A stretch of DNA of 64,000 bases, taken from contig NC_010571.1 of the NCBI RefSeq assembly GCF_000019965.1, forward strand, positions 2,799,001 to 2,863,000, given 5' to 3'. The DNA comes from Opitutus terrae PB90-1 (GTDB taxonomy: Bacteria > Verrucomicrobiota > Verrucomicrobiia > Opitutales > Opitutaceae). Below the pieces are notes generated by a model. That model was not told the DNA's origin. It saw only the letters and a program-made list of their open reading frames with translations, and searched no databases. A program made the translations under genes and the position numbers. Shown here piece by piece: positions 1 through 64,000 of this stretch (positions are counted from its first letter, which is position 1; each line of letters begins with the position of its first letter).

Positions 1-158
1 TGTCGGCGCCGGCGTTTTTCAACGTCGTGCTCGCGCACACGATGCAGAGTTTTTACGGCAGCCCGCGGCACGGCGGCAATCGCGGCTACGCGAGCTACCG
101 GATGCTCGGGTTGGACCAACCCGTGATCGCCGGGCAAAACCGTTATCCCAAGGCCTGA
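1..158 (+). CDS. Gluconate 2-dehydrogenase subunit 3 family protein (C-terminal fragment)
   Basis: This is the 3' end of a gene that begins before the window; the frame is open from base 3 to a TGA at 156-158. The visible 51 residues contain H-T-x-Q-S-F-Y-G-S-P-R-H-G-G-N and end in GQNRYPKA, which matches the C-terminus of the Gluconate_2-dh3 family. In that family the small subunit usually carries a Tat signal and escorts the flavoprotein subunit to the periplasm. The GMC flavoprotein starts two bases after this stop, so the genes are surely co-transcribed. The N-terminus, and any Tat signal, lie outside the window. Confidence 0.85.
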   Translation, partial: SAPAFFNVVLAHTMQSFYGSPRHGGNRGYASYRMLGLDQPVIAGQNRYPKA

Positions 159-160
159 CC

Positions 161-1810
161 ATGGCGCTGAAACACGTGAATGCAGTCGTGGTCGGCGCGG
201 GGGCGGGCGGCGGCGTGGTGGCGAAGGAGCTTGCCGAGGCTGGGCTGTCCGTCGTGCTGCTCGAACGCGGCGACTGGGTGAGTTTCGAGGAGCACGGGCA
301 GGACGAACTGATCAGCCAGCGCACGACCGTGCTCGGCAACGCGTATGGACCGGACGATCGGTTTCCGCGGATGAGCGAGGGCGCGCCGGGGCAGTGGAAC
401 CGCATACTGCCGCACGAGGGCGGCTACGGCAATAACGCGGCGTGCGTCGGCTCGGGCACGGTGAGCTACGGCGCGATGGCGTGGCGGTTCTCCGAGCAGG
501 ATTTCCGGATGCGCTCGACCTACGGCCGGCCGGAAGGTTCGACGCTCGACGACTGGCCGATCAGCTACGCGGACCTCGAGCCGTTCTACGAGAAGGCGGA
601 GTGGGAAATCGGCGTCGCGGGCGACATGAGCGCAAACCCGTTCGCGCCTCCGCGGCAGAAACCTTATCCCATGCCCGCGTTCGGGCAGAACCGCGAAGGC
701 GAGATGCTCTACGCCGCGGCGAAGCGACTCGGCTGGCATCCGTTCCCGATTCCGATGCTGCGCAACTCGGTGCGCTACGGCGGCCGGAACGCGTGTGCGC
801 ACAACCGCGCCTGCTGCGGCTTCGCGTGTCCCATCAACGCCAAGAACGGCACGCAGAACACCGTGATCCCGCGGGCGCTCGCCACCGGCCATTGCGAGCT
901 GCGCGTGCGGTGCGTGGCCAGCGAGATCGTGGTGGATGACCACAGCCGGGCTCGCGGGGTGCGCTACTTCGACGCGGAGGATCGGCCACAATATCAGACG
1001 GCGGACGTGGTCGTGGTGTCGTGCGCGGCGATCGAGACCGCGCGGCTGCTGCTGAACTCGAAATCGAAGCTGTTCCCGAATGGCGCGGGCAACCGCCACG
1101 ACTGGGTCGGCCGCAATCTGCAGGACCACGCCTACTCGGGCGCGTGGGGGTTGTTCGAGCAGGAGACCTTCGACGACGTCGGGCCGGGCGCGACCATCGC
1201 GATCAACGATTTCAACCATGGCAACGCCGGACTGCGCGGGGGCGGCGCGCTCTGCAACGAGTTCATCCGGCTGCCGTATCTGTTTACCGGAGTCCGCCCG
1301 CCCGGTGCGCCGCGGTGGGGCAAGGCGCACAAGGATTGGCAGCGAAACTTCTACCGGCGCTGCGTGGGCATCCACGGACCGGTGCAGGAAATGCCCGTAG
1401 CCGAGATGCGCGTGCAGATCGATCCGGCGTTGAAGGATCATTGGGGCATTCCCGTCGCGCGGCTCTCCGGCCAGCGTCATCCGGACGATCTCGAGGTTGG
1501 TGCATTTCTGGCCGCGCGTGCGGAAGCCTGGCTGAAGGAAGCCGGCGCGGTGCAGACGTGGAAAGCGGTGGCCGGCCGCGGCTCGCGTCCGGGCCAGCAT
1601 CAAGCCGGCTCGTGCCGGATGGGCAATGATCCGACCACGTCGGTGACGGATCGCCACGGTCGCGTGCACGACATCGACAACCTCTACCTCGCCGACGGCA
1701 GCCTCCACGTGACGAATGGCGGCTACAATCCGGCGCTCACGATCATGGCGCTGGGGTTCTGGGTGGGGCATCACATCGCGCGCGAATGGAAAGGCGGGCG
1801 GTTCGCATGA
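161..1810 (+). CDS. GMC family oxidoreductase (gluconate 2-dehydrogenase-like flavoprotein subunit)
   Basis: A 549-residue FAD enzyme that oxidises a sugar, sugar acid or polyol. The N-terminus has the dinucleotide-binding motif VVVGAGAGGGVVAKELAEAG (residues about 8-27), followed by the LLERG acidic end of the Rossmann fold. The C-terminus has the GMC_C signature: QAGSCRMG, then ADGSLHVTNGGYNPALTIMA. No signal peptide is visible. In homologous complexes the flavoprotein is exported together with the Tat-bearing small subunit, which is encoded just upstream with a 2-bp gap. The stop overlaps the ATG of the multihaem cytochrome gene (ATGA at 1807-1810). Together the three genes look like a periplasmic dehydrogenase that passes electrons to haem c. 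The true substrate cannot be read from sequence. Confidence 0.9.
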   Translation: MALKHVNAVVVGAGAGGGVVAKELAEAGLSVVLLERGDWVSFEEHGQDELISQRTTVLGNAYGPDDRFPRMSEGAPGQWNRILPHEGGYGNNAACVGSGTVSYGAMAWRFSEQDFRMRSTYGRPEGSTLDDWPISYADLEPFYEKAEWEIGVAGDMSANPFAPPRQKPYPMPAFGQNREGEMLYAAAKRLGWHPFPIPMLRNSVRYGGRNACAHNRACCGFACPINAKNGTQNTVIPRALATGHCELRVRCVASEIVVDDHSRARGVRYFDAEDRPQYQTADVVVVSCAAIETARLLLNSKSKLFPNGAGNRHDWVGRNLQDHAYSGAWGLFEQETFDDVGPGATIAINDFNHGNAGLRGGGALCNEFIRLPYLFTGVRPPGAPRWGKAHKDWQRNFYRRCVGIHGPVQEMPVAEMRVQIDPALKDHWGIPVARLSGQRHPDDLEVGAFLAARAEAWLKEAGAVQTWKAVAGRGSRPGQHQAGSCRMGNDPTTSVTDRHGRVHDIDNLYLADGSLHVTNGGYNPALTIMALGFWVGHHIAREWKGGRFA

Positions 1811-2847
1811 CGCCGAAGCGCTGGTTGCGATTGCTGCTCGGGATCGCGCTCTACGGCGGCGTGTTCATCGCCTCGACCGCGTTGGGCGGACTCACGTATT
1901 TTCATTTCGGCAATCCGCGCACGACCTGCGCGTCCTGCCATGAGATGACGAACGTCCATTCGGATTGGTCGGCGTCGAGCCACGCCTCGGTGCATTGCCG
2001 TTCGTGTCACGGTGGCGCGCTCACGCTCGATGTGCATGCGGTCGAGTCGCACGTGCAGCGCGTGGTCCGGCATTTCGCGAAGGAAGCCGAACCGACGATC
2101 CGGCTCAAACCGGATCATGTACTGGCGGTGCACGCGTCGTGTGCGAGCTGTCATCCGCAGGCGTTCGCCGACTGGCAGCCGAGCAAGCACGCGACCACCT
2201 ATGCGCGGATTTTTCTCGATCCGGCACATAACGCGGTGGAGCCACCGGCCAACGATTGTTTCCGCTGTCACGGGATGTTCTTCCCTGGCGACATCGCGAA
2301 TCTCGTCGCGCCGGTGAAGGATGAGCGCGGGTGGGCGTTGACGCGGACCGAGACGGGCGTGCAGCCGGCGATCCCGTGCCTGACGTGTCACCAGATTCAC
2401 GCGCCGGCGGCGACGACGCAGATCGCGAGCTTCTATGATCGGCGCGAGGCCACGCACGTGTCCGCGCAGCTGTTGCCGGTGCCGCATGTCCGTCGCGGCG
2501 ACACGCCGATCCGTGTCTCGCGCGATCCGCGTCAGCGAATCTGCCAGCAGTGTCATGCGCCGAATGCGGCGCATGCGCTCGGCACGTCCGACGATCGGAC
2601 GCCGGCGGGAGTGCACGAGGGGTTGAGTTGTCGCGACTGTCATTGGTCGCACACGAACTCGGCCAAGGCTTCGTGCGCGGCGTGCCATCCGGCTGATTCG
2701 CACTGCGGACTCGACGTCGAGAAGATGGACACGACATTCCGGTCACCAGAGAGCCGGCACAACATTCACACGGTAAGCTGCGCCGATTGTCACCCGAATG
2801 GAGTGCCGCAACGGCGCGTGATCCAGGAGCTGGCGAAAGGGAACTAA
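1807..2847 (+). CDS. Membrane-anchored nine-haem cytochrome c
   Basis: A protein of 346 residues with a single N-terminal membrane anchor (about residues 5-30, LLLGIALYGGVFIAST) and nine CxxCH haem-binding motifs: CASCH, CRSCH, CASCH, CFRCH, CLTCH, CQQCH, CRDCH, CAACH and CADCH. The anchor followed closely by CASCH recalls NapC/NirT/NrfH-type quinol-linked cytochromes, but the body is longer and has more haems. I chose the ATG at 1807 because it overlaps the preceding TGA (ATGA) and places the hydrophobic anchor at the N-terminus; an ATG at 1786 is also in frame. Its position in the operon suggests that it takes electrons from the flavoprotein, where classical gluconate dehydrogenase uses a tri-haem subunit. 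Confidence 0.9.
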   Translation: MTPKRWLRLLLGIALYGGVFIASTALGGLTYFHFGNPRTTCASCHEMTNVHSDWSASSHASVHCRSCHGGALTLDVHAVESHVQRVVRHFAKEAEPTIRLKPDHVLAVHASCASCHPQAFADWQPSKHATTYARIFLDPAHNAVEPPANDCFRCHGMFFPGDIANLVAPVKDERGWALTRTETGVQPAIPCLTCHQIHAPAATTQIASFYDRREATHVSAQLLPVPHVRRGDTPIRVSRDPRQRICQQCHAPNAAHALGTSDDRTPAGVHEGLSCRDCHWSHTNSAKASCAACHPADSHCGLDVEKMDTTFRSPESRHNIHTVSCADCHPNGVPQRRVIQELAKGN

Positions 2848-2855
2848 GTTGAACC

Positions 2856-2943
2856 GTAGCCGCCGAGAGGTAGGGCGAGGCGTCCTCGCCGAGCCGCGGC
2901 TCACCCGGAAGGTTCGCCCTACTCAGCGAATTCTGTCGGCTAC
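2856..2943. repeat. Dispersed palindromic intergenic element
   Basis: The element is bounded by inverted GTAGCCG (2856-2862) and CGGCTAC (2937-2943). Inside is GGGCGAGG-CGT-CCTCGCC, and GTAGGGCGA is matched again by TCGCCCTAC near 2912-2921. Similar GTAGCC...GGCTAC units occur at 60348-60395 and 61610-61661, so it belongs to a repeated family. It sits after the cytochrome stop and may act as a terminator. Confidence 0.6.
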
Positions 2944-3022
2944 AGGAGAACATAAACGCTCCAGAGCGAAGAGGCGGATGTAGCTGCGACGAGCGCGCAG
3001 CGCTGGACTGGGTTCGCTGTAG

Positions 3023-3043
3023 GGTCGCCGCTTGCCGGCGACC
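3023..3043. repeat. Short inverted repeat
   Basis: GGTCGCCG (3023-3030) and CGGCGACC (3036-3043) form an 8-bp stem around a 5-base loop. A related string (GGTCGCCGCTTG) recurs near 58488, which suggests another small dispersed palindrome. The function is unknown; it lies between convergent genes. Confidence 0.4.
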
Positions 3044-3083
3044 AGGGCCTGCGATGATGCAGCGAGCCAGCGAGCGGCCGGCG

Positions 3084-3155
3084 GCGGATTCGACAGGCTC
3101 ACCGCAGGCGGATTCGACAGGCTCACCACATGCGGATTCGACAAGCTCACCGCGG
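3084..3155. repeat. Tandem repeat, three copies of a 24-bp unit
   Basis: Three head-to-tail copies of a unit beginning GCGGATTCGACAGGCTCACC, at 3084-3107, 3108-3131 and 3132-3155. They differ at a few positions (for example GACAAG in copy 3). The period is a multiple of three, so every frame stays open, but no gene is credible here. It lies in the 345-base gap between convergent genes, which otherwise holds only the palindromes listed separately. Confidence 0.85.
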
Positions 3156-3192
3156 GCGAGGGTCGGCTCTATGCGCTAACGAGATCCCGGCT

Positions 3193-4053
3193 TTATTTCC
3201 CCACGGGCGGGACGCCCGTGCCACGGCTCAGATCCGCATTCAGAAACCGCGTGAGCATCGGCTCCAGCAGCTCGGTGCGATGCATGATCGCCATGTGATC
3301 GGTGGCAGGAAGGACCGCCAGTTGCGCGTGAGGGAGGAGCCGCGCCAACTCGAGCGCGTGCTCCGGCCGGATCACGTCCGTGTCACCGACGATCACTAAC
3401 GCAGGTGCGGTGATGGCGCGCAGCGCGTCGCTCGGAATATCGCGGAAATCGCGCATCCGCTGCGCGGCCTTGTCGTGCATCAAACGGAGGTTTTCCGGCT
3501 GAGGTGCGACCTTGCGATAAGCGTCCTGCAGTTCCACGGGCATGTTCTCCAGCCGTGCGTTCTTCATCCATTCCCAGAGCGCGGGATCCGCGCCGTGGCG
3601 GAAGGTCAGCGTGGAAACGAGGACCAGTTTGCGCACACATTGCGGGTGCCGGATCGCGACCTGCAGCGCGATGGTCCCGCCATTGCTGAACCCGAGCAGG
3701 TCCGCGCGGGCGATGCCCAGGTGGGCGAGCAGGGCGGCGGTGTCATCGGCCGACTGCTCGAACGTGAACGGCCGGTCCGGGACATCCGCGGTATGCCCGT
3801 AGCCCTGCTGCTCGAGCGCGATGACGCGTCGCGTGCGTGCGAGCACCGGCAGCAGAGCGCCGAACGAGGTCTCGATCGTGTCGCCGCCGCCGTGGAGCAG
3901 CACGAGGGGCGTCGTCGTGGCCTTCGCCGGGCCGTGAATCTCGTAGTAGAGCTGAAGACCGTTGACGGGAGCGTAACCGGTTTCGGCGGCGTGGACGGGA
4001 GTCATGGAGAGCATGGCCGCCGTGGCGACGGCGAGGAGGAGGAGCGGTCTCAC
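3193..4053 (-). CDS. Secreted alpha/beta hydrolase
   Basis: An alpha/beta-hydrolase-fold protein of about 286 residues. The N-terminus is a signal peptide if the GTG at 4053 is used (RPLLLLAVATAAML, cut near VHA-A). LLHGGGD is the oxyanion-loop region and GFSNG the nucleophile elbow (Ser about 123). The acid is probably in VGDTDVIRP and the histidine in ATDHMA. The frame is open further upstream to 4170, but that would overlap the DoxX gene and put about 40 non-hydrophobic residues before the signal. The last residues (GTGVPPVGK) are encoded by a REP-like palindrome and are probably not part of the original fold. The substrate is unknown. It follows the DoxX gene on the same strand. Confidence 0.82.
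   Translation of the reverse strand: MRPLLLLAVATAAMLSMTPVHAAETGYAPVNGLQLYYEIHGPAKATTTPLVLLHGGGDTIETSFGALLPVLARTRRVIALEQQGYGHTADVPDRPFTFEQSADDTAALLAHLGIARADLLGFSNGGTIALQVAIRHPQCVRKLVLVSTLTFRHGADPALWEWMKNARLENMPVELQDAYRKVAPQPENLRLMHDKAAQRMRDFRDIPSDALRAITAPALVIVGDTDVIRPEHALELARLLPHAQLAVLPATDHMAIMHRTELLEPMLTRFLNADLSRGTGVPPVGK
3202..3220. repeat. REP-like palindrome inside the 3' end of a gene
   Basis: CACGGGCG-GGA-CGCCCGTG, an 8-bp perfect stem with a 3-base loop. The same design occurs at 13407-13425, 13434-13452 and 23419-23437, with a one-base-shorter variant at 23459-23476. Here it lies within the last codons of the hydrolase gene and encodes the TGVPPV part of its C-terminus. Confidence 0.8.
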
Positions 4054-4118
4054 CAGGAAAACGAAATCTCGGAGCGGAATCGCCGAACGCGAACGGCTGA
4101 CACGGAAATCGCGGCGGT

Positions 4119-4565
4119 TCACGACCAGCGGGGCTTGAACAGCGGGGCATACGCGCGGCGATAGGTCCACGCGAGCGCGAGCTCGAGCGCGAAGAACACC
4201 AGTGCCGGCACAAGCCCGGAGTGTTCGAGCACCAGATGGAACGCGAGGCTGTTGACGAAGAAGGGTGCGAGGAGCAGCAGCGCGAGCGGGACGAACCGGT
4301 TCGCCACCAACAGCAGGCCGGCAATGAGCTGCGTGGCACCGATCAGCGGCATCATGTAGCCGGTCGCGACGAGCGCGAGGGAGAATGCCATGGCGCCGGG
4401 GGCCAGCGGTGCTTCCGGCGGCGGGATGAAGTTCAGGAAGCCGTTGAGTCCGAAAATCACCATCGGCAGCCCGAGCAGAATCCGGCCGACGGCGGGCAGA
4501 TAGCGGGTGAAGGACTTGGTTTCGCGTTCAGCGAGGCTGGAGGCATCTAAGGTGGCGGAGGACAT
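4119..4565 (-). CDS. DoxX family membrane protein
   Basis: 148 residues with about four hydrophobic helices: VGRILLGLPMVIFGLNGFLNF, a segment around residues 58-75, LIAGLLLVANRFVPLALLLL, and a C-terminal one near residues 120-135. The RILLGLPMVIFGLNGF start and the compact four-helix layout fit the DoxX/DoxD-like family, small inner-membrane proteins of varied or unknown redox role. It is transcribed toward the alpha/beta hydrolase, whose preferred start lies 65 bp downstream of this stop. The ATG at 4565 begins MSSATLDASS. Confidence 0.8.
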   Translation of the reverse strand: MSSATLDASSLAERETKSFTRYLPAVGRILLGLPMVIFGLNGFLNFIPPPEAPLAPGAMAFSLALVATGYMMPLIGATQLIAGLLLVANRFVPLALLLLAPFFVNSLAFHLVLEHSGLVPALVFFALELALAWTYRRAYAPLFKPRWS

Positions 4566-4722
4566 GGAGGGAGGTGGTTGAGGATCAGCGTGTGTGAACC
4601 GTTCGGCACCTGCCGTGGTTCACCTGTCACAACGAGCGACGTGCCCGATTCCGGACAGCCGCGCCAAAGCTCCGCCGGACCGCGCCCGAGGGTTGCGCAT
4701 CCGTTCGTTTTCCCAAACGTCC

Positions 4723-5934
4723 ATGTCTGTGATGACCCGCATTTCCCCGTTCCTGTTCTGCGCCCTCTCGTTGCTCGCGCTCGCCACCACCGCCCGCGCC
4801 CAATTCCGCGATGATTTCGGCGGCGGGAAAATCGAAGGCTGGTTCACCATGGCGGGCGACGGCGAGGCGAAGGTCGCGCTCGTCCCGCACGACGGCTTCG
4901 CACGGATGGAAGTCGACGCGACCGCGGACCGCTACGGCGCGTGGTGGACGCTGATCAAGCGCGACATCACCGCTTCACTCGATCTCGAGAAGCTCAAAGA
5001 CCCGGCTTACGAACTGCGCGTCGAGGCGCGCGTCCGGTCCAGTCACGCGCCGCGGCGGGTGAACTTCATGATCAACACCCAACGGACGACGAACTTTCAC
5101 GAGCACCTCCGCGAATACGACATCGCCGACACCACGGAGTGGCACACGATCAGCATGACCACGCGGAACTTTGACGCGGTGCCGGGCGACACGGTGTTCG
5201 TGCAGTTCTGCGTCACCGACTGGGGCCTGGAAAAATATCACGTCGACATCGACTACTATCGCGCCGACGTGGTGCGCCGCGACGAGGCGGGTCCGGATCT
5301 GGGCGAACCGCTGGTGTACCATCCGCCGGTGCCGGAGCTGAGCACGTTTGCGCAGCACCTCGCGGTGACGCACGACAGCATGATCAACCCGGAATTTCCG
5401 GAGGTGAATTTCAACGACTGGCACGTGGCGACGGTGGACGGTGCCGCGCGGGTGCTCACTGTCGACGGTGCGGAATGGGCGGTGTTGCGCTGGGACTTCG
5501 GCGCGCTCCGCGGCCAGAAGGCGGACGGCGCCGGCGTGCTGGAGCTGACGACGTGCTCGCTGGCGCTGGGCGGAGGCTACATCGCGGCGTGGGGGCAGGA
5601 TTTCGGCGAGGAGTTCGGCAAGCTGCACGTGATCGAAATTCTCGGCGGCGATCCCGCGTGGGATCAGGGCACCGTGAGCTACAAGAACCTGATGCAGGGC
5701 GGCAGTTACGCGGACGTGTTCAACCCGCAGATGACGGTCGACCTCGAGCTGGCCGAACAGCCGGGTGGGGTGGCGCATTTCACGCTGCCGCGACCGGTGA
5801 TGCAGCGGCTGCTTGATGGCACGACGAAGGGTTTGCTGCTGCGGCCGCTCGGCGCACTGTCGGCGACGATCTTCGCGTCGGAGGACGCTTCCGGTCGCGG
5901 CCCCAAACTGCATTTCAGCACGAAGCGCGAGTAG
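4723..5934 (+). CDS. Secreted protein of unknown function, two beta-rich regions
   Basis: I chose the ATG at 4723 because it gives a clean signal peptide (MSVMTRISPFLFCALSLLAL, then ATTARA-Q); the frame is open upstream to 4594 without such a signal. The mature part is about 377 residues. The first half (FRDDFGGGKIEGW..., ADRYGAWWTLIKRDI, YELRVEARVRS) looks like a carbohydrate-binding-like jelly roll. The second half (LRWDFGALRG, LELTTCSL, ending GRGPKLHF) resembles the DNRLRE-type modules often attached to polysaccharide-active enzymes. No catalytic motif is recognised. It converges on the giant Ig protein with a 34-bp gap and no obvious hairpin. Confidence 0.7.
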   Translation: MSVMTRISPFLFCALSLLALATTARAQFRDDFGGGKIEGWFTMAGDGEAKVALVPHDGFARMEVDATADRYGAWWTLIKRDITASLDLEKLKDPAYELRVEARVRSSHAPRRVNFMINTQRTTNFHEHLREYDIADTTEWHTISMTTRNFDAVPGDTVFVQFCVTDWGLEKYHVDIDYYRADVVRRDEAGPDLGEPLVYHPPVPELSTFAQHLAVTHDSMINPEFPEVNFNDWHVATVDGAARVLTVDGAEWAVLRWDFGALRGQKADGAGVLELTTCSLALGGGYIAAWGQDFGEEFGKLHVIEILGGDPAWDQGTVSYKNLMQGGSYADVFNPQMTVDLELAEQPGGVAHFTLPRPVMQRLLDGTTKGLLLRPLGALSATIFASEDASGRGPKLHFSTKRE

Positions 5935-5968
5935 GGTCTTCGAAACCCGGCTCTCGGTTATTGGTTCG

Positions 5969-8900
5969 TCAGGGCGGGACGATCAGCGACGTGACGTCCA
6001 GCCCATCCTTTTCAAACCGCGCTTGGTTCGTCATCGCCGGCAGGGTCCAGCCGTGCGAGGTGGTCCCGTCCGTGAAGGCACACGGCACCAGCTCTGAGAC
6101 GCGCACCGCAGCGCCGTTGATCTGGGCGAGGCTGCCGCCGGCAACGCGCAAATCGGGCGTTGACGCCAGAGACAGGTGCGGCGTGGCGGCGTCGATGGCG
6201 CTGATGTCGCCGAGATACACGGGCCCGGTGAATTGAACCCCGGGAGCAAACAGGCCGGTGACTCCGCGGGTGGCGAAACACCATGCGTTGGCGGCACGAA
6301 GACTGCCGAACCGGCCGTTGCGGCTGTGGATCGCGATCGCGGCGATGTCGGCGACACCGTCATAGTCCACGTCGTAGCGGAAGAGCGACGGGTTGACCGC
6401 GGTGACCCGCCCGACGGTGAAGATGGAAAGGTGAGACGTTTCATCGGCGCCAGTCACGATGATGTTGGCGTGGCCTCTCACGTAGTTGACGCCAGGCTGG
6501 ACGTAGTTGACGGCGGGTGCCGGCTCGGACGGATAGTCCATCACCACCGATAACGTGCCGGCGCCGCTGTATTCCACTTGGACGATGTCGCCAGAGAGAT
6601 CCACGAAGGAGATTCGCAGAATCTGATCTGGATCCGCGCAAACGCTCGCCGCGCCACCGGTCAGCAGCACTTGGTCGTAGGTGTTGCCGTTCGGGTGGAC
6701 GATGTTCGGTCCGACTTCGCTCGCGGTGCCTGTTGCCTTGGCGCGCGGGGTGGGCCCGAGGATGAAGGGCACCGACTCGGCGGAGCCGTCGGCAATCGCG
6801 ACTCGGGCCGTGTAGATTCCGGCGTCGCGCGGTTGGAAATCGGCAAGCGTCAACTCGGGCGCCGTCGCGCCCCCGATCGGTGCCCCGTTTTTCAGCCAGG
6901 TGTAGGTCGCGGCGCCGGTGTTCGCCGCGGTCACGACGCGCAGCGTCGCAGACTGGCCGAGCCCGACGGCTTGTGACGCCGGCTGATCGGCGAGCGCAAC
7001 GGGCCGCGCCGGAGTGGCCAAGGTCGCCAGATCGAGGTCGAAAAAGAGAAACGTGGGCACGGACTCCGGCCGCGAAGCGACGACCAGTAACTGGTTCGTG
7101 CCGTGAGCGAAGAGCCGCGCGACCTTGCCCGGGACCGTGACTGAACGCTCGAGCGTGCCCGTCGCGTCGTTCCAGCGCTGAACCTGCACGCCGGTTGCCA
7201 GTGCGCGGGCGGTAAAGAGCCGTCCATCCACCCACACCGCGTCGTCGATCCGGTTGCCGAGTTCACGTCCGTTGATGAGCGCGAGCGTGTCTGCGTCGTA
7301 GAATCGGCCGGTGCCGATCAACACCGCCGCGCCGTCTGGAGTCAGCCGGATGGGATACCGGGGCGTCAGTTGCTCGTCGCCATGATAGGGCGAATCCTTC
7401 TGCGCCGCGATCGCGCCGGTGGTGGAAATCGCGGTATAGCCGAGGTCGTTCGGGGAAACCCAGTCGCGGAAGTGATAGAGCCGGCGATTCACGGGGTTCC
7501 ACTCGTAGTGGCGGCTCGGGTTTCCGAAACGCTCGGCCCAAGCCAAGCGGCCGTCCGGAGCCACGATGAAACACCAGCGGACGCTGCTGCTCCGATGGCT
7601 GTCCCACAAGAGCACGAACTCACCAGCGGTGGTGAGCGCGTCGATCGCTTCGACGGAGGTGAAGAAGGGCTCTTCCTGTGGCGTGGCTGCGTCGAGCTTG
7701 ATTTGAGTCACGCGTGCATCGCCGTAGGCGACGTAGACGCGATGCGTGGCCGGCGAATATGCCACATGATTCGGCCAGCCCTGCAGCGGGAGGCTCGTCA
7801 GGAAAAGGCGCTCGGTCGTAGACCACCGGAAGAGCTGCCGGTGCAGTTTGCTGAGCAGGTGGATCACGCCGTTTTTGTCACGAAACACGTCGTCCGGCGT
7901 GAAATTCAGCGTTTGCGGGTCCAGCGCGGCGGCGGACGCCGGAGGCTGCGCGAGCGAGAGTGGCACTCGGAGTCGACTGATGGAGCCATCGGCGCCGGTG
8001 GTGCCGAAGATCACGGCTTCGTCGCCGCGTACGAACAGCCGGCCGCCGGCGAAGCCAGAGGCATACCGGCGCTGTTCGACGTAACTCCGATAAATATGCA
8101 CGGTGCTCCCGCGCAACACGACGGGATCGCCGCTTTCGGTGAAGGAGATGTCGTCGAAGCCACCGCCCAGCGATCCGGCGAAACGAAGGTCGGAGCTCTG
8201 GTAGACAATGCCGGAATTATCGACGAAATGCTCGTGATCGGGATATACCGTGAAGCGGTTGCCGGCGGGAAAATCGATATAGTACGGTCCCCGTTCCGGC
8301 CCGCGCAGTGAGCCGTCCGAACGGATGTCCAGATAAAGGAAGCTCGAAGGTTCACTGGAGCTGCGCGTGAGGATACGGTTTTGCTCCGGCAGCGCCACGA
8401 CTTCGCTCCAGCGATCCCAGACCCACGTCTGCGCGACGGTTTTCACGCCGTCGCTCAGTCGCACCAGCGTCAGCCGGGAATCGTCATCGGGCAGCGCTTC
8501 GTAGGCAACGAGCGCGTCGTTGAGTTTGTCCAATCCGACCACGTCCGAAGCGAATTCGGTGCTGAACGCGGCCGCGCCGGTGCCGTCGAGATGGAGTCGG
8601 TCCAGCGTCTTGCCGCGCGAGACGTAGAGTGCGTCGGCTGTGACGAGCATCGCGTGGGGTTCAGAGGCCAATGGCAGCGCCGGCAGCCAGGTGTCCGTGG
8701 CGAGATCAAAGCGTTCGATCCGACCTGGGTTGTTGCGCAGAAAATACACCACGTCGCCCTGACGCTGCACCTGCGCCCACTGCGAGGCGGAAGCTGGCGC
8801 GAGAACGGTGATCCGGGCGACCTGGCTGGGTGTCGAACCGGTGCGGTTGGTGGTGACGAGAAAATAGTCGCCGGCGTCGGCGGGCGTGAGATCACGCCAG

Positions 8901-10492
8901 TGCAGCGAGAGGGTTCGCGCCCGGGCGATCGGCTGTCCATCCTTGAACCACTGGTAGGTGATGTCGGGTTCGGCGCGCCACAGGTCCCATCCGAGGCTGG
9001 CCGACCGACCGAGCGGCACCGAGATGCTCTTGAGATCCCGCATTCCCGGTGCGAGCGGTGGGAGCACGGTCACTGTCGCCGACTGACTGCTCACAATGCC
9101 GGCGCCGTTGCGGACTTCCAGACGATAGGTGCCGGCCTCATCGGCGGAAACTGTTTGTAGCGACAATTCCGGATAGGTGCCGTAAAGAACGGGGACGTCG
9201 TTGCAATACCACTGGTAGGTCAACGGCGGGCTGCCCGACGCCGCGGCGGCGAACCGCGCCCACTCGCCCTCGGGAACCTCGACGCTCGCTGGCTGCAGCG
9301 TGAACGACGGCAGGACGGCCGGCTTGATCGTGACGACGGCGGCCGAGCTCGTCGCTTCGCCGTACGTGTTCTTCACGACAACCGTATAACTCCCGGCGTC
9401 GGACAACCTCGCTGCGCTCACCTGGACCCAATGCTCCGGGTGATTGCTCAGCGGCACTCCGTCTTTGAACCATTGGTAGGTCAACGGAGCCGGACCACTG
9501 GCCGTCACCGTGAGCATAAATCCCTCGCCCGCGAAAACGGTCTGACTCTGGGGCTGCATCTGGATCGTCACGGGTGAAGCCGGCGTCACCTGCAGCGTCG
9601 CCTGCCGCGACGTGGCGGTGCCGGCGGGATTGGACACGGTGGCGTGGTATCGCCCCGCATCGCTTAGCTGCGCAACGTCGATCTGAAACGTGTCCGCCGT
9701 CGCGCCCGGGATTGGAGTGTCGTCCTTGAACCACTCATAGCGGAGCGGAGGCGATCCGCTGCGCAGTCGCACTCGGAAAGAAACGGTCGAGTACTGTGCC
9801 GCAGTGGTATCGGCGGGGCCGACCGCCGAAATCACGATCGCGATGGCGGGCATTACGCTCAAGCTCGCCGTCGGGCTGGTCACAGACCCGAGCGCGTTGG
9901 TGACCACCACCGAGTAGGATCCGGCGTCCGCGAGCGCCACCGCGCCGATCCGCAGACTCTCGGCTGTCGCGCCCGGAAGGTCCTGTCCGTCTTTGCGCCA
10001 TTGGTACGTGACGGGGCGGCTGCCCGTGGCGCTGCAGATGAACTCGACTGCTTCGCCGACGTAGCGATCCGCGGGAACTCCCAACATCGTGATTACCGGC
10101 GGCGCCGGCGGTTTCACGCTCAGCTGCAGTTCCGGCGTGCCAGAGCCTTCCGTCGTGGTGATCACGACGCTGTACTTCCCGGCATCAGCGACCGTCGCCG
10201 CGGAGATTGAGTAAGTCGACGTCGTCGCGCTGGCAATGGGCACGGAGTTCTTGCGCCACTGATAGCTCACACCGGTGTCGGGGGGTGTTGGCGTGAGGGT
10301 GAAGATCACCTCTTCGCCACTCTCGACGGACCAGGGCCCGCTGATGGAGTACGGCAAAACCGGCGGTGGTGGCGGCGGCGGAGTTGGTGGCACATCCGGG
10401 GCTACTAGGGACATTGTCTTCGTCCACGCACCGGTGGACATAGGTGCCGCGGCGGCAATAAATCCAAAACCGAGGCCGAGGGCGAAACGCAT
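5969..10492 (-). CDS. Giant secreted protein with seven Ig-like domains and a beta-propeller-like core
   Basis: About 1507 residues from the ATG at 10492 (a GTG at 10546 is in frame). The N-terminus MRFALGLGFGFIAAAAPMST is a signal peptide, followed by a proline-rich linker. Six Ig-like domains follow, each recognisable by YQW/YEW plus a KD/KN turn (YQWRKNSVPI, YQWRKDGQDL, YEWFKDDTPI, YQWFKDGVPL, YQWYCNDVPV, YQWFKDGQPI) and a D-A-G-x-Y motif. A region of about 600 residues without Ig motifs then carries repeated aromatic/aspartate strands, suggesting a beta-propeller. A seventh Ig domain (YTWLKNGAPI, DAGIYTARV) and a C-terminal domain (VDYDGVADIAAIAIHSRNG, FG-GAP-like) follow. Likely an extracellular adhesion or matrix protein; no PEP-CTERM tail is seen. 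Confidence 0.85.
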   Translation of the reverse strand: MRFALGLGFGFIAAAAPMSTGAWTKTMSLVAPDVPPTPPPPPPPVLPYSISGPWSVESGEEVIFTLTPTPPDTGVSYQWRKNSVPIASATTSTYSISAATVADAGKYSVVITTTEGSGTPELQLSVKPPAPPVITMLGVPADRYVGEAVEFICSATGSRPVTYQWRKDGQDLPGATAESLRIGAVALADAGSYSVVVTNALGSVTSPTASLSVMPAIAIVISAVGPADTTAAQYSTVSFRVRLRSGSPPLRYEWFKDDTPIPGATADTFQIDVAQLSDAGRYHATVSNPAGTATSRQATLQVTPASPVTIQMQPQSQTVFAGEGFMLTVTASGPAPLTYQWFKDGVPLSNHPEHWVQVSAARLSDAGSYTVVVKNTYGEATSSAAVVTIKPAVLPSFTLQPASVEVPEGEWARFAAAASGSPPLTYQWYCNDVPVLYGTYPELSLQTVSADEAGTYRLEVRNGAGIVSSQSATVTVLPPLAPGMRDLKSISVPLGRSASLGWDLWRAEPDITYQWFKDGQPIARARTLSLHWRDLTPADAGDYFLVTTNRTGSTPSQVARITVLAPASASQWAQVQRQGDVVYFLRNNPGRIERFDLATDTWLPALPLASEPHAMLVTADALYVSRGKTLDRLHLDGTGAAAFSTEFASDVVGLDKLNDALVAYEALPDDDSRLTLVRLSDGVKTVAQTWVWDRWSEVVALPEQNRILTRSSSEPSSFLYLDIRSDGSLRGPERGPYYIDFPAGNRFTVYPDHEHFVDNSGIVYQSSDLRFAGSLGGGFDDISFTESGDPVVLRGSTVHIYRSYVEQRRYASGFAGGRLFVRGDEAVIFGTTGADGSISRLRVPLSLAQPPASAAALDPQTLNFTPDDVFRDKNGVIHLLSKLHRQLFRWSTTERLFLTSLPLQGWPNHVAYSPATHRVYVAYGDARVTQIKLDAATPQEEPFFTSVEAIDALTTAGEFVLLWDSHRSSSVRWCFIVAPDGRLAWAERFGNPSRHYEWNPVNRRLYHFRDWVSPNDLGYTAISTTGAIAAQKDSPYHGDEQLTPRYPIRLTPDGAAVLIGTGRFYDADTLALINGRELGNRIDDAVWVDGRLFTARALATGVQVQRWNDATGTLERSVTVPGKVARLFAHGTNQLLVVASRPESVPTFLFFDLDLATLATPARPVALADQPASQAVGLGQSATLRVVTAANTGAATYTWLKNGAPIGGATAPELTLADFQPRDAGIYTARVAIADGSAESVPFILGPTPRAKATGTASEVGPNIVHPNGNTYDQVLLTGGAASVCADPDQILRISFVDLSGDIVQVEYSGAGTLSVVMDYPSEPAPAVNYVQPGVNYVRGHANIIVTGADETSHLSIFTVGRVTAVNPSLFRYDVDYDGVADIAAIAIHSRNGRFGSLRAANAWCFATRGVTGLFAPGVQFTGPVYLGDISAIDAATPHLSLASTPDLRVAGGSLAQINGAAVRVSELVPCAFTDGTTSHGWTLPAMTNQARFEKDGLDVTSLIVPP

Positions 10493-10758
10493 CACGGCGG
10501 ACAGCGGTCGTTTCGGATCAAAACAGAAGCGATGGAAGCCTGGCACGCGAGTGACCGAAGCATGGTGGCGTCGCGCTCGCCACGCCAGCGAATCTTGAAA
10601 TGCGATTGCAGTTCAATCTTCCGAGCCAAATACGAACGATACTTTGAGGGCGTAGCTCGAGGGCTCAGCGCCGGGTAGAAAAGCCCAACTGGGAGCCGAT
10701 CGGCGCGATGAACGCTTGGGGCTCGCGCGCGACGAGCACAGCGGGTGGACTCGGCGTG

Positions 10759-11241
10759 ATGAAGCCCCGGCTGATTTTCGTCTCGTTGGTCACGATGCTG
10801 GCGATTGCCGGGTGTGATCGGAACGAGTCTCAGCCCCCGCCGGCGGTGGACGATCTCGCGCTCGAACGTCGCGTGCAGGCGTTTGGGCAGACCGCCACGG
10901 CGGCGGATATCGCCTGGCGCTCGAGCGGCCTGGGGATCCGCATCATCACGCCAGGCGAGGGGAGCGCTCCGAAGATGACGGACGTGGTACGCGTGCACTA
11001 CACCGGCCGGTTGAAGGACGGCACGGTGTTCGACGACTCGCGTGCGCGAGGAAAACCGCAGGATTTCGTGGTGAACCGGCTGATCACCGGTTGGGCCGCC
11101 GCAATGTCGTCGCTCCAACCCGGCGGTCGCGCGGAGATTTTCATTCCGCCGAAGCTCGGCTACGGCGGTATGAAAGTGGCGGGGGTGCCACCGAACTCCG
11201 GACTGATCTTCGATGTCGAGTTGCTCGCGGTGAACCCGTAG
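10759..11241 (+). CDS. FKBP-type peptidyl-prolyl isomerase, lipoprotein
   Basis: 160 residues. The start at 10759 gives a lipoprotein signal (KPRLIFVSLVTMLAIAGC, cleaved before Cys); an in-frame ATG at 10708 would only add residues in front of it. After a short linker comes one FKBP domain: VVRVHYTGRLKDGTVFDDS, then FVVNRLITGW, LQPGGRAEIFIPPKLGYGG and VPPNSGLIFDVELL, the standard succession of active-site strands. FKBP domains isomerise X-Pro bonds; the lipobox suggests action in the periplasm, anchored to a membrane. It is a single gene, convergent with the next one. Confidence 0.92.
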   Translation: MKPRLIFVSLVTMLAIAGCDRNESQPPPAVDDLALERRVQAFGQTATAADIAWRSSGLGIRIITPGEGSAPKMTDVVRVHYTGRLKDGTVFDDSRARGKPQDFVVNRLITGWAAAMSSLQPGGRAEIFIPPKLGYGGMKVAGVPPNSGLIFDVELLAVNP

Positions 11242-11360
11242 CGCGCAGCACTCTGATCGCGAGGCGCCGACCTGACCGAAACCGGCCGCGGATTCGCGCT
11301 GGGATCGGGAGCGGGGCGACTGGCGCGGCGGCACGTCGGGAGCGAAACCCGCGCCGCCGG

Positions 11361-11795
11361 CTACGCCGCCGCGTAGAGCCGCTGCACCGATTCGCGGCTG
11401 AGCACGATGATCGTGAAGATCCCGAGTACCGTGCCGAATGGCATGAACGCGCACAGGATCGCGCCCATCACGAAACTGAACATCCGGTGCTGTCGACGGG
11501 CGAGGAACCGTCCGGAGAGGAAAGTGCAAAGGGCGGCAGCCCAGCCGATCAGCACCAGCGTTCCGCCGATGGCGATGAAGAGATAGCCGAAACCGGGCGG
11601 CGGCGGCGTGCCTTTCGCGGCCTCACCCATGAAACCGGAGCTCGTCACCATCATGACGCCGATCGCCACGTGAATGAGCGGAAAGCAGGCAAACACCGCA
11701 CCGATACCTGCGACCACGTAGTGGAAAACCGCGAGCAGCCGGAGGTGTTCTTCGTCCTTGCTGCGCGTGGGGAGGGGCATGTTGGGAGAATCCAT
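11361..11795 (-). CDS. Small membrane protein of unknown function
   Basis: 144 residues from the ATG at 11795, with a charged N-terminus (SKDEEHLRLLAVFHYVVAG) and three or four hydrophobic helices: GIGAVFACFPLIHVAIGVMM, GYLFIAIGGTLVLIGWAAAL and MFSFVMGAILCAFMPFGTVL. It ends ESVQRLYAAA. I recognise a pattern common to small uncharacterised Verrucomicrobiota and Planctomycetota membrane proteins but cannot name a function. An in-frame start at 11837 is possible. It lies upstream of no other gene on its strand. Confidence 0.65.
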   Translation of the reverse strand: MDSPNMPLPTRSKDEEHLRLLAVFHYVVAGIGAVFACFPLIHVAIGVMMVTSSGFMGEAAKGTPPPPGFGYLFIAIGGTLVLIGWAAALCTFLSGRFLARRQHRMFSFVMGAILCAFMPFGTVLGIFTIIVLSRESVQRLYAAA

Positions 11796-11912
11796 GGGGA
11801 TGCGCGCGACCGGAGGCTGGGCCGGCTTGGGGCACACCCAGCCAACTCTGGGCGCCCTGCTGCGGCAAGGACCGAGGGACGAATCCTGTGCGATTCCCGG
11901 GAAGAACTCGGG

Positions 11913-13295
11913 CTAGAGGAGAACCAGACTCAGCGTCAGCACGACGGCGACGCCCGTGACGCCGGCAATTGCCGAACCCACCGTGACGAGCCGGTAGCCT
12001 TGGCTGACGGTGAGACCCGACATCTGCGAGATCACCCAGAAATAGCTGTCGTTGACGTGTGAGACCATCATCGCCCCCGAGGCGACGGCGAGCGTGGTCA
12101 GCACGGGGCCAAACCCCGCGGCGAGGCCCATCGACGGCAGCAGGTGCCCTACGAGCGAGGCGGTGGTGATCATGGCGACGGTCGACGAGCCCAGGGCGGT
12201 TTTTAGGCCGGCGGCAATCAGGAACGGCAGGAGGATGCTCCAGCGGCCAAGGTCGAGCGCGGCAACGCTGTCACCGACGAACTGGGCCATCGCCGTTTCG
12301 CGCAGCACGCCGCCGAGCGCGCCGCCCGCGGCGGTGATCAAAATGATCGTGCCCGCATCCCGCAGTCCGTCGCCACACCACGCACCGAAAACCTCGCGGC
12401 CTGCGCGGCGTACGACGAACCACGCCAGAAAGACGCCGAGCACGATGGCGGTGTTCGGGTCGCCCAGGGTTGCCAACGCCGCGCGCCACGCGCCGTCGCC
12501 GAAGGGGCGGTCGGGAAGATCAGCCACGGATTTGAGTGCGATCAGCAACACGGGAAGCACGATCGGGGCAAACGCCGCGAGCGCGCCGGGCCGCGGCATC
12601 GCTGGCGGCGTGGGCGACGCTGCGCTGCCGTTGTGCCGCGCGGGATCCACGAACACGCGGCTTCCCACGAAGCGCGCGTAAGCGTAGGTCGTCAGCACGA
12701 CCGGCACCGCCACCAGCAGCCCGAGCACGATCACTTTTCCGATGTCGGCACCGAGTTCGCCGGCGGTGGCAATGGGTCCCGGTGTCGGCGGCACGAGGCA
12801 GTGCGTCGAGTAGAGTCCCATGCTCAGCGCAACCGCGAACGCCGCGAGCGACTGTCCGGTCTGCCGTGCGAGCGAGCGGTTGAGCGAGGAGAGGATGACG
12901 TAGCCGGAATCGCAGAAAACCGGAATCGAGACGACCGCGCCGGTGCATGACATCGCGAGCACGGAGCGCTGTCGGCCGATGAGCTTGAGCACCGTCTCAG
13001 CCATCACCACAGCGCAGCCGCTTTTTTCGAGCACCGAGCCGACGATGCAACCGCACGCGATGACGATGCCGATGGTGGCGATCGTTTTTCCGAACCCGCC
13101 GGTCAGCGCGCTCATCGTCGCGGCCGGCGTCAATCCGGCCGCGAGCCCGAGCGCGTAGGCGGTGATGATCAGCGCGAGGAACGGGTGGAGTTTGAACCGT
13201 GTCGTGGCGACGACGATGAAGGCAACGCCCAGCGCGAGCGCCAGGAGCAGCGACGGTCCGGTGAGCAGCGAGGCCGGGAGTGAAAGCGGGGGCAT
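11913..13295 (-). CDS. GntP family permease (gluconate/organic acid:H+ symporter)
   Basis: 460 residues, almost entirely hydrophobic, with about 12-14 helices. GFGKTIATIGIVIACGCIVG, KSGCAVVMAETVLKLIGRQR, FCDSGYVILSSLN and PPTPGPIATAGELGADIG are diagnostic of the GntP family, which imports gluconate and related sugar acids in symport with protons. The C-terminal half has LKTALGSSTVAMITTASL and MVSHVNDSYFWVISQ, also typical. It follows the MHS symporter on the same strand with a 254-bp gap holding REP palindromes. Whether its substrate matches the GMC dehydrogenase product 10 kb away is only an inference. Confidence 0.92.
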   Translation of the reverse strand: MPPLSLPASLLTGPSLLLALALGVAFIVVATTRFKLHPFLALIITAYALGLAAGLTPAATMSALTGGFGKTIATIGIVIACGCIVGSVLEKSGCAVVMAETVLKLIGRQRSVLAMSCTGAVVSIPVFCDSGYVILSSLNRSLARQTGQSLAAFAVALSMGLYSTHCLVPPTPGPIATAGELGADIGKVIVLGLLVAVPVVLTTYAYARFVGSRVFVDPARHNGSAASPTPPAMPRPGALAAFAPIVLPVLLIALKSVADLPDRPFGDGAWRAALATLGDPNTAIVLGVFLAWFVVRRAGREVFGAWCGDGLRDAGTIILITAAGGALGGVLRETAMAQFVGDSVAALDLGRWSILLPFLIAAGLKTALGSSTVAMITTASLVGHLLPSMGLAAGFGPVLTTLAVASGAMMVSHVNDSYFWVISQMSGLTVSQGYRLVTVGSAIAGVTGVAVVLTLSLVLL

Positions 13296-13406
13296 GGGGC
13301 GCTCCGGCCCGAGGCACGGAACGGCGGGACGGTAATCGCACCGCGCGTGGCGACAAGCGCCGGTTGAGCACCGATGACCGAAAGAAGACGCATCTCACTT
13401 TTTCGA

Positions 13407-13452
13407 CATGGGCGGGACGCCCATGCCACGTGGCACGGGCGTCTCGCCCGTG
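13407..13452. repeat. Pair of REP-like palindromes
   Basis: Two 19-bp palindromes: CATGGGCG-GGA-CGCCCATG (13407-13425) and CACGGGCG-TCT-CGCCCGTG (13434-13452), separated by 8 bases and with complementary loops, so the pair as a whole is a larger inverted arrangement. They lie in the gap between the symporter stop and the GntP gene. The same pair recurs at 23419-23476 in reverse order. Confidence 0.85.
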
Positions 13453-13549
13453 GGCTTTCAGGAAACCGAAATGCGCCCCGAAAGAAGTTGCAGTCGCTGG
13501 CAGGGCGCGGATTTCACCCCGGTCGTGCCCAAGGGCGCGGGCATTCGCC

Positions 13550-15235
13550 TTATCGCGAGATATCGAGATCCTTCGTTTCGCGCAGGAAGAACAGGCCGTA
13601 GATCAGACTCATCGCGGCGATCGCCATCGGATAATAGAGCCCGGCGTAGATGTTGCCGGTGTAAACGCAGATCGACGTGGCGATCAGGGGCAGGAATCCG
13701 CCGAACCAGCCATTGCCGATGTGATACGGCAGCGACATCGAGGTGTAGCGGATTCGCGTGGGGAACAACTCGACGAGATAGGCCGCGATCGGGCCATACA
13801 CCATCGCGACGTAGGCAAGCAGGATCGACAACAGCAGGATCACCTTCGGTCGCTGCACCGCTTCCGGATCGGCGGCCACGATCTTGCCATCGGCAGAGGT
13901 GACGGTGATCTTCGAATACAGGCTCTCCGCAAAGGCCGCATCATAGGCCTTCGCGTCGAAGCCGGTGATGATCTTCCCGTCCACCTCGAGCGCCAGCGGC
14001 ACGGACGGATCAGTCGCGGGCGCGAGATCGAAGGGAATGCCCTTCGCGTTGAGGTAGGCGCGCGCCTGGTCGATTGTCTTGGTCGGCGGCGCCGGCTTGA
14101 CGATCTTTGTCGCGGCGTCGGCCACGGCTTCGAGCGTCAGCTTGGCCATGCCGTGATAGTCGGTGGTGTGAAGCGTGACCGGCGACTGCTCCATTGCGTG
14201 AGCCAGTGCGGGATTCACGGCCTTGGTCAATCCGCCAAAAATCGTCGGATACGTCAGCACCGCGAGCGCGAAGCCGGAGAGCATGATGTATTTCCGGCCG
14301 ATCTTGTCGGAGAGCCAGCCGAAGAACACGAGCAGCGCGGCGCCAATCACGAGCGCGACCGACAGCAGCGCGTAGGCGTCGATGAAGTAGAGCTTGAGCG
14401 TCGCCATCAGGAAGAAGAGCGCGTAGAACTGGCCGGCATACCAGACGACGCCCTGGCCGGCGGTGGCGCCGAGCAGTGCACCGAGCACAAGCTTGGCGTT
14501 GGGCCAGCGCGCGAAGCTTTCGGTGAGCGGCGCCTTCGAGTGGTTGCCCTGTGCCTTCATCTCCAGGTACACCGGCGACTCCTGCAGTTTCAGTCGGATG
14601 TAGACCGACACGGCGAGCAGCACGAACGAGAAGAGGAACGGAATCCGCCAGCCCCAGCGATTGAAGGCCTCGGCGTCCATCACCAACCGCGTCGTGCCGA
14701 TGACGCCGAGCGAAAGGAACAGCCCGAGCGTGGCCGTGGTTTGGATCCAGCTGGTGAAAATGCCGCGTTTGCCGTGCGGCGCGTGTTCGGCCACGTAGGT
14801 CGCGGCGCCGCCGTATTCGCCGCCGAGTGCGAGGCCTTGCGCCAGTCGCAGCAGCACGAGGATGATCGGCGCGGCCCAGCCGATCGTGGCGAACGACGGC
14901 AGGAATCCGATCACCGCCGTCGACAGGCCCATCACCATGATGGTGACGAGAAAGGTGTATTTGCGTCCGACCAGGTCGCCGATCCGGCCGAACACGAGCG
15001 CGCCGAACGGGCGGACGGAGAAGCCGACGCCGAACAGCGCGAGACTCGAAAGGTAAGCCGCCGTTTCATTGCCGGCGGGGAAGAAGAGCTTGCCGAAAAA
15101 CGCCGCGAGCGTCCCGAAGATGTAGAAATCATACCATTCGAAGACGGTGCCGAGCGACGAGGCGAAGATGACCAGCTTGTGTTTGCGATCGATGCCTTCC
15201 TCGGGGATCGGCGAGACGGAGGTAACAGGGTCCAT
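13550..15235 (-). CDS. MFS transporter, metabolite:H+ symporter (MHS) type, with periplasmic insert
   Basis: 561 residues from the ATG at 15235 (MDPVTSVSPIPEEG). SLGTVFEWYDFYIFG is the classic start of helix 1 in the MHS/sugar-phosphate-symporter group. The MFS loop motif appears twice: GRIGDLVGRK after helix 2 and GWLSDKIGRK after helix 8. Helix 9 is followed by about 127 polar residues (about 337-463, TKAVNPALAH to PEAVQRP) before helix 10 (VILLLSILLAYVAMVYGPIA). By MFS topology this loop faces the periplasm and is far longer than normal. The substrate is unknown; the group includes dicarboxylate, proline, betaine and shikimate carriers. Confidence 0.88.
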   Translation of the reverse strand: MDPVTSVSPIPEEGIDRKHKLVIFASSLGTVFEWYDFYIFGTLAAFFGKLFFPAGNETAAYLSSLALFGVGFSVRPFGALVFGRIGDLVGRKYTFLVTIMVMGLSTAVIGFLPSFATIGWAAPIILVLLRLAQGLALGGEYGGAATYVAEHAPHGKRGIFTSWIQTTATLGLFLSLGVIGTTRLVMDAEAFNRWGWRIPFLFSFVLLAVSVYIRLKLQESPVYLEMKAQGNHSKAPLTESFARWPNAKLVLGALLGATAGQGVVWYAGQFYALFFLMATLKLYFIDAYALLSVALVIGAALLVFFGWLSDKIGRKYIMLSGFALAVLTYPTIFGGLTKAVNPALAHAMEQSPVTLHTTDYHGMAKLTLEAVADAATKIVKPAPPTKTIDQARAYLNAKGIPFDLAPATDPSVPLALEVDGKIITGFDAKAYDAAFAESLYSKITVTSADGKIVAADPEAVQRPKVILLLSILLAYVAMVYGPIAAYLVELFPTRIRYTSMSLPYHIGNGWFGGFLPLIATSICVYTGNIYAGLYYPMAIAAMSLIYGLFFLRETKDLDISR

Positions 15236-15279
15236 GTGTGGGGTGAAGCGACTCGGTCCGGCCGCCGGGTGGCTCGCGG

Positions 15280-15301
15280 CGCGATTTCGGGGGAAATCGC
15301 G
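15280..15301. promoter_or_regulatory. Perfect inverted repeat upstream of the MHS symporter
   Basis: CGCGATTTC (15280-15288), four G, then GAAATCGCG (15293-15301): a 9-bp perfect stem 45 bp before the symporter ATG, in the 320-base divergent gap to the propeller gene. It could be an operator or a leader hairpin. The rest of the gap shows nothing I recognise. Confidence 0.45.
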
Positions 15302-15555
15302 GCGGGGGATCGCGAAGAGCGAACGGACCGCGCGCACATGTAGGGAGCGGAAGGGAAAAGGCAAGGGGACAGGCGATTAGGCGGAAGGGGCGCGCCGGTG
15401 CCCGGGGCGTGAGCAGCGCGATCCACCGGGCCGTGGACATTGCCTGGCGCCACCGATGCCGCGCATCGCTGCGCTCACGCGCAGGGCCACCTCGGAAAAA
15501 CGAGTTCGGAATCTGGCTGCAACGTTCGCACGCGCTCGCGGCAGCCGGTGCTTGT

Positions 15556-17043
15556 ATGACACGAATAGCGCGGCTATCGACTGCGGCCATGATGATGGGA
15601 TCCTGCTGCACGAATTCGAGTTGGCGCACGACCGTGCTTAGCCTGGCCCTGAACGCGATTGCCGGGCTTTGGGCGCAGCCGGTCAACGCGAGCGTGATGT
15701 TTCGCGGCTCGCCGACGCATGAGGCGGCGCTACCGGGTCGCACGGTGGAACTCGCGGGCATGGCGTGGCGGTTCGAGACCGGCGGACCGGTGCGTTCCAC
15801 GCCGGCGGTGAGCCGCGGCATCGCGGTCTTTGGCAGCAACGATGGATTTCTGTACGCGGTCGACGCGAAGACGGGCGGCCAGGTTTGGAAGATCAAACTT
15901 GGCGGGCCGGTCTCGTCGTCCCCCGCGATCGCGGAGGATCGCGTCATTGTCATGGGCGCCGATGGCGTGCTGCGGGCGTTGCGGCTGGAAAACGGCGACG
16001 CCCTCTGGGTACTAGCCACGGGATCGCTCAAGCCGGTTGGCGGAGATCCGCGAATCTACGACTGGTGGGTGTCGTCGCCGACGGTCGCGGGCGACCGGAT
16101 ATATGTCGGGTGCGGCGACGGAACGGTGCGCTGCGTTGCACTCGCGGATGGGCGGGAGCACTGGTCGTTCATGACCGGGCATCGGGTGCGCTCGACGCCC
16201 TCGGTGGCGGATGGAGCGGTGTTTGTCGGTAGTTTCGACGGACACGTTTATGCGCTCGACGCGCAAACCGGTGCCGAGCGGTGGAGGTTTCAAACGGGCG
16301 ATCTCGTGCAGTCGTCGCCGGCGGTGAGCGGCGGCGTGGTGTGTTTCGGCGCGCGCTCGATGGCGGTGTTCGGACTCGATGCAAAAACCGGCGCGCTGAA
16401 ATGGCGGCGGCCGCATTCGGGATCATGGGTGGTCGCCTCGCCGGCGATTGCCGCAGGCAAGGTTATCATCGGCGGTTCCGATTCACATCTGCTCGAAGCG
16501 CTGGACCTGCACACCGGCGAGCCCGCCTGGAGCGTGGACACGGGCGCCCGGATCATCGGCTCGCCGGTGGTGATCGGCCAGACGGTGCTCTACGGCGGCG
16601 AAGACTGCCGGATCTACACGATCGACGCCCGGAGCGGGCTTGGGCGCTCGATCGACTTCACCGAAGGCGCGCTTTACGGCTCGGTGGTGGTGGGCGATGG
16701 GCTCGCTTACGTGGGCAGTGAAGACGGACACTTTTACGCGTTCCAGCTGCGTGATGCGGCGCCCGTCGCCGAGCCCAACGCGCCCGAGTTGCTGCCGCCG
16801 GCCGTCGGTCGTTATCGGACCGAGTCGGGCGATGTTTATACGCTCTCGGCTCATGACGGCCTGCTGGCGATGAACTACGCGACTTATCCGCCGGCGCTGG
16901 TGACGGTGGAGAAAGACGGCTCATTCGCGTGCCCGATGCTCTGGGGCACGCGCGGCAAGTTTGTGCGCGCGGAGGGTCAGCCGGTGCGCGCGCTGGAGTT
17001 GGACCAGTTCGGTCAGAAGACGACGGCGCGACGGGTCGACTAG
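15556..17043 (+). CDS. PQQ-like beta-propeller repeat protein, secreted
   Basis: 495 residues from the ATG at 15556, with a probable signal in TTVLSLALNAIAGLWAQPVNA. The body is a run of about eight blades of the PQQ/BamB type, each with the pattern ggpVrSTPav...vvfGS-DG-lyAvDakTG-W-f. Examples are PVRSTPAVSRGIAVFGSNDG, FVGSFDGHVYALDAQTG and YVGSEDGHFYAFQL. There is no catalytic dehydrogenase domain and no CxxCH, so it is a propeller-only protein, perhaps a scaffold or sensor. It is monocistronic, divergent from the symporter and convergent with the GH3 gene. The start is uncertain because further ATGs occur at 15589 and just after. Confidence 0.82.
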   Translation: MTRIARLSTAAMMMGSCCTNSSWRTTVLSLALNAIAGLWAQPVNASVMFRGSPTHEAALPGRTVELAGMAWRFETGGPVRSTPAVSRGIAVFGSNDGFLYAVDAKTGGQVWKIKLGGPVSSSPAIAEDRVIVMGADGVLRALRLENGDALWVLATGSLKPVGGDPRIYDWWVSSPTVAGDRIYVGCGDGTVRCVALADGREHWSFMTGHRVRSTPSVADGAVFVGSFDGHVYALDAQTGAERWRFQTGDLVQSSPAVSGGVVCFGARSMAVFGLDAKTGALKWRRPHSGSWVVASPAIAAGKVIIGGSDSHLLEALDLHTGEPAWSVDTGARIIGSPVVIGQTVLYGGEDCRIYTIDARSGLGRSIDFTEGALYGSVVVGDGLAYVGSEDGHFYAFQLRDAAPVAEPNAPELLPPAVGRYRTESGDVYTLSAHDGLLAMNYATYPPALVTVEKDGSFACPMLWGTRGKFVRAEGQPVRALELDQFGQKTTARRVD

Positions 17044-17137
17044 AAGCGTTTCCGCGCAGGGGTGCAGACAAGGCACGCCCGCGAAGAGAGGCAGCGGCCG
17101 AGGGCGGCCGTGCTCCCACGCAGGCGTGTTTCGGCGC

Positions 17138-19321
17138 TCAGCCGACGCGGAAGCGCGCGGTGAGGGCGCTGGTGTCGTGCGCGTGACGGGCGATCGCGAC
17201 TTCGTATTCAGTCGGCTCAACGACCCAGCCACGCGTCTCGTCGTAGTAGGCGAGATCGGCGACGGGGACGGACAGATCGACCCGATGCGAGTTGCCAGGC
17301 GCAACCGAGACGCGCGCGAACGCCTTCAACTCGCGCGGCGCGCGCTCGACCTTCGACTGCAGCGCCGAGACGTAGAGCTGAACCACCTCGTCACCGGCGA
17401 TCGAGCCGGTGTTGGTGACGGCCACGGACGCGCGCAGGGTGTCACCGGCCCTGAGTTCGCTTTGCTCCAGCCGGAGATCTGCATGTTGCCACGTCGTGTA
17501 GCTGAGCCCGAAGCCGAAGGGGAACGCCGGCGTCGCGCCGTCGCGCGCAAGCTTCCGGTAGCCGTGCCAGAGATCGTAGGTGATCTCGGTGGCGTTGCGG
17601 TCGAAGAACGGCAGATCTTCGGGCCGACGCGGGAACGTGCACGGCAACCGGCCGGCGGGATTCACGCGACCGCGGAGCACGTCGGCGAGCGCGTGTCCGC
17701 CTTCCATCCCCGCGTACCAGAGCACGAGAATGCCGGGCACGCGTTCGCGCCACGCCTCGGTAATGACGGCGCTGCCGACGCTCAGCACCACGATGGTGCG
17801 CGGGTTGGCGGCGGCGACGCGTTGGATCAATTGCTCGTCGCGTGGGTGCAGCGTCAGCCGTTCGCGATCGCCGCCGGGCGAGAAGCTGCCTTCTTCGCGA
17901 CCGTGGCCGGGAAGAATCTTTTTCGCGATCGGCTCCTCTTCCGGAGTAGGCGGTGGAAAGCTCGGCGCGAAATACGGGATCATGTCCGGCGGGATGTATT
18001 CGCCTTCGTCTTCGTGCGTGTAGCCGACGACCACGACCGCGGCGTCGGCGGTGGCCGCCATCTGCGCCGCGGCCGCCGGATCAGCGCCATCGTTGAACAC
18101 CACGGCATTCGAACCAAACGCGGCGCGAATGCCCTCAAGCGGCGTGACCACGTAGGCCGGCTGCGTGTTGCTCGAGCCGCCGTCGCCGGTGTTTGGAATC
18201 GCGGCGAGCCGGCCCACGACCGCGAGCCGCCGCACGCTGGTGAGCGGCAGCGCCGAGGCTTCGTTCTTGAGGAGTACGATGCTTTTCTCGGCGGCTTCGC
18301 GCGCGAGCTGTCGGTGCTCGGCGCAGCCCACGATGTCGCGCCGGTAGGTCTGAGGATCGCGGCCTTGGGCGAACCGCACCTGCTGGCGCAGAATCCGAAA
18401 CGCCGCGTCCTCGATGCGCGAGAGCGGCACCTCGCCGCTTTCGACCAGACCCTTCAATTCGCGATGGTAGCGCATCGCGAACGGCATCTCGATGTCCTGT
18501 CCGGCGAGCGCGGCCTGCTTCGCGTCGCGCAGGCCGAAGATAAAGTCGGTGATGACGAAGCCTTGGAAGCCCCACTGCTCCTTCAGGATTTCGGTGAGCA
18601 GGGATCGATTCTGGCCGGCCCATTCGCCATTGACGCTGTTGTAGGCGCTCATCACCGACGCGACGCCGGCATCGACGACGCGCTTGAAGTGCGCCGCGTA
18701 AACCTCGTGCAGCGCGCGCGGGCCGATGGTGACGTCGGCCTTGAACCGTGCGTTTTCCATCGAGTTCAACGCATAGTGCTTCACGCAAGCCATCGTGTGC
18801 CGCTGCACGCCGCGAGCGAGTGCCGCGCCGAGTTCGCCGAGGTGCAGCGAATCCTCGCCGTAGGTTTCCTGGGCGCGGCCCCATGCGGGGTGGCGGAGCA
18901 GGTTGATGCACACGCCGCCGAAAAAATTGCCGCCGAGCGCGCGCAGCTCCTTGCCGATCACGTCGCCGATCCGCTCCTCAAGCAGGGTGTCCCAGGAGGC
19001 GCCGCGCGCCATTGAGACGGGGAACGTGGTGGCGCCTTTCATGATGATCCCGCGCGGACCATCGACGAAGCGGATACCTGGAATCCCGAGTCGCGGCACG
19101 GCGCCGGCGACCCATGGCCGGCTGCCGTATCCGCCCGGTGCCATCATCTCGGCGAGCCCGGGCCAGAACGGCGTGTCGCCGTCCATCAACGAGAGTTTTT
19201 CATCGAGGCTGAGCTGGGCGAGCAGCTCGCGCGCCCGGGCATCGATCTGGGTGGGCGTGAACGAGGTGGCGGTTTCGAGGGAACCGAAAGCGGGAGACGT
19301 GGGGGCGGTCGGATTGCTCAT
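17138..19321 (-). CDS. Glycoside hydrolase family 3 beta-glucosidase
   Basis: 727 residues from the ATG at 19321 (MSNPTAPTSP). Order: GH3 N-terminal barrel (PRLGIPGIRFVDGPRGI; VKHYALNSMENARFKADV; VMSAYNSVNGEWAGQN; nucleophile Asp in GFVITDF), GH3 C-terminal domain (AREAAEKSIVLLKNEASALP; AVVVVGYTHEDEGE; LWYAGMEGGHALADVLRGRVNPAGRLP), then a fibronectin-III-like domain (ASVAVTNTGSIAGDEVVQLY). It hydrolyses terminal beta-linked glucose or related sugars. No signal peptide is seen, so it probably acts in the cytoplasm. It diverges from the aldo/keto reductase across a gap with a 9-bp inverted repeat. Confidence 0.93.
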   Translation of the reverse strand: MSNPTAPTSPAFGSLETATSFTPTQIDARARELLAQLSLDEKLSLMDGDTPFWPGLAEMMAPGGYGSRPWVAGAVPRLGIPGIRFVDGPRGIIMKGATTFPVSMARGASWDTLLEERIGDVIGKELRALGGNFFGGVCINLLRHPAWGRAQETYGEDSLHLGELGAALARGVQRHTMACVKHYALNSMENARFKADVTIGPRALHEVYAAHFKRVVDAGVASVMSAYNSVNGEWAGQNRSLLTEILKEQWGFQGFVITDFIFGLRDAKQAALAGQDIEMPFAMRYHRELKGLVESGEVPLSRIEDAAFRILRQQVRFAQGRDPQTYRRDIVGCAEHRQLAREAAEKSIVLLKNEASALPLTSVRRLAVVGRLAAIPNTGDGGSSNTQPAYVVTPLEGIRAAFGSNAVVFNDGADPAAAAQMAATADAAVVVVGYTHEDEGEYIPPDMIPYFAPSFPPPTPEEEPIAKKILPGHGREEGSFSPGGDRERLTLHPRDEQLIQRVAAANPRTIVVLSVGSAVITEAWRERVPGILVLWYAGMEGGHALADVLRGRVNPAGRLPCTFPRRPEDLPFFDRNATEITYDLWHGYRKLARDGATPAFPFGFGLSYTTWQHADLRLEQSELRAGDTLRASVAVTNTGSIAGDEVVQLYVSALQSKVERAPRELKAFARVSVAPGNSHRVDLSVPVADLAYYDETRGWVVEPTEYEVAIARHAHDTSALTARFRVG

Positions 19322-19455
19322 GATCCAGCAATGTCGCCGGCGAACGGAAAACGTCACTCCTAGTCTCATGTAAGAGCGGAGTTTCCGCGGTCGAACCTGG
19401 CGTCGGCAGCCTCCTGCGGCTCCCGCCCCGCGCCCGCGCTGATCCGCTGGGCGTC

Positions 19456-19488
19456 CGCACCATGCACCCTATTAAGTTACATGGTGCG
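19456..19488. promoter_or_regulatory. Candidate operator, inverted repeat between divergent genes
   Basis: CGCACCATG (19456-19464) and CATGGTGCG (19480-19488) are perfect inverted repeats around a 15-base spacer, CACCCTATTAAGTTA, which is AT-rich against a GC-rich background. It lies in the 254-base gap between GH3 and the aldo/keto reductase. The layout resembles a dyad for a dimeric sugar-responsive repressor, but no regulator gene is nearby. Confidence 0.5.
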
Positions 19489-19575
19489 TGGTGCAGCTCC
19501 GCCGGAGGGCACGACCGGGCGGGATACTGGGGTGGGCGCGTTGCGTTTGCAGGACGATGGGATTTGGGTCGCGGC

Positions 19576-20466
19576 ATGAGCACGATCACGACTGCAAAAA
19601 CGGACGCCGCCCTAAGCGGCGAGTTTGTGTTTCCTGATGGGCTGAAGGTGCGGCGGATGGGCTTCGGCGCGATGCGGATCACCGGGCCCGGCATTTGGGG
19701 CGAACCGAAGGACCCGACGGAGGCACGGCGGGTATTGAAGCGCTGCGTGGAACTCGGCGTGAACCTGATCGACACCGCCGATTCGTATGGGCCGGAGGTG
19801 AGCGAGCGGTTGATTGCCGAAACGCTGCATCCTTATCCGCAGGGGCTGGTGATCGCGACGAAAGGCGGACTGACGCGACAGGGGCCGGACCAGTGGGCCC
19901 CGGTGGGACGGCCGGAGTATCTCCGGCAATGCGTGGAGATGAGCCTGCGGCGGCTGCGGCTGGAGCGGATCGATCTTTATCAACTCCACCGGATCGACGC
20001 GAAGGTGCCCGCCGCGGAAACGCTCGGCGTGCTCAAGGAAATGCAGCGCGAAGGGAAGATCCGGCACGTCGGGCTCTCCGAAGTCTCGGTGCCGGAGATC
20101 GAGCAGGCGCGGCGCGTGCTGCCGATCGTCAGCGTGCAGAATCTCTACAATCTGGGCAACCGGCAGAGCGAGGCGGTGCTCGACTACTGCACGAAGCATC
20201 AGCTCGGTTTTATTCCCTGGTTCCCGGTGGCCGCGGGCGATCTGGCGCGGCCAGGCGGTCCGCTCGACGTGGCGGCGAAACGGCATGGCGCCACGGTCGC
20301 GCAGCTCGCGCTCGCCTGGTTGCTGCAACGGTCGCCGGTGATCCTGCCGATTCCGGGCACGTCGTCGGTCGCGCACCTCGAGGAGAACGTGGCCGCGAGC
20401 GGATTGAAGCTCGACCGCACTGAGTGGGAGGAAATCGAGCGCGCCGGCCGGGCGAGCGCGGTGTGA
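19576..20466 (+). CDS. Aldo/keto reductase
   Basis: 296 residues from the ATG at 19576; an upstream in-frame ATG at 19462 would run through the inverted repeat and is less likely. AKR features in order: RMGFGAMRITGPG, NLIDTADSYGPEVSE (catalytic Asp and Tyr), VIATKGGL (Lys), DLYQLHRID (His), HVGLSEVSVPEI, SVQNLYNLGNRQSE, and ILPIPGTSSVAHLEENV for the NADPH 2'-phosphate contact. It reduces carbonyls or sugars with NADPH in the cytoplasm. A shared regulatory region with the GH3 gene suggests a joint role in carbohydrate use; the substrate is unknown. Confidence 0.92.
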   Translation: MSTITTAKTDAALSGEFVFPDGLKVRRMGFGAMRITGPGIWGEPKDPTEARRVLKRCVELGVNLIDTADSYGPEVSERLIAETLHPYPQGLVIATKGGLTRQGPDQWAPVGRPEYLRQCVEMSLRRLRLERIDLYQLHRIDAKVPAAETLGVLKEMQREGKIRHVGLSEVSVPEIEQARRVLPIVSVQNLYNLGNRQSEAVLDYCTKHQLGFIPWFPVAAGDLARPGGPLDVAAKRHGATVAQLALAWLLQRSPVILPIPGTSSVAHLEENVAASGLKLDRTEWEEIERAGRASAV

Positions 20467-20631
20467 GCGGGGCAACGCGTGGTTTGGAGCCGCGGCTTCG
20501 GAGGTAGGGCGCGCATTCCGCTGCCCGCCGCGCGGTCGCTCGACTTTCGCCGCGCTCACGGAATAGGCTCCCAACTGTGGCTGGTCTACGATTGAAATCG
20601 GACGCACGGCGAAGCCATGCGGCCGTGAGGA

Positions 20632-20653
20632 AGCGTGTTGAGGGCAACACGCT
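20632..20653. repeat. Strong hairpin upstream of pssA
   Basis: AGCGTGTTG (20632-20640), loop AGGG, CAACACGCT (20645-20653): a 9-bp perfect stem. It lies in the 259-base gap between the aldo/keto reductase and pssA. It could be a terminator for the former (no T run follows) or another dispersed palindrome. Confidence 0.5.
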
Positions 20654-20725
20654 CGACCTCCCGTGCGACCGGGCTGCGCTGCCCGGCCGGAACGCTCGTG
20701 CGCGGCGAATGACCAAGGCCGCAGC

Positions 20726-21364
20726 ATGAGCGCGCATGAAACCCCCCGGCCGCGTCCGCGGCGTTTCTCGATGATCCGGTCGTTTGTGGCCGCGGACGTG
20801 CTGACGCTCGGAAACGGTTTTTGCGGCACGGGCGCGGTGCTCGCGGCGATGCAGTTTCTCGTGACGACCGAGCCGCGCTGGCTCTGGACCGCGATGGCGC
20901 TGCTGCCCGTCGCGCTGGTGCTGGATTATGCCGACGGCCGCGTGGCGCGCTGGCGTCACCGCTCGTCGCCCTTGGGAGCTGACCTCGATTCGCTGGCGGA
21001 TGTGGTCTCGTTTGGCGTGGCGCCGGCCGCGATCGGATTTGCGATCGGGCTGCGCGGGGCGCTCGACGTGGCGATTCTGCTTTATTTCGTCGCCTGCGGA
21101 ATCAGCCGGCTGGCGCGGTTCAATGCGACCGCCGATGCGCTCTCGGACGAGAGCGGCAAGGTGAAATATTTCGAAGGCACGCCGATTCCCACGAGCGTGG
21201 TGATCGTGGCCGTGCTCGCGGTCTTGCAGGCGCAGAGCCGCACGGGCGCGGAGCTGTGGCTCGGCGCGTGGTCGCTGGGCGGACTCGTGCTGCACCCGCT
21301 CGCGTTCCTCTACGCGGCGAGCGGCAGCGCGATGATCAGCACGGTGAAGGTACCGAAACTGTAG
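20726..21364 (+). CDS. pssA: CDP-diacylglycerol--serine O-phosphatidyltransferase
   Basis: 212 residues from the ATG at 20726 (MSAHETPRPR). The CDP-alcohol phosphatidyltransferase motif is complete: D-Y-A-D-G-R-V-A-R, eight residues, G-A-D-L-D-S-L-A-D, which holds the metal and CDP-lipid ligands. It is preceded by VAADVLTLGNGFCGTGAVLAA and followed by VVSFGVAPAAIGFAIGL and CGISRLARFNATAD, the pattern of the type-II (membrane-embedded) phosphatidylserine synthases. It makes phosphatidylserine from CDP-diacylglycerol and serine, the route to phosphatidylethanolamine. Choosing serine over another alcohol as the acceptor is by family resemblance. No psd gene is in the window. Confidence 0.85.
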   Translation: MSAHETPRPRPRRFSMIRSFVAADVLTLGNGFCGTGAVLAAMQFLVTTEPRWLWTAMALLPVALVLDYADGRVARWRHRSSPLGADLDSLADVVSFGVAPAAIGFAIGLRGALDVAILLYFVACGISRLARFNATADALSDESGKVKYFEGTPIPTSVVIVAVLAVLQAQSRTGAELWLGAWSLGGLVLHPLAFLYAASGSAMISTVKVPKL

Positions 21365-21380
21365 TCGGCGCCGGACGCGA

Positions 21381-21752
21381 TCACGGGTTGACCGTGATAG
21401 TGCCGAACTCGCCGGTGTGCGTGACGCAGACCCAGTTGAAGGCCGCTGGGGGCGTCGCCGTGGCCGGAATGGTCCAGGTAAAAGAGCTGGGCCGGCCGGC
21501 TCCGGCGTTGGGCGGATAGATCGTGGTGGGAACGCTGGTCGCCGGCGCGGGACCCGGCGCCGGGAAGACGTTGATGCGGTGGACCGGGTCGTCGTTGTTG
21601 GTGAAGACCACGATGTCCCCGCGGTTCTTATTCACGCTGACGTTGGTTTGATTGACAACGGTTCCACTGGAGCCGGGAGAGAACGTAATCTCGCGTTTGC
21701 AGCCGGTCAGGCCGATCAGCCCAATCGCGAGCAGGAGGGCGATCCGTTTCAT
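21381..21752 (-). CDS. Cupredoxin-like lipoprotein
   Basis: 123 residues. The lipoprotein signal is KRIALLLAIGLIGLTGC, with Cys18 as the lipidated residue. The mature part resembles a small cupredoxin fold: His58 in NNDDPVHRINVFP, then Cys109-x2-His112 in FNWVCVTHTGEFGTITV near the end. These match the N-terminal His and the C-x-x-H ligands of type-I copper sites. The usual axial Met has no clear counterpart (Glu115-Phe116 stand there). It may be a membrane-bound electron carrier or a copper protein with an altered site. It converges with pssA, 16 bp apart. Confidence 0.65.
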   Translation of the reverse strand: MKRIALLLAIGLIGLTGCKREITFSPGSSGTVVNQTNVSVNKNRGDIVVFTNNDDPVHRINVFPAPGPAPATSVPTTIYPPNAGAGRPSSFTWTIPATATPPAAFNWVCVTHTGEFGTITVNP

Positions 21753-21890
21753 GGGGTGGTGGGGTATTTCTGAACAGCGTCAGGCACACACCTGGCAGGC
21801 CGCCGCGGCAATCCACAAGCCTGTCACGTGACACGGATCGTGCTCGCGAGGCTTCGCTCCTCGCCAGCGGTCACGGCCTCCGGTCGGGGC

Positions 21891-23360
21891 TTAGGGCGGT
21901 GATGATGGGGCCGATTTCAGCGCGCTCTCCTCGGCCGCGAGGTAGCGCTGGAGCGCGTCCGGCTTTTTCGCCCGGAGGTCGGCCACGAGCTGGCGGTAGT
22001 GGCGAAGCTTGGCATCGGTCCGCCCAACCATCAATCGCCGCGCTTGGTCGGTCTGCAGCCCCGGCGTCAGATGAACGGCTTCGAACTCGGCCCGCATCGC
22101 CTCGTAGAAGGGGATCATCTCCGCCTCGATCCAATCGGCCAACCGATCGGCCCGGTGCGCCGACTGCGCGTTGGCGAGTTGCTGCTCCTGCTCCTGCAGT
22201 TTCACGAGTTCGCGCTCGTTGAGGGCGGAACTCACCGTCTGCAACTGCAGCCGTTCCCGGAAGCGATAGGGGAACCGCGGGGCCAACAGTACCCCCGTCG
22301 TGCACGCGCCGGCCAGCACCGCCGTGCCCAACAGCAGACGCGCCGAGGTTTGCCGGGCCCGCGCCTCAGGCGCGATCGGCAGCGCCATCAGCCAGCCGAG
22401 CACTACGCCGCCGAGCAGCCCGCCGAGATGCGCGGCGTTATCGATCCGTGGGTACACAAAGCCGAACACGAGATTGTAGCCGGCGAACATCAGGGTGCTC
22501 TTGAACAAGGGCCGCAGCACGGGCGGCGGAATCGATTGCCGCTCGCGCACCATGAAGCCGAGCAGCAATCCGTAGACGCCAAACACCGCGCCGGAGGCGC
22601 CGGCGCTCCAGATCTGATCACCGTGCCAGTAGATCGAGGCGAAGCTCGCGACGATGCCGCTGCCGAGGTAGCCGAGCGCAAACAACGGCCGGCCGAACAG
22701 CCGCTCGACGAAATGTCCGGTTTGGAACAGCGCCCACATGTTCAGCGCGAGGTGCAGCAGCCCGTAGTGCACGAACATCGAGGTCACGATCCGCCACCAC
22801 TCGCCATCGGTCGTCGCCGCGCCGTTGTTGGCCACCCAGCGGACGTAGGGCGTCATGTCGGCGGTCTCGACCCAGCCGGCGCCGAGCAGGCCCATGACGA
22901 TGAACGCGGCGACATTGGCGGCGACGATCAGGTTGGTGATGCAGGTCCAGGGCGAGCGCGCGGCCGGCAGCCGGTAGAGCTGGTGGGCGAAATCCTGGCT
23001 GGAGACGAATTCCTCGTCGCGGTCCGGCGGCAGCAACCGGGCGATCGCGACCGCCTCGGCGGGGTTGCCGGTGTAGAACACGAACGGCTGGCGCTTTTTT
23101 CCGGCGACGCCGATCGGCGTGTCGAACCCTGCGCGCCGGCCGACGACGCTGACGTTGCGAATCTCCTCCGGATGAAACTCCACCGCGGTGGGCCGGCCGA
23201 GAAAGGCCCGCGCATCGCCGGTGAACCGGTAGAACGGCCCCGCGGGATCGATGATCAGCTTGCCTCGGCCGCGCAGATCGGGATTGGCCGCGTCGGCGAC
23301 GGACTGATATTCGACATCAAAGCTCAGCCCGGTCGGAGCGGTGGAGGAAGCGGGTTCCAT
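21891..23360 (-). CDS. Rhomboid family intramembrane serine protease with extra N- and C-terminal domains
   Basis: 489 residues from the ATG at 23360 (MEPASSTAPT); the frame is open upstream but runs through REP palindromes. Residues 1-130 are a soluble domain (VEYQSVADAANPDLRGRGKL, FYRFTGDARAFLGRP). The rhomboid core has HLALN (203-207), the catalytic Ser256 in SAGASGAVFG, and the catalytic His311 in NAAHLGGLLGG. After the last helix (about residue 350) a region of about 130 residues rich in Gln, Glu, Arg and Leu (VKLQEQEQQLANAQSAHRAD) is probably a coiled coil. Rhomboids cut membrane helices; the flanking domains may select substrates. Confidence 0.88.
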   Translation of the reverse strand: MEPASSTAPTGLSFDVEYQSVADAANPDLRGRGKLIIDPAGPFYRFTGDARAFLGRPTAVEFHPEEIRNVSVVGRRAGFDTPIGVAGKKRQPFVFYTGNPAEAVAIARLLPPDRDEEFVSSQDFAHQLYRLPAARSPWTCITNLIVAANVAAFIVMGLLGAGWVETADMTPYVRWVANNGAATTDGEWWRIVTSMFVHYGLLHLALNMWALFQTGHFVERLFGRPLFALGYLGSGIVASFASIYWHGDQIWSAGASGAVFGVYGLLLGFMVRERQSIPPPVLRPLFKSTLMFAGYNLVFGFVYPRIDNAAHLGGLLGGVVLGWLMALPIAPEARARQTSARLLLGTAVLAGACTTGVLLAPRFPYRFRERLQLQTVSSALNERELVKLQEQEQQLANAQSAHRADRLADWIEAEMIPFYEAMRAEFEAVHLTPGLQTDQARRLMVGRTDAKLRHYRQLVADLRAKKPDALQRYLAAEESALKSAPSSPP

Positions 23361-23418
23361 GGAAGAAAGAGAACCCTGCTGATCCGTGGTCGCGTGGCAA
23401 GAAGGGGCGATCGTGTGG

Positions 23419-23476
23419 CACGGGCGTCTCGCCCGTGGAGGCGTTCGATGGCTCGCATCATGGCGGGACGCCCATG
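23419..23476. repeat. Pair of REP-like palindromes
   Basis: CACGGGCG-TCT-CGCCCGTG at 23419-23437 and CATGGCG-GGA-CGCCCATG at 23459-23476 (one G shorter in the left arm). This is the same pair as at 13407-13452 but in reverse order, here with 21 bases between. It occupies the 158-base gap between the LysE gene stop and the rhomboid start. Confidence 0.8.
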
Positions 23477-23518
23477 CCACCTCCAAGCCTTCCGCCGGTG
23501 TGCGCCAGCACCGCCGGC

Positions 23519-24130
23519 TCAGCGATCCGCGGTCGCGAGCTTGGCCCCGAGCGCGACAAACGCGCCGGCAAACGTACGCCGCATCCACGTCAGCACCTGC
23601 GGCCGCGAAATGACGTGATCGCGCACGGCGGCGGCGCACAGACCGTAACCGACAAACACCACGAAGGTGATCAGCATGAACGTGGCGCTGAGCTCGAGCA
23701 TCCGCGGCAGCGGATGAGCTTCGGTGGCACTCACGAACTGGGGCAGGAACGCGAGGAAGAAGATCGAGAGCTTCGGATTCAGCAGATTGATCAAAATCGC
23801 AGTGAGCGTAACCCGCGCGGCGGAGCGCGACCCGAGGTTCTGCTCGACCTGCAGCGCACCCCGTTCACGCCACGTGCACCACGCCATGTAGAGCAGGTAG
23901 GCGACACCGGCGTATTTGAACGTCTGAAACGCGAGCGCGCTGGTGTGCAGCAGCGCCGCGAGCCCGAGGATGGCCGCGGCCATGTGCGGCACGATGCCGA
24001 GTGTGCAGCCGAACGCGGCCACGACGCTCGCGCGGGCTCCGCGCGATAAGCCGGCGCCGAGCGTATAGAGCACGCCGGTGCCCGGCGATGCGGCAACGAT
24101 GAAGGCCGTCACGATGAACTCGATGCTCAC
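23519..24130 (-). CDS. LysE/RhtB family amino-acid exporter
   Basis: 203 residues from a GTG at 24130 (SIEFIVTAFIVAASPGTGVL); an ATG at 24181 in the same frame would add 17 residues not usual in this family. The opening A-S-P-G-T-G, followed by GAGLSRGARASVVAAFGCTLG, and later LLYMAWCTWRERG and ILINLLNPKLSIFFLAFLPQF, are the LysE/RhtB landmarks. Five to six helices are seen. Members export amino acids such as homoserine, threonine or lysine; the substrate here is unknown. Confidence 0.88.
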   Translation of the reverse strand: MSIEFIVTAFIVAASPGTGVLYTLGAGLSRGARASVVAAFGCTLGIVPHMAAAILGLAALLHTSALAFQTFKYAGVAYLLYMAWCTWRERGALQVEQNLGSRSAARVTLTAILINLLNPKLSIFFLAFLPQFVSATEAHPLPRMLELSATFMLITFVVFVGYGLCAAAVRDHVISRPQVLTWMRRTFAGAFVALGAKLATADR

Positions 24131-24215
24131 GAAGTTACGGTCCAACCCGCGGAGGCGCGAGCTGGCAAGGCAAATGGACATGGCATGGGCGGGGCGTTCT
24201 GGCTTGTCCGTTGCA

Positions 24216-24260
24216 GACGCGACGCCCTCGTCGCGTCATGACGGCGACGAGGGCGTCGCC
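24216..24260. repeat. Two adjacent palindromes with GACGAGGGCGTCG core
   Basis: GACGCGA (24216-24222) pairs with TCGCGTC (24231-24237), and GGCGAC pairs with GTCGCC within 24243-24260. The core GACGAGGGCGTCGC recurs at 61691-61708. A partial REP (GGCATGGGCGGGGCG) lies just before, at 24182-24196. This is the gap between the oxidoreductase stop and the LysE start. Confidence 0.65.
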
Positions 24261-24284
24261 GCTCCATCCCGAAGGAGTCGTCGG

Positions 24285-25619
24285 CTACAACCTCCAGCCG
24301 TCGCGGTAGGTGTAGTGCAGATATTGGTTCGCGCGTGGATCGTTGGTGAACGTCATGCTCGCGCTGTCCCAGACCAGCTTCCGTCCGCCGTTGCGCACGC
24401 ACGCGGCGCCGAGCAGAACGGCTTCGGTGAGCGGACCGGCGAAACGGAAATCGGAACGCGTGGGCGAACCGTTTTTGCAGGCGGCAATCCACTCGGCGGC
24501 GTGCCGCGCGTGCGCGGTTTCGTCGGACGGGGGCCGACGATAAGGCTGGTCGCCGTTGCGGCCAAGGATCCGCGGATGCTCGCCGCCCCAACCCTCGACG
24601 AGGATCTTACCTTCATCGCCGACGAACAGGATGCCATCCTCCGGATCGAGCTCACCGCCGGCTTCGAGTTCATCCGGCCGCGCCGGCAGCAGTCCGCCGT
24701 CATACCAGTGCAGCGTGACCGGCGGCAGATCACCGCGCGCGGGAAAGCGATAGTGCACCAGCGACGCGAGTGGCACGCTGTCGTCCACCAGCGCGGTGGA
24801 ACTCGCCGACACGGTTTCGGGCGCGCCGAGTTTCAGCGCGGAGAACACGGGCGCGAGATTGTGAATGCCCATGTCGCCGAGTCCGCCGGAGCCGAAGTCC
24901 CACCAACCGCGCCAGCGAAACGGCGCGTAGGCGGGATGATACGGCCGGTGCGGCGCCGGGCCGAGCCAGAGATCCCAGTTGAGCGTTTCCGGCACGGGCG
25001 GCGTGTCGGTCGGGCGCTCGACGCCCTGCGGCCACCAGAGGGGCATCTTGCCGCGCTGGGTCGGCCGGTCGGACCAGACGTGCACCTCACGCACGGCGCC
25101 GATCGCGCCGGACTGGATCCATTCGTCGAGCTGCCGGTTTCCCGCGAACGCCATCCCCTGATTCCCCATTTGCGTCGCGACTTTCGCTTTCGCGGCGGCC
25201 TGAGCGATCGCGCGAGCTTCGTGGACGGTGCGCGTGAGCGGCTTTTCGCAGTAGACGTGTTTGCCGTGCTGCAGCGCCGCCATGGTGACGACCGCGTGCA
25301 AGTGATCGGGCGTCGCCACCACGACCGCGTCGAGGTCTTTCTCGCGGTCGAACATCTCGCGAAAATCCGTGTAGCGCCGCGCCTGCGGATACTCGGCGAA
25401 CGCGTGAGCGGCGTAGTCGGCGTCCACATCGCACAAGGCGACGATGTTTTCCATCGCGACGGCGCGGAGGTCGGCGCTGCCCTGGCCGCCGATGCCGATG
25501 GCGGCGATGTTCAACTTGTCGCCGGCGCTGTGCGCGCGGAGTCGGCGCGGGAGGGCGGCAACGGCGGCGAGCGCGGCCGTGTTGCGTACAAAGGCGCGGC
25601 GGGTGATCGGGGTGTTCAC
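24285..25619 (-). CDS. Gfo/Idh/MocA family oxidoreductase, Tat-secreted
   Basis: 444 residues. The N-terminus is a twin-arginine signal (ITRRAFVRNTAALAAVAALP). The NAD(P)-binding domain follows: KLNIAAIGIGGQGSADL, IVALCDVD, VVVATPDHLHAVV and the family's C-E-K-P-L-T motif (VYCEKPLTRTVHEA). The C-terminal substrate domain carries WNLDLWLGPAP-like text (LNWDLWLGPAPHRPYHP), WWDFGSGGLGDMGIHNLAP and SDRPT, typical of the large Gfo/Idh/MocA group abundant in Verrucomicrobiota and Planctomycetota. These act on sugars or inositols; the substrate is not known. The Tat signal implies export with bound cofactor. Confidence 0.92.
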   Translation of the reverse strand: MNTPITRRAFVRNTAALAAVAALPRRLRAHSAGDKLNIAAIGIGGQGSADLRAVAMENIVALCDVDADYAAHAFAEYPQARRYTDFREMFDREKDLDAVVVATPDHLHAVVTMAALQHGKHVYCEKPLTRTVHEARAIAQAAAKAKVATQMGNQGMAFAGNRQLDEWIQSGAIGAVREVHVWSDRPTQRGKMPLWWPQGVERPTDTPPVPETLNWDLWLGPAPHRPYHPAYAPFRWRGWWDFGSGGLGDMGIHNLAPVFSALKLGAPETVSASSTALVDDSVPLASLVHYRFPARGDLPPVTLHWYDGGLLPARPDELEAGGELDPEDGILFVGDEGKILVEGWGGEHPRILGRNGDQPYRRPPSDETAHARHAAEWIAACKNGSPTRSDFRFAGPLTEAVLLGAACVRNGGRKLVWDSASMTFTNDPRANQYLHYTYRDGWRL

Positions 25620-25728
25620 GCAGCAACTGAACTCACAGTTGCGATGAACTCAAAATTCGACGTGAGCGTTTGGGGCATGACGCCGTTCGGTTTTGCGTCG
25701 AAGCGATGAATGGGTTGGTTCGATCGCG

Positions 25729-26546
25729 ATGAAGCCCCACCGTTTGTCCCTGTTGTGCGCGTTGCTGGTGGTTCTTTCGGTGCCGCCGGGCATGGCGAGC
25801 TTGTCGGCGGCGACGAAGCCCGCACCGGCGGCGCCGGATTGGGCGCAGCCTGGTACGGCGACGCGGCAGCAAGTCGCGCCGCCTGCAGATTTCCATCGCG
25901 CGACCACGACGTTCGCGACGCCGCTAGGCGTTTTCGAAGGCCAGTCGGACGTCGGCAGTGCGCTCGTTCCCGGCGACGCCAGTTACGACACGGCGACCCG
26001 GAGCTACACGATCCACTCTGCTGGCTACAACGTCTGGTATACGCGCGACGAGTTTCGGTATCTGTGGAAAAAGATGTCCGGAGACGTGTCGCTGGCGGCG
26101 GACATCGCTTATCCCGACGGAACGGCTACGGCGATCGCAAGGCGGTGCTCGTGATTCGGCAGGAGCTCGACGACGATGCGAAGGAGGCGATCGTCGCGCT
26201 CCACGGCGAGGGCATGATCCACCTGGCGCAGCGGCCGGACAAGGGCGCGCGCGTCAAAGACATGGAGTATCGGATAGGCGGTCGCGGTCGGCCGGGCGGC
26301 GCGTCGCCGGACAGCCTCGTGACCGTCATCGCGAAGCGGATCGGAATCGAGAAGCGCGGTGACGCGTTTTCACTATGGGTGAGCCTCGAAGGCGAACCCA
26401 TGCACCAGTTTGGGCCGCCGATTACGCTGCGGCTGACGGAGCCGTTCTATGTGGGCATCGGGTTCTGCTCCCACCTGCCCACGACCGTCGACACGGCGGT
26501 GTTGTCGAATGTCGTGCTCGAGAACGCTGCGGGGCGCGTGCAGTGA
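25729..26546 (+). pseudogene. Secreted beta-sandwich (TolB-associated N-terminal type) protein, frameshifted
   Basis: The first frame (ATG at 25729, signal peptide KPHRLSLLCALLVVLSVPPG) reads TPLGVFEGQSDVGSALVPGD, then YNVWYTRDEFRYLWKKMSGD and ADIAYPDG, and then hits a stop at 26154. The homologous continuation (GYGDRKAVLVIRQELDDD through LTEPFYVGIGFCSHLPTTVD) is in the frame one base earlier, to a stop at 26546. The frames join at about 26122-26125 (AACGGCTAC): one extra G (ACGGGCTAC) would restore DGTGYGDRKAV. From memory, this domain precedes WD40-like repeats in TolB-like proteins of Acidobacteria and Verrucomicrobiota; no such repeats follow here. It may be a real mutation or a sequencing error. 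Confidence 0.8.
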
Positions 26547-26722
26547 ACCGATCCTGGCGCGCGCGATGATCGACGCGCGCGTCGCGGATTCATGGGTCCG
26601 GTGTTGGACGCTCGCGGCGTGGCCCGACGGCGAACTGGGCGGCGTGGCCACGGTGGCGTGCAACAACTTGGCATTGTCATCGACCTTCGCAGCGGTACCT
26701 TCAAGGGCACTCCCCATACCCC

Positions 26723-28900
26723 ATGAATATTCGCGGAGCGGAAGGTCTGTCGCCGGAAAACATCCGGGACGAAATGAAACGGGGTGCGCGCGTGGTGGTG
26801 TTCACCTACTGCGTGTCCCTGCTGGTTATTACGTTCAAGCGCGGCAGCGGTCTGCGCTTCATCAAACCCGGACAAAGCGCCGCAATGGCGGGGCTGCCCT
26901 ACACGCTGCTCTCCTTGGTGGCGGGCTGGTGGGGTTTCCCGTGGGGGCCCATCTACACGATCGAGACGATCTATCGGAACGTCGGCGGCGGGATCGACGT
27001 CACCGACGACGTGCTCCGCCAACTGCTGCCGAGCGCTCCGCGGGTGGTGGCTGAGGTGAAGGCAAGTGAATCGGCGACGGTTCCGATGGCGCCCGCGGCC
27101 GGCGCAGCGAAACCGCGGGGGCTTAACTACCGCGCGATCGGCTTGATGGCCGGGGCCGCCGCCGTGATCGCGGTGGTCGGGACGACCGGCTACTGCCTCT
27201 ATCAGCAGCAGAACCTGACGGTGGTGGTGTGTTCAGGCATCGACCAACCGTATGCCGTTCAGCTGAACGGCGAGGTGCACCAGCTGGGGGCGCACGGGGT
27301 GGAGACGCTGCAGTTGGCCGAGGGGGTGTTCACGCTCGAGGATGCGGCGGGGAGCCACGTCGTCGGGACGCCGCAGACATTCGAGTTCCGGCTGCCATTG
27401 CTTGATCACCTCGGAACGAAACGCGTGCTCGTGATCAACCCGGACCGCGCGGCGGTGTTGGTGCGCGAGGAGATTCCGTATTACAGCGACGGCACCACGC
27501 CCCCGGCGAACGAAGCCGGCCAATTCTCGATTCTTGCGAATCAGGGCACCCATTTCATCGAGCGCCCCGACTACGTGATCGAACCTGCGGAGGAGCGGAT
27601 CAACATGCCCAGTGGCACGAGCCGTGTGGTGAAATCCCGACTTGATTACCTTCACGGTCAGGAGCCCCCTGCGCGGGTGGCGGCGTTGCTCGTCAACAAG
27701 CTGGGATACGACGGTGCACGCGTGCACCTGATGACGCTCGGCCGCTATCGCGCCGACGAGGATCTGCTCTACGCCGCCGTGAGCACGTTGAAACCCGAAG
27801 ACATGCCAGCGTTTTTCCGGCAGCGTCTCGCTGACCGGCCCGTGCTTTTGGAGTGGCATCGCTACTATCAGCAGATGATGGAGGCGACGCAGCCGGACTG
27901 GGATCTCGCCGGCGAGTATCGTCGTTACGCCGAGGCTGAGCCGGAGAACGGCGCGTTGCAGTATCTGTTCGGTCGCACGGTGGTGGACTTCGCCACCGCC
28001 CAGCAGTGCTGGCAGCGCGCGCTCAACGCCCCGCAGCCTTGTGCCTATGCGCACATGGCGCTCGGCTACGACGCCCTCTCGCTGGCACAGTTTGAGGAAG
28101 CGTGGCAGCACATCGTCGCTGGGGGAGAAGCGAAACTGCAGAGCCGGTCGCAGACGCGTTATCGCCGGGACGCGATGTGGGCGCTCAACCGCTACGAAGA
28201 GCTGGCCAAGGAGCTGGCAGACGCGCGCAAGGCGGAGCCGCTCGACCTCGAATTGGTGGGTGAGCAGATCACGGTCGTCCTGGCGGCGCAGCGGCCGGCG
28301 GTGGAGGTCGAGCAGTTGAAGACGGCGTTGTTGAAGCAGATGAAAGCTGCCGACGCGACGCCGGAGACGTTGGCGGACTGTTCCGCTTATCTGGACGCGG
28401 TGGTGGCTTATCACGCTGAGGACCTGCCGACCTACGCGAGCCTCGTGTCGCGATTCAAAGCTCCATTCTATCAGTTTCGTGCGGCGGTGGCGCGCAGCGA
28501 TCTGGAGGCGGCAGCCAAAGCGGCGGCTGCACAGGAGCGCCCCGGCGTGACCGAACACCTCCTGCTGTATCTGCTCGCGCGGCAGAGCGGTCAGGACGAG
28601 ACGGCCGATCAGCATTTCGCAAATGCGGTTGCGGCCATGAAGAACGGGTCGCCCGAATTCCGCAGCCTTGCCGGCATGCTCGCGAACGAAGCGCAAGACC
28701 CCACGGCGATCTGTCACCTGCGTTTCTCGACGGAAGACAAATGTGTCCTGCTCGCGACGATGGGGCTGCGTGATCCGGTGCACCGCACGACCTATCACGA
28801 ACTCGCGCGAAAGCTGAACTTCCGTCCGGGGTTCCCGCAGCACCTGCTGCGGCAGGTGCTGAAACCTGCTGAGACGCGTGCAGCCGGCGCTGCGTTGTGA
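26723..28900 (+). CDS. Large membrane-anchored protein of unknown function
   Basis: 725 residues. Residues 20-40 (GARVVVFTYCVSLLVITFKR) and 55-80 (AGLPYTLLSLVAGWWGFPWG) form a conserved-looking N-terminal membrane module ending GPIYTIETIYRNVGGGIDVT. A further helix lies at about 137-160 (AIGLMAGAAAVIAVVGTTGY). The remaining 560 residues are soluble: a beta-rich part to about 270, then helical, TPR-like material (LQYLFGRTVVDFATAQQCWQ, YAHMALGYDALSLAQFEEAW). I do not recognise a function. The opening resembles small uncharacterised membrane proteins of the same phylum, so this could be a fusion of that module with a TPR-type domain. Confidence 0.7.
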   Translation: MNIRGAEGLSPENIRDEMKRGARVVVFTYCVSLLVITFKRGSGLRFIKPGQSAAMAGLPYTLLSLVAGWWGFPWGPIYTIETIYRNVGGGIDVTDDVLRQLLPSAPRVVAEVKASESATVPMAPAAGAAKPRGLNYRAIGLMAGAAAVIAVVGTTGYCLYQQQNLTVVVCSGIDQPYAVQLNGEVHQLGAHGVETLQLAEGVFTLEDAAGSHVVGTPQTFEFRLPLLDHLGTKRVLVINPDRAAVLVREEIPYYSDGTTPPANEAGQFSILANQGTHFIERPDYVIEPAEERINMPSGTSRVVKSRLDYLHGQEPPARVAALLVNKLGYDGARVHLMTLGRYRADEDLLYAAVSTLKPEDMPAFFRQRLADRPVLLEWHRYYQQMMEATQPDWDLAGEYRRYAEAEPENGALQYLFGRTVVDFATAQQCWQRALNAPQPCAYAHMALGYDALSLAQFEEAWQHIVAGGEAKLQSRSQTRYRRDAMWALNRYEELAKELADARKAEPLDLELVGEQITVVLAAQRPAVEVEQLKTALLKQMKAADATPETLADCSAYLDAVVAYHAEDLPTYASLVSRFKAPFYQFRAAVARSDLEAAAKAAAAQERPGVTEHLLLYLLARQSGQDETADQHFANAVAAMKNGSPEFRSLAGMLANEAQDPTAICHLRFSTEDKCVLLATMGLRDPVHRTTYHELARKLNFRPGFPQHLLRQVLKPAETRAAGAAL

Positions 28901-28969
28901 CGGGGTCGCAGGGCAGCCGGTCAGGTCGCGCGGCCCGTGGACCGGCTGCAACCGGAAAGAGACGTCGAG

Positions 28970-30082
28970 CTACGCGGTCGCGGACGAACAGCGGCGATGA
29001 CGCGTGAGCACGAAGCCGCCGAGAACGAGCGCGGCAATCCAGCCGTAGGTGGCCGGCTCGGGCACAGGGGTGAGGATGTAGGGGTGATACAATCCGTCCG
29101 GCGTGTAGGCGATTCCGGTGATCTGGCCGCGATCGTTGACATCGTTTGCTGTCAGCAGCGTGTAGCCGAGGGCCGGATCGATCAGCGTGTTCAGGTCGAC
29201 GACCGCGCCGCCGACGTAGCCGAACGCGCGCTGCTCGCTGGTGCCCATGTTCATCGGATCGACGGCGATGCCACTGTTGTAGGTGCCCACGGCCACACCG
29301 CTGTCGCCGAGCGCGTTCAGTTCCGTGAGATTCACCATCGTCCCGAGCATCGTCGAAACGCCTCCCTTGAGCAGGTAAAGCGTGTCGCCGGAGAGACTGA
29401 GGATGTCGCCATGATCATTGAAGCCGCGCAACGAGCCGGTAAAGGTGCCCGCGAGCGGCGTGTGCACGCCGGCCTGTGAGGTGTAGAGCACGCCGCCGGC
29501 CTGACTGAGGAAGATGCCGTCGTCGCTGAGGCTCAGGAGCGTTGCGCCCGGCGGAAGATAAGAGGAAACCGGACTGAACGTGCCGTCGGGAATCGAGTAG
29601 ACCTGATTGCCGCTGACCATCACTAAACCGTTGTTCGTCACGCGCGTGGCATCGCTATATTCCTCCGGCGGGAAGGGGCTGATGTCGTGCACGTCCGTTG
29701 CGGCGTTCGAGTAGTAGCCGTGGCTGATGTCCGAGCTGTTGTTGATCCGCGAATTTCCGACGATCACTGCGCTGTCATTAATGTCGGTGGCGAAGTTGTC
29801 GTGGCCCGGCAGTCCGGTGCCATCGGATAAGGTGGGCACGCGCGTGTGCGTGCCGCCGGAGACGAGGAAGCCAGCGTAGTCGGGATAAATGCTGAGCAGT
29901 GTGTAGGCGACCTGACCGTGGTTGTTGATCACCGGCTGATACGGAACGACGTAGTCGACCCAGCCGGGATCGCCGAGATCAGTCAGCTCATACGAGCCGG
30001 CCTGCGCATACAGCGGCAGCAAAACACCAGCCGCGAGCGCGGCCAGCGGGCGAAACGAAGCAACGGAGTTCCAGGCATTCAT
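28970..30082 (-). CDS. PEP-CTERM protein with HAF-type repeats
   Basis: 370 residues from the ATG at 30082 (signal: VASFRPLAALAAGVLLPLYA, then QAG). The body has repeated I-N-x-x-G-x-V / D-I-N-D-S units (PVINNHGQVAYTLL, ATDINDSAVIVGNSRI, NDVNDRGQITGIAYTPDG), as in HAF-type extracellular repeat proteins. The tail is a complete PEP-CTERM sorting signal: VPEPATYG, a hydrophobic helix (WIAALVLGGFVLT), then RHRR. Such tails are processed by exosortase, and the protein is displayed or released with exopolysaccharide. No exosortase gene is in this window. It diverges from the luciferase-like gene. Confidence 0.88.
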   Translation of the reverse strand: MNAWNSVASFRPLAALAAGVLLPLYAQAGSYELTDLGDPGWVDYVVPYQPVINNHGQVAYTLLSIYPDYAGFLVSGGTHTRVPTLSDGTGLPGHDNFATDINDSAVIVGNSRINNSSDISHGYYSNAATDVHDISPFPPEEYSDATRVTNNGLVMVSGNQVYSIPDGTFSPVSSYLPPGATLLSLSDDGIFLSQAGGVLYTSQAGVHTPLAGTFTGSLRGFNDHGDILSLSGDTLYLLKGGVSTMLGTMVNLTELNALGDSGVAVGTYNSGIAVDPMNMGTSEQRAFGYVGGAVVDLNTLIDPALGYTLLTANDVNDRGQITGIAYTPDGLYHPYILTPVPEPATYGWIAALVLGGFVLTRHRRCSSATA

Positions 30083-30259
30083 GGACAGGATGGTGGATTC
30101 GAACCGCTGGCGGAGTTCGACTGACGGCAGTAGCGCGCCGGGCGTTCGACTCAAGTGCCGATTGCTTGCTGTAGCGATCGCGCGGTCACGAAACGATTGC
30201 ACGAACGTTCCGGCATCGGGGAGCGCTTTGAAAAGAAGTGACCCGGTCGCGAGTTCCGA

Positions 30260-30277
30260 ACGATCTGCGCAGATCGT
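30260..30277. promoter_or_regulatory. Perfect 18-bp palindrome between divergent genes
   Basis: ACGATCTGCGCAGATCGT reads the same on both strands with no spacer. It lies in the 312-base gap, 118 bp from the luciferase-like start and 178 bp from the PEP-CTERM start. An uninterrupted palindrome of this length is a plausible binding site for a dimeric regulator. I see nothing else in the gap. Confidence 0.5.
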
Positions 30278-30394
30278 CAGGGGATTGCTGACTGCGGGAT
30301 CAGCGTGCGAGTAGGGGCGGGCGCGCCGCGGCATTGCGTATGCACGCTGTTGGTGTCCGCTGGCAACTCGCACGCCAATACACACGTTGGCGGC

Positions 30395-31411
30395 ATGATT
30401 CCCTTTTCGGTTCTCGATCTCTCGCCTATCGTTCAGGGCGGCACGGTGGCGGACGCACTACAGCGCTCGCGCGAACTGGCGCAGGCCGCCGAGAGGCTTG
30501 GCTATCGGCGGTTCTGGCTGGCGGAGCATCACGGCATGCCCGGCATCGCCAGCGCGGCGACCGCCGTGGTGATCGGGCACGTGGCCGCTGGCACGTCGAC
30601 GATTCGCGTCGGCTCCGGCGGGATCATGCTGCCGAACCACGCGCCGCTGGTGATCGCCGAACAGTTCGGCACGCTGGAATCACTGTTTCCCGGTCGGATC
30701 GATCTTGGGCTCGGCCGTGCGCCGGGCACGGATCCTGTCACGGCGCATGCGCTGCGTCGCGGTCGGTCAAACAGCGCGGACACGTTCCCGCAGGACGTAG
30801 TGGAACTGCAGGCTTACTTCCGCGGCGGGGCCGGTCAGCCGGTGAGGGCGGTGCCGGGAGCCGGACTGTCGATTCCGATCTGGCTGCTTGGTTCGAGCCT
30901 GTTCAGCGCGCGACTCGCGGCGGCGCTGGGGCTGCCGTTCGCGTTCGCCGCGCATTTCGCGCCCGATCTGCTCGACGAGGCACTGGGCATTTACCGTGAG
31001 GAGTTCAAGCGTTCGGAAACGCTCGCGCGACCCTACGCGATGGCGGCGATCCAGATCTACGCGGCGGAAACTGACGCAGCGGCGGCGCGGTTGTTCACGT
31101 CGCTGCAGCAGAGTTTCCTGCAACTGCGGCGCGGCGCGCCCGGTCCGCTGCCTCCGCCCGTCGACGGCATGGACGGACTCTGGACGCCGCTGGAACGCGT
31201 CGGCGTGATGAGCGCGTTTCACGAGGCGGTGATCGGATCGCCGGCGACAGTGGAGCAGGGCATCCGGGCATTTCTCGACCGAACGCGCGTCGACGAGTTG
31301 ATGATCACCGGCGCGATTTACGACGCCGCTGCGCGGGTGCGCTCGCTCGAGCTCACCGCGGAGGTGCGCGAGCGGCTTGCCGCTTCCGGAACGGATCGAC
31401 GAATCGGGTAA
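30395..31411 (+). CDS. LLM class flavin-dependent oxidoreductase
   Basis: 338 residues from the ATG at 30395 ([16 protein letters not shown]). The luciferase-like monooxygenase features are [60 protein letters not shown] and [20 protein letters not shown]. The opening SVLDLSPI and the [10 protein letters not shown] motif match the MsnO8-like subgroup of LLM enzymes, which use reduced flavin and O2. Role and substrate are unknown. It is a single gene that converges with the DUF421 gene, 12 bp apart. Confidence 0.92.
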
Positions 31412-31423
31412 GCATTCGCGAGG

Positions 31424-31927
31424 TCAACGCTTCAACACCGAGATCTGACCATTGCGCTCGAGCAGCGCCTGGCGGACTTCGCGCGGATCGGCGACGCCAC
31501 TGATCCGGAGATCCTCGGCCAGATCGTCGCGACTGAGCGAGTGGGCGCGGAGGGTTTTTTCGTGCACGCGGCCGTTTTCGATCAGCGTCGCCGGCTCGCC
31601 CTTCGCGAGCCGGCCGAAAGCGCCCCAACGCGCGCCCAGGAAGGTGAACCCGCGGTGGACGAACACGAGGACGAAGCCCGTCGCGAGCGTCGGGAAAAAT
31701 GCGGCGCTACCGTTGATCGCGCGCGCGAGCGTCGAGGCCAGCACGAACGTGAGCAGGACGTCGATCGCGTTGCGGCGGGCGAAAAACCGCTTGTGCGAGA
31801 GCCGGAGCATGATCAGCGCGGCGACAAAAACGACCAGCGCGCGCAGCGCCATCTGCGGGAATAGCAGCTGATGAGGCTCCGCGTTCAGCCCGAGCCAGGT
31901 GTCCACCAAAATTTTGAACGACTCCAT
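31424..31927 (-). CDS. DUF421 (YetF-like) membrane protein
   Basis: 167 residues from the ATG at 31927. Three N-terminal helices (MALRALVVFVAALIML; NAIDVLLTFVLASTLARAIN; FFPTLATGFVLVFVHRG) are followed by the cytoplasmic DUF421 domain (GEPATLIENGRVHEKTLRAH, DDLAEDLRISGVADPREVRQ, ending ERNGQISVLKR). The family is of unknown function and is found in many bacteria. Similarity to the remnant at 34188-34323 continues in frame upstream of this ATG (DAVGDRV against LAVGDRV), so the true start could be farther upstream at a non-ATG codon. Confidence 0.88.
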   Translation of the reverse strand: MESFKILVDTWLGLNAEPHQLLFPQMALRALVVFVAALIMLRLSHKRFFARRNAIDVLLTFVLASTLARAINGSAAFFPTLATGFVLVFVHRGFTFLGARWGAFGRLAKGEPATLIENGRVHEKTLRAHSLSRDDLAEDLRISGVADPREVRQALLERNGQISVLKR

Positions 31928-32020
31928 GACGCGGTCACCGACCGCGTCTAGCTGGGGGAGTTCGGGCGGGGAGCAAGCGGCGGCCGGCGCTTTGGGCAGC
32001 GGCCGGAAACCGGGAAAACT

Positions 32021-34111
32021 TCACTTCTTCAGGCGGGCGGCAGGCTCGATCTCCAGCGGCTTCCTGTGCAGGAGGAACGGAATCCAGCGCGTGCGATAGT
32101 TGTCGACGTAGAAGAAGTCGGAATGCTTCCATGCCGGGTGGACGTGCTGCAGCAGCCGGGAATCTGCGGTGGTAAACTTCGCGGCGCCCGACGCGCCCGT
32201 ACCCGAGACGAACCAAACGACCAGCTTGACCCAGAGATCCCGATGCCCGCAGTCGTTCAAGATTTGGCGGACCCGATCCTGGGCCAGATAGACCGGCCAG
32301 GGAAAATCGCGTCGTATGATCGAACCGCACAAAACGATGCGGTCGAAGGAGAGCCCATAGGTTTCGAGCGCTTCTGCGACCAGGTAGGTGCCGAAGCTGT
32401 GGGCGACAATCGAGCACCGCTTGATCCCGTGTTCGTGGCAGAAATTGGAATAGGCGTCGCGGAAGCGTGCGACCGCACGGCGGCGGGCCGAAGGCAGGAA
32501 GAAGCTGATCAGGTTGAAGTACCCGTAGTCGAATGGGTAGTGGTTGATGCCGGCGTCGTTCAAGAACGGGTTGATGTGCCTTTGCCAGGAGCCGTAGGTG
32601 CGAATGCCGTGAAGTGTGGTTACCCAGAGCACCCTGGCCGCCTTCCGGGCGGAAAGCCGCGCGCCGATGTTCCCCGGGGTGGCCACGCTCAGGATCTTTT
32701 TCGCGCGTTTGAATTGGACCGTGTTGGGAATGTCGGCGGGCGATTCGTATTCGAGGGTTCCGTCCGCCTGTTTGATCGCCCGGTCCTTGTGGTGGGGGTC
32801 ATGCGGGTCACGTACGTAGTAGCTGGCCTGGAAGCGAGCGCTATTCTGTCTCTTGAGCGCCTCGAAGGCCGCGAAGACCAGTTCCGTCGTGATCCCATCT
32901 TCGGCCGCCAGTTGGTGGGCCAGGATCTCCTGCTTTCCAAGTCGGGAAAATTGCAGGTCGAGCCGGTGCATCACATAGCGGAGGCTCGGCGTGTGTTGGG
33001 CCACGGCCCTGAGGTCGGGGTCGAGAATAGTCTCCTCATTCTCTGCGCACCGTCGCACGTCGGCGAGTAGGGCGCGGCCGTCCTCGGCTTCACAGGCACT
33101 GACCAACTCGAGATGATTGGTCTTGGAGAATATCCAGACTTCGACGCGACGATCCGATGCGTTTGGTGAGACCCAATCGTAGTGGAGCTTGAGCCCGGCA
33201 TACTCGCCGAGCCGGAGCTGCTCGGTGTCCGGGCTCGGTGCGGCGTGCCCATCAAGCCAGCCTCCGTTGGCCAGCTTTACGACCCAGCGCCGGATGGTGG
33301 ACGCCCGGCTGTCCAGCAGGTTCCGGATGACGGGTTCCAGTGGCACCGGCATAAACGGATCAAAGCCGAGCATCCGGACCACGATCTGCCGGTAGATCTG
33401 GACCTCCTGCGCGAGGGAGCGTCCGGCGTTCTCATGCAGCGTCTGGATCCGCAGCTCCGATTCACCGGTGCGGAGATCAAGGTGGAAAAAGTTGAGCGAC
33501 CGCTCTCTCCGCGGTATTGCGATTTGAGCTTTCTGTCCGTTGGCGGGATTGATCTTGGTCGAGATCGTCTGCAGCCAGGTCCGGGTCTCGACCCACTTGA
33601 GCAGGAGGTCGTCCGGGGTGTGGCGCAGTTCGCATAGCTGGGGTTGCTCTGCGTCCCAGACGTAGATGCTGTTATTGAAACAATCCTGCTCGTCCCCGGC
33701 TTCGGTCCGGCTTTGGCAAAAAGCTGCGGTGCGCTCCCGGAGGGCGGTGGCATCGCGCAGCGATGCCAGCATGGGTTCGTCGCCGCCTAACGCCGTGCGA
33801 TGAAGGAAAACGTTCTGTCGGCCCCACCGCTGCAGTTTCTCCAAACCAGCCATGAAATCCGACAGGCGAAGCGGATGTCGTGCGATGCGGCCGGAGAGGG
33901 CGTCGGTGACGTAATCCCGCAGGTCATCGAGGAGAAGACCGGCCGGGAGTTCCAGCTCACCGAGACATTTGTCGACGTGCGGCCGCGTATAACTGAAAAG
34001 CGTGTCGACTGCTTCCGTGATTCGTTCCGAATCCGGCGTGACGACAGGATTTCCCTGTCCCGGCAATGTCGGGGCGCTCGCCTGTGCGGACGTATCAGGG
34101 GAGACTGACAC
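32021..34111 (-). CDS. Orphan 696-residue protein with C-terminal lipase-like alpha/beta hydrolase domain
   Basis: The first 480 residues match nothing I know: a helical N-terminus (ERITEAVDTLFSYTRPHVDK), then mixed regions (CFNNSIYVWDAEQPQLCELR; RERSLNFFHLDLRTGESELR). The last 200 residues form an alpha/beta hydrolase: VLWVTTLHGIRTYGSWQ (the HG oxyanion motif), then CSIVAHSFGTYLVAEAL with A-H-S-F-G as nucleophile elbow (Ser about 571), FDRIVLCGSIIRRDFPW, and a His-rich tail (LQHVHPAWKHSDFF) for the catalytic His. No signal peptide is seen. By eye the DNA is less GC-rich than its neighbours. It lies exactly between an intact and a decayed DUF421 gene start, suggesting later insertion. Confidence 0.75.
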   Translation of the reverse strand: MSVSPDTSAQASAPTLPGQGNPVVTPDSERITEAVDTLFSYTRPHVDKCLGELELPAGLLLDDLRDYVTDALSGRIARHPLRLSDFMAGLEKLQRWGRQNVFLHRTALGGDEPMLASLRDATALRERTAAFCQSRTEAGDEQDCFNNSIYVWDAEQPQLCELRHTPDDLLLKWVETRTWLQTISTKINPANGQKAQIAIPRRERSLNFFHLDLRTGESELRIQTLHENAGRSLAQEVQIYRQIVVRMLGFDPFMPVPLEPVIRNLLDSRASTIRRWVVKLANGGWLDGHAAPSPDTEQLRLGEYAGLKLHYDWVSPNASDRRVEVWIFSKTNHLELVSACEAEDGRALLADVRRCAENEETILDPDLRAVAQHTPSLRYVMHRLDLQFSRLGKQEILAHQLAAEDGITTELVFAAFEALKRQNSARFQASYYVRDPHDPHHKDRAIKQADGTLEYESPADIPNTVQFKRAKKILSVATPGNIGARLSARKAARVLWVTTLHGIRTYGSWQRHINPFLNDAGINHYPFDYGYFNLISFFLPSARRRAVARFRDAYSNFCHEHGIKRCSIVAHSFGTYLVAEALETYGLSFDRIVLCGSIIRRDFPWPVYLAQDRVRQILNDCGHRDLWVKLVVWFVSGTGASGAAKFTTADSRLLQHVHPAWKHSDFFYVDNYRTRWIPFLLHRKPLEIEPAARLKK

Positions 34112-34187
34112 GGTGTACCGAGCTTGTCCGCTGGGCCAATACTGTCAACGCACGAGCGGCCTGTTATTCGGCTGCGTGCAGCTTGCC

Positions 34188-34323
34188 GATTGGCGCGACG
34201 ATAAAGATGACGATGGCGCGGAGCGCCATTTACGGGAGCAGCAGCTGTGGCGGCTCCACCCCCAAGCCGAGCCAGGTTTTTACCAGATTTCTGGACGATT
34301 CCACCACGCGATCACCGACCGCC
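34188..34323 (-). pseudogene. Remnant of a second DUF421 gene (5' end)
   Basis: This stretch aligns without gaps to 31811-31946, the 5' end of the intact DUF421 gene, with 101 of 136 bases identical. On the minus strand it reads LAVGDRVVESSRNLVKTWLG, then LGVEPPQLLLP, a stop (TAA), then MALRAIVIFIVAPI, against MESFKILVDTWLGLNAEPHQ... in the intact copy. Similarity ends about 76 bp before the orphan hydrolase gene. The rest of the 378-base gap (34112-34489) holds only a partial REP (GATGCCCATGCCACG) near 34474. Confidence 0.8.
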
Positions 34324-34489
34324 AGAATCGTGGCCGTTCGACGCTACCGGGAAACGTCGTAGTGGCACCTGCATCTGGCCCGTGGTCGCGGGCGCGACCA
34401 TCCATTTTGCCGCCGGCCGGTGAGGCGTGAGAGCGCGCGGTCGGAGCGGGGGTGGCGGACCGAGCACGGGCCAGATGCCCATGCCACGT

Positions 34490-35725
34490 TCAGTTCGCTC
34501 GCGCCTTCACGGGCCGCCCGTCGCGGATGGTGTCGGGCGGATGCACGACGACACGGGCGCCTTCGGTCACACCGGAGATCACCTCGGCGGCGATGCCGCT
34601 GTTGTGACCGATCTCCACCTTGCGCAGTTGAGCGTCGCCGCCTTCGACCACAAACGTCATCCAGTCGCCGCCGCGGCGGAACAGCGCGCCGGTCGGCAGT
34701 TGAAGAATGTTCTCGCCGCGCCACGTGACGATGCGTGCTTCCACGCGATAGCGATCGCCGAGTTCGCGGCCCGGCGGCAGCGGATCGAGAAAATCGACGC
34801 GGACCTTCACGCGCTGCTCCTCGACGCCGAGCGCGGAATATTTGGTGAACCCGGCGCGCTCCACGAGCGCCACGCGGCCCCGCAGCGGCTGCTCACCGCC
34901 CCATTCCTCGATGATCACGTCGGCACCGGGCGCCACGGCCACGGCGTCGGTCGAGAGCAGTTCGATCTCGGCCTCCAGGTCGCGTGGGTCGCCAACTTCC
35001 ATGATCGGTTGGCCGGGCGCGACGACGCGGGCGCTTTCTTCGAACACGTTCAGGACGAAGCCGTCGAGCGGCGCGACGATCCGCAGTGTGGCCGCGGTTT
35101 CGCCCGACGGTCGCTGGGCCTCGAGCAAGGCGGCCTGCGCCTGCGCAATTTCGAAATCGGCGACCCGCAGCGCGAACTCCGCCGCGTGCAGTTCGCGGGC
35201 CGCCATCAACGCACGGTTGCTGATGACGTCCCAATCCTGCTCGGAGATCGCGCCGGACTGGTGCAGCGGTTCCGCACGCACGACATCCTTCTGCGCGAGC
35301 TCGTGCGCCGCGTGTGCTCGCTCCGCGTCCGCTTGTCGGGCCTGCCGCGCCGCCTCCGCGGCGTGGACGATCGCTTCGGCCTGGGCCCGCGCGCGCGGAT
35401 CGAGAAAGGACGAGGCCGCCGGTTCAAGCGTGGCGAGCACGGTCTCGCCGGCGACGATCGGCGCGCCAGCGCGGAGCTCCACGCGGTTGAGTTGCCCCGC
35501 CACCGGCGCCGAAATCGTGTAGCGGTGACGGATCCGGGTCTTGCCCTCCTCGAATACGGACACCACCAGCGGTCCCTGCGCGACGGTGGCGATCTCGACT
35601 TCGACCGCTTTGGGCCAGAACCCGGCGACGAGCGCGAGGAGGATCACCGTGCCGATGGCATACGGCACGAGACGCCGCCAACGCGGGCTGTTGCGACCGG
35701 GACGAGAGGAAGATTTCGCAGTCAT
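34490..35725 (-). CDS. Periplasmic adaptor (HlyD/MacA-like) subunit of an ABC efflux system
   Basis: 411 residues. One N-terminal membrane helix (LVPYAIGTVILLALVAGFWP) is followed by a lipoyl/barrel-sandwich half (ISAPVAGQLNRVELRAGAPI), an alpha-helical hairpin of about 90 residues rich in Ala and Arg (ARAQAEAIVHAAEAARQARQ...), the second lipoyl half (LRIVAPLDGFVLNVFEESAR) and a beta-barrel domain. It joins an inner-membrane ABC exporter to the outer membrane. It lies 28 bp after the FtsX-type permease gene and is the last gene of a three-gene operon (ATPase, permease, adaptor). No outer-membrane TolC homologue is in the window. The substrate is unknown. Confidence 0.9.
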   Translation of the reverse strand: MTAKSSSRPGRNSPRWRRLVPYAIGTVILLALVAGFWPKAVEVEIATVAQGPLVVSVFEEGKTRIRHRYTISAPVAGQLNRVELRAGAPIVAGETVLATLEPAASSFLDPRARAQAEAIVHAAEAARQARQADAERAHAAHELAQKDVVRAEPLHQSGAISEQDWDVISNRALMAARELHAAEFALRVADFEIAQAQAALLEAQRPSGETAATLRIVAPLDGFVLNVFEESARVVAPGQPIMEVGDPRDLEAEIELLSTDAVAVAPGADVIIEEWGGEQPLRGRVALVERAGFTKYSALGVEEQRVKVRVDFLDPLPPGRELGDRYRVEARIVTWRGENILQLPTGALFRRGGDWMTFVVEGGDAQLRKVEIGHNSGIAAEVISGVTEGARVVVHPPDTIRDGRPVKARAN

Positions 35726-35753
35726 GGGAAAAAGAAGGAATGCAACGAGCCGG

Positions 35754-38117
35754 TCAGTCGCGGGCTTTCAAAACGCCAAGTAGATCGAGGTGCTTGAGCC
35801 GGCGGCTGACGACAGCAAACGAGAAGCCCGAGGACACGAGCACGATCAATACCGCCGTCGCGTAGGTCCGCGTGGTGAGCACCAGCGGCAGCCGCACGGT
35901 TTCCGTGCTGCTCGCCTCGACGATCAGCCGCGCGAGCTCGCTGCCGAGCCACAGCCCGAACGGCAGCGCGAGCAGCGTGAGCAAGCCGAGCTCGCCCACG
36001 AGTACGGTGGCGATCTCACGATTGGTGAAACCGATCACGCGCAGCGTCGCGAGATCGCGGGTGCGCTCCGACAGCGCGATCCGCGCGCCGTTGTAGACGA
36101 CGCCGAAGGCGACGATCACCGCGAAGGTGAAGTAGATCGTCTGGATCGTGCCCATCATGTCCGCGACGGTGTCGTTGAAGCTTTTGCGTGACGCCGCGGT
36201 GATGATCAACGCGCCGATCCGCGGCGCCTCCTTCACGGCCGCGAGGAAATCGTCCCAGCGCACGCGGTCGATCGTCAGATGCGCGCCGCTGACGGTGTTG
36301 CCTTCGCGCAGCAGCCGACGCAGCGCGCCAATCTCCATGTAGGCGGCCACGCCGGCGAAATCCGTGATCGTGCCTGCGACAAAGGTGTCGAGCACCGGCC
36401 GGCGGCCCTCCTGCACCTCGATGCGGATGGGATCGCCGGGCTTGATCGCGAGCAGCTCGGCGAGTTTTTCCGAGAGGAGAAGTCCGGAGATCGGCAGCGA
36501 GGCGGGCTGCGCGTTGACGTCGAGCACGCGGTTCAACCGCGTCTCGCGCGGCAACCCGGTGATCGCCACGCGGTGGTCGCGGGGACCGAAGCGCAACCGC
36601 GCGGGCACGGCGCGAAACGGCTCCGTGTTGATCACACCGGGCAGCGAGGCGATCGCACTGAGCGCCTTGGCGGAGCCGGGCTCGATCAGGCTGACGGTGA
36701 CATCCTGCCGCTGCGCGAGGCTCCACTGAAAATCCATCAGGTAGGTGATGCCGTCGCGAATCGCACCAGGAATGATCGGGATCGCGGTGGCGAACACCAG
36801 GCCCAGCGCGGTGAAGAACGCCTGCCACGGTTTGCGTTCGAGATTGCGCAGCGCCATCCGGAAGGCCGGCGAGACGAGTCGCTGCAGCCCGAGGCGTTCG
36901 AGCGCCGACGGTTTGAAATCCGCCGGGGGTTCGGGCCGCATCGCCTCCGCGGGCGGCAGCCGGACGGCCTGGCGCACGGCACCCGCGACGCCGAGCAGCG
37001 AGGTGCCGGCGCTCGCCAGCAGCGCGAGGATGACCGACGGCCATTCGGGCCGGAACACGAGTCCGGGGAACCGATAGAACTTGTGGTAGAGTTCGACGAC
37101 GGCCGACCCGAGCCAGAATCCGCCAATCGAGCCGAGCAGCGTCGCGGCGACCACGATGACGAGCGCGAACTTCAGGTAATGCACCCCGACATCGAGCGAC
37201 GAGTAGCCGAAGGCCTTAAGCTGCGCGATTTGCTCGCGCTGCAGTCGAATCACGCGCGTGAGCGCCGCGCTGGTCATGAACGCGGCGATGCTGAGAAACA
37301 CCGTCGGGTAGGCCGCCGCGGCGACGCGCAATCCGGCGAGTTCGTCCTCGAGTTGCCGGTTGGAGAAGTGGTCCTTGCGGTCGTACGCCACGCGACCGCC
37401 GTAAGGCTCGAGCAGCCGGTCCACCTCAGCGAGGACCGTGCGAGTGTTCGCGCCCGGCGCGACGTCCAGCACGACGTTGTTGAAGGCGCCGTCCAGATCG
37501 AACGCCATCGCGAGTTCGCGTTCGTTCATCCAGAACACGCCGAACCGCTGCGGATCCGGCACGGTTTCGCCGGCGCGCGCTTCGAACACGAACTCCGGCG
37601 AGAGCCCGATCCCGACGATCCGCAGTCGCTGCCGCGCGCCGTAGATCGTGGCGTCGATCGTGTCGCCGGGTGAGAACCCATGCGCATCGGCGAACGCCTC
37701 GCTGACCACGACCTCGTTGCGACTGCCGAGCTCCGGCAGCCGGCCGCTGCGCAGGTAGAGCAGGTTGAGCTGCTGCGGGCGGTCGTCGGGAATCGAAAGG
37801 ATCTGTCCGTCCGCGGGCTCCTTCATGCCAGGCAGATCGAGCACCACCGCGCCGGTGACGCGGGTCTCGACTGCGCCGACGCCGTCGATTTCCGCGAGCC
37901 GGGCGCGCAGCGAGTTCGGGGCGCGCTTCAAATCCGCAAACACGTCCGCGAAGCGATGGTCGCCGTAGTAGACGTCGCGCTCGACCTCGAGCGACCGGAT
38001 CAGGCTCCGCGCCATGATCATCATCATGAGTCCGCAGACCATGACCAGCGCGACCGCCGTCATTTGCCCCTTCATCGAGGCGAGGTCGCGGATCAATTTG
38101 CGGTCGAGCGGAGGCAT
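35754..38117 (-). CDS. ABC transporter permease, FtsX-like (two FtsX domains)
   Basis: 787 residues from the ATG at 38117 (MPPLDRKLIRDLASMKGQMT). It has a first helix (VALVMVCGLMMMIMARSLI), a large periplasmic MacB-type domain, and three helices of the first FtsX domain (TVFLSIAAFMTSAALTRVIR LQREQIAQLKAFGYSS region). The second FtsX half starts FRMALRNLERKPWQAFFTAL, has another periplasmic domain, and ends with three helices (TLRVIGFTNREIATVLVGEL). The R-x-Q-I-A-Q-L-K-A-F-G-Y and LATLRVIGF motifs are the coupling segments that touch the ATPase. This type transmits mechanical force to periplasmic partners or exports lipids, peptides or drugs. It forms an operon with the ATPase (91 bp upstream) and the adaptor. 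Confidence 0.92.
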   Translation of the reverse strand: MPPLDRKLIRDLASMKGQMTAVALVMVCGLMMMIMARSLIRSLEVERDVYYGDHRFADVFADLKRAPNSLRARLAEIDGVGAVETRVTGAVVLDLPGMKEPADGQILSIPDDRPQQLNLLYLRSGRLPELGSRNEVVVSEAFADAHGFSPGDTIDATIYGARQRLRIVGIGLSPEFVFEARAGETVPDPQRFGVFWMNERELAMAFDLDGAFNNVVLDVAPGANTRTVLAEVDRLLEPYGGRVAYDRKDHFSNRQLEDELAGLRVAAAAYPTVFLSIAAFMTSAALTRVIRLQREQIAQLKAFGYSSLDVGVHYLKFALVIVVAATLLGSIGGFWLGSAVVELYHKFYRFPGLVFRPEWPSVILALLASAGTSLLGVAGAVRQAVRLPPAEAMRPEPPADFKPSALERLGLQRLVSPAFRMALRNLERKPWQAFFTALGLVFATAIPIIPGAIRDGITYLMDFQWSLAQRQDVTVSLIEPGSAKALSAIASLPGVINTEPFRAVPARLRFGPRDHRVAITGLPRETRLNRVLDVNAQPASLPISGLLLSEKLAELLAIKPGDPIRIEVQEGRRPVLDTFVAGTITDFAGVAAYMEIGALRRLLREGNTVSGAHLTIDRVRWDDFLAAVKEAPRIGALIITAASRKSFNDTVADMMGTIQTIYFTFAVIVAFGVVYNGARIALSERTRDLATLRVIGFTNREIATVLVGELGLLTLLALPFGLWLGSELARLIVEASSTETVRLPLVLTTRTYATAVLIVLVSSGFSFAVVSRRLKHLDLLGVLKARD

Positions 38118-38208
38118 TGAGGGAAATCTCAAACGCCCAAAGGCCAAAGCCCAAAGCGCCTGGTTTTTTTGGGATTTGTGGACTTGGCGTTTGGAATCTG
38201 GCGAAGCG

Positions 38209-38964
38209 CTACCATTTCAGCGACTGCACCGACTGGCGCTGGGCGTTGCGGTGGATCTGCGTGATGGCACCGTCGGAGAGATGAATCACGCGATCGGCCA
38301 TGTCGGCGATGACGGCGTTGTGCGTGATGACGACTGCGAGCGTGCCGAGATCGCGGTTCACGCGATCGATCGCGTCCAGCACGGACACGCCGGTCTTCAC
38401 GTCGAGCGCGCCGGTGGGTTCGTCGCAGAGCAGCACCTCGGGCCGCTTGGCAATGGCGCGCGCGATGGCGACGCGCTGCTGTTCGCCGCCGGAGAGCTGC
38501 GAAGGAAAGTGATCCATGCGCGGGCCGAGCCCGACCAGCTGCAGCGCTTCTTCGGGCGACATCGGATCGCGCGCGATCTCGGTGATGAGCGCGACATTCT
38601 CCCGCGCGGTCAGGCTCGGGATGAGGTTGTAGAACTGAAACACGAACCCGACCGTTTCGCGGCGATAGCGCGTGAGATCGTTTTCATCGGCATGCGTCAG
38701 GTCTGCGTCGCGAAAGGTCAGGCTGCCGTCGGTCGGCACATCGAGTCCGCCGAGAATGTTCAGCAACGTCGACTTGCCGCTGCCGGAGGCGCCGAGCAGC
38801 ACGACCAGTTCACTGGCAAACAGGTCGAGATCCACGCCGTTGAGGGCGCGCACCTCCACGTCGCCGGTGGCGTAGACCTTGGTGAGCCCGCGCGCGCGAA
38901 ACAGCGGATCGCGCTCGGTCGCCGGGACCGGTGAGACGGGGGAGGGGGGAGTGACGGAGCCCAT
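38209..38964 (-). CDS. ABC transporter ATP-binding protein (MacB/LolD type)
   Basis: 251 residues. Walker A is GASGSGKST, the Q-loop is [20 protein letters not shown], the signature is [15 protein letters not shown], Walker B is [13 protein letters not shown], and the switch His is in [17 protein letters not shown]. The [14 protein letters not shown] and CDEPTGALD text places it in the LolD/MacB (FtsE-like) group that partners FtsX-fold permeases. The first 18 residues are Pro/Ser-rich and the start could be internal. It is the first gene of the operon; no regulatory motif is clear in the 189-base gap before the next divergent gene. Confidence 0.94.
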
Positions 38965-39153
38965 GGTGCTTGGTGCGCGGGACGAGGTCGGAGAGGATCA
39001 GACATTTGTCCGTTCCCCGGCGATGTCAGTGCCGAAGATGATGAGCGGTCGCCGCCGCGGTTTGGCCGACGCATCTCCTCGGTAAAAGCTGAGCCACGGA
39101 CGCGAAAGCGCTCGGATGGGCGGCGCCCCGGCCAGCAGCTAAAATCAGGCGCC

Positions 39154-39858
39154 ATGAAACGCTTTGCCCCGCTCCTCGCATTCACCCTGCTGGCCACCAC
39201 CGCGTCGGCGCAGCTCTATCAGATAGAGTTCCTCCTCGAACTCGAAAAGACCGCGGTGTTCGGGGATCCGGCGTGGACGATGAACCGCATCTACCTGAAT
39301 ATCTATTATGAAACCGGGATGGTCGCGGCGCCCGAGCCGGCCGGCAGTCTGCAGCAAGCCTATCTGCCCGTGCACCCGACGTTGAATTACTGGGCGCTCG
39401 ATGGCGGACCGAGCGTGCTGATCGACCGACTGGTGATCACCGACACCGCGCTCCTGCTCAACGCGTTCGATCCGGCGACTAATACGCGACTCGACGCCGA
39501 ACTGGTGTTTCTCCACACGCCACCGCCGGGGCGGACGCTGCCGCTGTTTTCGCCGGACCACAATGCGGCGCCGAATCCGCCGGACTTCACCACGATCTTT
39601 AATCTCAACGGCCGGGCCGTGAGTACGGTGAGCTTCAGCACCGATGGCGGCTTTGGCTTTCCGCCGGGCGGGTTTCGGGCCGAGCTCAACGACACCCGTT
39701 TTTCCATCGAGCCGGCGCGGCCGCTGCCGCCTCCGATCTCGCCGGTGCCCGAGCCTTCGACTTATGCGTGGGGCGCGTTGTCGCTGCTCGGCGGACTGAT
39801 GTGGGCGCGTGGGCGAACTCGGCGACGGGACAAGGTCGCTCACGCGGCGCAGGGATGA
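39154..39858 (+). CDS. PEP-CTERM protein of unknown function
   Basis: 234 residues with a signal peptide (MKRFAPLLAFTLLATTASA-Q). The body is probably all-beta (YQIEFLLELEKTAVFGDPAW, TRLDAELVFLHTPPPG, GRAVSTVSFSTDGGFGF) and matches no named domain. The tail is a full PEP-CTERM signal: VPEPSTYA, hydrophobic WGALSLLGGLMW, then ARGRTRRR. The following 358 bases (39859-40216) hold no gene; the only features are a pyrimidine-rich tract near 40042-40070 and GACCGTT direct repeats, both weak. Confidence 0.85.
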   Translation: MKRFAPLLAFTLLATTASAQLYQIEFLLELEKTAVFGDPAWTMNRIYLNIYYETGMVAAPEPAGSLQQAYLPVHPTLNYWALDGGPSVLIDRLVITDTALLLNAFDPATNTRLDAELVFLHTPPPGRTLPLFSPDHNAAPNPPDFTTIFNLNGRAVSTVSFSTDGGFGFPPGGFRAELNDTRFSIEPARPLPPPISPVPEPSTYAWGALSLLGGLMWARGRTRRRDKVAHAAQG

Positions 39859-40216
39859 TTCTGCCGCGCGCTGTTCGCGGAAAGGGATGAGCGACGGCGG
39901 CTTTGAGGTCGGCGCCGCGTGCGGAGTTGGACGCGCGCGAACGTGCGCCGCCGTGCGCACGGACCGTGCACACGGACTGTCAGGACGGGTGACCGTTTGA
40001 GAGTGCGACCGTTCGGGCTACGTCACGAACGTCGTCTAGCCCTTCCACCCCATCCCCACACCCCGCGCACGCCCATCGGCCCAGTGACCGGCCGGCTGCG
40101 TGCTCATTTCGTCCATCCTCGCACTTGCGTTGTCCTGCTCCGCCGTGGCTGCCGCATGTCCGCATGCGCTGCACCGTACGACGGTCGACCGGAATTCCTA
40201 ACCATACCCCAAACCC

Positions 40217-43200
40217 ATGAATCGGATCGTCGTTTCACTCCTTGGTCGGCGCGCGGCCAGCGTCACGTGCCTTCGGTTGTTGTTCCTGCTCCTCGGCTCG
40301 TTGCTGCCGGCCGCCGCGTTCGGCGCGTTCGGCTACACGGACAATGGCACCGGCTATGTGGTCGACACGAACGCCGGCCTCGTCTTCGAGGTGAGCAAGA
40401 CCAACGGCGACATCGTCTCGATCGTCTACAACGGCACGGAATACAAATCCACCACCGGCCGCTTCTCACACATCGCCTCCGGACTTGGCTCCGCGACGAC
40501 CGTCACGCCGGAGAGCGACGGCACCGGCTACGTGAAGATCACGCTGCAGACGGATCCGACGAACGGCGTCGTCTCGAGCCTCACGCATTACCTGATGGTG
40601 CGCAACGGCGAGGCGACGATCTACCTGGCGACGTTTCCCACGGCCGAGCCGAACGTGGGCGAATTGCGCTGGATCACCCGGCTCAACTCCGCGCTGCTCC
40701 CGAATGGCCCCGCTCCGTCCGATCTGCGCGGCAACACCGGCGCGATCGAGAGCTCCGACATCTTCGGCATGGCCGATGGCACCACGCGCTCGAAATACTA
40801 CGGTGACGATCTCACGCGCGGCAAAGTGCGCGCGATGGACCTGACTTACATGGGCGCTACCGGCCCGGCGGTCGGCTGCTGGATGGTGTACGGGAATCGC
40901 GAGAGCGCGTCCGGCGGACCGTTCTTCCGCGACATTCAAAACCAGTGCGGCGACGACCAGGAAATCTACAACTACATGAATTCGGGCCACAATCAGACGG
41001 AGCCCTATCGGCTGAACGTCCTGCACGGCCCGTATGCGCTGGTGTTTACCAACGGCGCGGCGCCCACGCTGCCGCTCGACTTTTCGTGGATCGAACCGCT
41101 CGGTCTCACCGGCTGGGTGCCCGCCTCGGCGCGCGGCGCGGTCAGCGGCACGGCGACGGGAATCCCGGCGGGGTTCCAAGGCGTGGTCGGTTTCGCCAAC
41201 AGCACCGCCCAATACTGGGCCGTGGTCGCGGCTGACGGCAGCTACACCTGCACGGGAATGAAACCCGGCACCTACACGACGACGCTCTACAAAGGCGAAC
41301 TCGCCGTGGCCACGGACGCGGTTGACGTCACGGCGGGTGCGACGGCGTCGCTGAACCTCGCCTCCACCGAGGCTGCGCCGTCGGTCATCTTCCGGATCGG
41401 CGAGTGGGATGGCACGCCGCTCGAATTGCTCAACGGCCCGAACCTGACGCGGATGCATCCGCAGGATGTGCGCAACGCTTCTTGGAATCCCGGAACGTTC
41501 GTCGTGGGGCAGGACAACGCGGCCACGGATTTTCCGGCGGTGCAGTTCCGCGGCGCAAACAGCCCGAGCGTGATCGAATTCACGCTGGCGCCGAATCAGC
41601 TCGTCGACCTGACGCTGCGCATCGGCATCACGTGTGCCTACGCGAATGGCCGGCCGCAGGTGAGCGTCAACGGCGCGTGGACGTCCGCCGTGCCCGCACA
41701 ATCGACGCAGCCGAACTCGCGCAGCTTCACCCTCGGAACCTATCGCGGTAACAACTGGCTGTTCACTTACACGATTCCCGCGAGTGCGCTGGTGGCCGGC
41801 ACGAACACGCTGTCGATCAACCCGGCCAGCGGCTCGACCGATCTCGGTACCTGGCTCAGCGCCGGCTGGGCTTACGATGCGGTCGAACTCGAAGGGCCGA
41901 TCGCCGCGCCGGCGATCTCCTATGTCGGGGGCGATCCGCTGGTGATCAGCGGCACCGCGGAACCGGGCCGAAACATCGCGTTGTTCGTGGATGGCGCGAC
42001 GCCGGCCGGCACCGCCGTCGCGTCGGCCGCCGGAGTGTGGGCCATCACCTATGGCACGCCGCTCGCTCCGGGCGCGCACAACTTCACCGCCGTCGCCAGC
42101 GACAACGCGGGCCACAGCAGTCCGGCGTCGGCCGCGTATGCGCTGAACACCGCAGTCGCGATGCCGGCGGATCTGGCGGCTACGGGCGACTCCGGAGCGT
42201 TTGGCAGCGGCGACACCACCGCGGATCGAACGTTCACCTTGAGCGGCACGGCGGGCGCGGGCGACACGGTGACGATCACTCGGCTTGGGTTCGGCGTGAT
42301 CGGAACCGTGACGGCCGACGCCGCGGGACACTGGACGTTCGATTACACCGGCGTGGCTTTGCCCGAGGGCGTGAACAGCTTCTATGCCACGGCCTCGAAT
42401 GTGAGCGGCACGGGCGCGTCCTCGGCGATCTTCACGCTCAACATCGCGGGTGAAGCGGCGGTGACGATCCTGCGGCAAGCGCCATTGACCGACACCGTGG
42501 TGGCGGGCGCGGGCGACGTCGTTTTCCGCGTCACGTTCCGCGATAGCGTGAGCGGCGTCACGCCGGGCGCTTTCGTGCTGACGACCAGTGGCTCGGCCAC
42601 CGGAACGATCGCCAGCGTGTCCGCTTCGAGCGGTGAGGTGATCGATGTGACGGTGACCGGACTCGCCGGCACGGGCATGCTGCGCCTCGATCTGAAGACG
42701 GCGAGCGGCATCGTCGATGGCGGCGGCAATCCGGTGCCGGGCTACCACGCCGGTGAAACCTACACGCTCGTGCTGCCGACGACCGGCAACGGCACCTGGA
42801 TCAATCCGACAAGCGGAGGTTTCTGGAGCAATCCGTCAAACTGGCAGAATGCGGTGATCGCCGATGGCGCGGCGAACGGAGCCGACTTCAGCACGCTCGA
42901 TCTACTGGCCGACAACGCCGTGCACCTCGACTCGCCGCGGACACTCAACCGCGTGATTCTGGGCGATCTCGATCCCGCCACCGTGGCGAGCTGGACGATC
43001 GACAACAACGGCGTCGCCGCGAACACGCTCACGCTCGCGGGCGCTTCGCCGACGATCACGGTCAACGCGCTCGGCACCGGTGCGAACGCGACGGTGGCCA
43101 CGCGACTCGCTGGCAGCGGCGGCCTGACGAAGACAGGCGCCGGCACGCTCGTGCTTACCGCGCAAAACGCGCTGACCGGTGCACTCACCGTGAGTGGCGG

Positions 43201-45826
43201 CGTATTGCAGCTCCCTGCGGGCGGCGCGCTCGACGTCGGCAACAACGCCGTCAACCTCGCGCTGAACACGCGGCTCAACGTCACCGGGGGTGCGTTCGCC
43301 GCCGGAGGATTGGTGACCGCGGTCACCAGTCAGGTGGTGATCGACAGCGGCACGGCCACGTTCGGCAGCTTCCGCACGAATTCCGATTTCAGCGGCACCC
43401 TGCGCGTCAACGGCGGCGAACTCACGGTGGGCGACGTCAACATCCGCCGCAACAGCGCTGGCTCGGTCGATTTCAACTCCGGGTTCATCGTCGCCGGCGG
43501 CACGGCGAACGTCGGCACGATCTGGGTGGGCAATCACAACTCGAACGGCGCGATGTCCGTCCAAGGCGGCGCCCTCACCGCGACCGGCGCGGTCACGGTC
43601 GGCAACAATGCCGGCTCGACGCGTGGCGGCGGACTGCGCGTGCTCAGCGGCACGTTCACCGCGACCGATGCATCGAGCGGCGTGATTCTCACGCGCGCAT
43701 CGGGCAACGCCACCTCGGCGACGTTTACGGGCGGCGTGAGCACGCTCGAGAAACTCACGCTCGGGTTCGACTCCGCCGTGGTCGCCGGTTCCGCGACCGT
43801 GACACTCAACGGCGGCGCGCTTTATCTGGGCAGCGGTGGAATCGTGAAGAACGCCGGCGGCACGTTTGCGACGAACCTCAACTTCAGCAGCGGCACGCTG
43901 GGCGCCAAGGCGAGTTGGTCCACCGCGTTGCCGGTCAACCTGCCGAGTGGCGGCAACGTCACGATCAAGGCGGCGAGCCCGGCCGACGAGCCGTTCGACA
44001 TCACGCTCGGCGGCGTGCTCGGCGGCGCTGGCGGATTGACCAAGACCGGCGCGGGCACGCTGCAACTGACGGCGAGCAACACCTACGCTGGCGCGACGGT
44101 CGTGAACGGAGGCGTGCTCCGGGTCGACGGCAGCCTGAATGCGAGCGCGAATGGCGTAGCCGTGAACTCCGCCGGCACGCTGGCCGGCACCGGCACGATC
44201 GGCCGGACGATCGCGCTCAACGACGGCGGCGCAGTCGCGCCCGCCGGCGTCGGGGCGATCGGCACGCTCACGGGCGCCGACGCCACGTGGAACGGCGGCG
44301 GCTTGCTCGCGGTGGATCTCGGCGCCGCAGGCGCGTCCGACCAGCTCGTGCTGAGCGGCGCGCTGACGAAGGGCACCGATGGCAGCTACGCGCTCGCGTT
44401 GAACGCGGCTGCGCCGCTCGCGCACGCCGATCAGTTCATCGTGGCGACGTTCGGCTCGAGCACGTTTGGCCCCAACGAAATCACCGCCACCGGTCTGCCT
44501 GATGGCTATGCCGCGCGCGCGATCCTCGCGGGAGGAACGCTGCGCGTGATCATCGTTGAGCGGCCGGTCATCACAAGCGCGGCGACGGCGGATGGGGTGT
44601 TCGGCGCGCCGTTCAGCTATGCGATCACGGCGAGCCACGAACCGACCAGCTACGGCGCGAGCGGATTGCCCGCGGGGCTGGCGATCGACGTGGAGACCGG
44701 CGTCATTTCCGGCACGCCTGCGGCGGCGGGCATTTACCCGCTGTTGGTCACGGCGACCAATCTCGCCGGCACCGCCACGAGCGCGGTCGAGGTGACCATC
44801 GCGCCGGCGCCGGCGGACGTCGCGTTCGGCGGCGCACCCGGCGCGCCGGTGCGGCTGGCGTACGATGGCACGCCCCGGATCCCGGCGGTCACGACGACTC
44901 CGGCCGGACTGCCGGTGACGTTTACCTACAACGGCAGCGCCACGCCGCCGACGCTACCCGGCACGTATGCCGTGGTCGCGACCGTGAGCGATCCGAACTA
45001 CGCGGGCACGGCGGAGGGCACGCTGGTGATCACCATCACCGCGCTCGTGCGGCATGCGCCGGTGCTCAACGGCGATCTCGACGGCTCGCTGCAGTTGCTC
45101 AGCGGCGAAAGCTTCACGATCAACGGCAACAGCTATGTCGCGGGCGATCTGCTCGTGCCCGGCACGCCCACCGTGCGACTCAACGGTCATCCGCTGCTCG
45201 CCGGCACGGAGGACGGCGACGGTGCGCCAACTCCGACGAACTATACGATCACGCTCAACGGCAACGCCGCGGTGCGCTACATCGTGCGTCGGGTGGATCC
45301 GATTCCGCTGCCGGTGGTGGTGGCGCCAGCGGCGCCGAGCGGCACGCGGGATGTGTTCGTGAACCGCGCGGGTCAGGACGTGGGCGATTTCGCCACGGTG
45401 CGAAACCTCACGCTCAACGGCAATGTCGGGCCGGTCGCGGTGCCGGCGGGCGTCTATGGGCAGCTGACGGTGAACGGCGGCGCGAGCCTTGTGCTCGGCG
45501 TTGAAGGCGCAACGGATCCGGCGGTGTATGAGTTCCAGCGGCTCACGCTGAACGGCAACGCGTCGTTGCAGGTGCGCGGCCCGGTAATCGTCCGACTCGC
45601 CAATAGCGTCATCCTGAACGGTCCGGCCGGCGCGCCGGCGCAGCCGGAGTGGCTCACGCTGGAGATCTTCAGCGGCGGGCTGACGCTGAACGGCACGGCG
45701 TCGCTCCACGGCATCGTGACCGCGCCCAATGGCACGGTGATCATCAACGGCAACACGACGCTCCGCGGCCGCGTGAGCGCCGACCGGCTGACACTCAACG
45801 GCAACGGCCTGCTGGAGGAACCGTAA
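40217..45826 (+). CDS. Giant secreted rhamnogalacturonan lyase (PL4)-like fusion protein
   Basis: 1869 residues. A signal peptide (CLRLLFLLLGSLLPAAAFG-A) precedes a region of about 530 residues that looks like polysaccharide lyase family 4: FGYTDNGTGYVVDTNAGLVF, VSIVYNGTEYKSTTGRFSHI, MVRNGEATIYLATFPTAEP, SKYYGDDLTRGK, then the PL4 fnIII-like (GVVGFANSTAQYWAVVAADG) and CBM-like domains (FRIGEWDGTPLELLNG). Then come Ig-like domains, autotransporter-associated strand repeats (GGLTKTGAGTLVLTAQNALT; GGLTKTGAGTLQLTASNTYA), He_PIG-like and MBG-like repeats, and a C-terminal domain with many L-N-G-N motifs. It has no autotransporter barrel and no PEP-CTERM tail. It probably cuts pectin rhamnogalacturonan outside the cell. 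Confidence 0.85.
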   Translation: MNRIVVSLLGRRAASVTCLRLLFLLLGSLLPAAAFGAFGYTDNGTGYVVDTNAGLVFEVSKTNGDIVSIVYNGTEYKSTTGRFSHIASGLGSATTVTPESDGTGYVKITLQTDPTNGVVSSLTHYLMVRNGEATIYLATFPTAEPNVGELRWITRLNSALLPNGPAPSDLRGNTGAIESSDIFGMADGTTRSKYYGDDLTRGKVRAMDLTYMGATGPAVGCWMVYGNRESASGGPFFRDIQNQCGDDQEIYNYMNSGHNQTEPYRLNVLHGPYALVFTNGAAPTLPLDFSWIEPLGLTGWVPASARGAVSGTATGIPAGFQGVVGFANSTAQYWAVVAADGSYTCTGMKPGTYTTTLYKGELAVATDAVDVTAGATASLNLASTEAAPSVIFRIGEWDGTPLELLNGPNLTRMHPQDVRNASWNPGTFVVGQDNAATDFPAVQFRGANSPSVIEFTLAPNQLVDLTLRIGITCAYANGRPQVSVNGAWTSAVPAQSTQPNSRSFTLGTYRGNNWLFTYTIPASALVAGTNTLSINPASGSTDLGTWLSAGWAYDAVELEGPIAAPAISYVGGDPLVISGTAEPGRNIALFVDGATPAGTAVASAAGVWAITYGTPLAPGAHNFTAVASDNAGHSSPASAAYALNTAVAMPADLAATGDSGAFGSGDTTADRTFTLSGTAGAGDTVTITRLGFGVIGTVTADAAGHWTFDYTGVALPEGVNSFYATASNVSGTGASSAIFTLNIAGEAAVTILRQAPLTDTVVAGAGDVVFRVTFRDSVSGVTPGAFVLTTSGSATGTIASVSASSGEVIDVTVTGLAGTGMLRLDLKTASGIVDGGGNPVPGYHAGETYTLVLPTTGNGTWINPTSGGFWSNPSNWQNAVIADGAANGADFSTLDLLADNAVHLDSPRTLNRVILGDLDPATVASWTIDNNGVAANTLTLAGASPTITVNALGTGANATVATRLAGSGGLTKTGAGTLVLTAQNALTGALTVSGGVLQLPAGGALDVGNNAVNLALNTRLNVTGGAFAAGGLVTAVTSQVVIDSGTATFGSFRTNSDFSGTLRVNGGELTVGDVNIRRNSAGSVDFNSGFIVAGGTANVGTIWVGNHNSNGAMSVQGGALTATGAVTVGNNAGSTRGGGLRVLSGTFTATDASSGVILTRASGNATSATFTGGVSTLEKLTLGFDSAVVAGSATVTLNGGALYLGSGGIVKNAGGTFATNLNFSSGTLGAKASWSTALPVNLPSGGNVTIKAASPADEPFDITLGGVLGGAGGLTKTGAGTLQLTASNTYAGATVVNGGVLRVDGSLNASANGVAVNSAGTLAGTGTIGRTIALNDGGAVAPAGVGAIGTLTGADATWNGGGLLAVDLGAAGASDQLVLSGALTKGTDGSYALALNAAAPLAHADQFIVATFGSSTFGPNEITATGLPDGYAARAILAGGTLRVIIVERPVITSAATADGVFGAPFSYAITASHEPTSYGASGLPAGLAIDVETGVISGTPAAAGIYPLLVTATNLAGTATSAVEVTIAPAPADVAFGGAPGAPVRLAYDGTPRIPAVTTTPAGLPVTFTYNGSATPPTLPGTYAVVATVSDPNYAGTAEGTLVITITALVRHAPVLNGDLDGSLQLLSGESFTINGNSYVAGDLLVPGTPTVRLNGHPLLAGTEDGDGAPTPTNYTITLNGNAAVRYIVRRVDPIPLPVVVAPAAPSGTRDVFVNRAGQDVGDFATVRNLTLNGNVGPVAVPAGVYGQLTVNGGASLVLGVEGATDPAVYEFQRLTLNGNASLQVRGPVIVRLANSVILNGPAGAPAQPEWLTLEIFSGGLTLNGTASLHGIVTAPNGTVIINGNTTLRGRVSADRLTLNGNGLLEEP

Positions 45827-45840
45827 TCGGCTGAAGCGAC

Positions 45841-45901
45841 GCGCCGGTTTACCGGCGCAATGATCCCACGACCGCGGCGGCTTTGATCCGCCGCCGCGGT
45901 C
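45841..45901. terminator. Two strong hairpins between convergent genes (candidate bidirectional terminator)
   Basis: GCGCCGG (45841-45847), loop TTTA, CCGGCGC (45852-45858) is one hairpin. GACCGCGGCGG (45870-45880), loop of 10, CCGCCGCGGTC (45891-45901) is a second, with an 11-bp perfect stem. They sit 15-75 bp after the PL4 stop and just after the end of the GH42 gene on the other strand. T runs are absent, so efficiency is uncertain. Confidence 0.6.
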
Positions 45902-45937
45902 CGGATGGGCGCGACCTTATGCGCCGCGCGCTGATCA

Positions 45938-48073
45938 TCAGCGCGGTGTCCGAATGACGGCGACGCCGCGGGGCGGGAGCGTGAGCTCGTCACGCACGTC
46001 GCGATCGGCCACGAGGTCGCGGCCGCGCGGGAGCCCCGTGACGTACTGCGGCTGCTCGGTGTGGTTGATCAGAAACCAGAGCGCGCGGTCGTCGGCCTCG
46101 CGACGGACGACCTCGACACCCGCGGGCGCACCAGCGAGCGCCGGAAGCACATGCGCGAGCTTGGCTAACTCCGGCACGAGTGCACCGCCCACGGCGCCGT
46201 TCAGATACGTGCCCACATACACCACGGCGCCCTTGCCGAGCCGATGCAGCGTCGCGGCGGGGGTGCCGGTCTGATGACGCGTGGCCCAACGCAGCCAGAC
46301 CTCGGTGCCGTCGTCAGGCGCGAGCTGTTCATACCATTCGCGCGAAAGCACGCGCTTGCCAGCGATCTCGAGCTCGAGCGGACGCTGCTCTGGCGCGTTT
46401 TGCCGGCCATACTCGACGACCGTCGCGCCGACCAGCGGACGCAGCACGCCGGGCAGAAGATCGGTGGTCACGTTGTTGTCGGCGTCCTTCGTGCCGGCAC
46501 GAGCGCCGATTACCAGCACGCCGCCGTCGCGGACCCACGACTCGAGCTGCGGGAGCCACGCGGTATCGATGATCGTGAAATGCGGAATGATATAGAGCTT
46601 CAGCCCGCGGAGCGTGTCGCCCGGATGCACGGCGCCGACGCGATAACCGGCACGCCAGAAGTGTCCGTGGAGCTCCGCCGCGACCTGGTCGGGTGCCGGG
46701 AGATTGAAATGCAGCGCCTCGTGCGCGTTGGTGTTGTCGAAATCAGTGGCGGCGATCGCGGTGTCGATCGCCACATGCGTGCCGAGCAGCGCGGGGCCGA
46801 CACGGGCGAGCTCGGCCCCGACTTGCGCGACCTCGGCGTAGCGGCGACGCGGAACGTTGTCGTGGTCGAGCACGCCACACCAGTATTCCTCCGCGCCGAA
46901 GCGCGCGGTGCGCCAGCGGAACAGCAGCACGCTGTCCGCGCCATGCGCGAAGCTGGTGTAGAGCATCCGGCGCAATTCGCCGGGCTCGGGGTTGTCGTGA
47001 AAATAATCGGTCTGGCCGCCCGGTCCGCTCTGGTGCTCCGGCACGAAGAAGTTGCCGGTCCACGCACGCGCCGCATCGAGCGCCCAGGCCTGCGTGGCGC
47101 CGCGTTGCCGCGGGTCCCACGTAAACATCGGGTAGACGTCGCAGCCGAGCACGTCGAGGTCGCGGCCGAATTGTCCACGGTAGTCGACCAGCCGGAACAT
47201 GCCGTTGTGTGTGATCCACCAACGCGGTTGCGCGGCGCGGAGAATCTCGACCTGGTCGTGCTGGAATCGCGCGACGGTCCACGCGATGAACCGCGTATAG
47301 TCGAGGCGATGTGCGGGATTCAGGTGCGTGGGCTGTCCGGCGGCCGGGAGCGGAACATCCTCGAAGCGCGCGTAGGTCTGCGCCCAGAACGCGGTGCCCC
47401 ACGCACGATTCAGCGCGGCGATGTCGTCGTGAAACTTTTCGCGGAGAAATCCGATCCACGCCTGGGCGGCGCCGGCGGAATAGTCCTCGGAGAAATGGCA
47501 GTTGAACTCGTTGTCGGTCTGCCAGCCGATCACGTTCGGGTTGTTGGCGAAATGCTCGGCCATCGCGCGGGTGATCTTGCGCGAGTAGTCGCGGTAAACG
47601 TCGCTCGCCGTGCTGGCGTGCTGGCGCGAGCCGTGGCGTTGCACGACGCCTCGCGCGTCGACGCGCAGGATCTCCGGATGGCTGAGCGACAGCCAGCGCG
47701 GCGGCGCGGCAGTGGGGGTGCACAGGATCGTGCGAATGCCCTTGGCGCCGAGCCGGGCGATCGCGTCGTCGAAGAAAGAGAAATCGTAGCGACCTTCCTC
47801 GGGCTCCATGAGGTCCCACGCGAATTCGGCCATGCGCACGGTGTTCATGCCCGCGGCGAGCATGCGCTCGGCGTCCTGATCGAGCGTGGCGAGTTCGCCG
47901 TGCTCGGGATAATAGGCGACGCCCCAGTGAAACTCCTGGAAGGTTGAGGTGCGCAGATGCGAAGGCGGGCGATTGGCGCTGGGAGCCAAACCGGGCTGAC
48001 CAGAGGGATTTGCTGCCGGCAGCGAGCTGGCAAGAGCGAGCGCGGTCATGATGGGGAGAAAGCGGGGGAGCAT
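45938..48073 (-). CDS. Secreted beta-galactosidase, glycoside hydrolase family 42
   Basis: 711 residues from the ATG at 48073, with a signal peptide (LPRFLPIMTALALASSLPAA). The GH42 barrel opens FHWGVAYYPEHGELATLDQD and continues NTVRMAEFAWDLMEPEEGRY. The acid/base Glu189 is in GWQTDNEFNC and the nucleophile Glu in FFVPEHQSGPGG. The trimerisation-like domain follows (LHFNLPAPDQVAAELHGHFW, LKLYIIPHFTIID) and then a small C-terminal beta domain (ALWFLINHTEQPQYVTG). GH42 enzymes release galactose from oligosaccharides. It is convergent with the PL4 gene, which suggests joint use of pectic side chains; that link is an inference. Confidence 0.92.
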   Translation of the reverse strand: MLPRFLPIMTALALASSLPAANPSGQPGLAPSANRPPSHLRTSTFQEFHWGVAYYPEHGELATLDQDAERMLAAGMNTVRMAEFAWDLMEPEEGRYDFSFFDDAIARLGAKGIRTILCTPTAAPPRWLSLSHPEILRVDARGVVQRHGSRQHASTASDVYRDYSRKITRAMAEHFANNPNVIGWQTDNEFNCHFSEDYSAGAAQAWIGFLREKFHDDIAALNRAWGTAFWAQTYARFEDVPLPAAGQPTHLNPAHRLDYTRFIAWTVARFQHDQVEILRAAQPRWWITHNGMFRLVDYRGQFGRDLDVLGCDVYPMFTWDPRQRGATQAWALDAARAWTGNFFVPEHQSGPGGQTDYFHDNPEPGELRRMLYTSFAHGADSVLLFRWRTARFGAEEYWCGVLDHDNVPRRRYAEVAQVGAELARVGPALLGTHVAIDTAIAATDFDNTNAHEALHFNLPAPDQVAAELHGHFWRAGYRVGAVHPGDTLRGLKLYIIPHFTIIDTAWLPQLESWVRDGGVLVIGARAGTKDADNNVTTDLLPGVLRPLVGATVVEYGRQNAPEQRPLELEIAGKRVLSREWYEQLAPDDGTEVWLRWATRHQTGTPAATLHRLGKGAVVYVGTYLNGAVGGALVPELAKLAHVLPALAGAPAGVEVVRREADDRALWFLINHTEQPQYVTGLPRGRDLVADRDVRDELTLPPRGVAVIRTPR

Positions 48074-48328
48074 GGGACGGGGTGTAGCGATGCGCACAGT
48101 GTCGGACACCGAAGCGGGTTGAACAACCCGGAAATCCCGAGCCGACGAGAGCGGCGAAACCGTGTTCTCCTGGGCCGGGATGGCCCTCAACGCTGCGGTG
48201 GTGTTGATGTCGCCGGCGCCCAGTTGAGGCCGGCCCAGGGAACGCGCGGCGATACCAACGGCGTCACAGTTTGTTAGTTACACGGGAACAGAAAAGCGAC
48301 TAGCGTGAGAGGTCTCTTTGCTCGTGCC

Positions 48329-50011
48329 ATGAATATTATCCTGCGGTTCGTCGACGGCTGCGCCGTCGCTTTCGTAGCTGCCGCGCGGCGTTGGTCGCGT
48401 AGCTTGGCCCCGATGGCCTCAGCGCTGCTGGCCGCGGTGCTCATCTGTGGCGCGGCGTGCACGGCCACGCGGGCCGCCGAGCGCGGAGGCGGACAAATCC
48501 ACGCGCGGATTGTCGACGACGCCACCGGCGCGACCGTGGCCGCGCGCGTGGCGCTAACGGACGGGTCCGGCAAAGCCGTCGAAGTCGCGGGCGAGCATCC
48601 CCACGTGGATTGTCTGAACAAACGCTGGTGCTATGTCGGAGGCGAATTCACCGCGGTGCTTCCGTCCGGAGACGTGATGCTCGAGATCCGGCGCGGGATC
48701 GAGACGCGTCCTTTCGTGGCAACATTGCGCGCGAACTCTCGAGGACCGGCGCCCGAGAAAACCTTCCGGCTTCAGCGTTGGTTCGACCGGCGGAAAGCAG
48801 GCTTCGTGGCCGGCGACATTCACGCGCACCTGCCGGTGCCGGCCGAAGCGCGGTTTCACATGGAGGTCGAAGACCTCGACACGCAGGTGCTGTTGCACAT
48901 GGCGGACTCGGTTTCGGAATTGCCGACGAACGCGCTGTTCACCGGCAAACTGGACGAGCATTCGACGCCGGAGCAGCAAATCTTCGTCGGACAGGAAGTC
49001 CGCGAGTGGCACATGGGCCACCTGACGCTGCTCGGCTTGAAGGAACTCGTGCCGGGCTATCCCGACATGGGCGGCGGCCTCGAATACTGGCGCAGCGTGC
49101 CGCACCTTGACCTGACGCCGGCGGCTCGCGCCACGCGCGCGCAAGGGGGCATGATCGCATGGTCGCATCTTTGTTCGCTGCCGGGCGCGGAGTCGCCGGT
49201 GCTGGCAGCGCTTGGGTTGCTCGATGCGATCGAACTCGTGACTTGGAACGATCCCACGACGCTGCCGAATCATCTGGCGCCGTGGCAGGAGTCGGGATTC
49301 TCGCAGGCGGAGTTTCCGGTGATGCGGGCGCTGGACCTCTACTACACGTTATTGAATGCGGGATTCCGGCTGCCGGTGGCGGCGGGAACCGACAAGTTTT
49401 TTGAGGACATTCCGCTCGGGAGCAATCGCACCTATGCGCATACCGGGAGCGTGACGGGATTCGATGCTTGGTTGGCGGCGATCAAAGCGGGTCGGAGCTT
49501 CGTGACGAACGGGCCTATTCTCGAATTCGAAGTCGATAATCACAGGTCAGGCGATGTGATCGAATTCAATGGAAGCCGGCAGGTGCGGGTGCGCGCGAAA
49601 GCGAGATCGATCCTGCCGTTTGCGATGATCGAGATCATCCACAACGGACGCTCCGTGGCGCATCGCACGGTCTACGGACTCGAACCGGTCGATGGGCTCT
49701 ACACGATGGAAGTCGATACCGCGGTGAGGATCGACGAGAGTTCGTGGCTCGCGGCGCGCGTGGCGGAGCATCCCGACATTCGGCGGCCCATCCTGCCGCG
49801 TGGGCTCTCGGTGTTCGCGCATACCAGTCCGATCTATTTTCTCGACCACGGGAAGCCGGTGCGCGAGGGCGCGTCGATCGCTTATCTGCAGAAGTATGTG
49901 CGCGGGCTGTTGCACTGGCTCGACGGCCAGCCGGATTTCCTGCGCGCCTCCGATCGCGCGGCGGCGCGGGAGGCGGCGGAGCAGGCGTTGGCGTACTACG
50001 AGCGGTTGTAG
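48329..50011 (+). CDS. CehA/McbA family metallohydrolase (PHP-like), secreted
   Basis: 560 residues from the ATG at 48329; a GTG at 48305 is also in frame. A signal peptide or anchor is in LAPMASALLAAVLICGAACT. An N-terminal carboxypeptidase-regulatory-like beta domain (IHARIVDDATGATVAARVAL) comes before the metal-binding PHP-like domain: FVAGDIHAHLPVP (HxH), GMIAWSHLCS, and PVAAGTDKFFEDIPLGSNRT (Asp). CehA/McbA proteins hydrolyse esters such as carbamates, but most members are uncharacterised. It diverges from GH42 over 255 bases that include an AT-rich TTTGTTAGTTAC near 48270. A decayed second copy of its 3' end lies at about 53010-53180. Confidence 0.85.
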   Translation: MNIILRFVDGCAVAFVAAARRWSRSLAPMASALLAAVLICGAACTATRAAERGGGQIHARIVDDATGATVAARVALTDGSGKAVEVAGEHPHVDCLNKRWCYVGGEFTAVLPSGDVMLEIRRGIETRPFVATLRANSRGPAPEKTFRLQRWFDRRKAGFVAGDIHAHLPVPAEARFHMEVEDLDTQVLLHMADSVSELPTNALFTGKLDEHSTPEQQIFVGQEVREWHMGHLTLLGLKELVPGYPDMGGGLEYWRSVPHLDLTPAARATRAQGGMIAWSHLCSLPGAESPVLAALGLLDAIELVTWNDPTTLPNHLAPWQESGFSQAEFPVMRALDLYYTLLNAGFRLPVAAGTDKFFEDIPLGSNRTYAHTGSVTGFDAWLAAIKAGRSFVTNGPILEFEVDNHRSGDVIEFNGSRQVRVRAKARSILPFAMIEIIHNGRSVAHRTVYGLEPVDGLYTMEVDTAVRIDESSWLAARVAEHPDIRRPILPRGLSVFAHTSPIYFLDHGKPVREGASIAYLQKYVRGLLHWLDGQPDFLRASDRAAAREAAEQALAYYERL

Positions 50012-50086
50012 CCGGTTGATTGCGGCCGGGCCGCGCGGTGATTCGCCTCGCCGCGCGACCGCTCCCTGGACTACAACGCCGGTGCC

Positions 50087-51007
50087 ATGAAGACCGAGGT
50101 GCCGGCTGAGATCAAAGCGACGTTGCCGCCGAGTTTCTGGGGCAAGGTGCTGGGCATGACGCCCGTGGTGATGACCGTAATCGCGACCTTGCTCGCCGGC
50201 CTGGCGAGCAGCGAGATGACGAAGGCGCAATATCAACGCGCGCTCGGCGCGCAGCAGCAGGCGAAGGCCGGCGACCAGTGGGGCTTTTTCCAGGCGAAGC
50301 GGCTGCGCGGAGCGATCCAGTCCGGCACGCTCGACGTGATGCAGCTGACCACGCGCGAAAACGCGATCGACGAAGCCGGGCTGCGCGCGCTCGCCGCGAC
50401 GCTGCCGAAACCGGAGCCGAGCCAGCAGGCGTTGAACTATCTCCTCGCGGGACGGCTGCCGGAGTTCGCCGCGGCTCCGGCGTTCTCGGAGCAGGTGCAG
50501 GCCGCGCTGGCGGCGCTCGACGGCGACCTGACCGATCCGGTGGAGAAACAGCGGATCGACGCGCCAAAGCCAAAGGAAGTGGCCGCGGCACTGAAGACAG
50601 CGCAGGAACACGCGCGGGCGTTCGACCGATTGATGCAGCCGATCGTCGACGGCGGCGATGCGCTCGGCGAGTTGCTGGAGCCCACAACCACGCAGCATCC
50701 GGAGCTGGGCCGCGATTTCGCGGTGTTGCGGCTGCGCTATTCGTCGATGCGCTACGATGCCGAGGCGCGGCTGAACCAGCGGATTGCCGTGCTCCACGAA
50801 TTGCAGGTGCGGCAGAGCAATCTCGCGGCGGAGCGGCATCACCGGCGCAGCACGCGCTTCTTCTTCGGCATGCTCGGCGCGCAGGCGGCGGTGATCATCG
50901 CGACGCTGGCGATGGCGGCGCGAGCGCGGAACCTGCTCTGGTCGCTGGCGGCAGCGGCGGGCGTCGGCGCGCTGCTTTTTGCGGGCTACGTTTTTTTGTT
51001 CATCTAG
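50087..51007 (+). CDS. DUF4337-like membrane protein
   Basis: 306 residues. An N-terminal helix (GMTPVVMTVIATLLAGLASS) is followed by GDQWGFFQAKRLRGAIQSGT, like the QWAYYQAKSIK signature of DUF4337 proteins. A long helical middle (residues 60-245) is probably periplasmic and coiled. Two C-terminal helices follow (MLGAQAAVIIATLAMAARAR, LLWSLAAAAGVGALLFAGYV). DUF4337 proteins normally have about 150-200 residues, so the middle is expanded. The function is unknown. It lies 75 bp after the CehA-type gene on the same strand and may be read through from it. Confidence 0.65.
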   Translation: MKTEVPAEIKATLPPSFWGKVLGMTPVVMTVIATLLAGLASSEMTKAQYQRALGAQQQAKAGDQWGFFQAKRLRGAIQSGTLDVMQLTTRENAIDEAGLRALAATLPKPEPSQQALNYLLAGRLPEFAAAPAFSEQVQAALAALDGDLTDPVEKQRIDAPKPKEVAAALKTAQEHARAFDRLMQPIVDGGDALGELLEPTTTQHPELGRDFAVLRLRYSSMRYDAEARLNQRIAVLHELQVRQSNLAAERHHRRSTRFFFGMLGAQAAVIIATLAMAARARNLLWSLAAAAGVGALLFAGYVFLFI

Positions 51008-51020
51008 GCGAATGTTTCAG

Positions 51021-51054
51021 TAACCACGAAACACACGAAAAACACGAAACACGG
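51021..51054. repeat. Short A/C-rich dispersed repeat (NHETHEKHE type)
   Basis: The run TAACCACGAAACACACGAAA continues as AACACGAAACACGG. On one strand it would be read as NHETHEKHE, a phrase I recall as a frequent artefact ORF in Verrucomicrobiota and Planctomycetota genomes, marking a widespread intergenic repeat. It lies just after the DUF4337-like gene. Confidence 0.45.
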
Positions 51055-51115
51055 AGCGGATTTGACCGTAGCTCCGGTGCGCGTGGGCGGAGGGCGCGGA
51101 TGGCGGCGCAAGGCG

Positions 51116-51649
51116 TCAGGGCTGAGGCACGAGCACCGCGATGGTCGCGAATAGCACAAGATTGTAGAGCGCGTGCATGCTGCAGGTCATCCAGAGGGCC
51201 GAGCGGAATGACTGCGTCCGCCAGTGCGTGTAGGTGAACGAAAGATAAAACCCACCGACGAGCCCGGCGACGAGAGCCGAGCCCAATCCATTTACCAAGT
51301 GGGCGACGGCAAACATCAGCCAGCCGGCCAGCAACTGGGCGCGAAATCCGCCATCGAAAATCCGGACCGCTCCGACCGGGAGCGCTTGCAGGAGGAGCGT
51401 TTCGAAAAACGGCGCGAGCACCACCATCTCGACGAACCGTCGCACCATCCCCATCGCGCGGAGGTCCGTCCGGTGCGGGAGATCGAAGAGCAGGTTGAGG
51501 AGGATTGCCATCAGAACGGCAGCAGCCAACGACTCGAGCGTCACTCGCCACAGGAAGCTCCCGCGGCTTCGTTGTCGGTGCGCCGCGAAGTGAGCGAGTA
51601 CGCGGGTCTTGATCCTGGTCCACCGGCTGCTGATTCGCGAGGTTGGCAT
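51116..51649 (-). CDS. CPBP-like intramembrane protease family protein, divergent
   Basis: 177 residues from the ATG at 51649 (MPTSRISSRW). Hydrophobic segments: LESLAAAVLMAILLNLLFDL, VEMVVLAPFFETLLLQALPV, LAGWLMFAVAHLVNGLGSAL, and SALWMTCSMHALYNLVLFAT. The layout Glu (FFETLLLQ), His (VAHLVNG) and a last His (SMHALYNL) matches CPBP/Abi membrane proteases, but motif 1 has one Glu where the standard is EExxxR. It may be an inactive or altered member. The frame is open to 51802, overlapping the upstream gene, but the ATG at 51649 fits the membrane start better. Confidence 0.65.
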   Translation of the reverse strand: MPTSRISSRWTRIKTRVLAHFAAHRQRSRGSFLWRVTLESLAAAVLMAILLNLLFDLPHRTDLRAMGMVRRFVEMVVLAPFFETLLLQALPVGAVRIFDGGFRAQLLAGWLMFAVAHLVNGLGSALVAGLVGGFYLSFTYTHWRTQSFRSALWMTCSMHALYNLVLFATIAVLVPQP

Positions 51650-51717
51650 CGGCGACGGGTCGAGGTCTACCGGGCAGCCGGGCGTCGCCGAAGATTGGTG
51701 GTGAGGTTCGGGCGTAG

Positions 51718-52917
51718 TCACTTCGCGGCGGCGGCGGACGTATTCGATCCGAGTAGTTCCGCAGCGGCGATTGGGTTTGCCTGGGCGAAAGCATCCCAAC
51801 ACGCCGTGAGCGCGCGGAGCGCGGTGTTTGGGTCGTGGCCGGGAAACGTGTAGCGAACCTTCAGGAACTTGTCGTGATAACCGGTCATCACCGTGACGGA
51901 GATGTTCGCGGTTTTGTCCACGGTGATCCGGTGCACCGCGAGCTGAGCGATCGGCTCCGGTCGGTCGCTATTCCGAATGTCTGCGGTGCTGACGATCGGC
52001 TCGACGACGCCCTTGCGTTCCTTCCAGCCCGGCGCGATGAGGGAGACGACCTCGGCCATCTCGGCGCGCACTACGTCGGAGCCTCCGCCGGTCGGGATCG
52101 CGGGCAGGCCCTTGTCGTAGATGTAGCACGTGAGGGCGCCCTCGGCGCCGGTGTTTGAACGATACGTGACCGAATAACCCAGCGCGGCAGGTTCGAAGCG
52201 CCGGACACCGCGAAAGACGCAGCCGGGCAGCCGGCCGGGGAAAACTAATCCGAGGCCTTGGTCTTCGTGTCCGATTTCCTCGACTTGGTCTGGCGTGGTC
52301 GCGACAAGAGGTGGAAGTGGCGGTGACGGCGCGGACGGTTCGGACGGGGAGCCCCTTCCAGAGGGCAAAGGAGTTCTCGATTCGGTGCCAGCGGGCGGCG
52401 CTCCGGCTTCGGGCCGCAGCGGTGTCGTCGGTAGGGCGGCGCTGTTCAACTGCACGTCACGGGCGTGTTGCTCGAGTCGGCCGTCCTGCTGCAACTGCGC
52501 GAGGTGCTCCAGCGACGGGACGATGAACGGACGCTTTTCCTGGATCCGGCGGTACGCCGCGATGACGGCGAGCCAGCCGGGGTAAGGATCATCGCCGGGC
52601 TGTCCGCGGGCGAGTTGAGCCTTCGCATTCCCGGCGAAATAGACCGCCAGCAGCATGGCCCGCGCGGCGTCGTCGAACTCGTTTCGGTCATGCTCCTCCG
52701 TCACCCAAGGTGCGGTGTCGGGGCCGAGCGTGAAGCGCACGTCTTCGCTCGTCGCGGCGAAATCCGCGATCACGCTGGCTGCCTGACTGGCCTCGTCGGA
52801 GAAAACGTCCTTTTCCAAGGCGGCGATCGCACGTTGCGCTTCATCGCGCGTGGTTGCGCCGCAAGCGACGCCGCTGAGCCAAATCACGCAAACGCAGACG
52901 AGCCGGAGCGACCTCAT
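51718..52917 (-). CDS. Putative lipoprotein of unknown function
   Basis: 399 residues from the ATG at 52917: RSLRLVCVCVIWLSGVACGA is a signal with a possible lipobox (SGVAC). Residues 24-160 are helical (TTRDEAQRAIAALEKDVFSD, WLAVIAAYRRIQEKRPFIVP). A Pro/Ser/Glu-rich linker (TESRTPLPSGRGSPSEPSAP) leads to a beta-rich C-terminal domain (YSVTYRSNTGAEGALTCYIY, ISVTVMTGYHDKFLKVRYTF). I do not recognise either domain. It ends 69 bp before the CPBP-like start, so the two may be co-transcribed. An in-frame start exists at 52986. Confidence 0.65.
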   Translation of the reverse strand: MRSLRLVCVCVIWLSGVACGATTRDEAQRAIAALEKDVFSDEASQAASVIADFAATSEDVRFTLGPDTAPWVTEEHDRNEFDDAARAMLLAVYFAGNAKAQLARGQPGDDPYPGWLAVIAAYRRIQEKRPFIVPSLEHLAQLQQDGRLEQHARDVQLNSAALPTTPLRPEAGAPPAGTESRTPLPSGRGSPSEPSAPSPPLPPLVATTPDQVEEIGHEDQGLGLVFPGRLPGCVFRGVRRFEPAALGYSVTYRSNTGAEGALTCYIYDKGLPAIPTGGGSDVVRAEMAEVVSLIAPGWKERKGVVEPIVSTADIRNSDRPEPIAQLAVHRITVDKTANISVTVMTGYHDKFLKVRYTFPGHDPNTALRALTACWDAFAQANPIAAAELLGSNTSAAAAK

Positions 52918-53009
52918 GCGGATATACAAGCGAAGGCGGAAGCGGCGCCAAGCGCGGAAGCGGCGAACGGAATAGGGCACCGGCACGAACGCGGTTGCGT
53001 GGAGAGAAA

Positions 53010-53180
53010 ACTATCCGACACGACGCCTTTCCGTGTTCGCCCACACGAGTCTCCGGCCTGCTCCCTGCAGGACGGACGGCGATTCGCGGAGCGGTCTCGC
53101 GCGTTTACCTCCGGAAATCCGTGCGTGGTGTGTTACACTGGTCGACTGCCAGCCGGAGCTCGCCCGCGAGAAGAGCCTCG
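53010..53180 (+). pseudogene. Decayed 3' remnant of a second CehA/McbA gene
   Basis: Three pieces in two reading frames match the C-terminus of the intact protein at 48329-50011. RLSVFAHTS (near 53027) matches GLSVFAHTS. IRGAVSRVYLRKSVRGVLHW matches VREGASIAYLQKYVRGLLHW, 11 of 20 identical. VDCQPELAR (near 53143) matches LDGQPDFLR. A one-base deletion after TTACACTGG explains the second frame change. The remnant fills most of the 332-base gap 52918-53249, where I see nothing else. Confidence 0.7.
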
Positions 53181-53249
53181 ACGGTCGGGACCCGCGGAGG
53201 CAGGGACTGACCATCTGCGAATGAACCTAGGCGGGACGTCGCCTGGCGA

Positions 53250-53963
53250 TCATAAGGGGCACGCTTCGTGGTGCCGTACTGACCGCCGGCGATGCGCGAT
53301 CACACCTAGAACGAGCAGAAGGACCGCGGCGGCGCCGTAGGTCGCCGGCTCCGGGACGGCGGAGATGATGGGTGAGATGGTTCCGCCACCCACGTGACCA
53401 TAGCCGCCGCCGTCGTTCAGGTGCGGAATGTCGAAAAAGCTGCGCCCGGCCGAAAGAAAGTACGAGTTGACCATCTCATCGCCCCCGCCGTCAGACAGGG
53501 GAGGGAGCGGTTCGGACGGCCACTTGCCAAACGGTTGGAAGGTGTCGGCGAAACTCAGGTACATTTGGAATTCCTCGGTTCGTTGGCCGGGAGGTTGATC
53601 CGCGTACTGGATGACGAATGATTGACCGCCAGCGCGCACCCAGGGCAACGGACGAGTGACCACGATGGTGCCGAGATCGTAATCCAGATCGAAGGTCAAC
53701 TGCCAGTAGGCGTCCGCTGCGTTCGGGAACCGATAGATTTCCTCCTCCTGGCTCCAGTCACGGACCGCACCGAACGGATTGTAGAAAACGTCGATCGTGG
53801 AAAGGCTGCCACCGGCGTGGTCCCAAGGAATGCCCGCCGTGTCCGCGTGGAGATTGAGAACACCGCCAGCGTGGAATTGGAGGTGCACGAGTTGTGCCCG
53901 CGACAACGACGTGGTGATTCCGAGCAGCACCGCACAGCAGAGAAGGGCAGGTCGAAAGCTCAT
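53250..53963 (-). CDS. PEP-CTERM protein of unknown function
   Basis: 237 residues from the ATG at 53963 (signal SFRPALLCCAVLLGITTSLS, then RA-Q). The body appears all-beta: VHLQFHAGGVLNLHADTAGI, IDVFYNPFGAVRDWSQEEEI, QLTFDLDYDLGTIVVTRPLP. The tail is VPEPATYG, then AAAVLLLVLGVIAH and RRRS: a complete PEP-CTERM sorting signal. It is the third such protein in this window. No domain name applies to the body. The start region faces the chimeric gene at 54078, in divergent orientation over about 114 bases. Confidence 0.85.
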   Translation of the reverse strand: MSFRPALLCCAVLLGITTSLSRAQLVHLQFHAGGVLNLHADTAGIPWDHAGGSLSTIDVFYNPFGAVRDWSQEEEIYRFPNAADAYWQLTFDLDYDLGTIVVTRPLPWVRAGGQSFVIQYADQPPGQRTEEFQMYLSFADTFQPFGKWPSEPLPPLSDGGGDEMVNSYFLSAGRSFFDIPHLNDGGGYGHVGGGTISPIISAVPEPATYGAAAVLLLVLGVIAHRRRSVRHHEACPL

Positions 53964-54077
53964 GCAGCACGGTAGCCGAAACGAAACCCGGCTGATATCC
54001 GCCTGATCACGCGGCACCGTATCATCGTTTGGTGGAGTACGGTGCGGCGAAACCCTCACGCGTCAGGTGTCGTGGCG

Positions 54078-54600
54078 ATGGAAGCCGGGACGCCGGGCGA
54101 GGCAAAGCTGAAGGCCATGATCGCACGGTTCGTGCCCGTGGAGATCAAGGTCGACGTGTCTCATCTGCCGCCGAACGAACTCGCGGCGCTCCACAAGATG
54201 GTGGAGGCCGCTACGCTTTTCGACACGCTGTTCCTGCGTCAGTCCGCGCCGCAGAACGAAGCGTTGCTCGCGCAGCTGGTGCGCGACGCGTCGCCACTCA
54301 GCCGGGCGCGGCTGCACTATTTTCGGATCAACGCCGGCGCGTGGTCACGGTTGGACGAGCGGGCGCCGTTCCTGCCGGGCGTGCGCGAGAAGCCGGCGGT
54401 GGTTCGCACGGCGCTCGGCTACCACCTCGTCGCACTCGACCGAGTGGACGAGGCGATGCCACCCCTGGAGGATGCGCTGAAGCTCGACCCCTATTGCACA
54501 CCGGCCCACTACCGACTGGCGCAGGCGCTGGAGACGCTCGAACGCCCCGAGATCGCCCAGCGGTACCTCCGCGAGGCGGCGCGGCTGGAAGCAGAGCAAC

Positions 54601-54611
<11 letters not shown>
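54078..54611 (+). CDS. Chimeric gene: M49-like peptidase N-terminal fragment fused to a TPR tail
   Basis: 177 residues from the ATG at 54078; a GTG at 54042 is also possible. Residues about 14-107 (MIARFVPVEIKVDVSHLPPN to GVREKPA) match the N-terminal part of the peptidase at 58531, with 84 of 94 residues identical and about 30 differences in 282 bases, mostly silent. After EKPA the similarity stops abruptly. The tail is one or two TPR-type repeats (LGYHLVALDRVDEAMPPLED, ALKLDPYCTPAHYRLAQALE). The signal peptide of the parent is missing, so the product should stay in the cytoplasm. The reading frame is intact and differences are mainly synonymous, hinting at selection. The stop overlaps the end of the kinase gene on the other strand by 11 bp. 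Confidence 0.75.
54117..54398 (+). repeat. Direct repeat, copy 1 (M49-like N-terminal coding segment)
   Basis: 282 bases that align without gaps to 58636-58917 with about 252 identical. Both copies are on the plus strand and bracket the two minus-strand kinase genes. It was found by comparing the two translated products. Confidence 0.85.
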
Positions 54612-57035
<2,424 letters not shown>

Positions 57036-57039
<4 letters not shown>

Positions 57040-58226
57040 GATACAGGAGTGTCGAGCACGGTCCGAAGCGCGCAGGCCAGCGCCTGCGTACGGAAGGGTT
57101 TCTGCAGGAAGATGCCGCCCGGGAGTGCAGGAGCGCGATCGAGGATCGCGCGGCCGTGGCCGCTCGTGAAGATCACGCCGAGTCCGGGAGCAGCGGCCCG
57201 GAGCTGGGCAGCGAGGTCCAGGCCGCTTTGGCGACCGTCCAACACCACGTCCGTGAGGAGCAGCCGGATCCGCGAGCGGTGCCATTTCCACGTCTCCCGC
57301 GCGTCGGCGGCGGTGCCGGCCTGTAACACACGGTAACCGAGATCCTGCAGGACGGCGGTCGTGAATTCACGCGTCAGTGGGTCGTCCTCCACAAAGAGGA
57401 TGGTCGGATGACCAAGGCTAGAACGATCGTCCCGTATCGCCGGCTCGTCGGGCACGGCGTCGCTGGGGGCGGCGGGGAGGAACACCGTGAACTCCGTGCC
57501 GGCGCCGGGAGTGGATTTGACCGCCAGCCAGCCTTGGTGCTGCTGCAGGATGCTGTACGCGGCGGCCAGGCCAAGGCCGGCGCCGTGCCCTGGCGGCTTG
57601 GTCGTGACAAACGGCTCGAACAGCCGCGGCAGCACTTCGGGCGCGATGCCGGTGCCGGTGTCAGCGACGACCACTGTGACGAATTCACCGGCCCGTGGGC
57701 CCGCGTGCCGGGCCGCCTCGGCGGCGGTGAGGACAACATTGGCGGTGCTCACGCGACACTCGCCCCCGTGCGGCATCGCGTCGCTGGCGTTGCGCGTCAG
57801 GGCGACGAGTATCTGTTCGAGCATGTCGGCGTCCGCGCGGACGAGGCGCAGCCCGGGCGCGAGTCCTAGTTCCAGCGTGAGGCCGCGGTGCAGCGACCGT
57901 TGCAGCACGGTGGTCAACTGGGTGGCCAGCGCATTGAGATCGAGCGTCCGCAGCTGCGGCGGCGAACGACCGCTAAGAAACAGCAACTGCCGGGTCAGAC
58001 TGACGGCGCGTTCTCCGGCCATATAGATTTCATTCAGCCGTTCGCGCGTTTGCTCATCGAGCGCGGGATCACCCAACAGCATCATTGTGCGGCCGGTGAT
58101 CGTCGTCAGCAGCGTGTTGAGCGGGGGCGCCAACCCGGCGGTGAGCTGCACAAACGGCCGCAGGTCGGTTGGCGTGGAAAATGACGCGATCGGAACGCTC
58201 GCGTCGTCATCGGTGCGCGAGGTCAT
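57036..58226 (-). CDS. Degenerate histidine kinase fused to a receiver domain
   Basis: 396 residues. Residues 28-90 resemble a HisKA dimerisation domain, but where related kinases read G-x-A-H-D-F-N-N-L-L this one has GLAPPLNTLL (31-40), so the phosphoacceptor His is replaced by Pro34. The ATPase domain looks complete: N-box TRNASDAM (N146), ADTGTGIAP, GHGAGLGLA. A receiver follows (FVEDDPLTRE, Asp326 in LLLTDVVLDG, FTSG, LQKPF). It probably cannot autophosphorylate, but it could bind ATP and be phosphorylated on its receiver by the neighbouring hybrid kinase. Its stop overlaps the start of that gene, so the two are co-translated. Confidence 0.85.
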
Positions 58227-58379
58227 GGGCGGGAGTGGCTTGTCCAGGTCAGCTGTGTCTTCTGCCTGACCGCAGGCGCCGGGAGTGAGTACATGACGCG
58301 GGAGCGGCAGCGTCCGCCGCCATGCTGGTGATTGTGCTCAGCGCGCTGGCGACGACAAGCCCGGCGTGTCGCCGCCACC

Positions 58380-58412
58380 AATCAACCTAGCGCTTGAGTT
58401 CCGAGGTTGATT
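58380..58412. promoter_or_regulatory. Candidate operator, inverted repeat in divergent gap
   Basis: AATCAACCT (58380-58388) and AGGTTGATT (58404-58412) are perfect 9-bp inverted repeats with a 15-base spacer. They lie in the 304-base gap between the kinase operon and the peptidase gene, 119 bp before the latter. A possible regulator site; also possibly a weak hairpin. The rest of the gap shows only a partial GGTCGCCGCTTG repeat near 58488. Confidence 0.45.
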
Positions 58413-58530
58413 CCGTGGCTCGCAGCAGGAGCAGCGGACGGTTCGGTGGCCGTGCCTCGAGCCGCCCGGCGAAAAACGCGCCTACGGGTCGCCGCTTGAC
58501 AGCGCCGGGCTGGAGCAATCACTCACCGGC

Positions 58531-60198
58531 ATGCGAATCCTCATTTCCGTGCTCGCGGCCGCGCTGCTGAGCGGATCGACCGGGCTGGGCAACCAGCCAG
58601 AGACCGCCGCTCCGAACCTCGATCAGTTGCGCGCGATGACGGCGCGGTTCGTGCCAGTGGAGATCAAGGTGGACGTGTCCCATCTGCCGCCGAACGAGCT
58701 CGCGGCGCTGCAGAAGATGGTGGAGGCGGCGAAGCTCTTCGACGCGCTGTTCCTGCGTCAAGCCGCGCCGCAGAACGAGGCGCTGCTCGCCCAGCTGGTG
58801 CGCGACGCGTCGCCGCTGGGCCGGGCGCGGCTGCACTATTTTCGAATCAACGCCGGCGCGTGGTCGCGGCTGGACGAGCAGACGGCGTTCCTGCCGGGCG
58901 TCAGCGAGAAGCCGGCGGGCGGCAACTTTTATCCGGTCGACGCCACCCGCGATGAAGTGGACCGCTGGATGCAGCAGCTGCCGGCGGCGGAGCGCGCGAA
59001 GGCCACGGGATTTTTCACGACGATCCGGCGTGCGCCGGACGGCGGGTTGATGGCGGTGCCCTACAGCGTGGAGTATCAGAACGAGCTGATCCTCGCCGCG
59101 CGGTTGCTGCGCGAAGCGGCGGCGGAGACCAAGCAGCCCACCTTGAAGGCGTTTTTGGAAAAACGCGCGACGGCGTTTTTGTCGAACGACTACTACGAGA
59201 GCGACCTCGCGTGGATGGAGCTCGACGCGACGATCGAGCCGACGATCGGGCCCTACGAGGTCTACGAGGACGAGTGGTTTAATTTCAAGGCGGCCTTCGA
59301 AGCCTTCATCGCGGTGACCGATCCGGCGGAGACGGCGAAGCTGGGAAGCTTCAGCGGCCATCTGCAGGAGCTGGAGGATCATCTGCCGATCGACCCGCAG
59401 TATCGCAAGAAGCTCGGCGGCTATTCGCCCATCCGCGTGGTGAACCTGGCGTTCGGCTCCGGCGACGCGAATCGCGGCGTGCAGACGGCGGCGTTCAACC
59501 TGCCGAACGATGAACGCGTCGTGGCGGAGAAAGGCTCGAAGCGCGTGATGCTGAAAAACGTGCAGGAGGCGAAATTCGAAAACGTGCTCGTGCCGATCTC
59601 GCGGCGCGTGCTGGCGAAGGCGGATCAGGGCCATGTCGCGTTCGAGCCGTTTTTCACGCACATTCTGATGCACGAGCTGATGCACGGGCTCGGGCCGCAG
59701 ACGATCACGGTCAACGGGCGCGAGACGACCGTGCGCAGCGAGATGAAGGAGTTGAATGGCACCCTCGAAGAAGCGAAGGCGGACATCTCCGGCCTGTGGG
59801 CGCTGCAGCATCTGATGGACCACGGCATGCTCGACCGTGCGCAGGAGCGCGCAATGTACACGACGTTTCTCGCGTCGACCTTCCGCACGCTCCGGTTCGG
59901 GCTGACGGAGGCGCATGCGAAAGGCATGGCGCTGCAGCTGAACTGGCTGCTCGACGCGGGCGCGTTCACCGTGGCGCAGGACGGAACGTTCGCGGTGGAT
60001 CTGGTGAAAGTGAAACCGGCGGTCGAATCGCTCACCCGCGCGATCATGACGCTGCAGGCGCACGGGGACTACGCTGGAACGAAACAGCTCTTTGAGAAAA
60101 TGATCGTAGTCCGGCCCGAGGTGAAACGCGCGCTCGACGGGTTGAAGGATCTCCCGGTCGACATCGAACCGACGTTTGTGATGGGGGAGAAGAGCTGA
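58531..60198 (+). CDS. M49-like (dipeptidyl peptidase III type) zinc hydrolase, secreted
   Basis: 555 residues with a short signal peptide (MRILISVLAAALLSGSTG). The zinc site is HELMH (381-385) in HILMHELMHGLGPQ, with the second motif EEAKAD (413-418) in NGTLEEAKADISGLWALQHL. These match the HExxH/ExxxAD arrangement of the 'Zn-dependent hydrolase' group related to M49 peptidases, where the canonical HEllGH has one more residue. The opening 35-130 region is duplicated at 54117-54398. The family includes dipeptidyl peptidases; the substrate here is unknown. It ends before a set of dispersed repeats. Confidence 0.88.
   Translation: MRILISVLAAALLSGSTGLGNQPETAAPNLDQLRAMTARFVPVEIKVDVSHLPPNELAALQKMVEAAKLFDALFLRQAAPQNEALLAQLVRDASPLGRARLHYFRINAGAWSRLDEQTAFLPGVSEKPAGGNFYPVDATRDEVDRWMQQLPAAERAKATGFFTTIRRAPDGGLMAVPYSVEYQNELILAARLLREAAAETKQPTLKAFLEKRATAFLSNDYYESDLAWMELDATIEPTIGPYEVYEDEWFNFKAAFEAFIAVTDPAETAKLGSFSGHLQELEDHLPIDPQYRKKLGGYSPIRVVNLAFGSGDANRGVQTAAFNLPNDERVVAEKGSKRVMLKNVQEAKFENVLVPISRRVLAKADQGHVAFEPFFTHILMHELMHGLGPQTITVNGRETTVRSEMKELNGTLEEAKADISGLWALQHLMDHGMLDRAQERAMYTTFLASTFRTLRFGLTEAHAKGMALQLNWLLDAGAFTVAQDGTFAVDLVKVKPAVESLTRAIMTLQAHGDYAGTKQLFEKMIVVRPEVKRALDGLKDLPVDIEPTFVMGEKS
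58636..58917 (+). repeat. Direct repeat, copy 2
   Basis: Matches 54117-54398 with about 30 differences in 282 bases, in frame with the peptidase gene. Outside this block the two loci are unrelated. Confidence 0.85.
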
Positions 60199-60207
60199 GA
60201 GCGGAGA

Positions 60208-60281
60208 GGGGAAAGTTGAGAGTTGAGAGTTGAGAGTGGGGAAGCACCTTGGTGCGCCCTCGGGCGTCGCCAGCGACGCCC
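60208..60281. repeat. TTGAGAG short tandem repeats and adjacent palindromes
   Basis: Three or more TTGAGAG units lie near 60214-60236, followed by GCACC-TT-GGTGC (about 60244-60255) and GGGCGTCG-CCAG-CGACGCCC (60262-60281). Similar GAGAGTTGAGG text recurs at about 61525-61600, so both flanks of the DAHP synthase gene carry the same type of repeat. Confidence 0.6.
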
Positions 60282-60347
60282 CCGCGATGATCGCGCGAAA
60301 GCGCTACGCCCTGAGGTTGAGACCGGAGAGAGCTCGACGGCGCAGAT

Positions 60348-60395
60348 GTAGCCGGGCTCGTTGAGCCCGGGACCCGGGTCATCGACCCGGGCTAC
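60348..60395. repeat. Dispersed palindromic element (GTAGCCGGGCTC type)
   Basis: GTAGCCGGGCTC-GTT-GAGCCCGG is followed by CCGGGTC-ATC-GACCCGG and ends GGCTAC. The whole unit is also bounded by GTAGCC and GGCTAC. A related unit is at 61610-61661, at the other side of the DAHP synthase gene. Likely a REP-like element. Confidence 0.75.
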
Positions 60396-60435
60396 AACTC
60401 GCGCGAAACGCTGACGCGTTCCGCTGCGCTGCGGT

Positions 60436-61521
60436 TCACTTGGCGAAGGCCGGCTCGGGAGCAGGCGCGGACACGAAACGCGGGGCGAGCGAGCGATAGG
60501 CCGCGCGCAGGCACTGCTGCGTCATCGACCAGTCCATGCACGCGTCGGTGATGGAGACTCCGTAGCGGAGCGGGCCGGTGGGCGGCGGGTGAGGTTGGTT
60601 CCCGGCGAAGAGATTGCTCTCGAGCATCACGCCGCGAAGCGCGGTGCGGCCGGCGAGAATCTGGCGCGTCACGTCGGCGAGAATACGCGGCTGGCGTTCG
60701 GGCACGCGCCCGCTGTTGTCATGGCTGCAATCGACCATGATCGTCCGGTGCAGTCCCGCCTTGGCGAGCAGCACGTCCGCTTCGACCAGGTGTTCAGCGG
60801 AATAGTTCGGGCCGGCGGAGCCACCGCGGAGGACGAGGTGGCAGTCGGGATTGCCGCGGGTATGGATGGCGGCGGAGCGGCCGTCGGCGGTGAGCCCGAA
60901 ATACGTGTGTCGCTGCGCAGCGGCTTTGATGCCGTGCACGGCATTGCGCAGATTGCCGTCGGTGCTGTTCTTGAATCCAATCGGCATCGGGAGCGCCGAG
61001 GCGAGCTGGCGATGCGGCTGCGATTCCGCGGTGCGGGCGCCGACGGCGGTCCAGCAAACCAGGTCGGCCAGATACTGCGGGCTCACCGGATCGAGAAACT
61101 CGGTCGCCGTCGGCAGGCCGAGATCGAGGATGTCGCGGAGCAGGCCGCGGGCGAGTTGCAGGCCGCGGGCGATGTCGCCGCTGCCGTCGAGATGCGGATC
61201 GAGCAGCAGGCCCTTCCAGCCGCCGACGGTGCGCGGTTTTTCGAAATACGCCCGCATCACGATGACAATCCGATCATCCAGCTCGTAAGCCAGGTCGGCC
61301 AGTCGGCGGGCATACTCGCGCGCGGCGGCCACGTCGTGAATCGAGCAGGGGCCGACGATCGCCAGCAGCCGCGGATCATCGCCGAACAGAATCTCGCGCA
61401 ACGTCTGCCGGCTGTGCGCCACGAAATCCGCCTGCGCAGGCGTGCGCGGCAGCGTGGCCAACAACTCCGCGGGGGCGGGGAGAGGCGAGATAGCGGCGAC
61501 GTTGAGATCCGGAGTGCGCAA
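60436..61521 (-). CDS. 3-deoxy-7-phosphoheptulonate synthase (class I DAHP synthase, AroF/G/H type)
   Basis: 361 residues. LLAIVGPCSIHDVAAAREYA, VMRAYFEKPRTVGGWKGLL, PTATEFLDPVSPQYLADLVC, PIGFKNSTDGNLRNAVHGIK, MVDCSHDNSGRVPERQ and GVSITDACMDW are all class I signatures, including the metal-binding Cys, His and Glu. It joins phosphoenolpyruvate and erythrose 4-phosphate in the first step of the shikimate pathway. Which of AroF, AroG or AroH it corresponds to in allosteric control cannot be read. It lies between repeat clusters on both sides and, across a 290-base gap, before a Rid/chorismatase-like gene on the same strand. Confidence 0.95.
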   Translation of the reverse strand: MRTPDLNVAAISPLPAPAELLATLPRTPAQADFVAHSRQTLREILFGDDPRLLAIVGPCSIHDVAAAREYARRLADLAYELDDRIVIVMRAYFEKPRTVGGWKGLLLDPHLDGSGDIARGLQLARGLLRDILDLGLPTATEFLDPVSPQYLADLVCWTAVGARTAESQPHRQLASALPMPIGFKNSTDGNLRNAVHGIKAAAQRHTYFGLTADGRSAAIHTRGNPDCHLVLRGGSAGPNYSAEHLVEADVLLAKAGLHRTIMVDCSHDNSGRVPERQPRILADVTRQILAGRTALRGVMLESNLFAGNQPHPPPTGPLRYGVSITDACMDWSMTQQCLRAAYRSLAPRFVSAPAPEPAFAK

Positions 61522-61524
61522 GGG

Positions 61525-61708
61525 GAAAATGAGTCGAGAGCCGAGAGTCCAGAGCGGAGAGCGCGGAAAGTTGAGGGATGAGAGTTGAGGGTTGAGTGGC
61601 GGGCGTGTTGTAGCCGGGCTCGGTGAGTCCGGCCGGCCCCGGGGTCAGCGACTCCGGCTACAAGGAGCCGCGGAGAAAACGACGAGGAAACGCGACGAGG
61701 GCGTCGCG
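61525..61708. repeat. Cluster of dispersed repeats upstream of the DAHP synthase
   Basis: The region holds GAGAGTTGAGG-type repeats (about 61525-61600), a GTAGCCGGGCTC...GGCTAC palindromic unit (61610-61661, diverged in its middle), and CGCGAC-GAGGGC-GTCGCG (61691-61708). The last shares its core with 24243-24260. It fills the 290-base gap 61522-61810 almost completely. Confidence 0.65.
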
Positions 61709-61810
61709 TCTCCGGGGGCTGAGGTCGTTCCATTCGCGTCCATTTGCGTGGATTGGCGGGACGGTTGGATGATCGAGCTTACGGCCTAAAGCCTGCCGCC
61801 TGTTGCTTCC

Positions 61811-62980
61811 TCAGATTACCGCCACGGCTTCCATCTCGACCAGCAGGTCGTGACGGCAGACATCGGCGATCACGCAGACCTTCGGCAAGGCGGGGATCTG
61901 CAGCAGACGGGTGACGCGTTCCCAGGCTTCCCAGGCGGCGCGGTCTTTGCAGAACAACGTGGCGGAGGTGATGTTCTTCAGCGAGCCGCCTTGTTCCTCG
62001 AGGATGGCCGCGATACTCATCAGCGTCTCGAGACTCTGGCACTCAGCGTCACCCACGTGAGTGCTGGCGCCCGCGCTGTTGATGCTCGCGGTGCCGGAGA
62101 TGTGGACGATCTTGCGGCCCTCGATGGCGAGCGTCATGCCGCGCGAAAACGCGGAGCCGTAGTTGAAGGAGGAATCCTGCCGCGGACTTTTGCGGATCGG
62201 CGTCGCGACCATGCTGCGGCCGTCGGTGTCGAGCGCGAGGGCGTCGACGATGCATTCCTCGTCGTCGCTGAAACACTGGATGCCCGTGCTCGCCGGGTGC
62301 GCGGGGCCACCGGACACGCCGAGTCCGACGGAGGTGTATTTCGACGTGCGGATCCGATTGAGATCGCTGTACCACTCGAGCAGCCGGCGGACGTAGATCC
62401 ACGTGCGGACAACCTGGTTGTAGTGAAAGTCGTGTGCGGCCAGGCCGGCGCCGAGATTGTTGAACATCGCCTCGGCCTGCGCGCAGTGCCCCGCGGCGAG
62501 CACGCCATCCGGCGTCGTGCCGCGCACGCCCGCGAGATGTAGCAGGCGAAAGCCGGCGCCGCTCCACAAACGGCCGCGGCCGGTGACGGGGTTTTCCACC
62601 GTCGTGACGCACGCTTCGCCATTATGCGCGACGATGCCCCAGATTTGCAGGCCGACGAACTCGCAACCGTTGAGCGGCGTGCCTTGGATCCACGTGGCGG
62701 GCATGCTGCGGTCGATGCCATGGGCGCGGTAAGCGGCCTCGCGGCGCTGCAGCACCTGCTCGCGCACGCGGGCGTAGCCATAGATTTTCTCCTGGATCGG
62801 CTGGATGCTTTTCTGCGCGAGCACCGCGGCCACGTCGTTGAAGGCCTGATCGGCGGCGAGCGCGACCGACATCGTACCATTGATCGTGGCAGTGAGGTGA
62901 TACTCGGTGAACGATTCGTGTTCGTTGGTGCGAACCTCCACGCGGCACGCGCCGAACGCTTCCTGCGTGTTGCTCTTCAT
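61811..62980 (-). CDS. Double Rid (YjgF/UK114) domain protein, chorismatase-like
   Basis: 389 residues from the ATG at 62980 (MKSNTQEAFGACRVEV); the frame is open to 63028. The first half has an FkbO/Hyg5-like N-terminal fold; LLHLAGVRGTTPDG, NNLGAGLAAHDFHYNQVVRT and WIYVRRLLEWYSDLNRIR are Rid-like. The C-terminal Rid domain has RGMTLAIEGRKIVHISGTAS, ETLMSIAAILEEQGGSLKNI and PKVCVIADVCRHDLLVEMEA. Similar two-domain proteins include chorismatases, which cleave chorismate, but many are only annotated as Rid family. Its neighbours, a DAHP synthase and an exporter, would fit a chorismate-derived product. No signal peptide is visible. Confidence 0.75.
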   Translation of the reverse strand: MKSNTQEAFGACRVEVRTNEHESFTEYHLTATINGTMSVALAADQAFNDVAAVLAQKSIQPIQEKIYGYARVREQVLQRREAAYRAHGIDRSMPATWIQGTPLNGCEFVGLQIWGIVAHNGEACVTTVENPVTGRGRLWSGAGFRLLHLAGVRGTTPDGVLAAGHCAQAEAMFNNLGAGLAAHDFHYNQVVRTWIYVRRLLEWYSDLNRIRTSKYTSVGLGVSGGPAHPASTGIQCFSDDEECIVDALALDTDGRSMVATPIRKSPRQDSSFNYGSAFSRGMTLAIEGRKIVHISGTASINSAGASTHVGDAECQSLETLMSIAAILEEQGGSLKNITSATLFCKDRAAWEAWERVTRLLQIPALPKVCVIADVCRHDLLVEMEAVAVI

Positions 62981-63226
62981 GATTGGGCGGGCGCTTCGCC
63001 GAGGGCGTAGCCGGACCGTCCGCTGCACCGTGGGGCTACCGGTTGGTAGGTCATCTTAACTCCTTCTAGTGCGGCGGCCATAGGGTTAGAACAACTTCAC
63101 GGGGACGACTTGCCGCCCCGACGTGGCGATCCGCGCTGTCGCCCGGGTTAACCGCGCCGGCCGGCCGACGGCGAACAGGTTGCCCATCAGCTGCCTCTCC
63201 TTGCGGAGCGGCGGCGCCTCGCGTGG

Positions 63227-64000
63227 CTACTCCATCGCCGCGGCGAGTTCCTCGTCACTGGCGCGGTGATTCGGTCGCCGCATGAGCAACACCAGGGGGA
63301 GCGCAGCGAGCGCGACGTAGAGCATGAACCGGAAATCGCTCAAATACGCGAGCAGCGCGGCCTGCTGCGAAACCAACCGTTCCAGCAGCGACTGGCCGGC
63401 GGCCGTCGACGGGTCCAGGAGCGCCGGCAGATGCTGCATCGGATCCCGAAACGGCTGCACGAATTCGGCGAGGTTGGCGTGTGCGCGGCTGTGAAACTGC
63501 CCCAGCAGGTAAATGACAACCGAGATGCCGATGCTCGAGCCGAGATTCCGCGACAGGCTGTAGAGCGCGGTGCCCGAAGTCCGCAGATCGGCAGGTAGGG
63601 TGGCGAAGGTCATCGTGCTAAGCGGCACGAAGAGGAAGCCGAGCCCAAGCCCCTGCACCACGCCGGACCACACGAGCATCGTGGCCGTGACATCGAGCGA
63701 GAACCGGCTCATCTGCCACAGCGCCGCGGCCGTCAGCAACAGCCCCAGCGCGACGAGCCAGCGCGGATCCACCCGCGAAACCAGCCGGCCGACGATGATC
63801 ATCGCGAGCATCGTGCCGACGCCGCGCGGCGCCAGCAACATGCCGGCGGTCATGACCGGATAATTCAACAGCGTCTGCAGGAACGGCGTCAGCAGGGCCA
63901 GCGTCGCCAGCAAGATCACGCCAACGACGAAGATGAAAATCATGCCCGTGGCGAAATTGCGGTCGCGGAACAGCCGTAGGTCGAGAAACGGCCGGCGCGC
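63227..64000 (-). CDS. MFS transporter, DHA2 (EmrB/QacA-like) family, C-terminal part
   Basis: The reading frame is open to the end of the window, so the N-terminus is missing; about 257 residues are visible. It begins ARRPFLDLRLFRDRNFATGM, typical of the middle of DHA2 drug:H+ antiporters, and continues with helices (FIFVVGVILLATLALLTPFL, GMLLAPRGVGTMLAMIIVGR, LGLGFLFVPLSTMTFATLPA). LRTSGTALYSLSRNLGSSIG is the typical motif before the final helices, and an extended loop (FHSRAHANLAEFVQPFRDPM) precedes the last helix. These export drugs or metabolites with the help of an EmrA-like adaptor. It lies 246 bases upstream of the Rid-like gene on the same strand. Confidence 0.9.
   Translation of the reverse strand, partial: ARRPFLDLRLFRDRNFATGMIFIFVVGVILLATLALLTPFLQTLLNYPVMTAGMLLAPRGVGTMLAMIIVGRLVSRVDPRWLVALGLLLTAAALWQMSRFSLDVTATMLVWSGVVQGLGLGFLFVPLSTMTFATLPADLRTSGTALYSLSRNLGSSIGISVVIYLLGQFHSRAHANLAEFVQPFRDPMQHLPALLDPSTAAGQSLLERLVSQQAALLAYLSDFRFMLYVALAALPLVLLMRRPNHRASDEELAAAME

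What the first reader, a model, noticed from the sequence alone, without database searches (positions are those of the whole stretch)
31811..34323. Orphan gene inserted between an intact DUF421 gene and a decayed copy of its 5' end
31811-31946 and 34188-34323 align without gaps (101 of 136 bases identical), including bases upstream of the ATG. The second copy has a stop codon and is cut off shortly before the orphan 696-residue gene. The arrangement (intact copy, cargo, fragment copy in the same orientation) is what a gene-capture event at a tandem duplication would leave, and the cargo is less GC-rich by eye.
Basis: partly seen in the sequence, partly recalled or inferred. Interest (0 to 1): 0.68.

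Follow-up and report, generated by a model that had tools for sequence, protein, structure and literature searches.

The report
Fused DNA-ring sensor and hydrolase gene
The 'orphan' gene wedged between two copies of a membrane-protein gene is a one-piece version of a small gene set carried by integrated phages, joining a predicted DNA-encircling protein (the fold of phage lambda's RexA exclusion protein) to an enzyme, and it may be an undescribed phage-defence module.

Summary
In detail: 31811-31946 and 34188-34323 share 101 of 136 bases (1000 shuffles reach at most 62). The cargo has lower GC (61.6%) than 29 of 30 window genes and no full-length relative in 387 phylum genomes, but no empty site was found and the capture mechanism is open.

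The cargo is not an orphan. Its C-terminus is an alpha/beta hydrolase with an intact Ser-Asp-His triad, shared with plasmid, chromosomal and prophage proteins. Its N-terminus (residues 79-354) is homologous to a ~340-residue protein A (profile E 1.6e-8; best of 60 shuffles 0.013). A is encoded just upstream of the hydrolase in a compact A-B-C cassette in 13 bacterial genomes and 12 viral contigs, in cases examined near portal, integrase, tape-measure or endolysin genes. An AlphaFold model of A (pLDDT 90.9) matches RdgC (Foldseek E 2.4e-6; Z 11.6), the fold of lambda RexA.

Best reading: a single-chain, Rex-like module in which an RdgC-fold DNA-binding sensor controls a hydrolase effector, probably for phage exclusion. 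Fusion, fold and prophage setting are shown by computation; DNA binding, activation and defence are inferred.

The parts
31424..31927 (-). Intact DUF421 (YetF C-terminal domain) gene, 167 aa
   Evidence: Pfam 60.4 bits; relatives at 58-60% identity in three other genera
31811..31946 (-). Repeat copy 1: 5' end of the intact DUF421 gene and 19 bases upstream
   Evidence: 101 of 136 identical to copy 2
32021..34111 (-). 696-codon cargo gene (GTG start): RdgC-fold part, middle, alpha/beta hydrolase
33050..33877 (-). Region homologous to cassette protein A (residues 79-354), predicted RdgC/RexA-type fold by way of its relative
   Evidence: hhalign E 1.6e-8 with controls; model of the relative and fold search
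32657..33049 (-). Middle region (residues 355-485), in the place of cassette protein B; homology not shown
   Evidence: position only; score not significant
32054..32623 (-). Alpha/beta hydrolase domain (residues 497-686); triad S572, D625, H663
34188..34323 (-). Repeat copy 2: decayed 5' end of a second DUF421 copy, TAA at codon 25
34362..34487 (.). Palindromic interspersed repeat (REP-like) next to the fragment
   Evidence: inverted repeat, 85% complementary; 41 matches of its core in the genome with up to 2 mismatches, control 0

Best explanation
The 696-residue protein is a single-chain relative of a mobile cassette. Shown by computation: its N-terminal half is homologous to cassette protein A; a relative of A is predicted with high confidence to have the RdgC fold, which is also the fold of phage lambda RexA; its C-terminal part is an alpha/beta hydrolase with an intact catalytic triad. 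Inferred: the RdgC-fold part dimerises and binds DNA, as RdgC and RexA do; a state of DNA that marks phage replication or recombination changes its conformation; the middle region passes this on; and the hydrolase is released to cleave a cell component (a lipid or another ester), stopping the infected cell. The cassette would thus be a Rex-like exclusion module with a hydrolase in the place of RexB. In this genome the fused gene lies at the DUF421 locus, with a diverged DUF421 5' end left on its upstream side; integration helped by homology is one way to get there.
For: Own residues 79-354 against the A profile: hhalign prob 95.5, E 1.6e-8, versus a best of 0.013 in 60 shuffles, 0.39 for the reversed sequence and 0.047 in 30 other window genes; hmmsearch E 6.8e-6 among 4362 sequences, best shuffle 0.19. 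A, B and C stand together in the same order in 13 of 80 genome loci and 10 of 15 viral loci found with the hydrolase, and in 11 of 11 viral loci found with A alone (9 of these 11 are contigs already found). A two-gene form (A, then a longer hydrolase) occurs in L066, L067, L117 and L119, and the two kinds of A are related (hhalign E 9.8e-9). Model of A from L137: pLDDT 90.9. RdgC is the top PDB match (Foldseek E 2.4e-6, prob 1.00; Z 11.6, 218 aligned, rmsd 6.1), followed by CENP-L and Iml3; the RexA paper names IML3 and CHL4 as sharing this fold (PMC11077077, passages). Prophage setting: portal, terminase, scaffold, integrase, tape-measure and endolysin neighbours. Defence neighbours of the two-gene form: BilA and BilD and a PD-Lambda-4_A relative.
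Against: No experiment. RexA's DNA binding does not track its exclusion activity (PMC11077077, discussion), so a DNA-sensing model may fail even if the fold is right. The match to RdgC has a low global TM-score (0.37, rmsd 10.3). None of 23 A-type sequences, own included, matches RdgC in Pfam. The B-like middle is not significant. Own N-terminus against the two-gene A proteins is not significant (hhalign E 0.15). PADLOC gives own protein only DruH at E 0.034-0.054 and the cassette proteins only weak matches. I saw no phage or defence gene beside the host gene, reading the frames by eye. 65 of 80 genome loci and 5 of 15 viral loci have the hydrolase without a detected A. The model is of the Pseudomonas relative; own single-sequence model is poor (pLDDT 38.5). 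tblastn found no relative among 50,697 phage records, and own N-terminus none among plasmids.
Confidence: 0.55

Rival explanations
1. The cassette is a prophage regulator rather than a defence system: the RdgC-fold protein tunes lysogeny or recombination (as RexA biases the lambda switch and RdgC limits RecA), and the hydrolase makes or breaks a signal. The Opitutus copy has been domesticated for a host task.
For: RexA acts on the lambda switch, and exclusion may be a side effect (PMC11077077, discussion). The cassette lies in prophages.
Against: Two-gene forms lie next to Bil and PD-Lambda-4 defence genes on plasmids, and the cassette occupies several unrelated prophage positions, which suits an accessory gene set better than a built-in regulator.
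Confidence: 0.22
2. The gene is an enzyme of ordinary metabolism with a structural N-terminal part; the resemblance to RdgC says nothing about its task.
For: Alpha/beta hydrolases are very common; a shared fold does not show function; the hydrolase family also occurs with kinases, receivers and TPR proteins.
Against: Patchy distribution (only own genome among 387 in the phylum has a full-length hydrolase match) and the constant A-B-C linkage on prophages.
Confidence: 0.13
3. On the origin: the DUF421 fragment is simply the decayed member of an old tandem duplication, and the cargo came in later and independently, or by deletion next to the palindromic repeat.
For: The copies are old (dS about 0.59, dN/dS 0.42 over 39 codons); REP-like repeat close by; no empty site and no sign of an integrase.
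Against: The cargo lies exactly between the two copies, and copy 2 ends 76 nt from its start.
Confidence: 0.4
4. The gene is an inert passenger.
For: No relative of the same architecture was found.
Against: 696 codons open and an intact triad.
Confidence: 0.1

Closest known systems
RdgC (recombination-associated protein; ring-shaped DNA-binding dimer)
   Same: Fold of A over model residues 75-349 (Foldseek E 2.4e-6; Z 11.6)
   Different: About 11% identity and no Pfam match; extra N-terminal helices; encoded with B and a hydrolase, or fused to one
Lambda RexA/RexB and Rex-like exclusion systems of actinobacteriophages
   Same: RexA has the RdgC fold, dimerises, binds DNA and acts with a partner encoded by the same phage (PMC11077077: abstract, passages, discussion)
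   Different: The partner here is a hydrolase plus protein B, not RexB (a membrane ion channel: recalled); RexA itself is not among the rows listed; no exclusion phenotype is known
RdgC-histone operons of Bacillus and Halobacteria
   Same: An RdgC-like protein in a conserved operon with a partner that has a winged-helix domain (PMC11390915, passages)
   Different: There a histone and a membrane protein; here protein B and a hydrolase. No function is given there either in the passages read
PDC-M60 (PADLOC candidate defence system)
   Same: The same hydrolase domain ends the third protein of the plasmid operon that matches PDC-M60
   Different: No A; receiver domains instead. The PDC-M60C profile matches only residues 3-153 of the plasmid protein, and own protein does not match it
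DUF421/YetF membrane proteins
   Same: The flanking gene and the fragment
   Different: No DUF421 match was looked for beside the cassettes elsewhere; it is a neighbour here, not known to be part of the system

Membership tests
A-B-C cassette (defined here) | N-terminal region homologous to A | tested here: met
   hhalign E 1.6e-8 with controls; hmmsearch E 6.8e-6
A-B-C cassette (defined here) | B homologue between A and C | tested here: inconclusive
   16 of 2000 shuffles and 18 of 1417 real windows score as high; hhalign E 0.045 over 16 columns
A-B-C cassette (defined here) | C-terminal hydrolase of the same family | tested here: met
Alpha/beta hydrolase superfamily | Ser-Asp-His triad and HG motif | tested here: met
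   Invariant in 8 aligned sequences; own S572, D625, H663, HG at 501
Alpha/beta hydrolase superfamily | Pfam curated cut-off | tested here: not met
   Own Abhydrolase_1 18.7 bits, cut-off 25.8; the relative L137 C passes with 29
RdgC family | RdgC fold | tested here: met
   on the Pseudomonas relative of A, not on own protein; global TM-score low (0.37)
RdgC family | Sequence match to the RdgC profile of Pfam | tested here: not met
   Not among the 10 families matched at E <= 10 by the 23 members of A6
RdgC family | Ring dimer, non-specific DNA binding, effect on RecA | not testable with these tools
   needs biochemistry
Rex exclusion system | RexA-like structure | tested here: inconclusive
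   RdgC, CENP-L, Iml3 and CENP-N match; RexA itself not listed
Rex exclusion system | RexB-like partner | tested here: not met
   The gene after A and B is the alpha/beta hydrolase in the loci with A
Rex exclusion system | Phage exclusion phenotype | not testable with these tools
   no experiment
PDC-M60 | Match to PADLOC PDC-M60 profiles | tested here: not met
   Own protein: only DruH, E 0.054
DUF421/YetF | Pfam DUF421 match of 31424-31927 | tested here: met
   60.4 bits, cut-off 23.6
Integrative element | Integrase or transposase beside the cargo | tested here: inconclusive
   None seen by eye in the frames of 27000-39000; five proteins scanned with Pfam

The most novel reading that the evidence does not exclude
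A class of Rex-like immunity in which one DNA-encircling RdgC-fold sensor is combined with exchangeable effectors: RexB in lambda, a winged-helix membrane protein in the RdgC-histone operons of Bacillus and haloarchaea, and here an alpha/beta hydrolase, encoded as three genes, two genes or one fused gene. The window gene is the one-chain version and a ready-made minimal form for the laboratory.
Probability: 0.4. Interest if true: 0.86.

Novelty: new variant of a known kind. Interest (0 to 1): 0.66.

Why it matters
How the lambda Rex system senses phage and kills has been open since Benzer's rII work, and its sensor was only recently shown to have the RdgC fold (PMC11077077). A cassette that joins the same fold to a hydrolase instead of RexB, in one chain in this genome, would make the sensor-effector idea testable with a single catalytic-site mutant. 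It would also turn the RdgC fold from a recombination curiosity into a sensor platform of mobile defence. I found no description of an RdgC-fold plus hydrolase cassette in the papers searched (open-licence PubMed Central only, no preprints).

Tried and rejected
Sequence routes that gave nothing for the whole protein: NCBIfam, PHROGs, phage records, genome contigs with the single protein (15 pattern matches, 0 relatives), viral contigs with the single protein, plasmids with the N-terminus at E <= 1, PDB by sequence (best E 0.84). PDB by sequence with the A profile (two matches to an immunoglobulin-blocking protein, E 0.26-0.27) and with the B profile (best E 1.1): taken as chance. With the hydrolase profile the best PDB matches were a putative lipase (E 0.0015), with pumilio proteins at 0.03, so it is not a clean assignment.

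Rejected: that the DruH match means Druantia (E 0.034-0.054 over 51 residues). Rejected: that PD-T4-6 matches of L072 and L075 make those proteins PD-T4-6; I read them as shared protein-kinase domains. By eye I first took the 330-residue Aminobacter protein as a relative of own N-terminus; pairwise BLASTP did not support it (E 1.8), and the direct profile comparison is still not significant (E 0.15); the link runs only through A. By eye I took the middle region as B-like; not significant. VIA-align rows: phosphoglucomutase, PR-10 and TBP (Z 4.5-6.7) were set aside as partial or below the tool's own noise level; CENP-L, Iml3 and CENP-N (Z 5.4-7.6) are also below 8 taken alone. In the Verrucomicrobiota search, 30 of 387 genomes match the hydrolase profile, but the 29 others do so only partially (best E 1.9e-10, positions 60-154 of 208), and I took them as other hydrolases. 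RexA itself is absent from the listed rows.

Dropped rows: the A profile uses 17 sequences and leaves out near-identical copies (L139-L142, L156); the cap kept 80 of 90 genome loci; L155 has only the end of A at a contig edge but is counted as A-B-C.
Full report
The window lies in a single-contig genome of 5,957,605 bases, a length that I recall as that of Opitutus terrae PB90-1 (not checked). Homology begins 19 bases upstream of the start codon and ends sharply after about 40 codons. The second copy carries TAA at codon 25. Differences fall 14, 10 and 8 on codon positions 3, 1 and 2, with dN/dS of 0.42 over 39 codons, so part of the divergence was probably under constraint, though 39 codons are few. 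The copies share 24 of 39 residues; the intact copy shares 19 of 39 with each of three other genera, and the fragment 11 to 15. The duplication, or the meeting of two alleles, is old.

The cargo gene has 61.6% GC, lower than 29 of 30 window genes. Close to the far side of the fragment lies a palindromic repeat whose core has 41 matches in the genome within two mismatches and none when read backwards. I saw no integrase or transposase by eye in 27000-39000, and ARAGORN finds no tRNA in the window. In the stretches taken from four family genomes, the luciferase-like gene, the DUF421 gene and the HlyD gene that flank the cargo here are not neighbours, so no empty site could be read.

Residues 497-686 of the cargo product match proteins on 22 plasmid records at 25-33% identity (listed rows), mostly hypothetical proteins. 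Eight aligned domains share the HG motif, the serine in HSFGT or HSYGT, an aspartate and a histidine; in the window protein these are S572, D625 and H663. A scan of 84,980 species genomes with two short motifs gave 90 relatives, of which 80 were kept, and 15 viral contigs. The domain appears with many partners: receiver domains and a large protein matching PADLOC PDC-M60, kinase-like N-termini, TPR regions, and separate small genes.

One of these settings explains the rest of the window protein. In 13 of 80 genome loci and 10 of 15 viral loci the hydrolase (about 297 residues) follows a gene of about 340 codons (A) and one of about 125-140 codons (B), with genes that overlap or nearly touch. 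An independent scan with A alone found 11 viral loci, and 11 of 11 have B and C next to A; two of these contigs were new, giving 12 viral contigs in all. Two genome loci and two plasmids have a two-gene form. The window protein's residues 79-354 align with the A profile over nearly its whole length at E 1.6e-8; 60 shuffles reach 0.013 at best, the reversed sequence 0.39, and 30 other window genes 0.047. The middle of the window protein sits where B would be, but its similarity to B is not significant (16 of 2000 shuffles, 18 of 1417 real windows as good). Thus the cargo is a one-gene relative of a three-gene cassette; the A and C parts are supported, the B part is open.

The cassette travels with phages. 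In L158 and the related L154 it lies next to a DNA methyltransferase gene and then portal, terminase and scaffold genes; in L148 next to an integrase gene; in L089 between the major tail protein gene and the tape-measure gene; in L157 near an endolysin gene. In E. coli P2-like phages the region between gpA and the portal gene gpQ is a known hotspot of anti-phage systems, home of old and tin (PMC9122126, passages read); the portal-side position in L154 and L158 recalls this, but I did not identify gpA there. The two-gene form follows Bil genes (BilA, BilD) on an Aminobacter plasmid and precedes a PD-Lambda-4_A relative on a Rhizobium plasmid. Five Pseudomonas genomes share the cassette in a block of about 3.3 kb at 94.6-94.7% identity, with unrelated sequence on the left.

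The fold of A is the main surprise. With 23 aligned sequences (own N-terminus among them), AlphaFold gives a model of the Pseudomonas protein with mean pLDDT 90.9 and pTM 0.87. The best PDB matches are E. coli RdgC (Foldseek E 2.4e-6, prob 1.00, but global TM-score only 0.37; Z 11.6 over 218 residues, rmsd 6.1). Next come CENP-L (7.6), Iml3 (7.2) and CENP-N (6.7). In the viral library, named recombination-associated or RdgC proteins of phages score E 3e-7 to 2e-4, and the top row is named an exonuclease (E 3e-8). The crystal structure of lambda RexA was reported to be homologous to RdgC, IML3 and CHL4 (PMC11077077, abstract and passages). RexA dimerises and binds DNA non-specifically, and RexA with RexB excludes T4 rII mutants. 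The large rotation between domains described for RdgC and RexA could account for the low global TM-score, but I did not test this. Invariant residues of A include K149, R181 and R252 in L137 numbering; the window protein keeps K172, R204 and R177 at aligned places. No sequence method links A to RdgC.

How it most likely works: the RdgC-fold part forms a DNA-encircling or DNA-clamping dimer, phage DNA metabolism changes its state, and the hydrolase is switched on. Each of these steps is inference. The strongest caution comes from RexA itself, whose DNA binding does not correlate with exclusion. A regulator of lysogeny is the main rival. A third RdgC-like operon, with a histone and a winged-helix membrane protein, is described in Bacillus and Halobacteria (PMC11390915, passages); together these suggest one sensor fold with exchangeable partners.

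Verdict: observation confirmed, capture idea partly supported, orphan status overturned. The gene is a fused member of an apparently undescribed prophage cassette with a RexA/RdgC-type protein and a hydrolase. Searches for it in print found none, in a library limited to open-licence papers.

Noticed in passing
window 13410-13449, 23415-23434, 34362-34487: Family of short palindromic repeats (core GGGC[CGA][AG]GA[TC]GCCC[AG]TGCCAC); 41 matches in the genome within 2 mismatches, control 0.
   Followed up: partly
L072, L073, L075 (Nocardia and an acidobacterial MAG): Proteins of about 840-865 residues end in the same hydrolase domain; the N-termini of L072 and L075 match kinase-type PADLOC models. 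A kinase-hydrolase fusion.
   Followed up: no
L067 3750-5893 and L066 8974-15183: A-hydrolase pair beside Bil genes (Aminobacter plasmid) and beside a PD-Lambda-4_A relative (Rhizobium plasmid).
   Followed up: partly
L023, L029 (Enterobacter and Klebsiella plasmids): Three-gene operon of a large protein, a small protein and a receiver-hydrolase; in L023 all three match PADLOC PDC-M60. The hydrolase half is outside the matched part of the profile.
   Followed up: partly
L137 2983-6317 and L139-L142: The cassette in five Pseudomonas genomes lies in a shared block of about 3.3 kb that also holds a 177-codon frame on the other strand.
   Followed up: no
L068 1440-5579, L069 760-4998: The closest hydrolase relatives (45% and 41% identity) end proteins of 1379 and 1412 residues of unknown N-terminus in acidobacterial MAGs.
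   Followed up: no
window 40217-45826: A 1869-codon frame with many repeat-like segments, possibly a surface or autotransporter-like protein.
   Followed up: no
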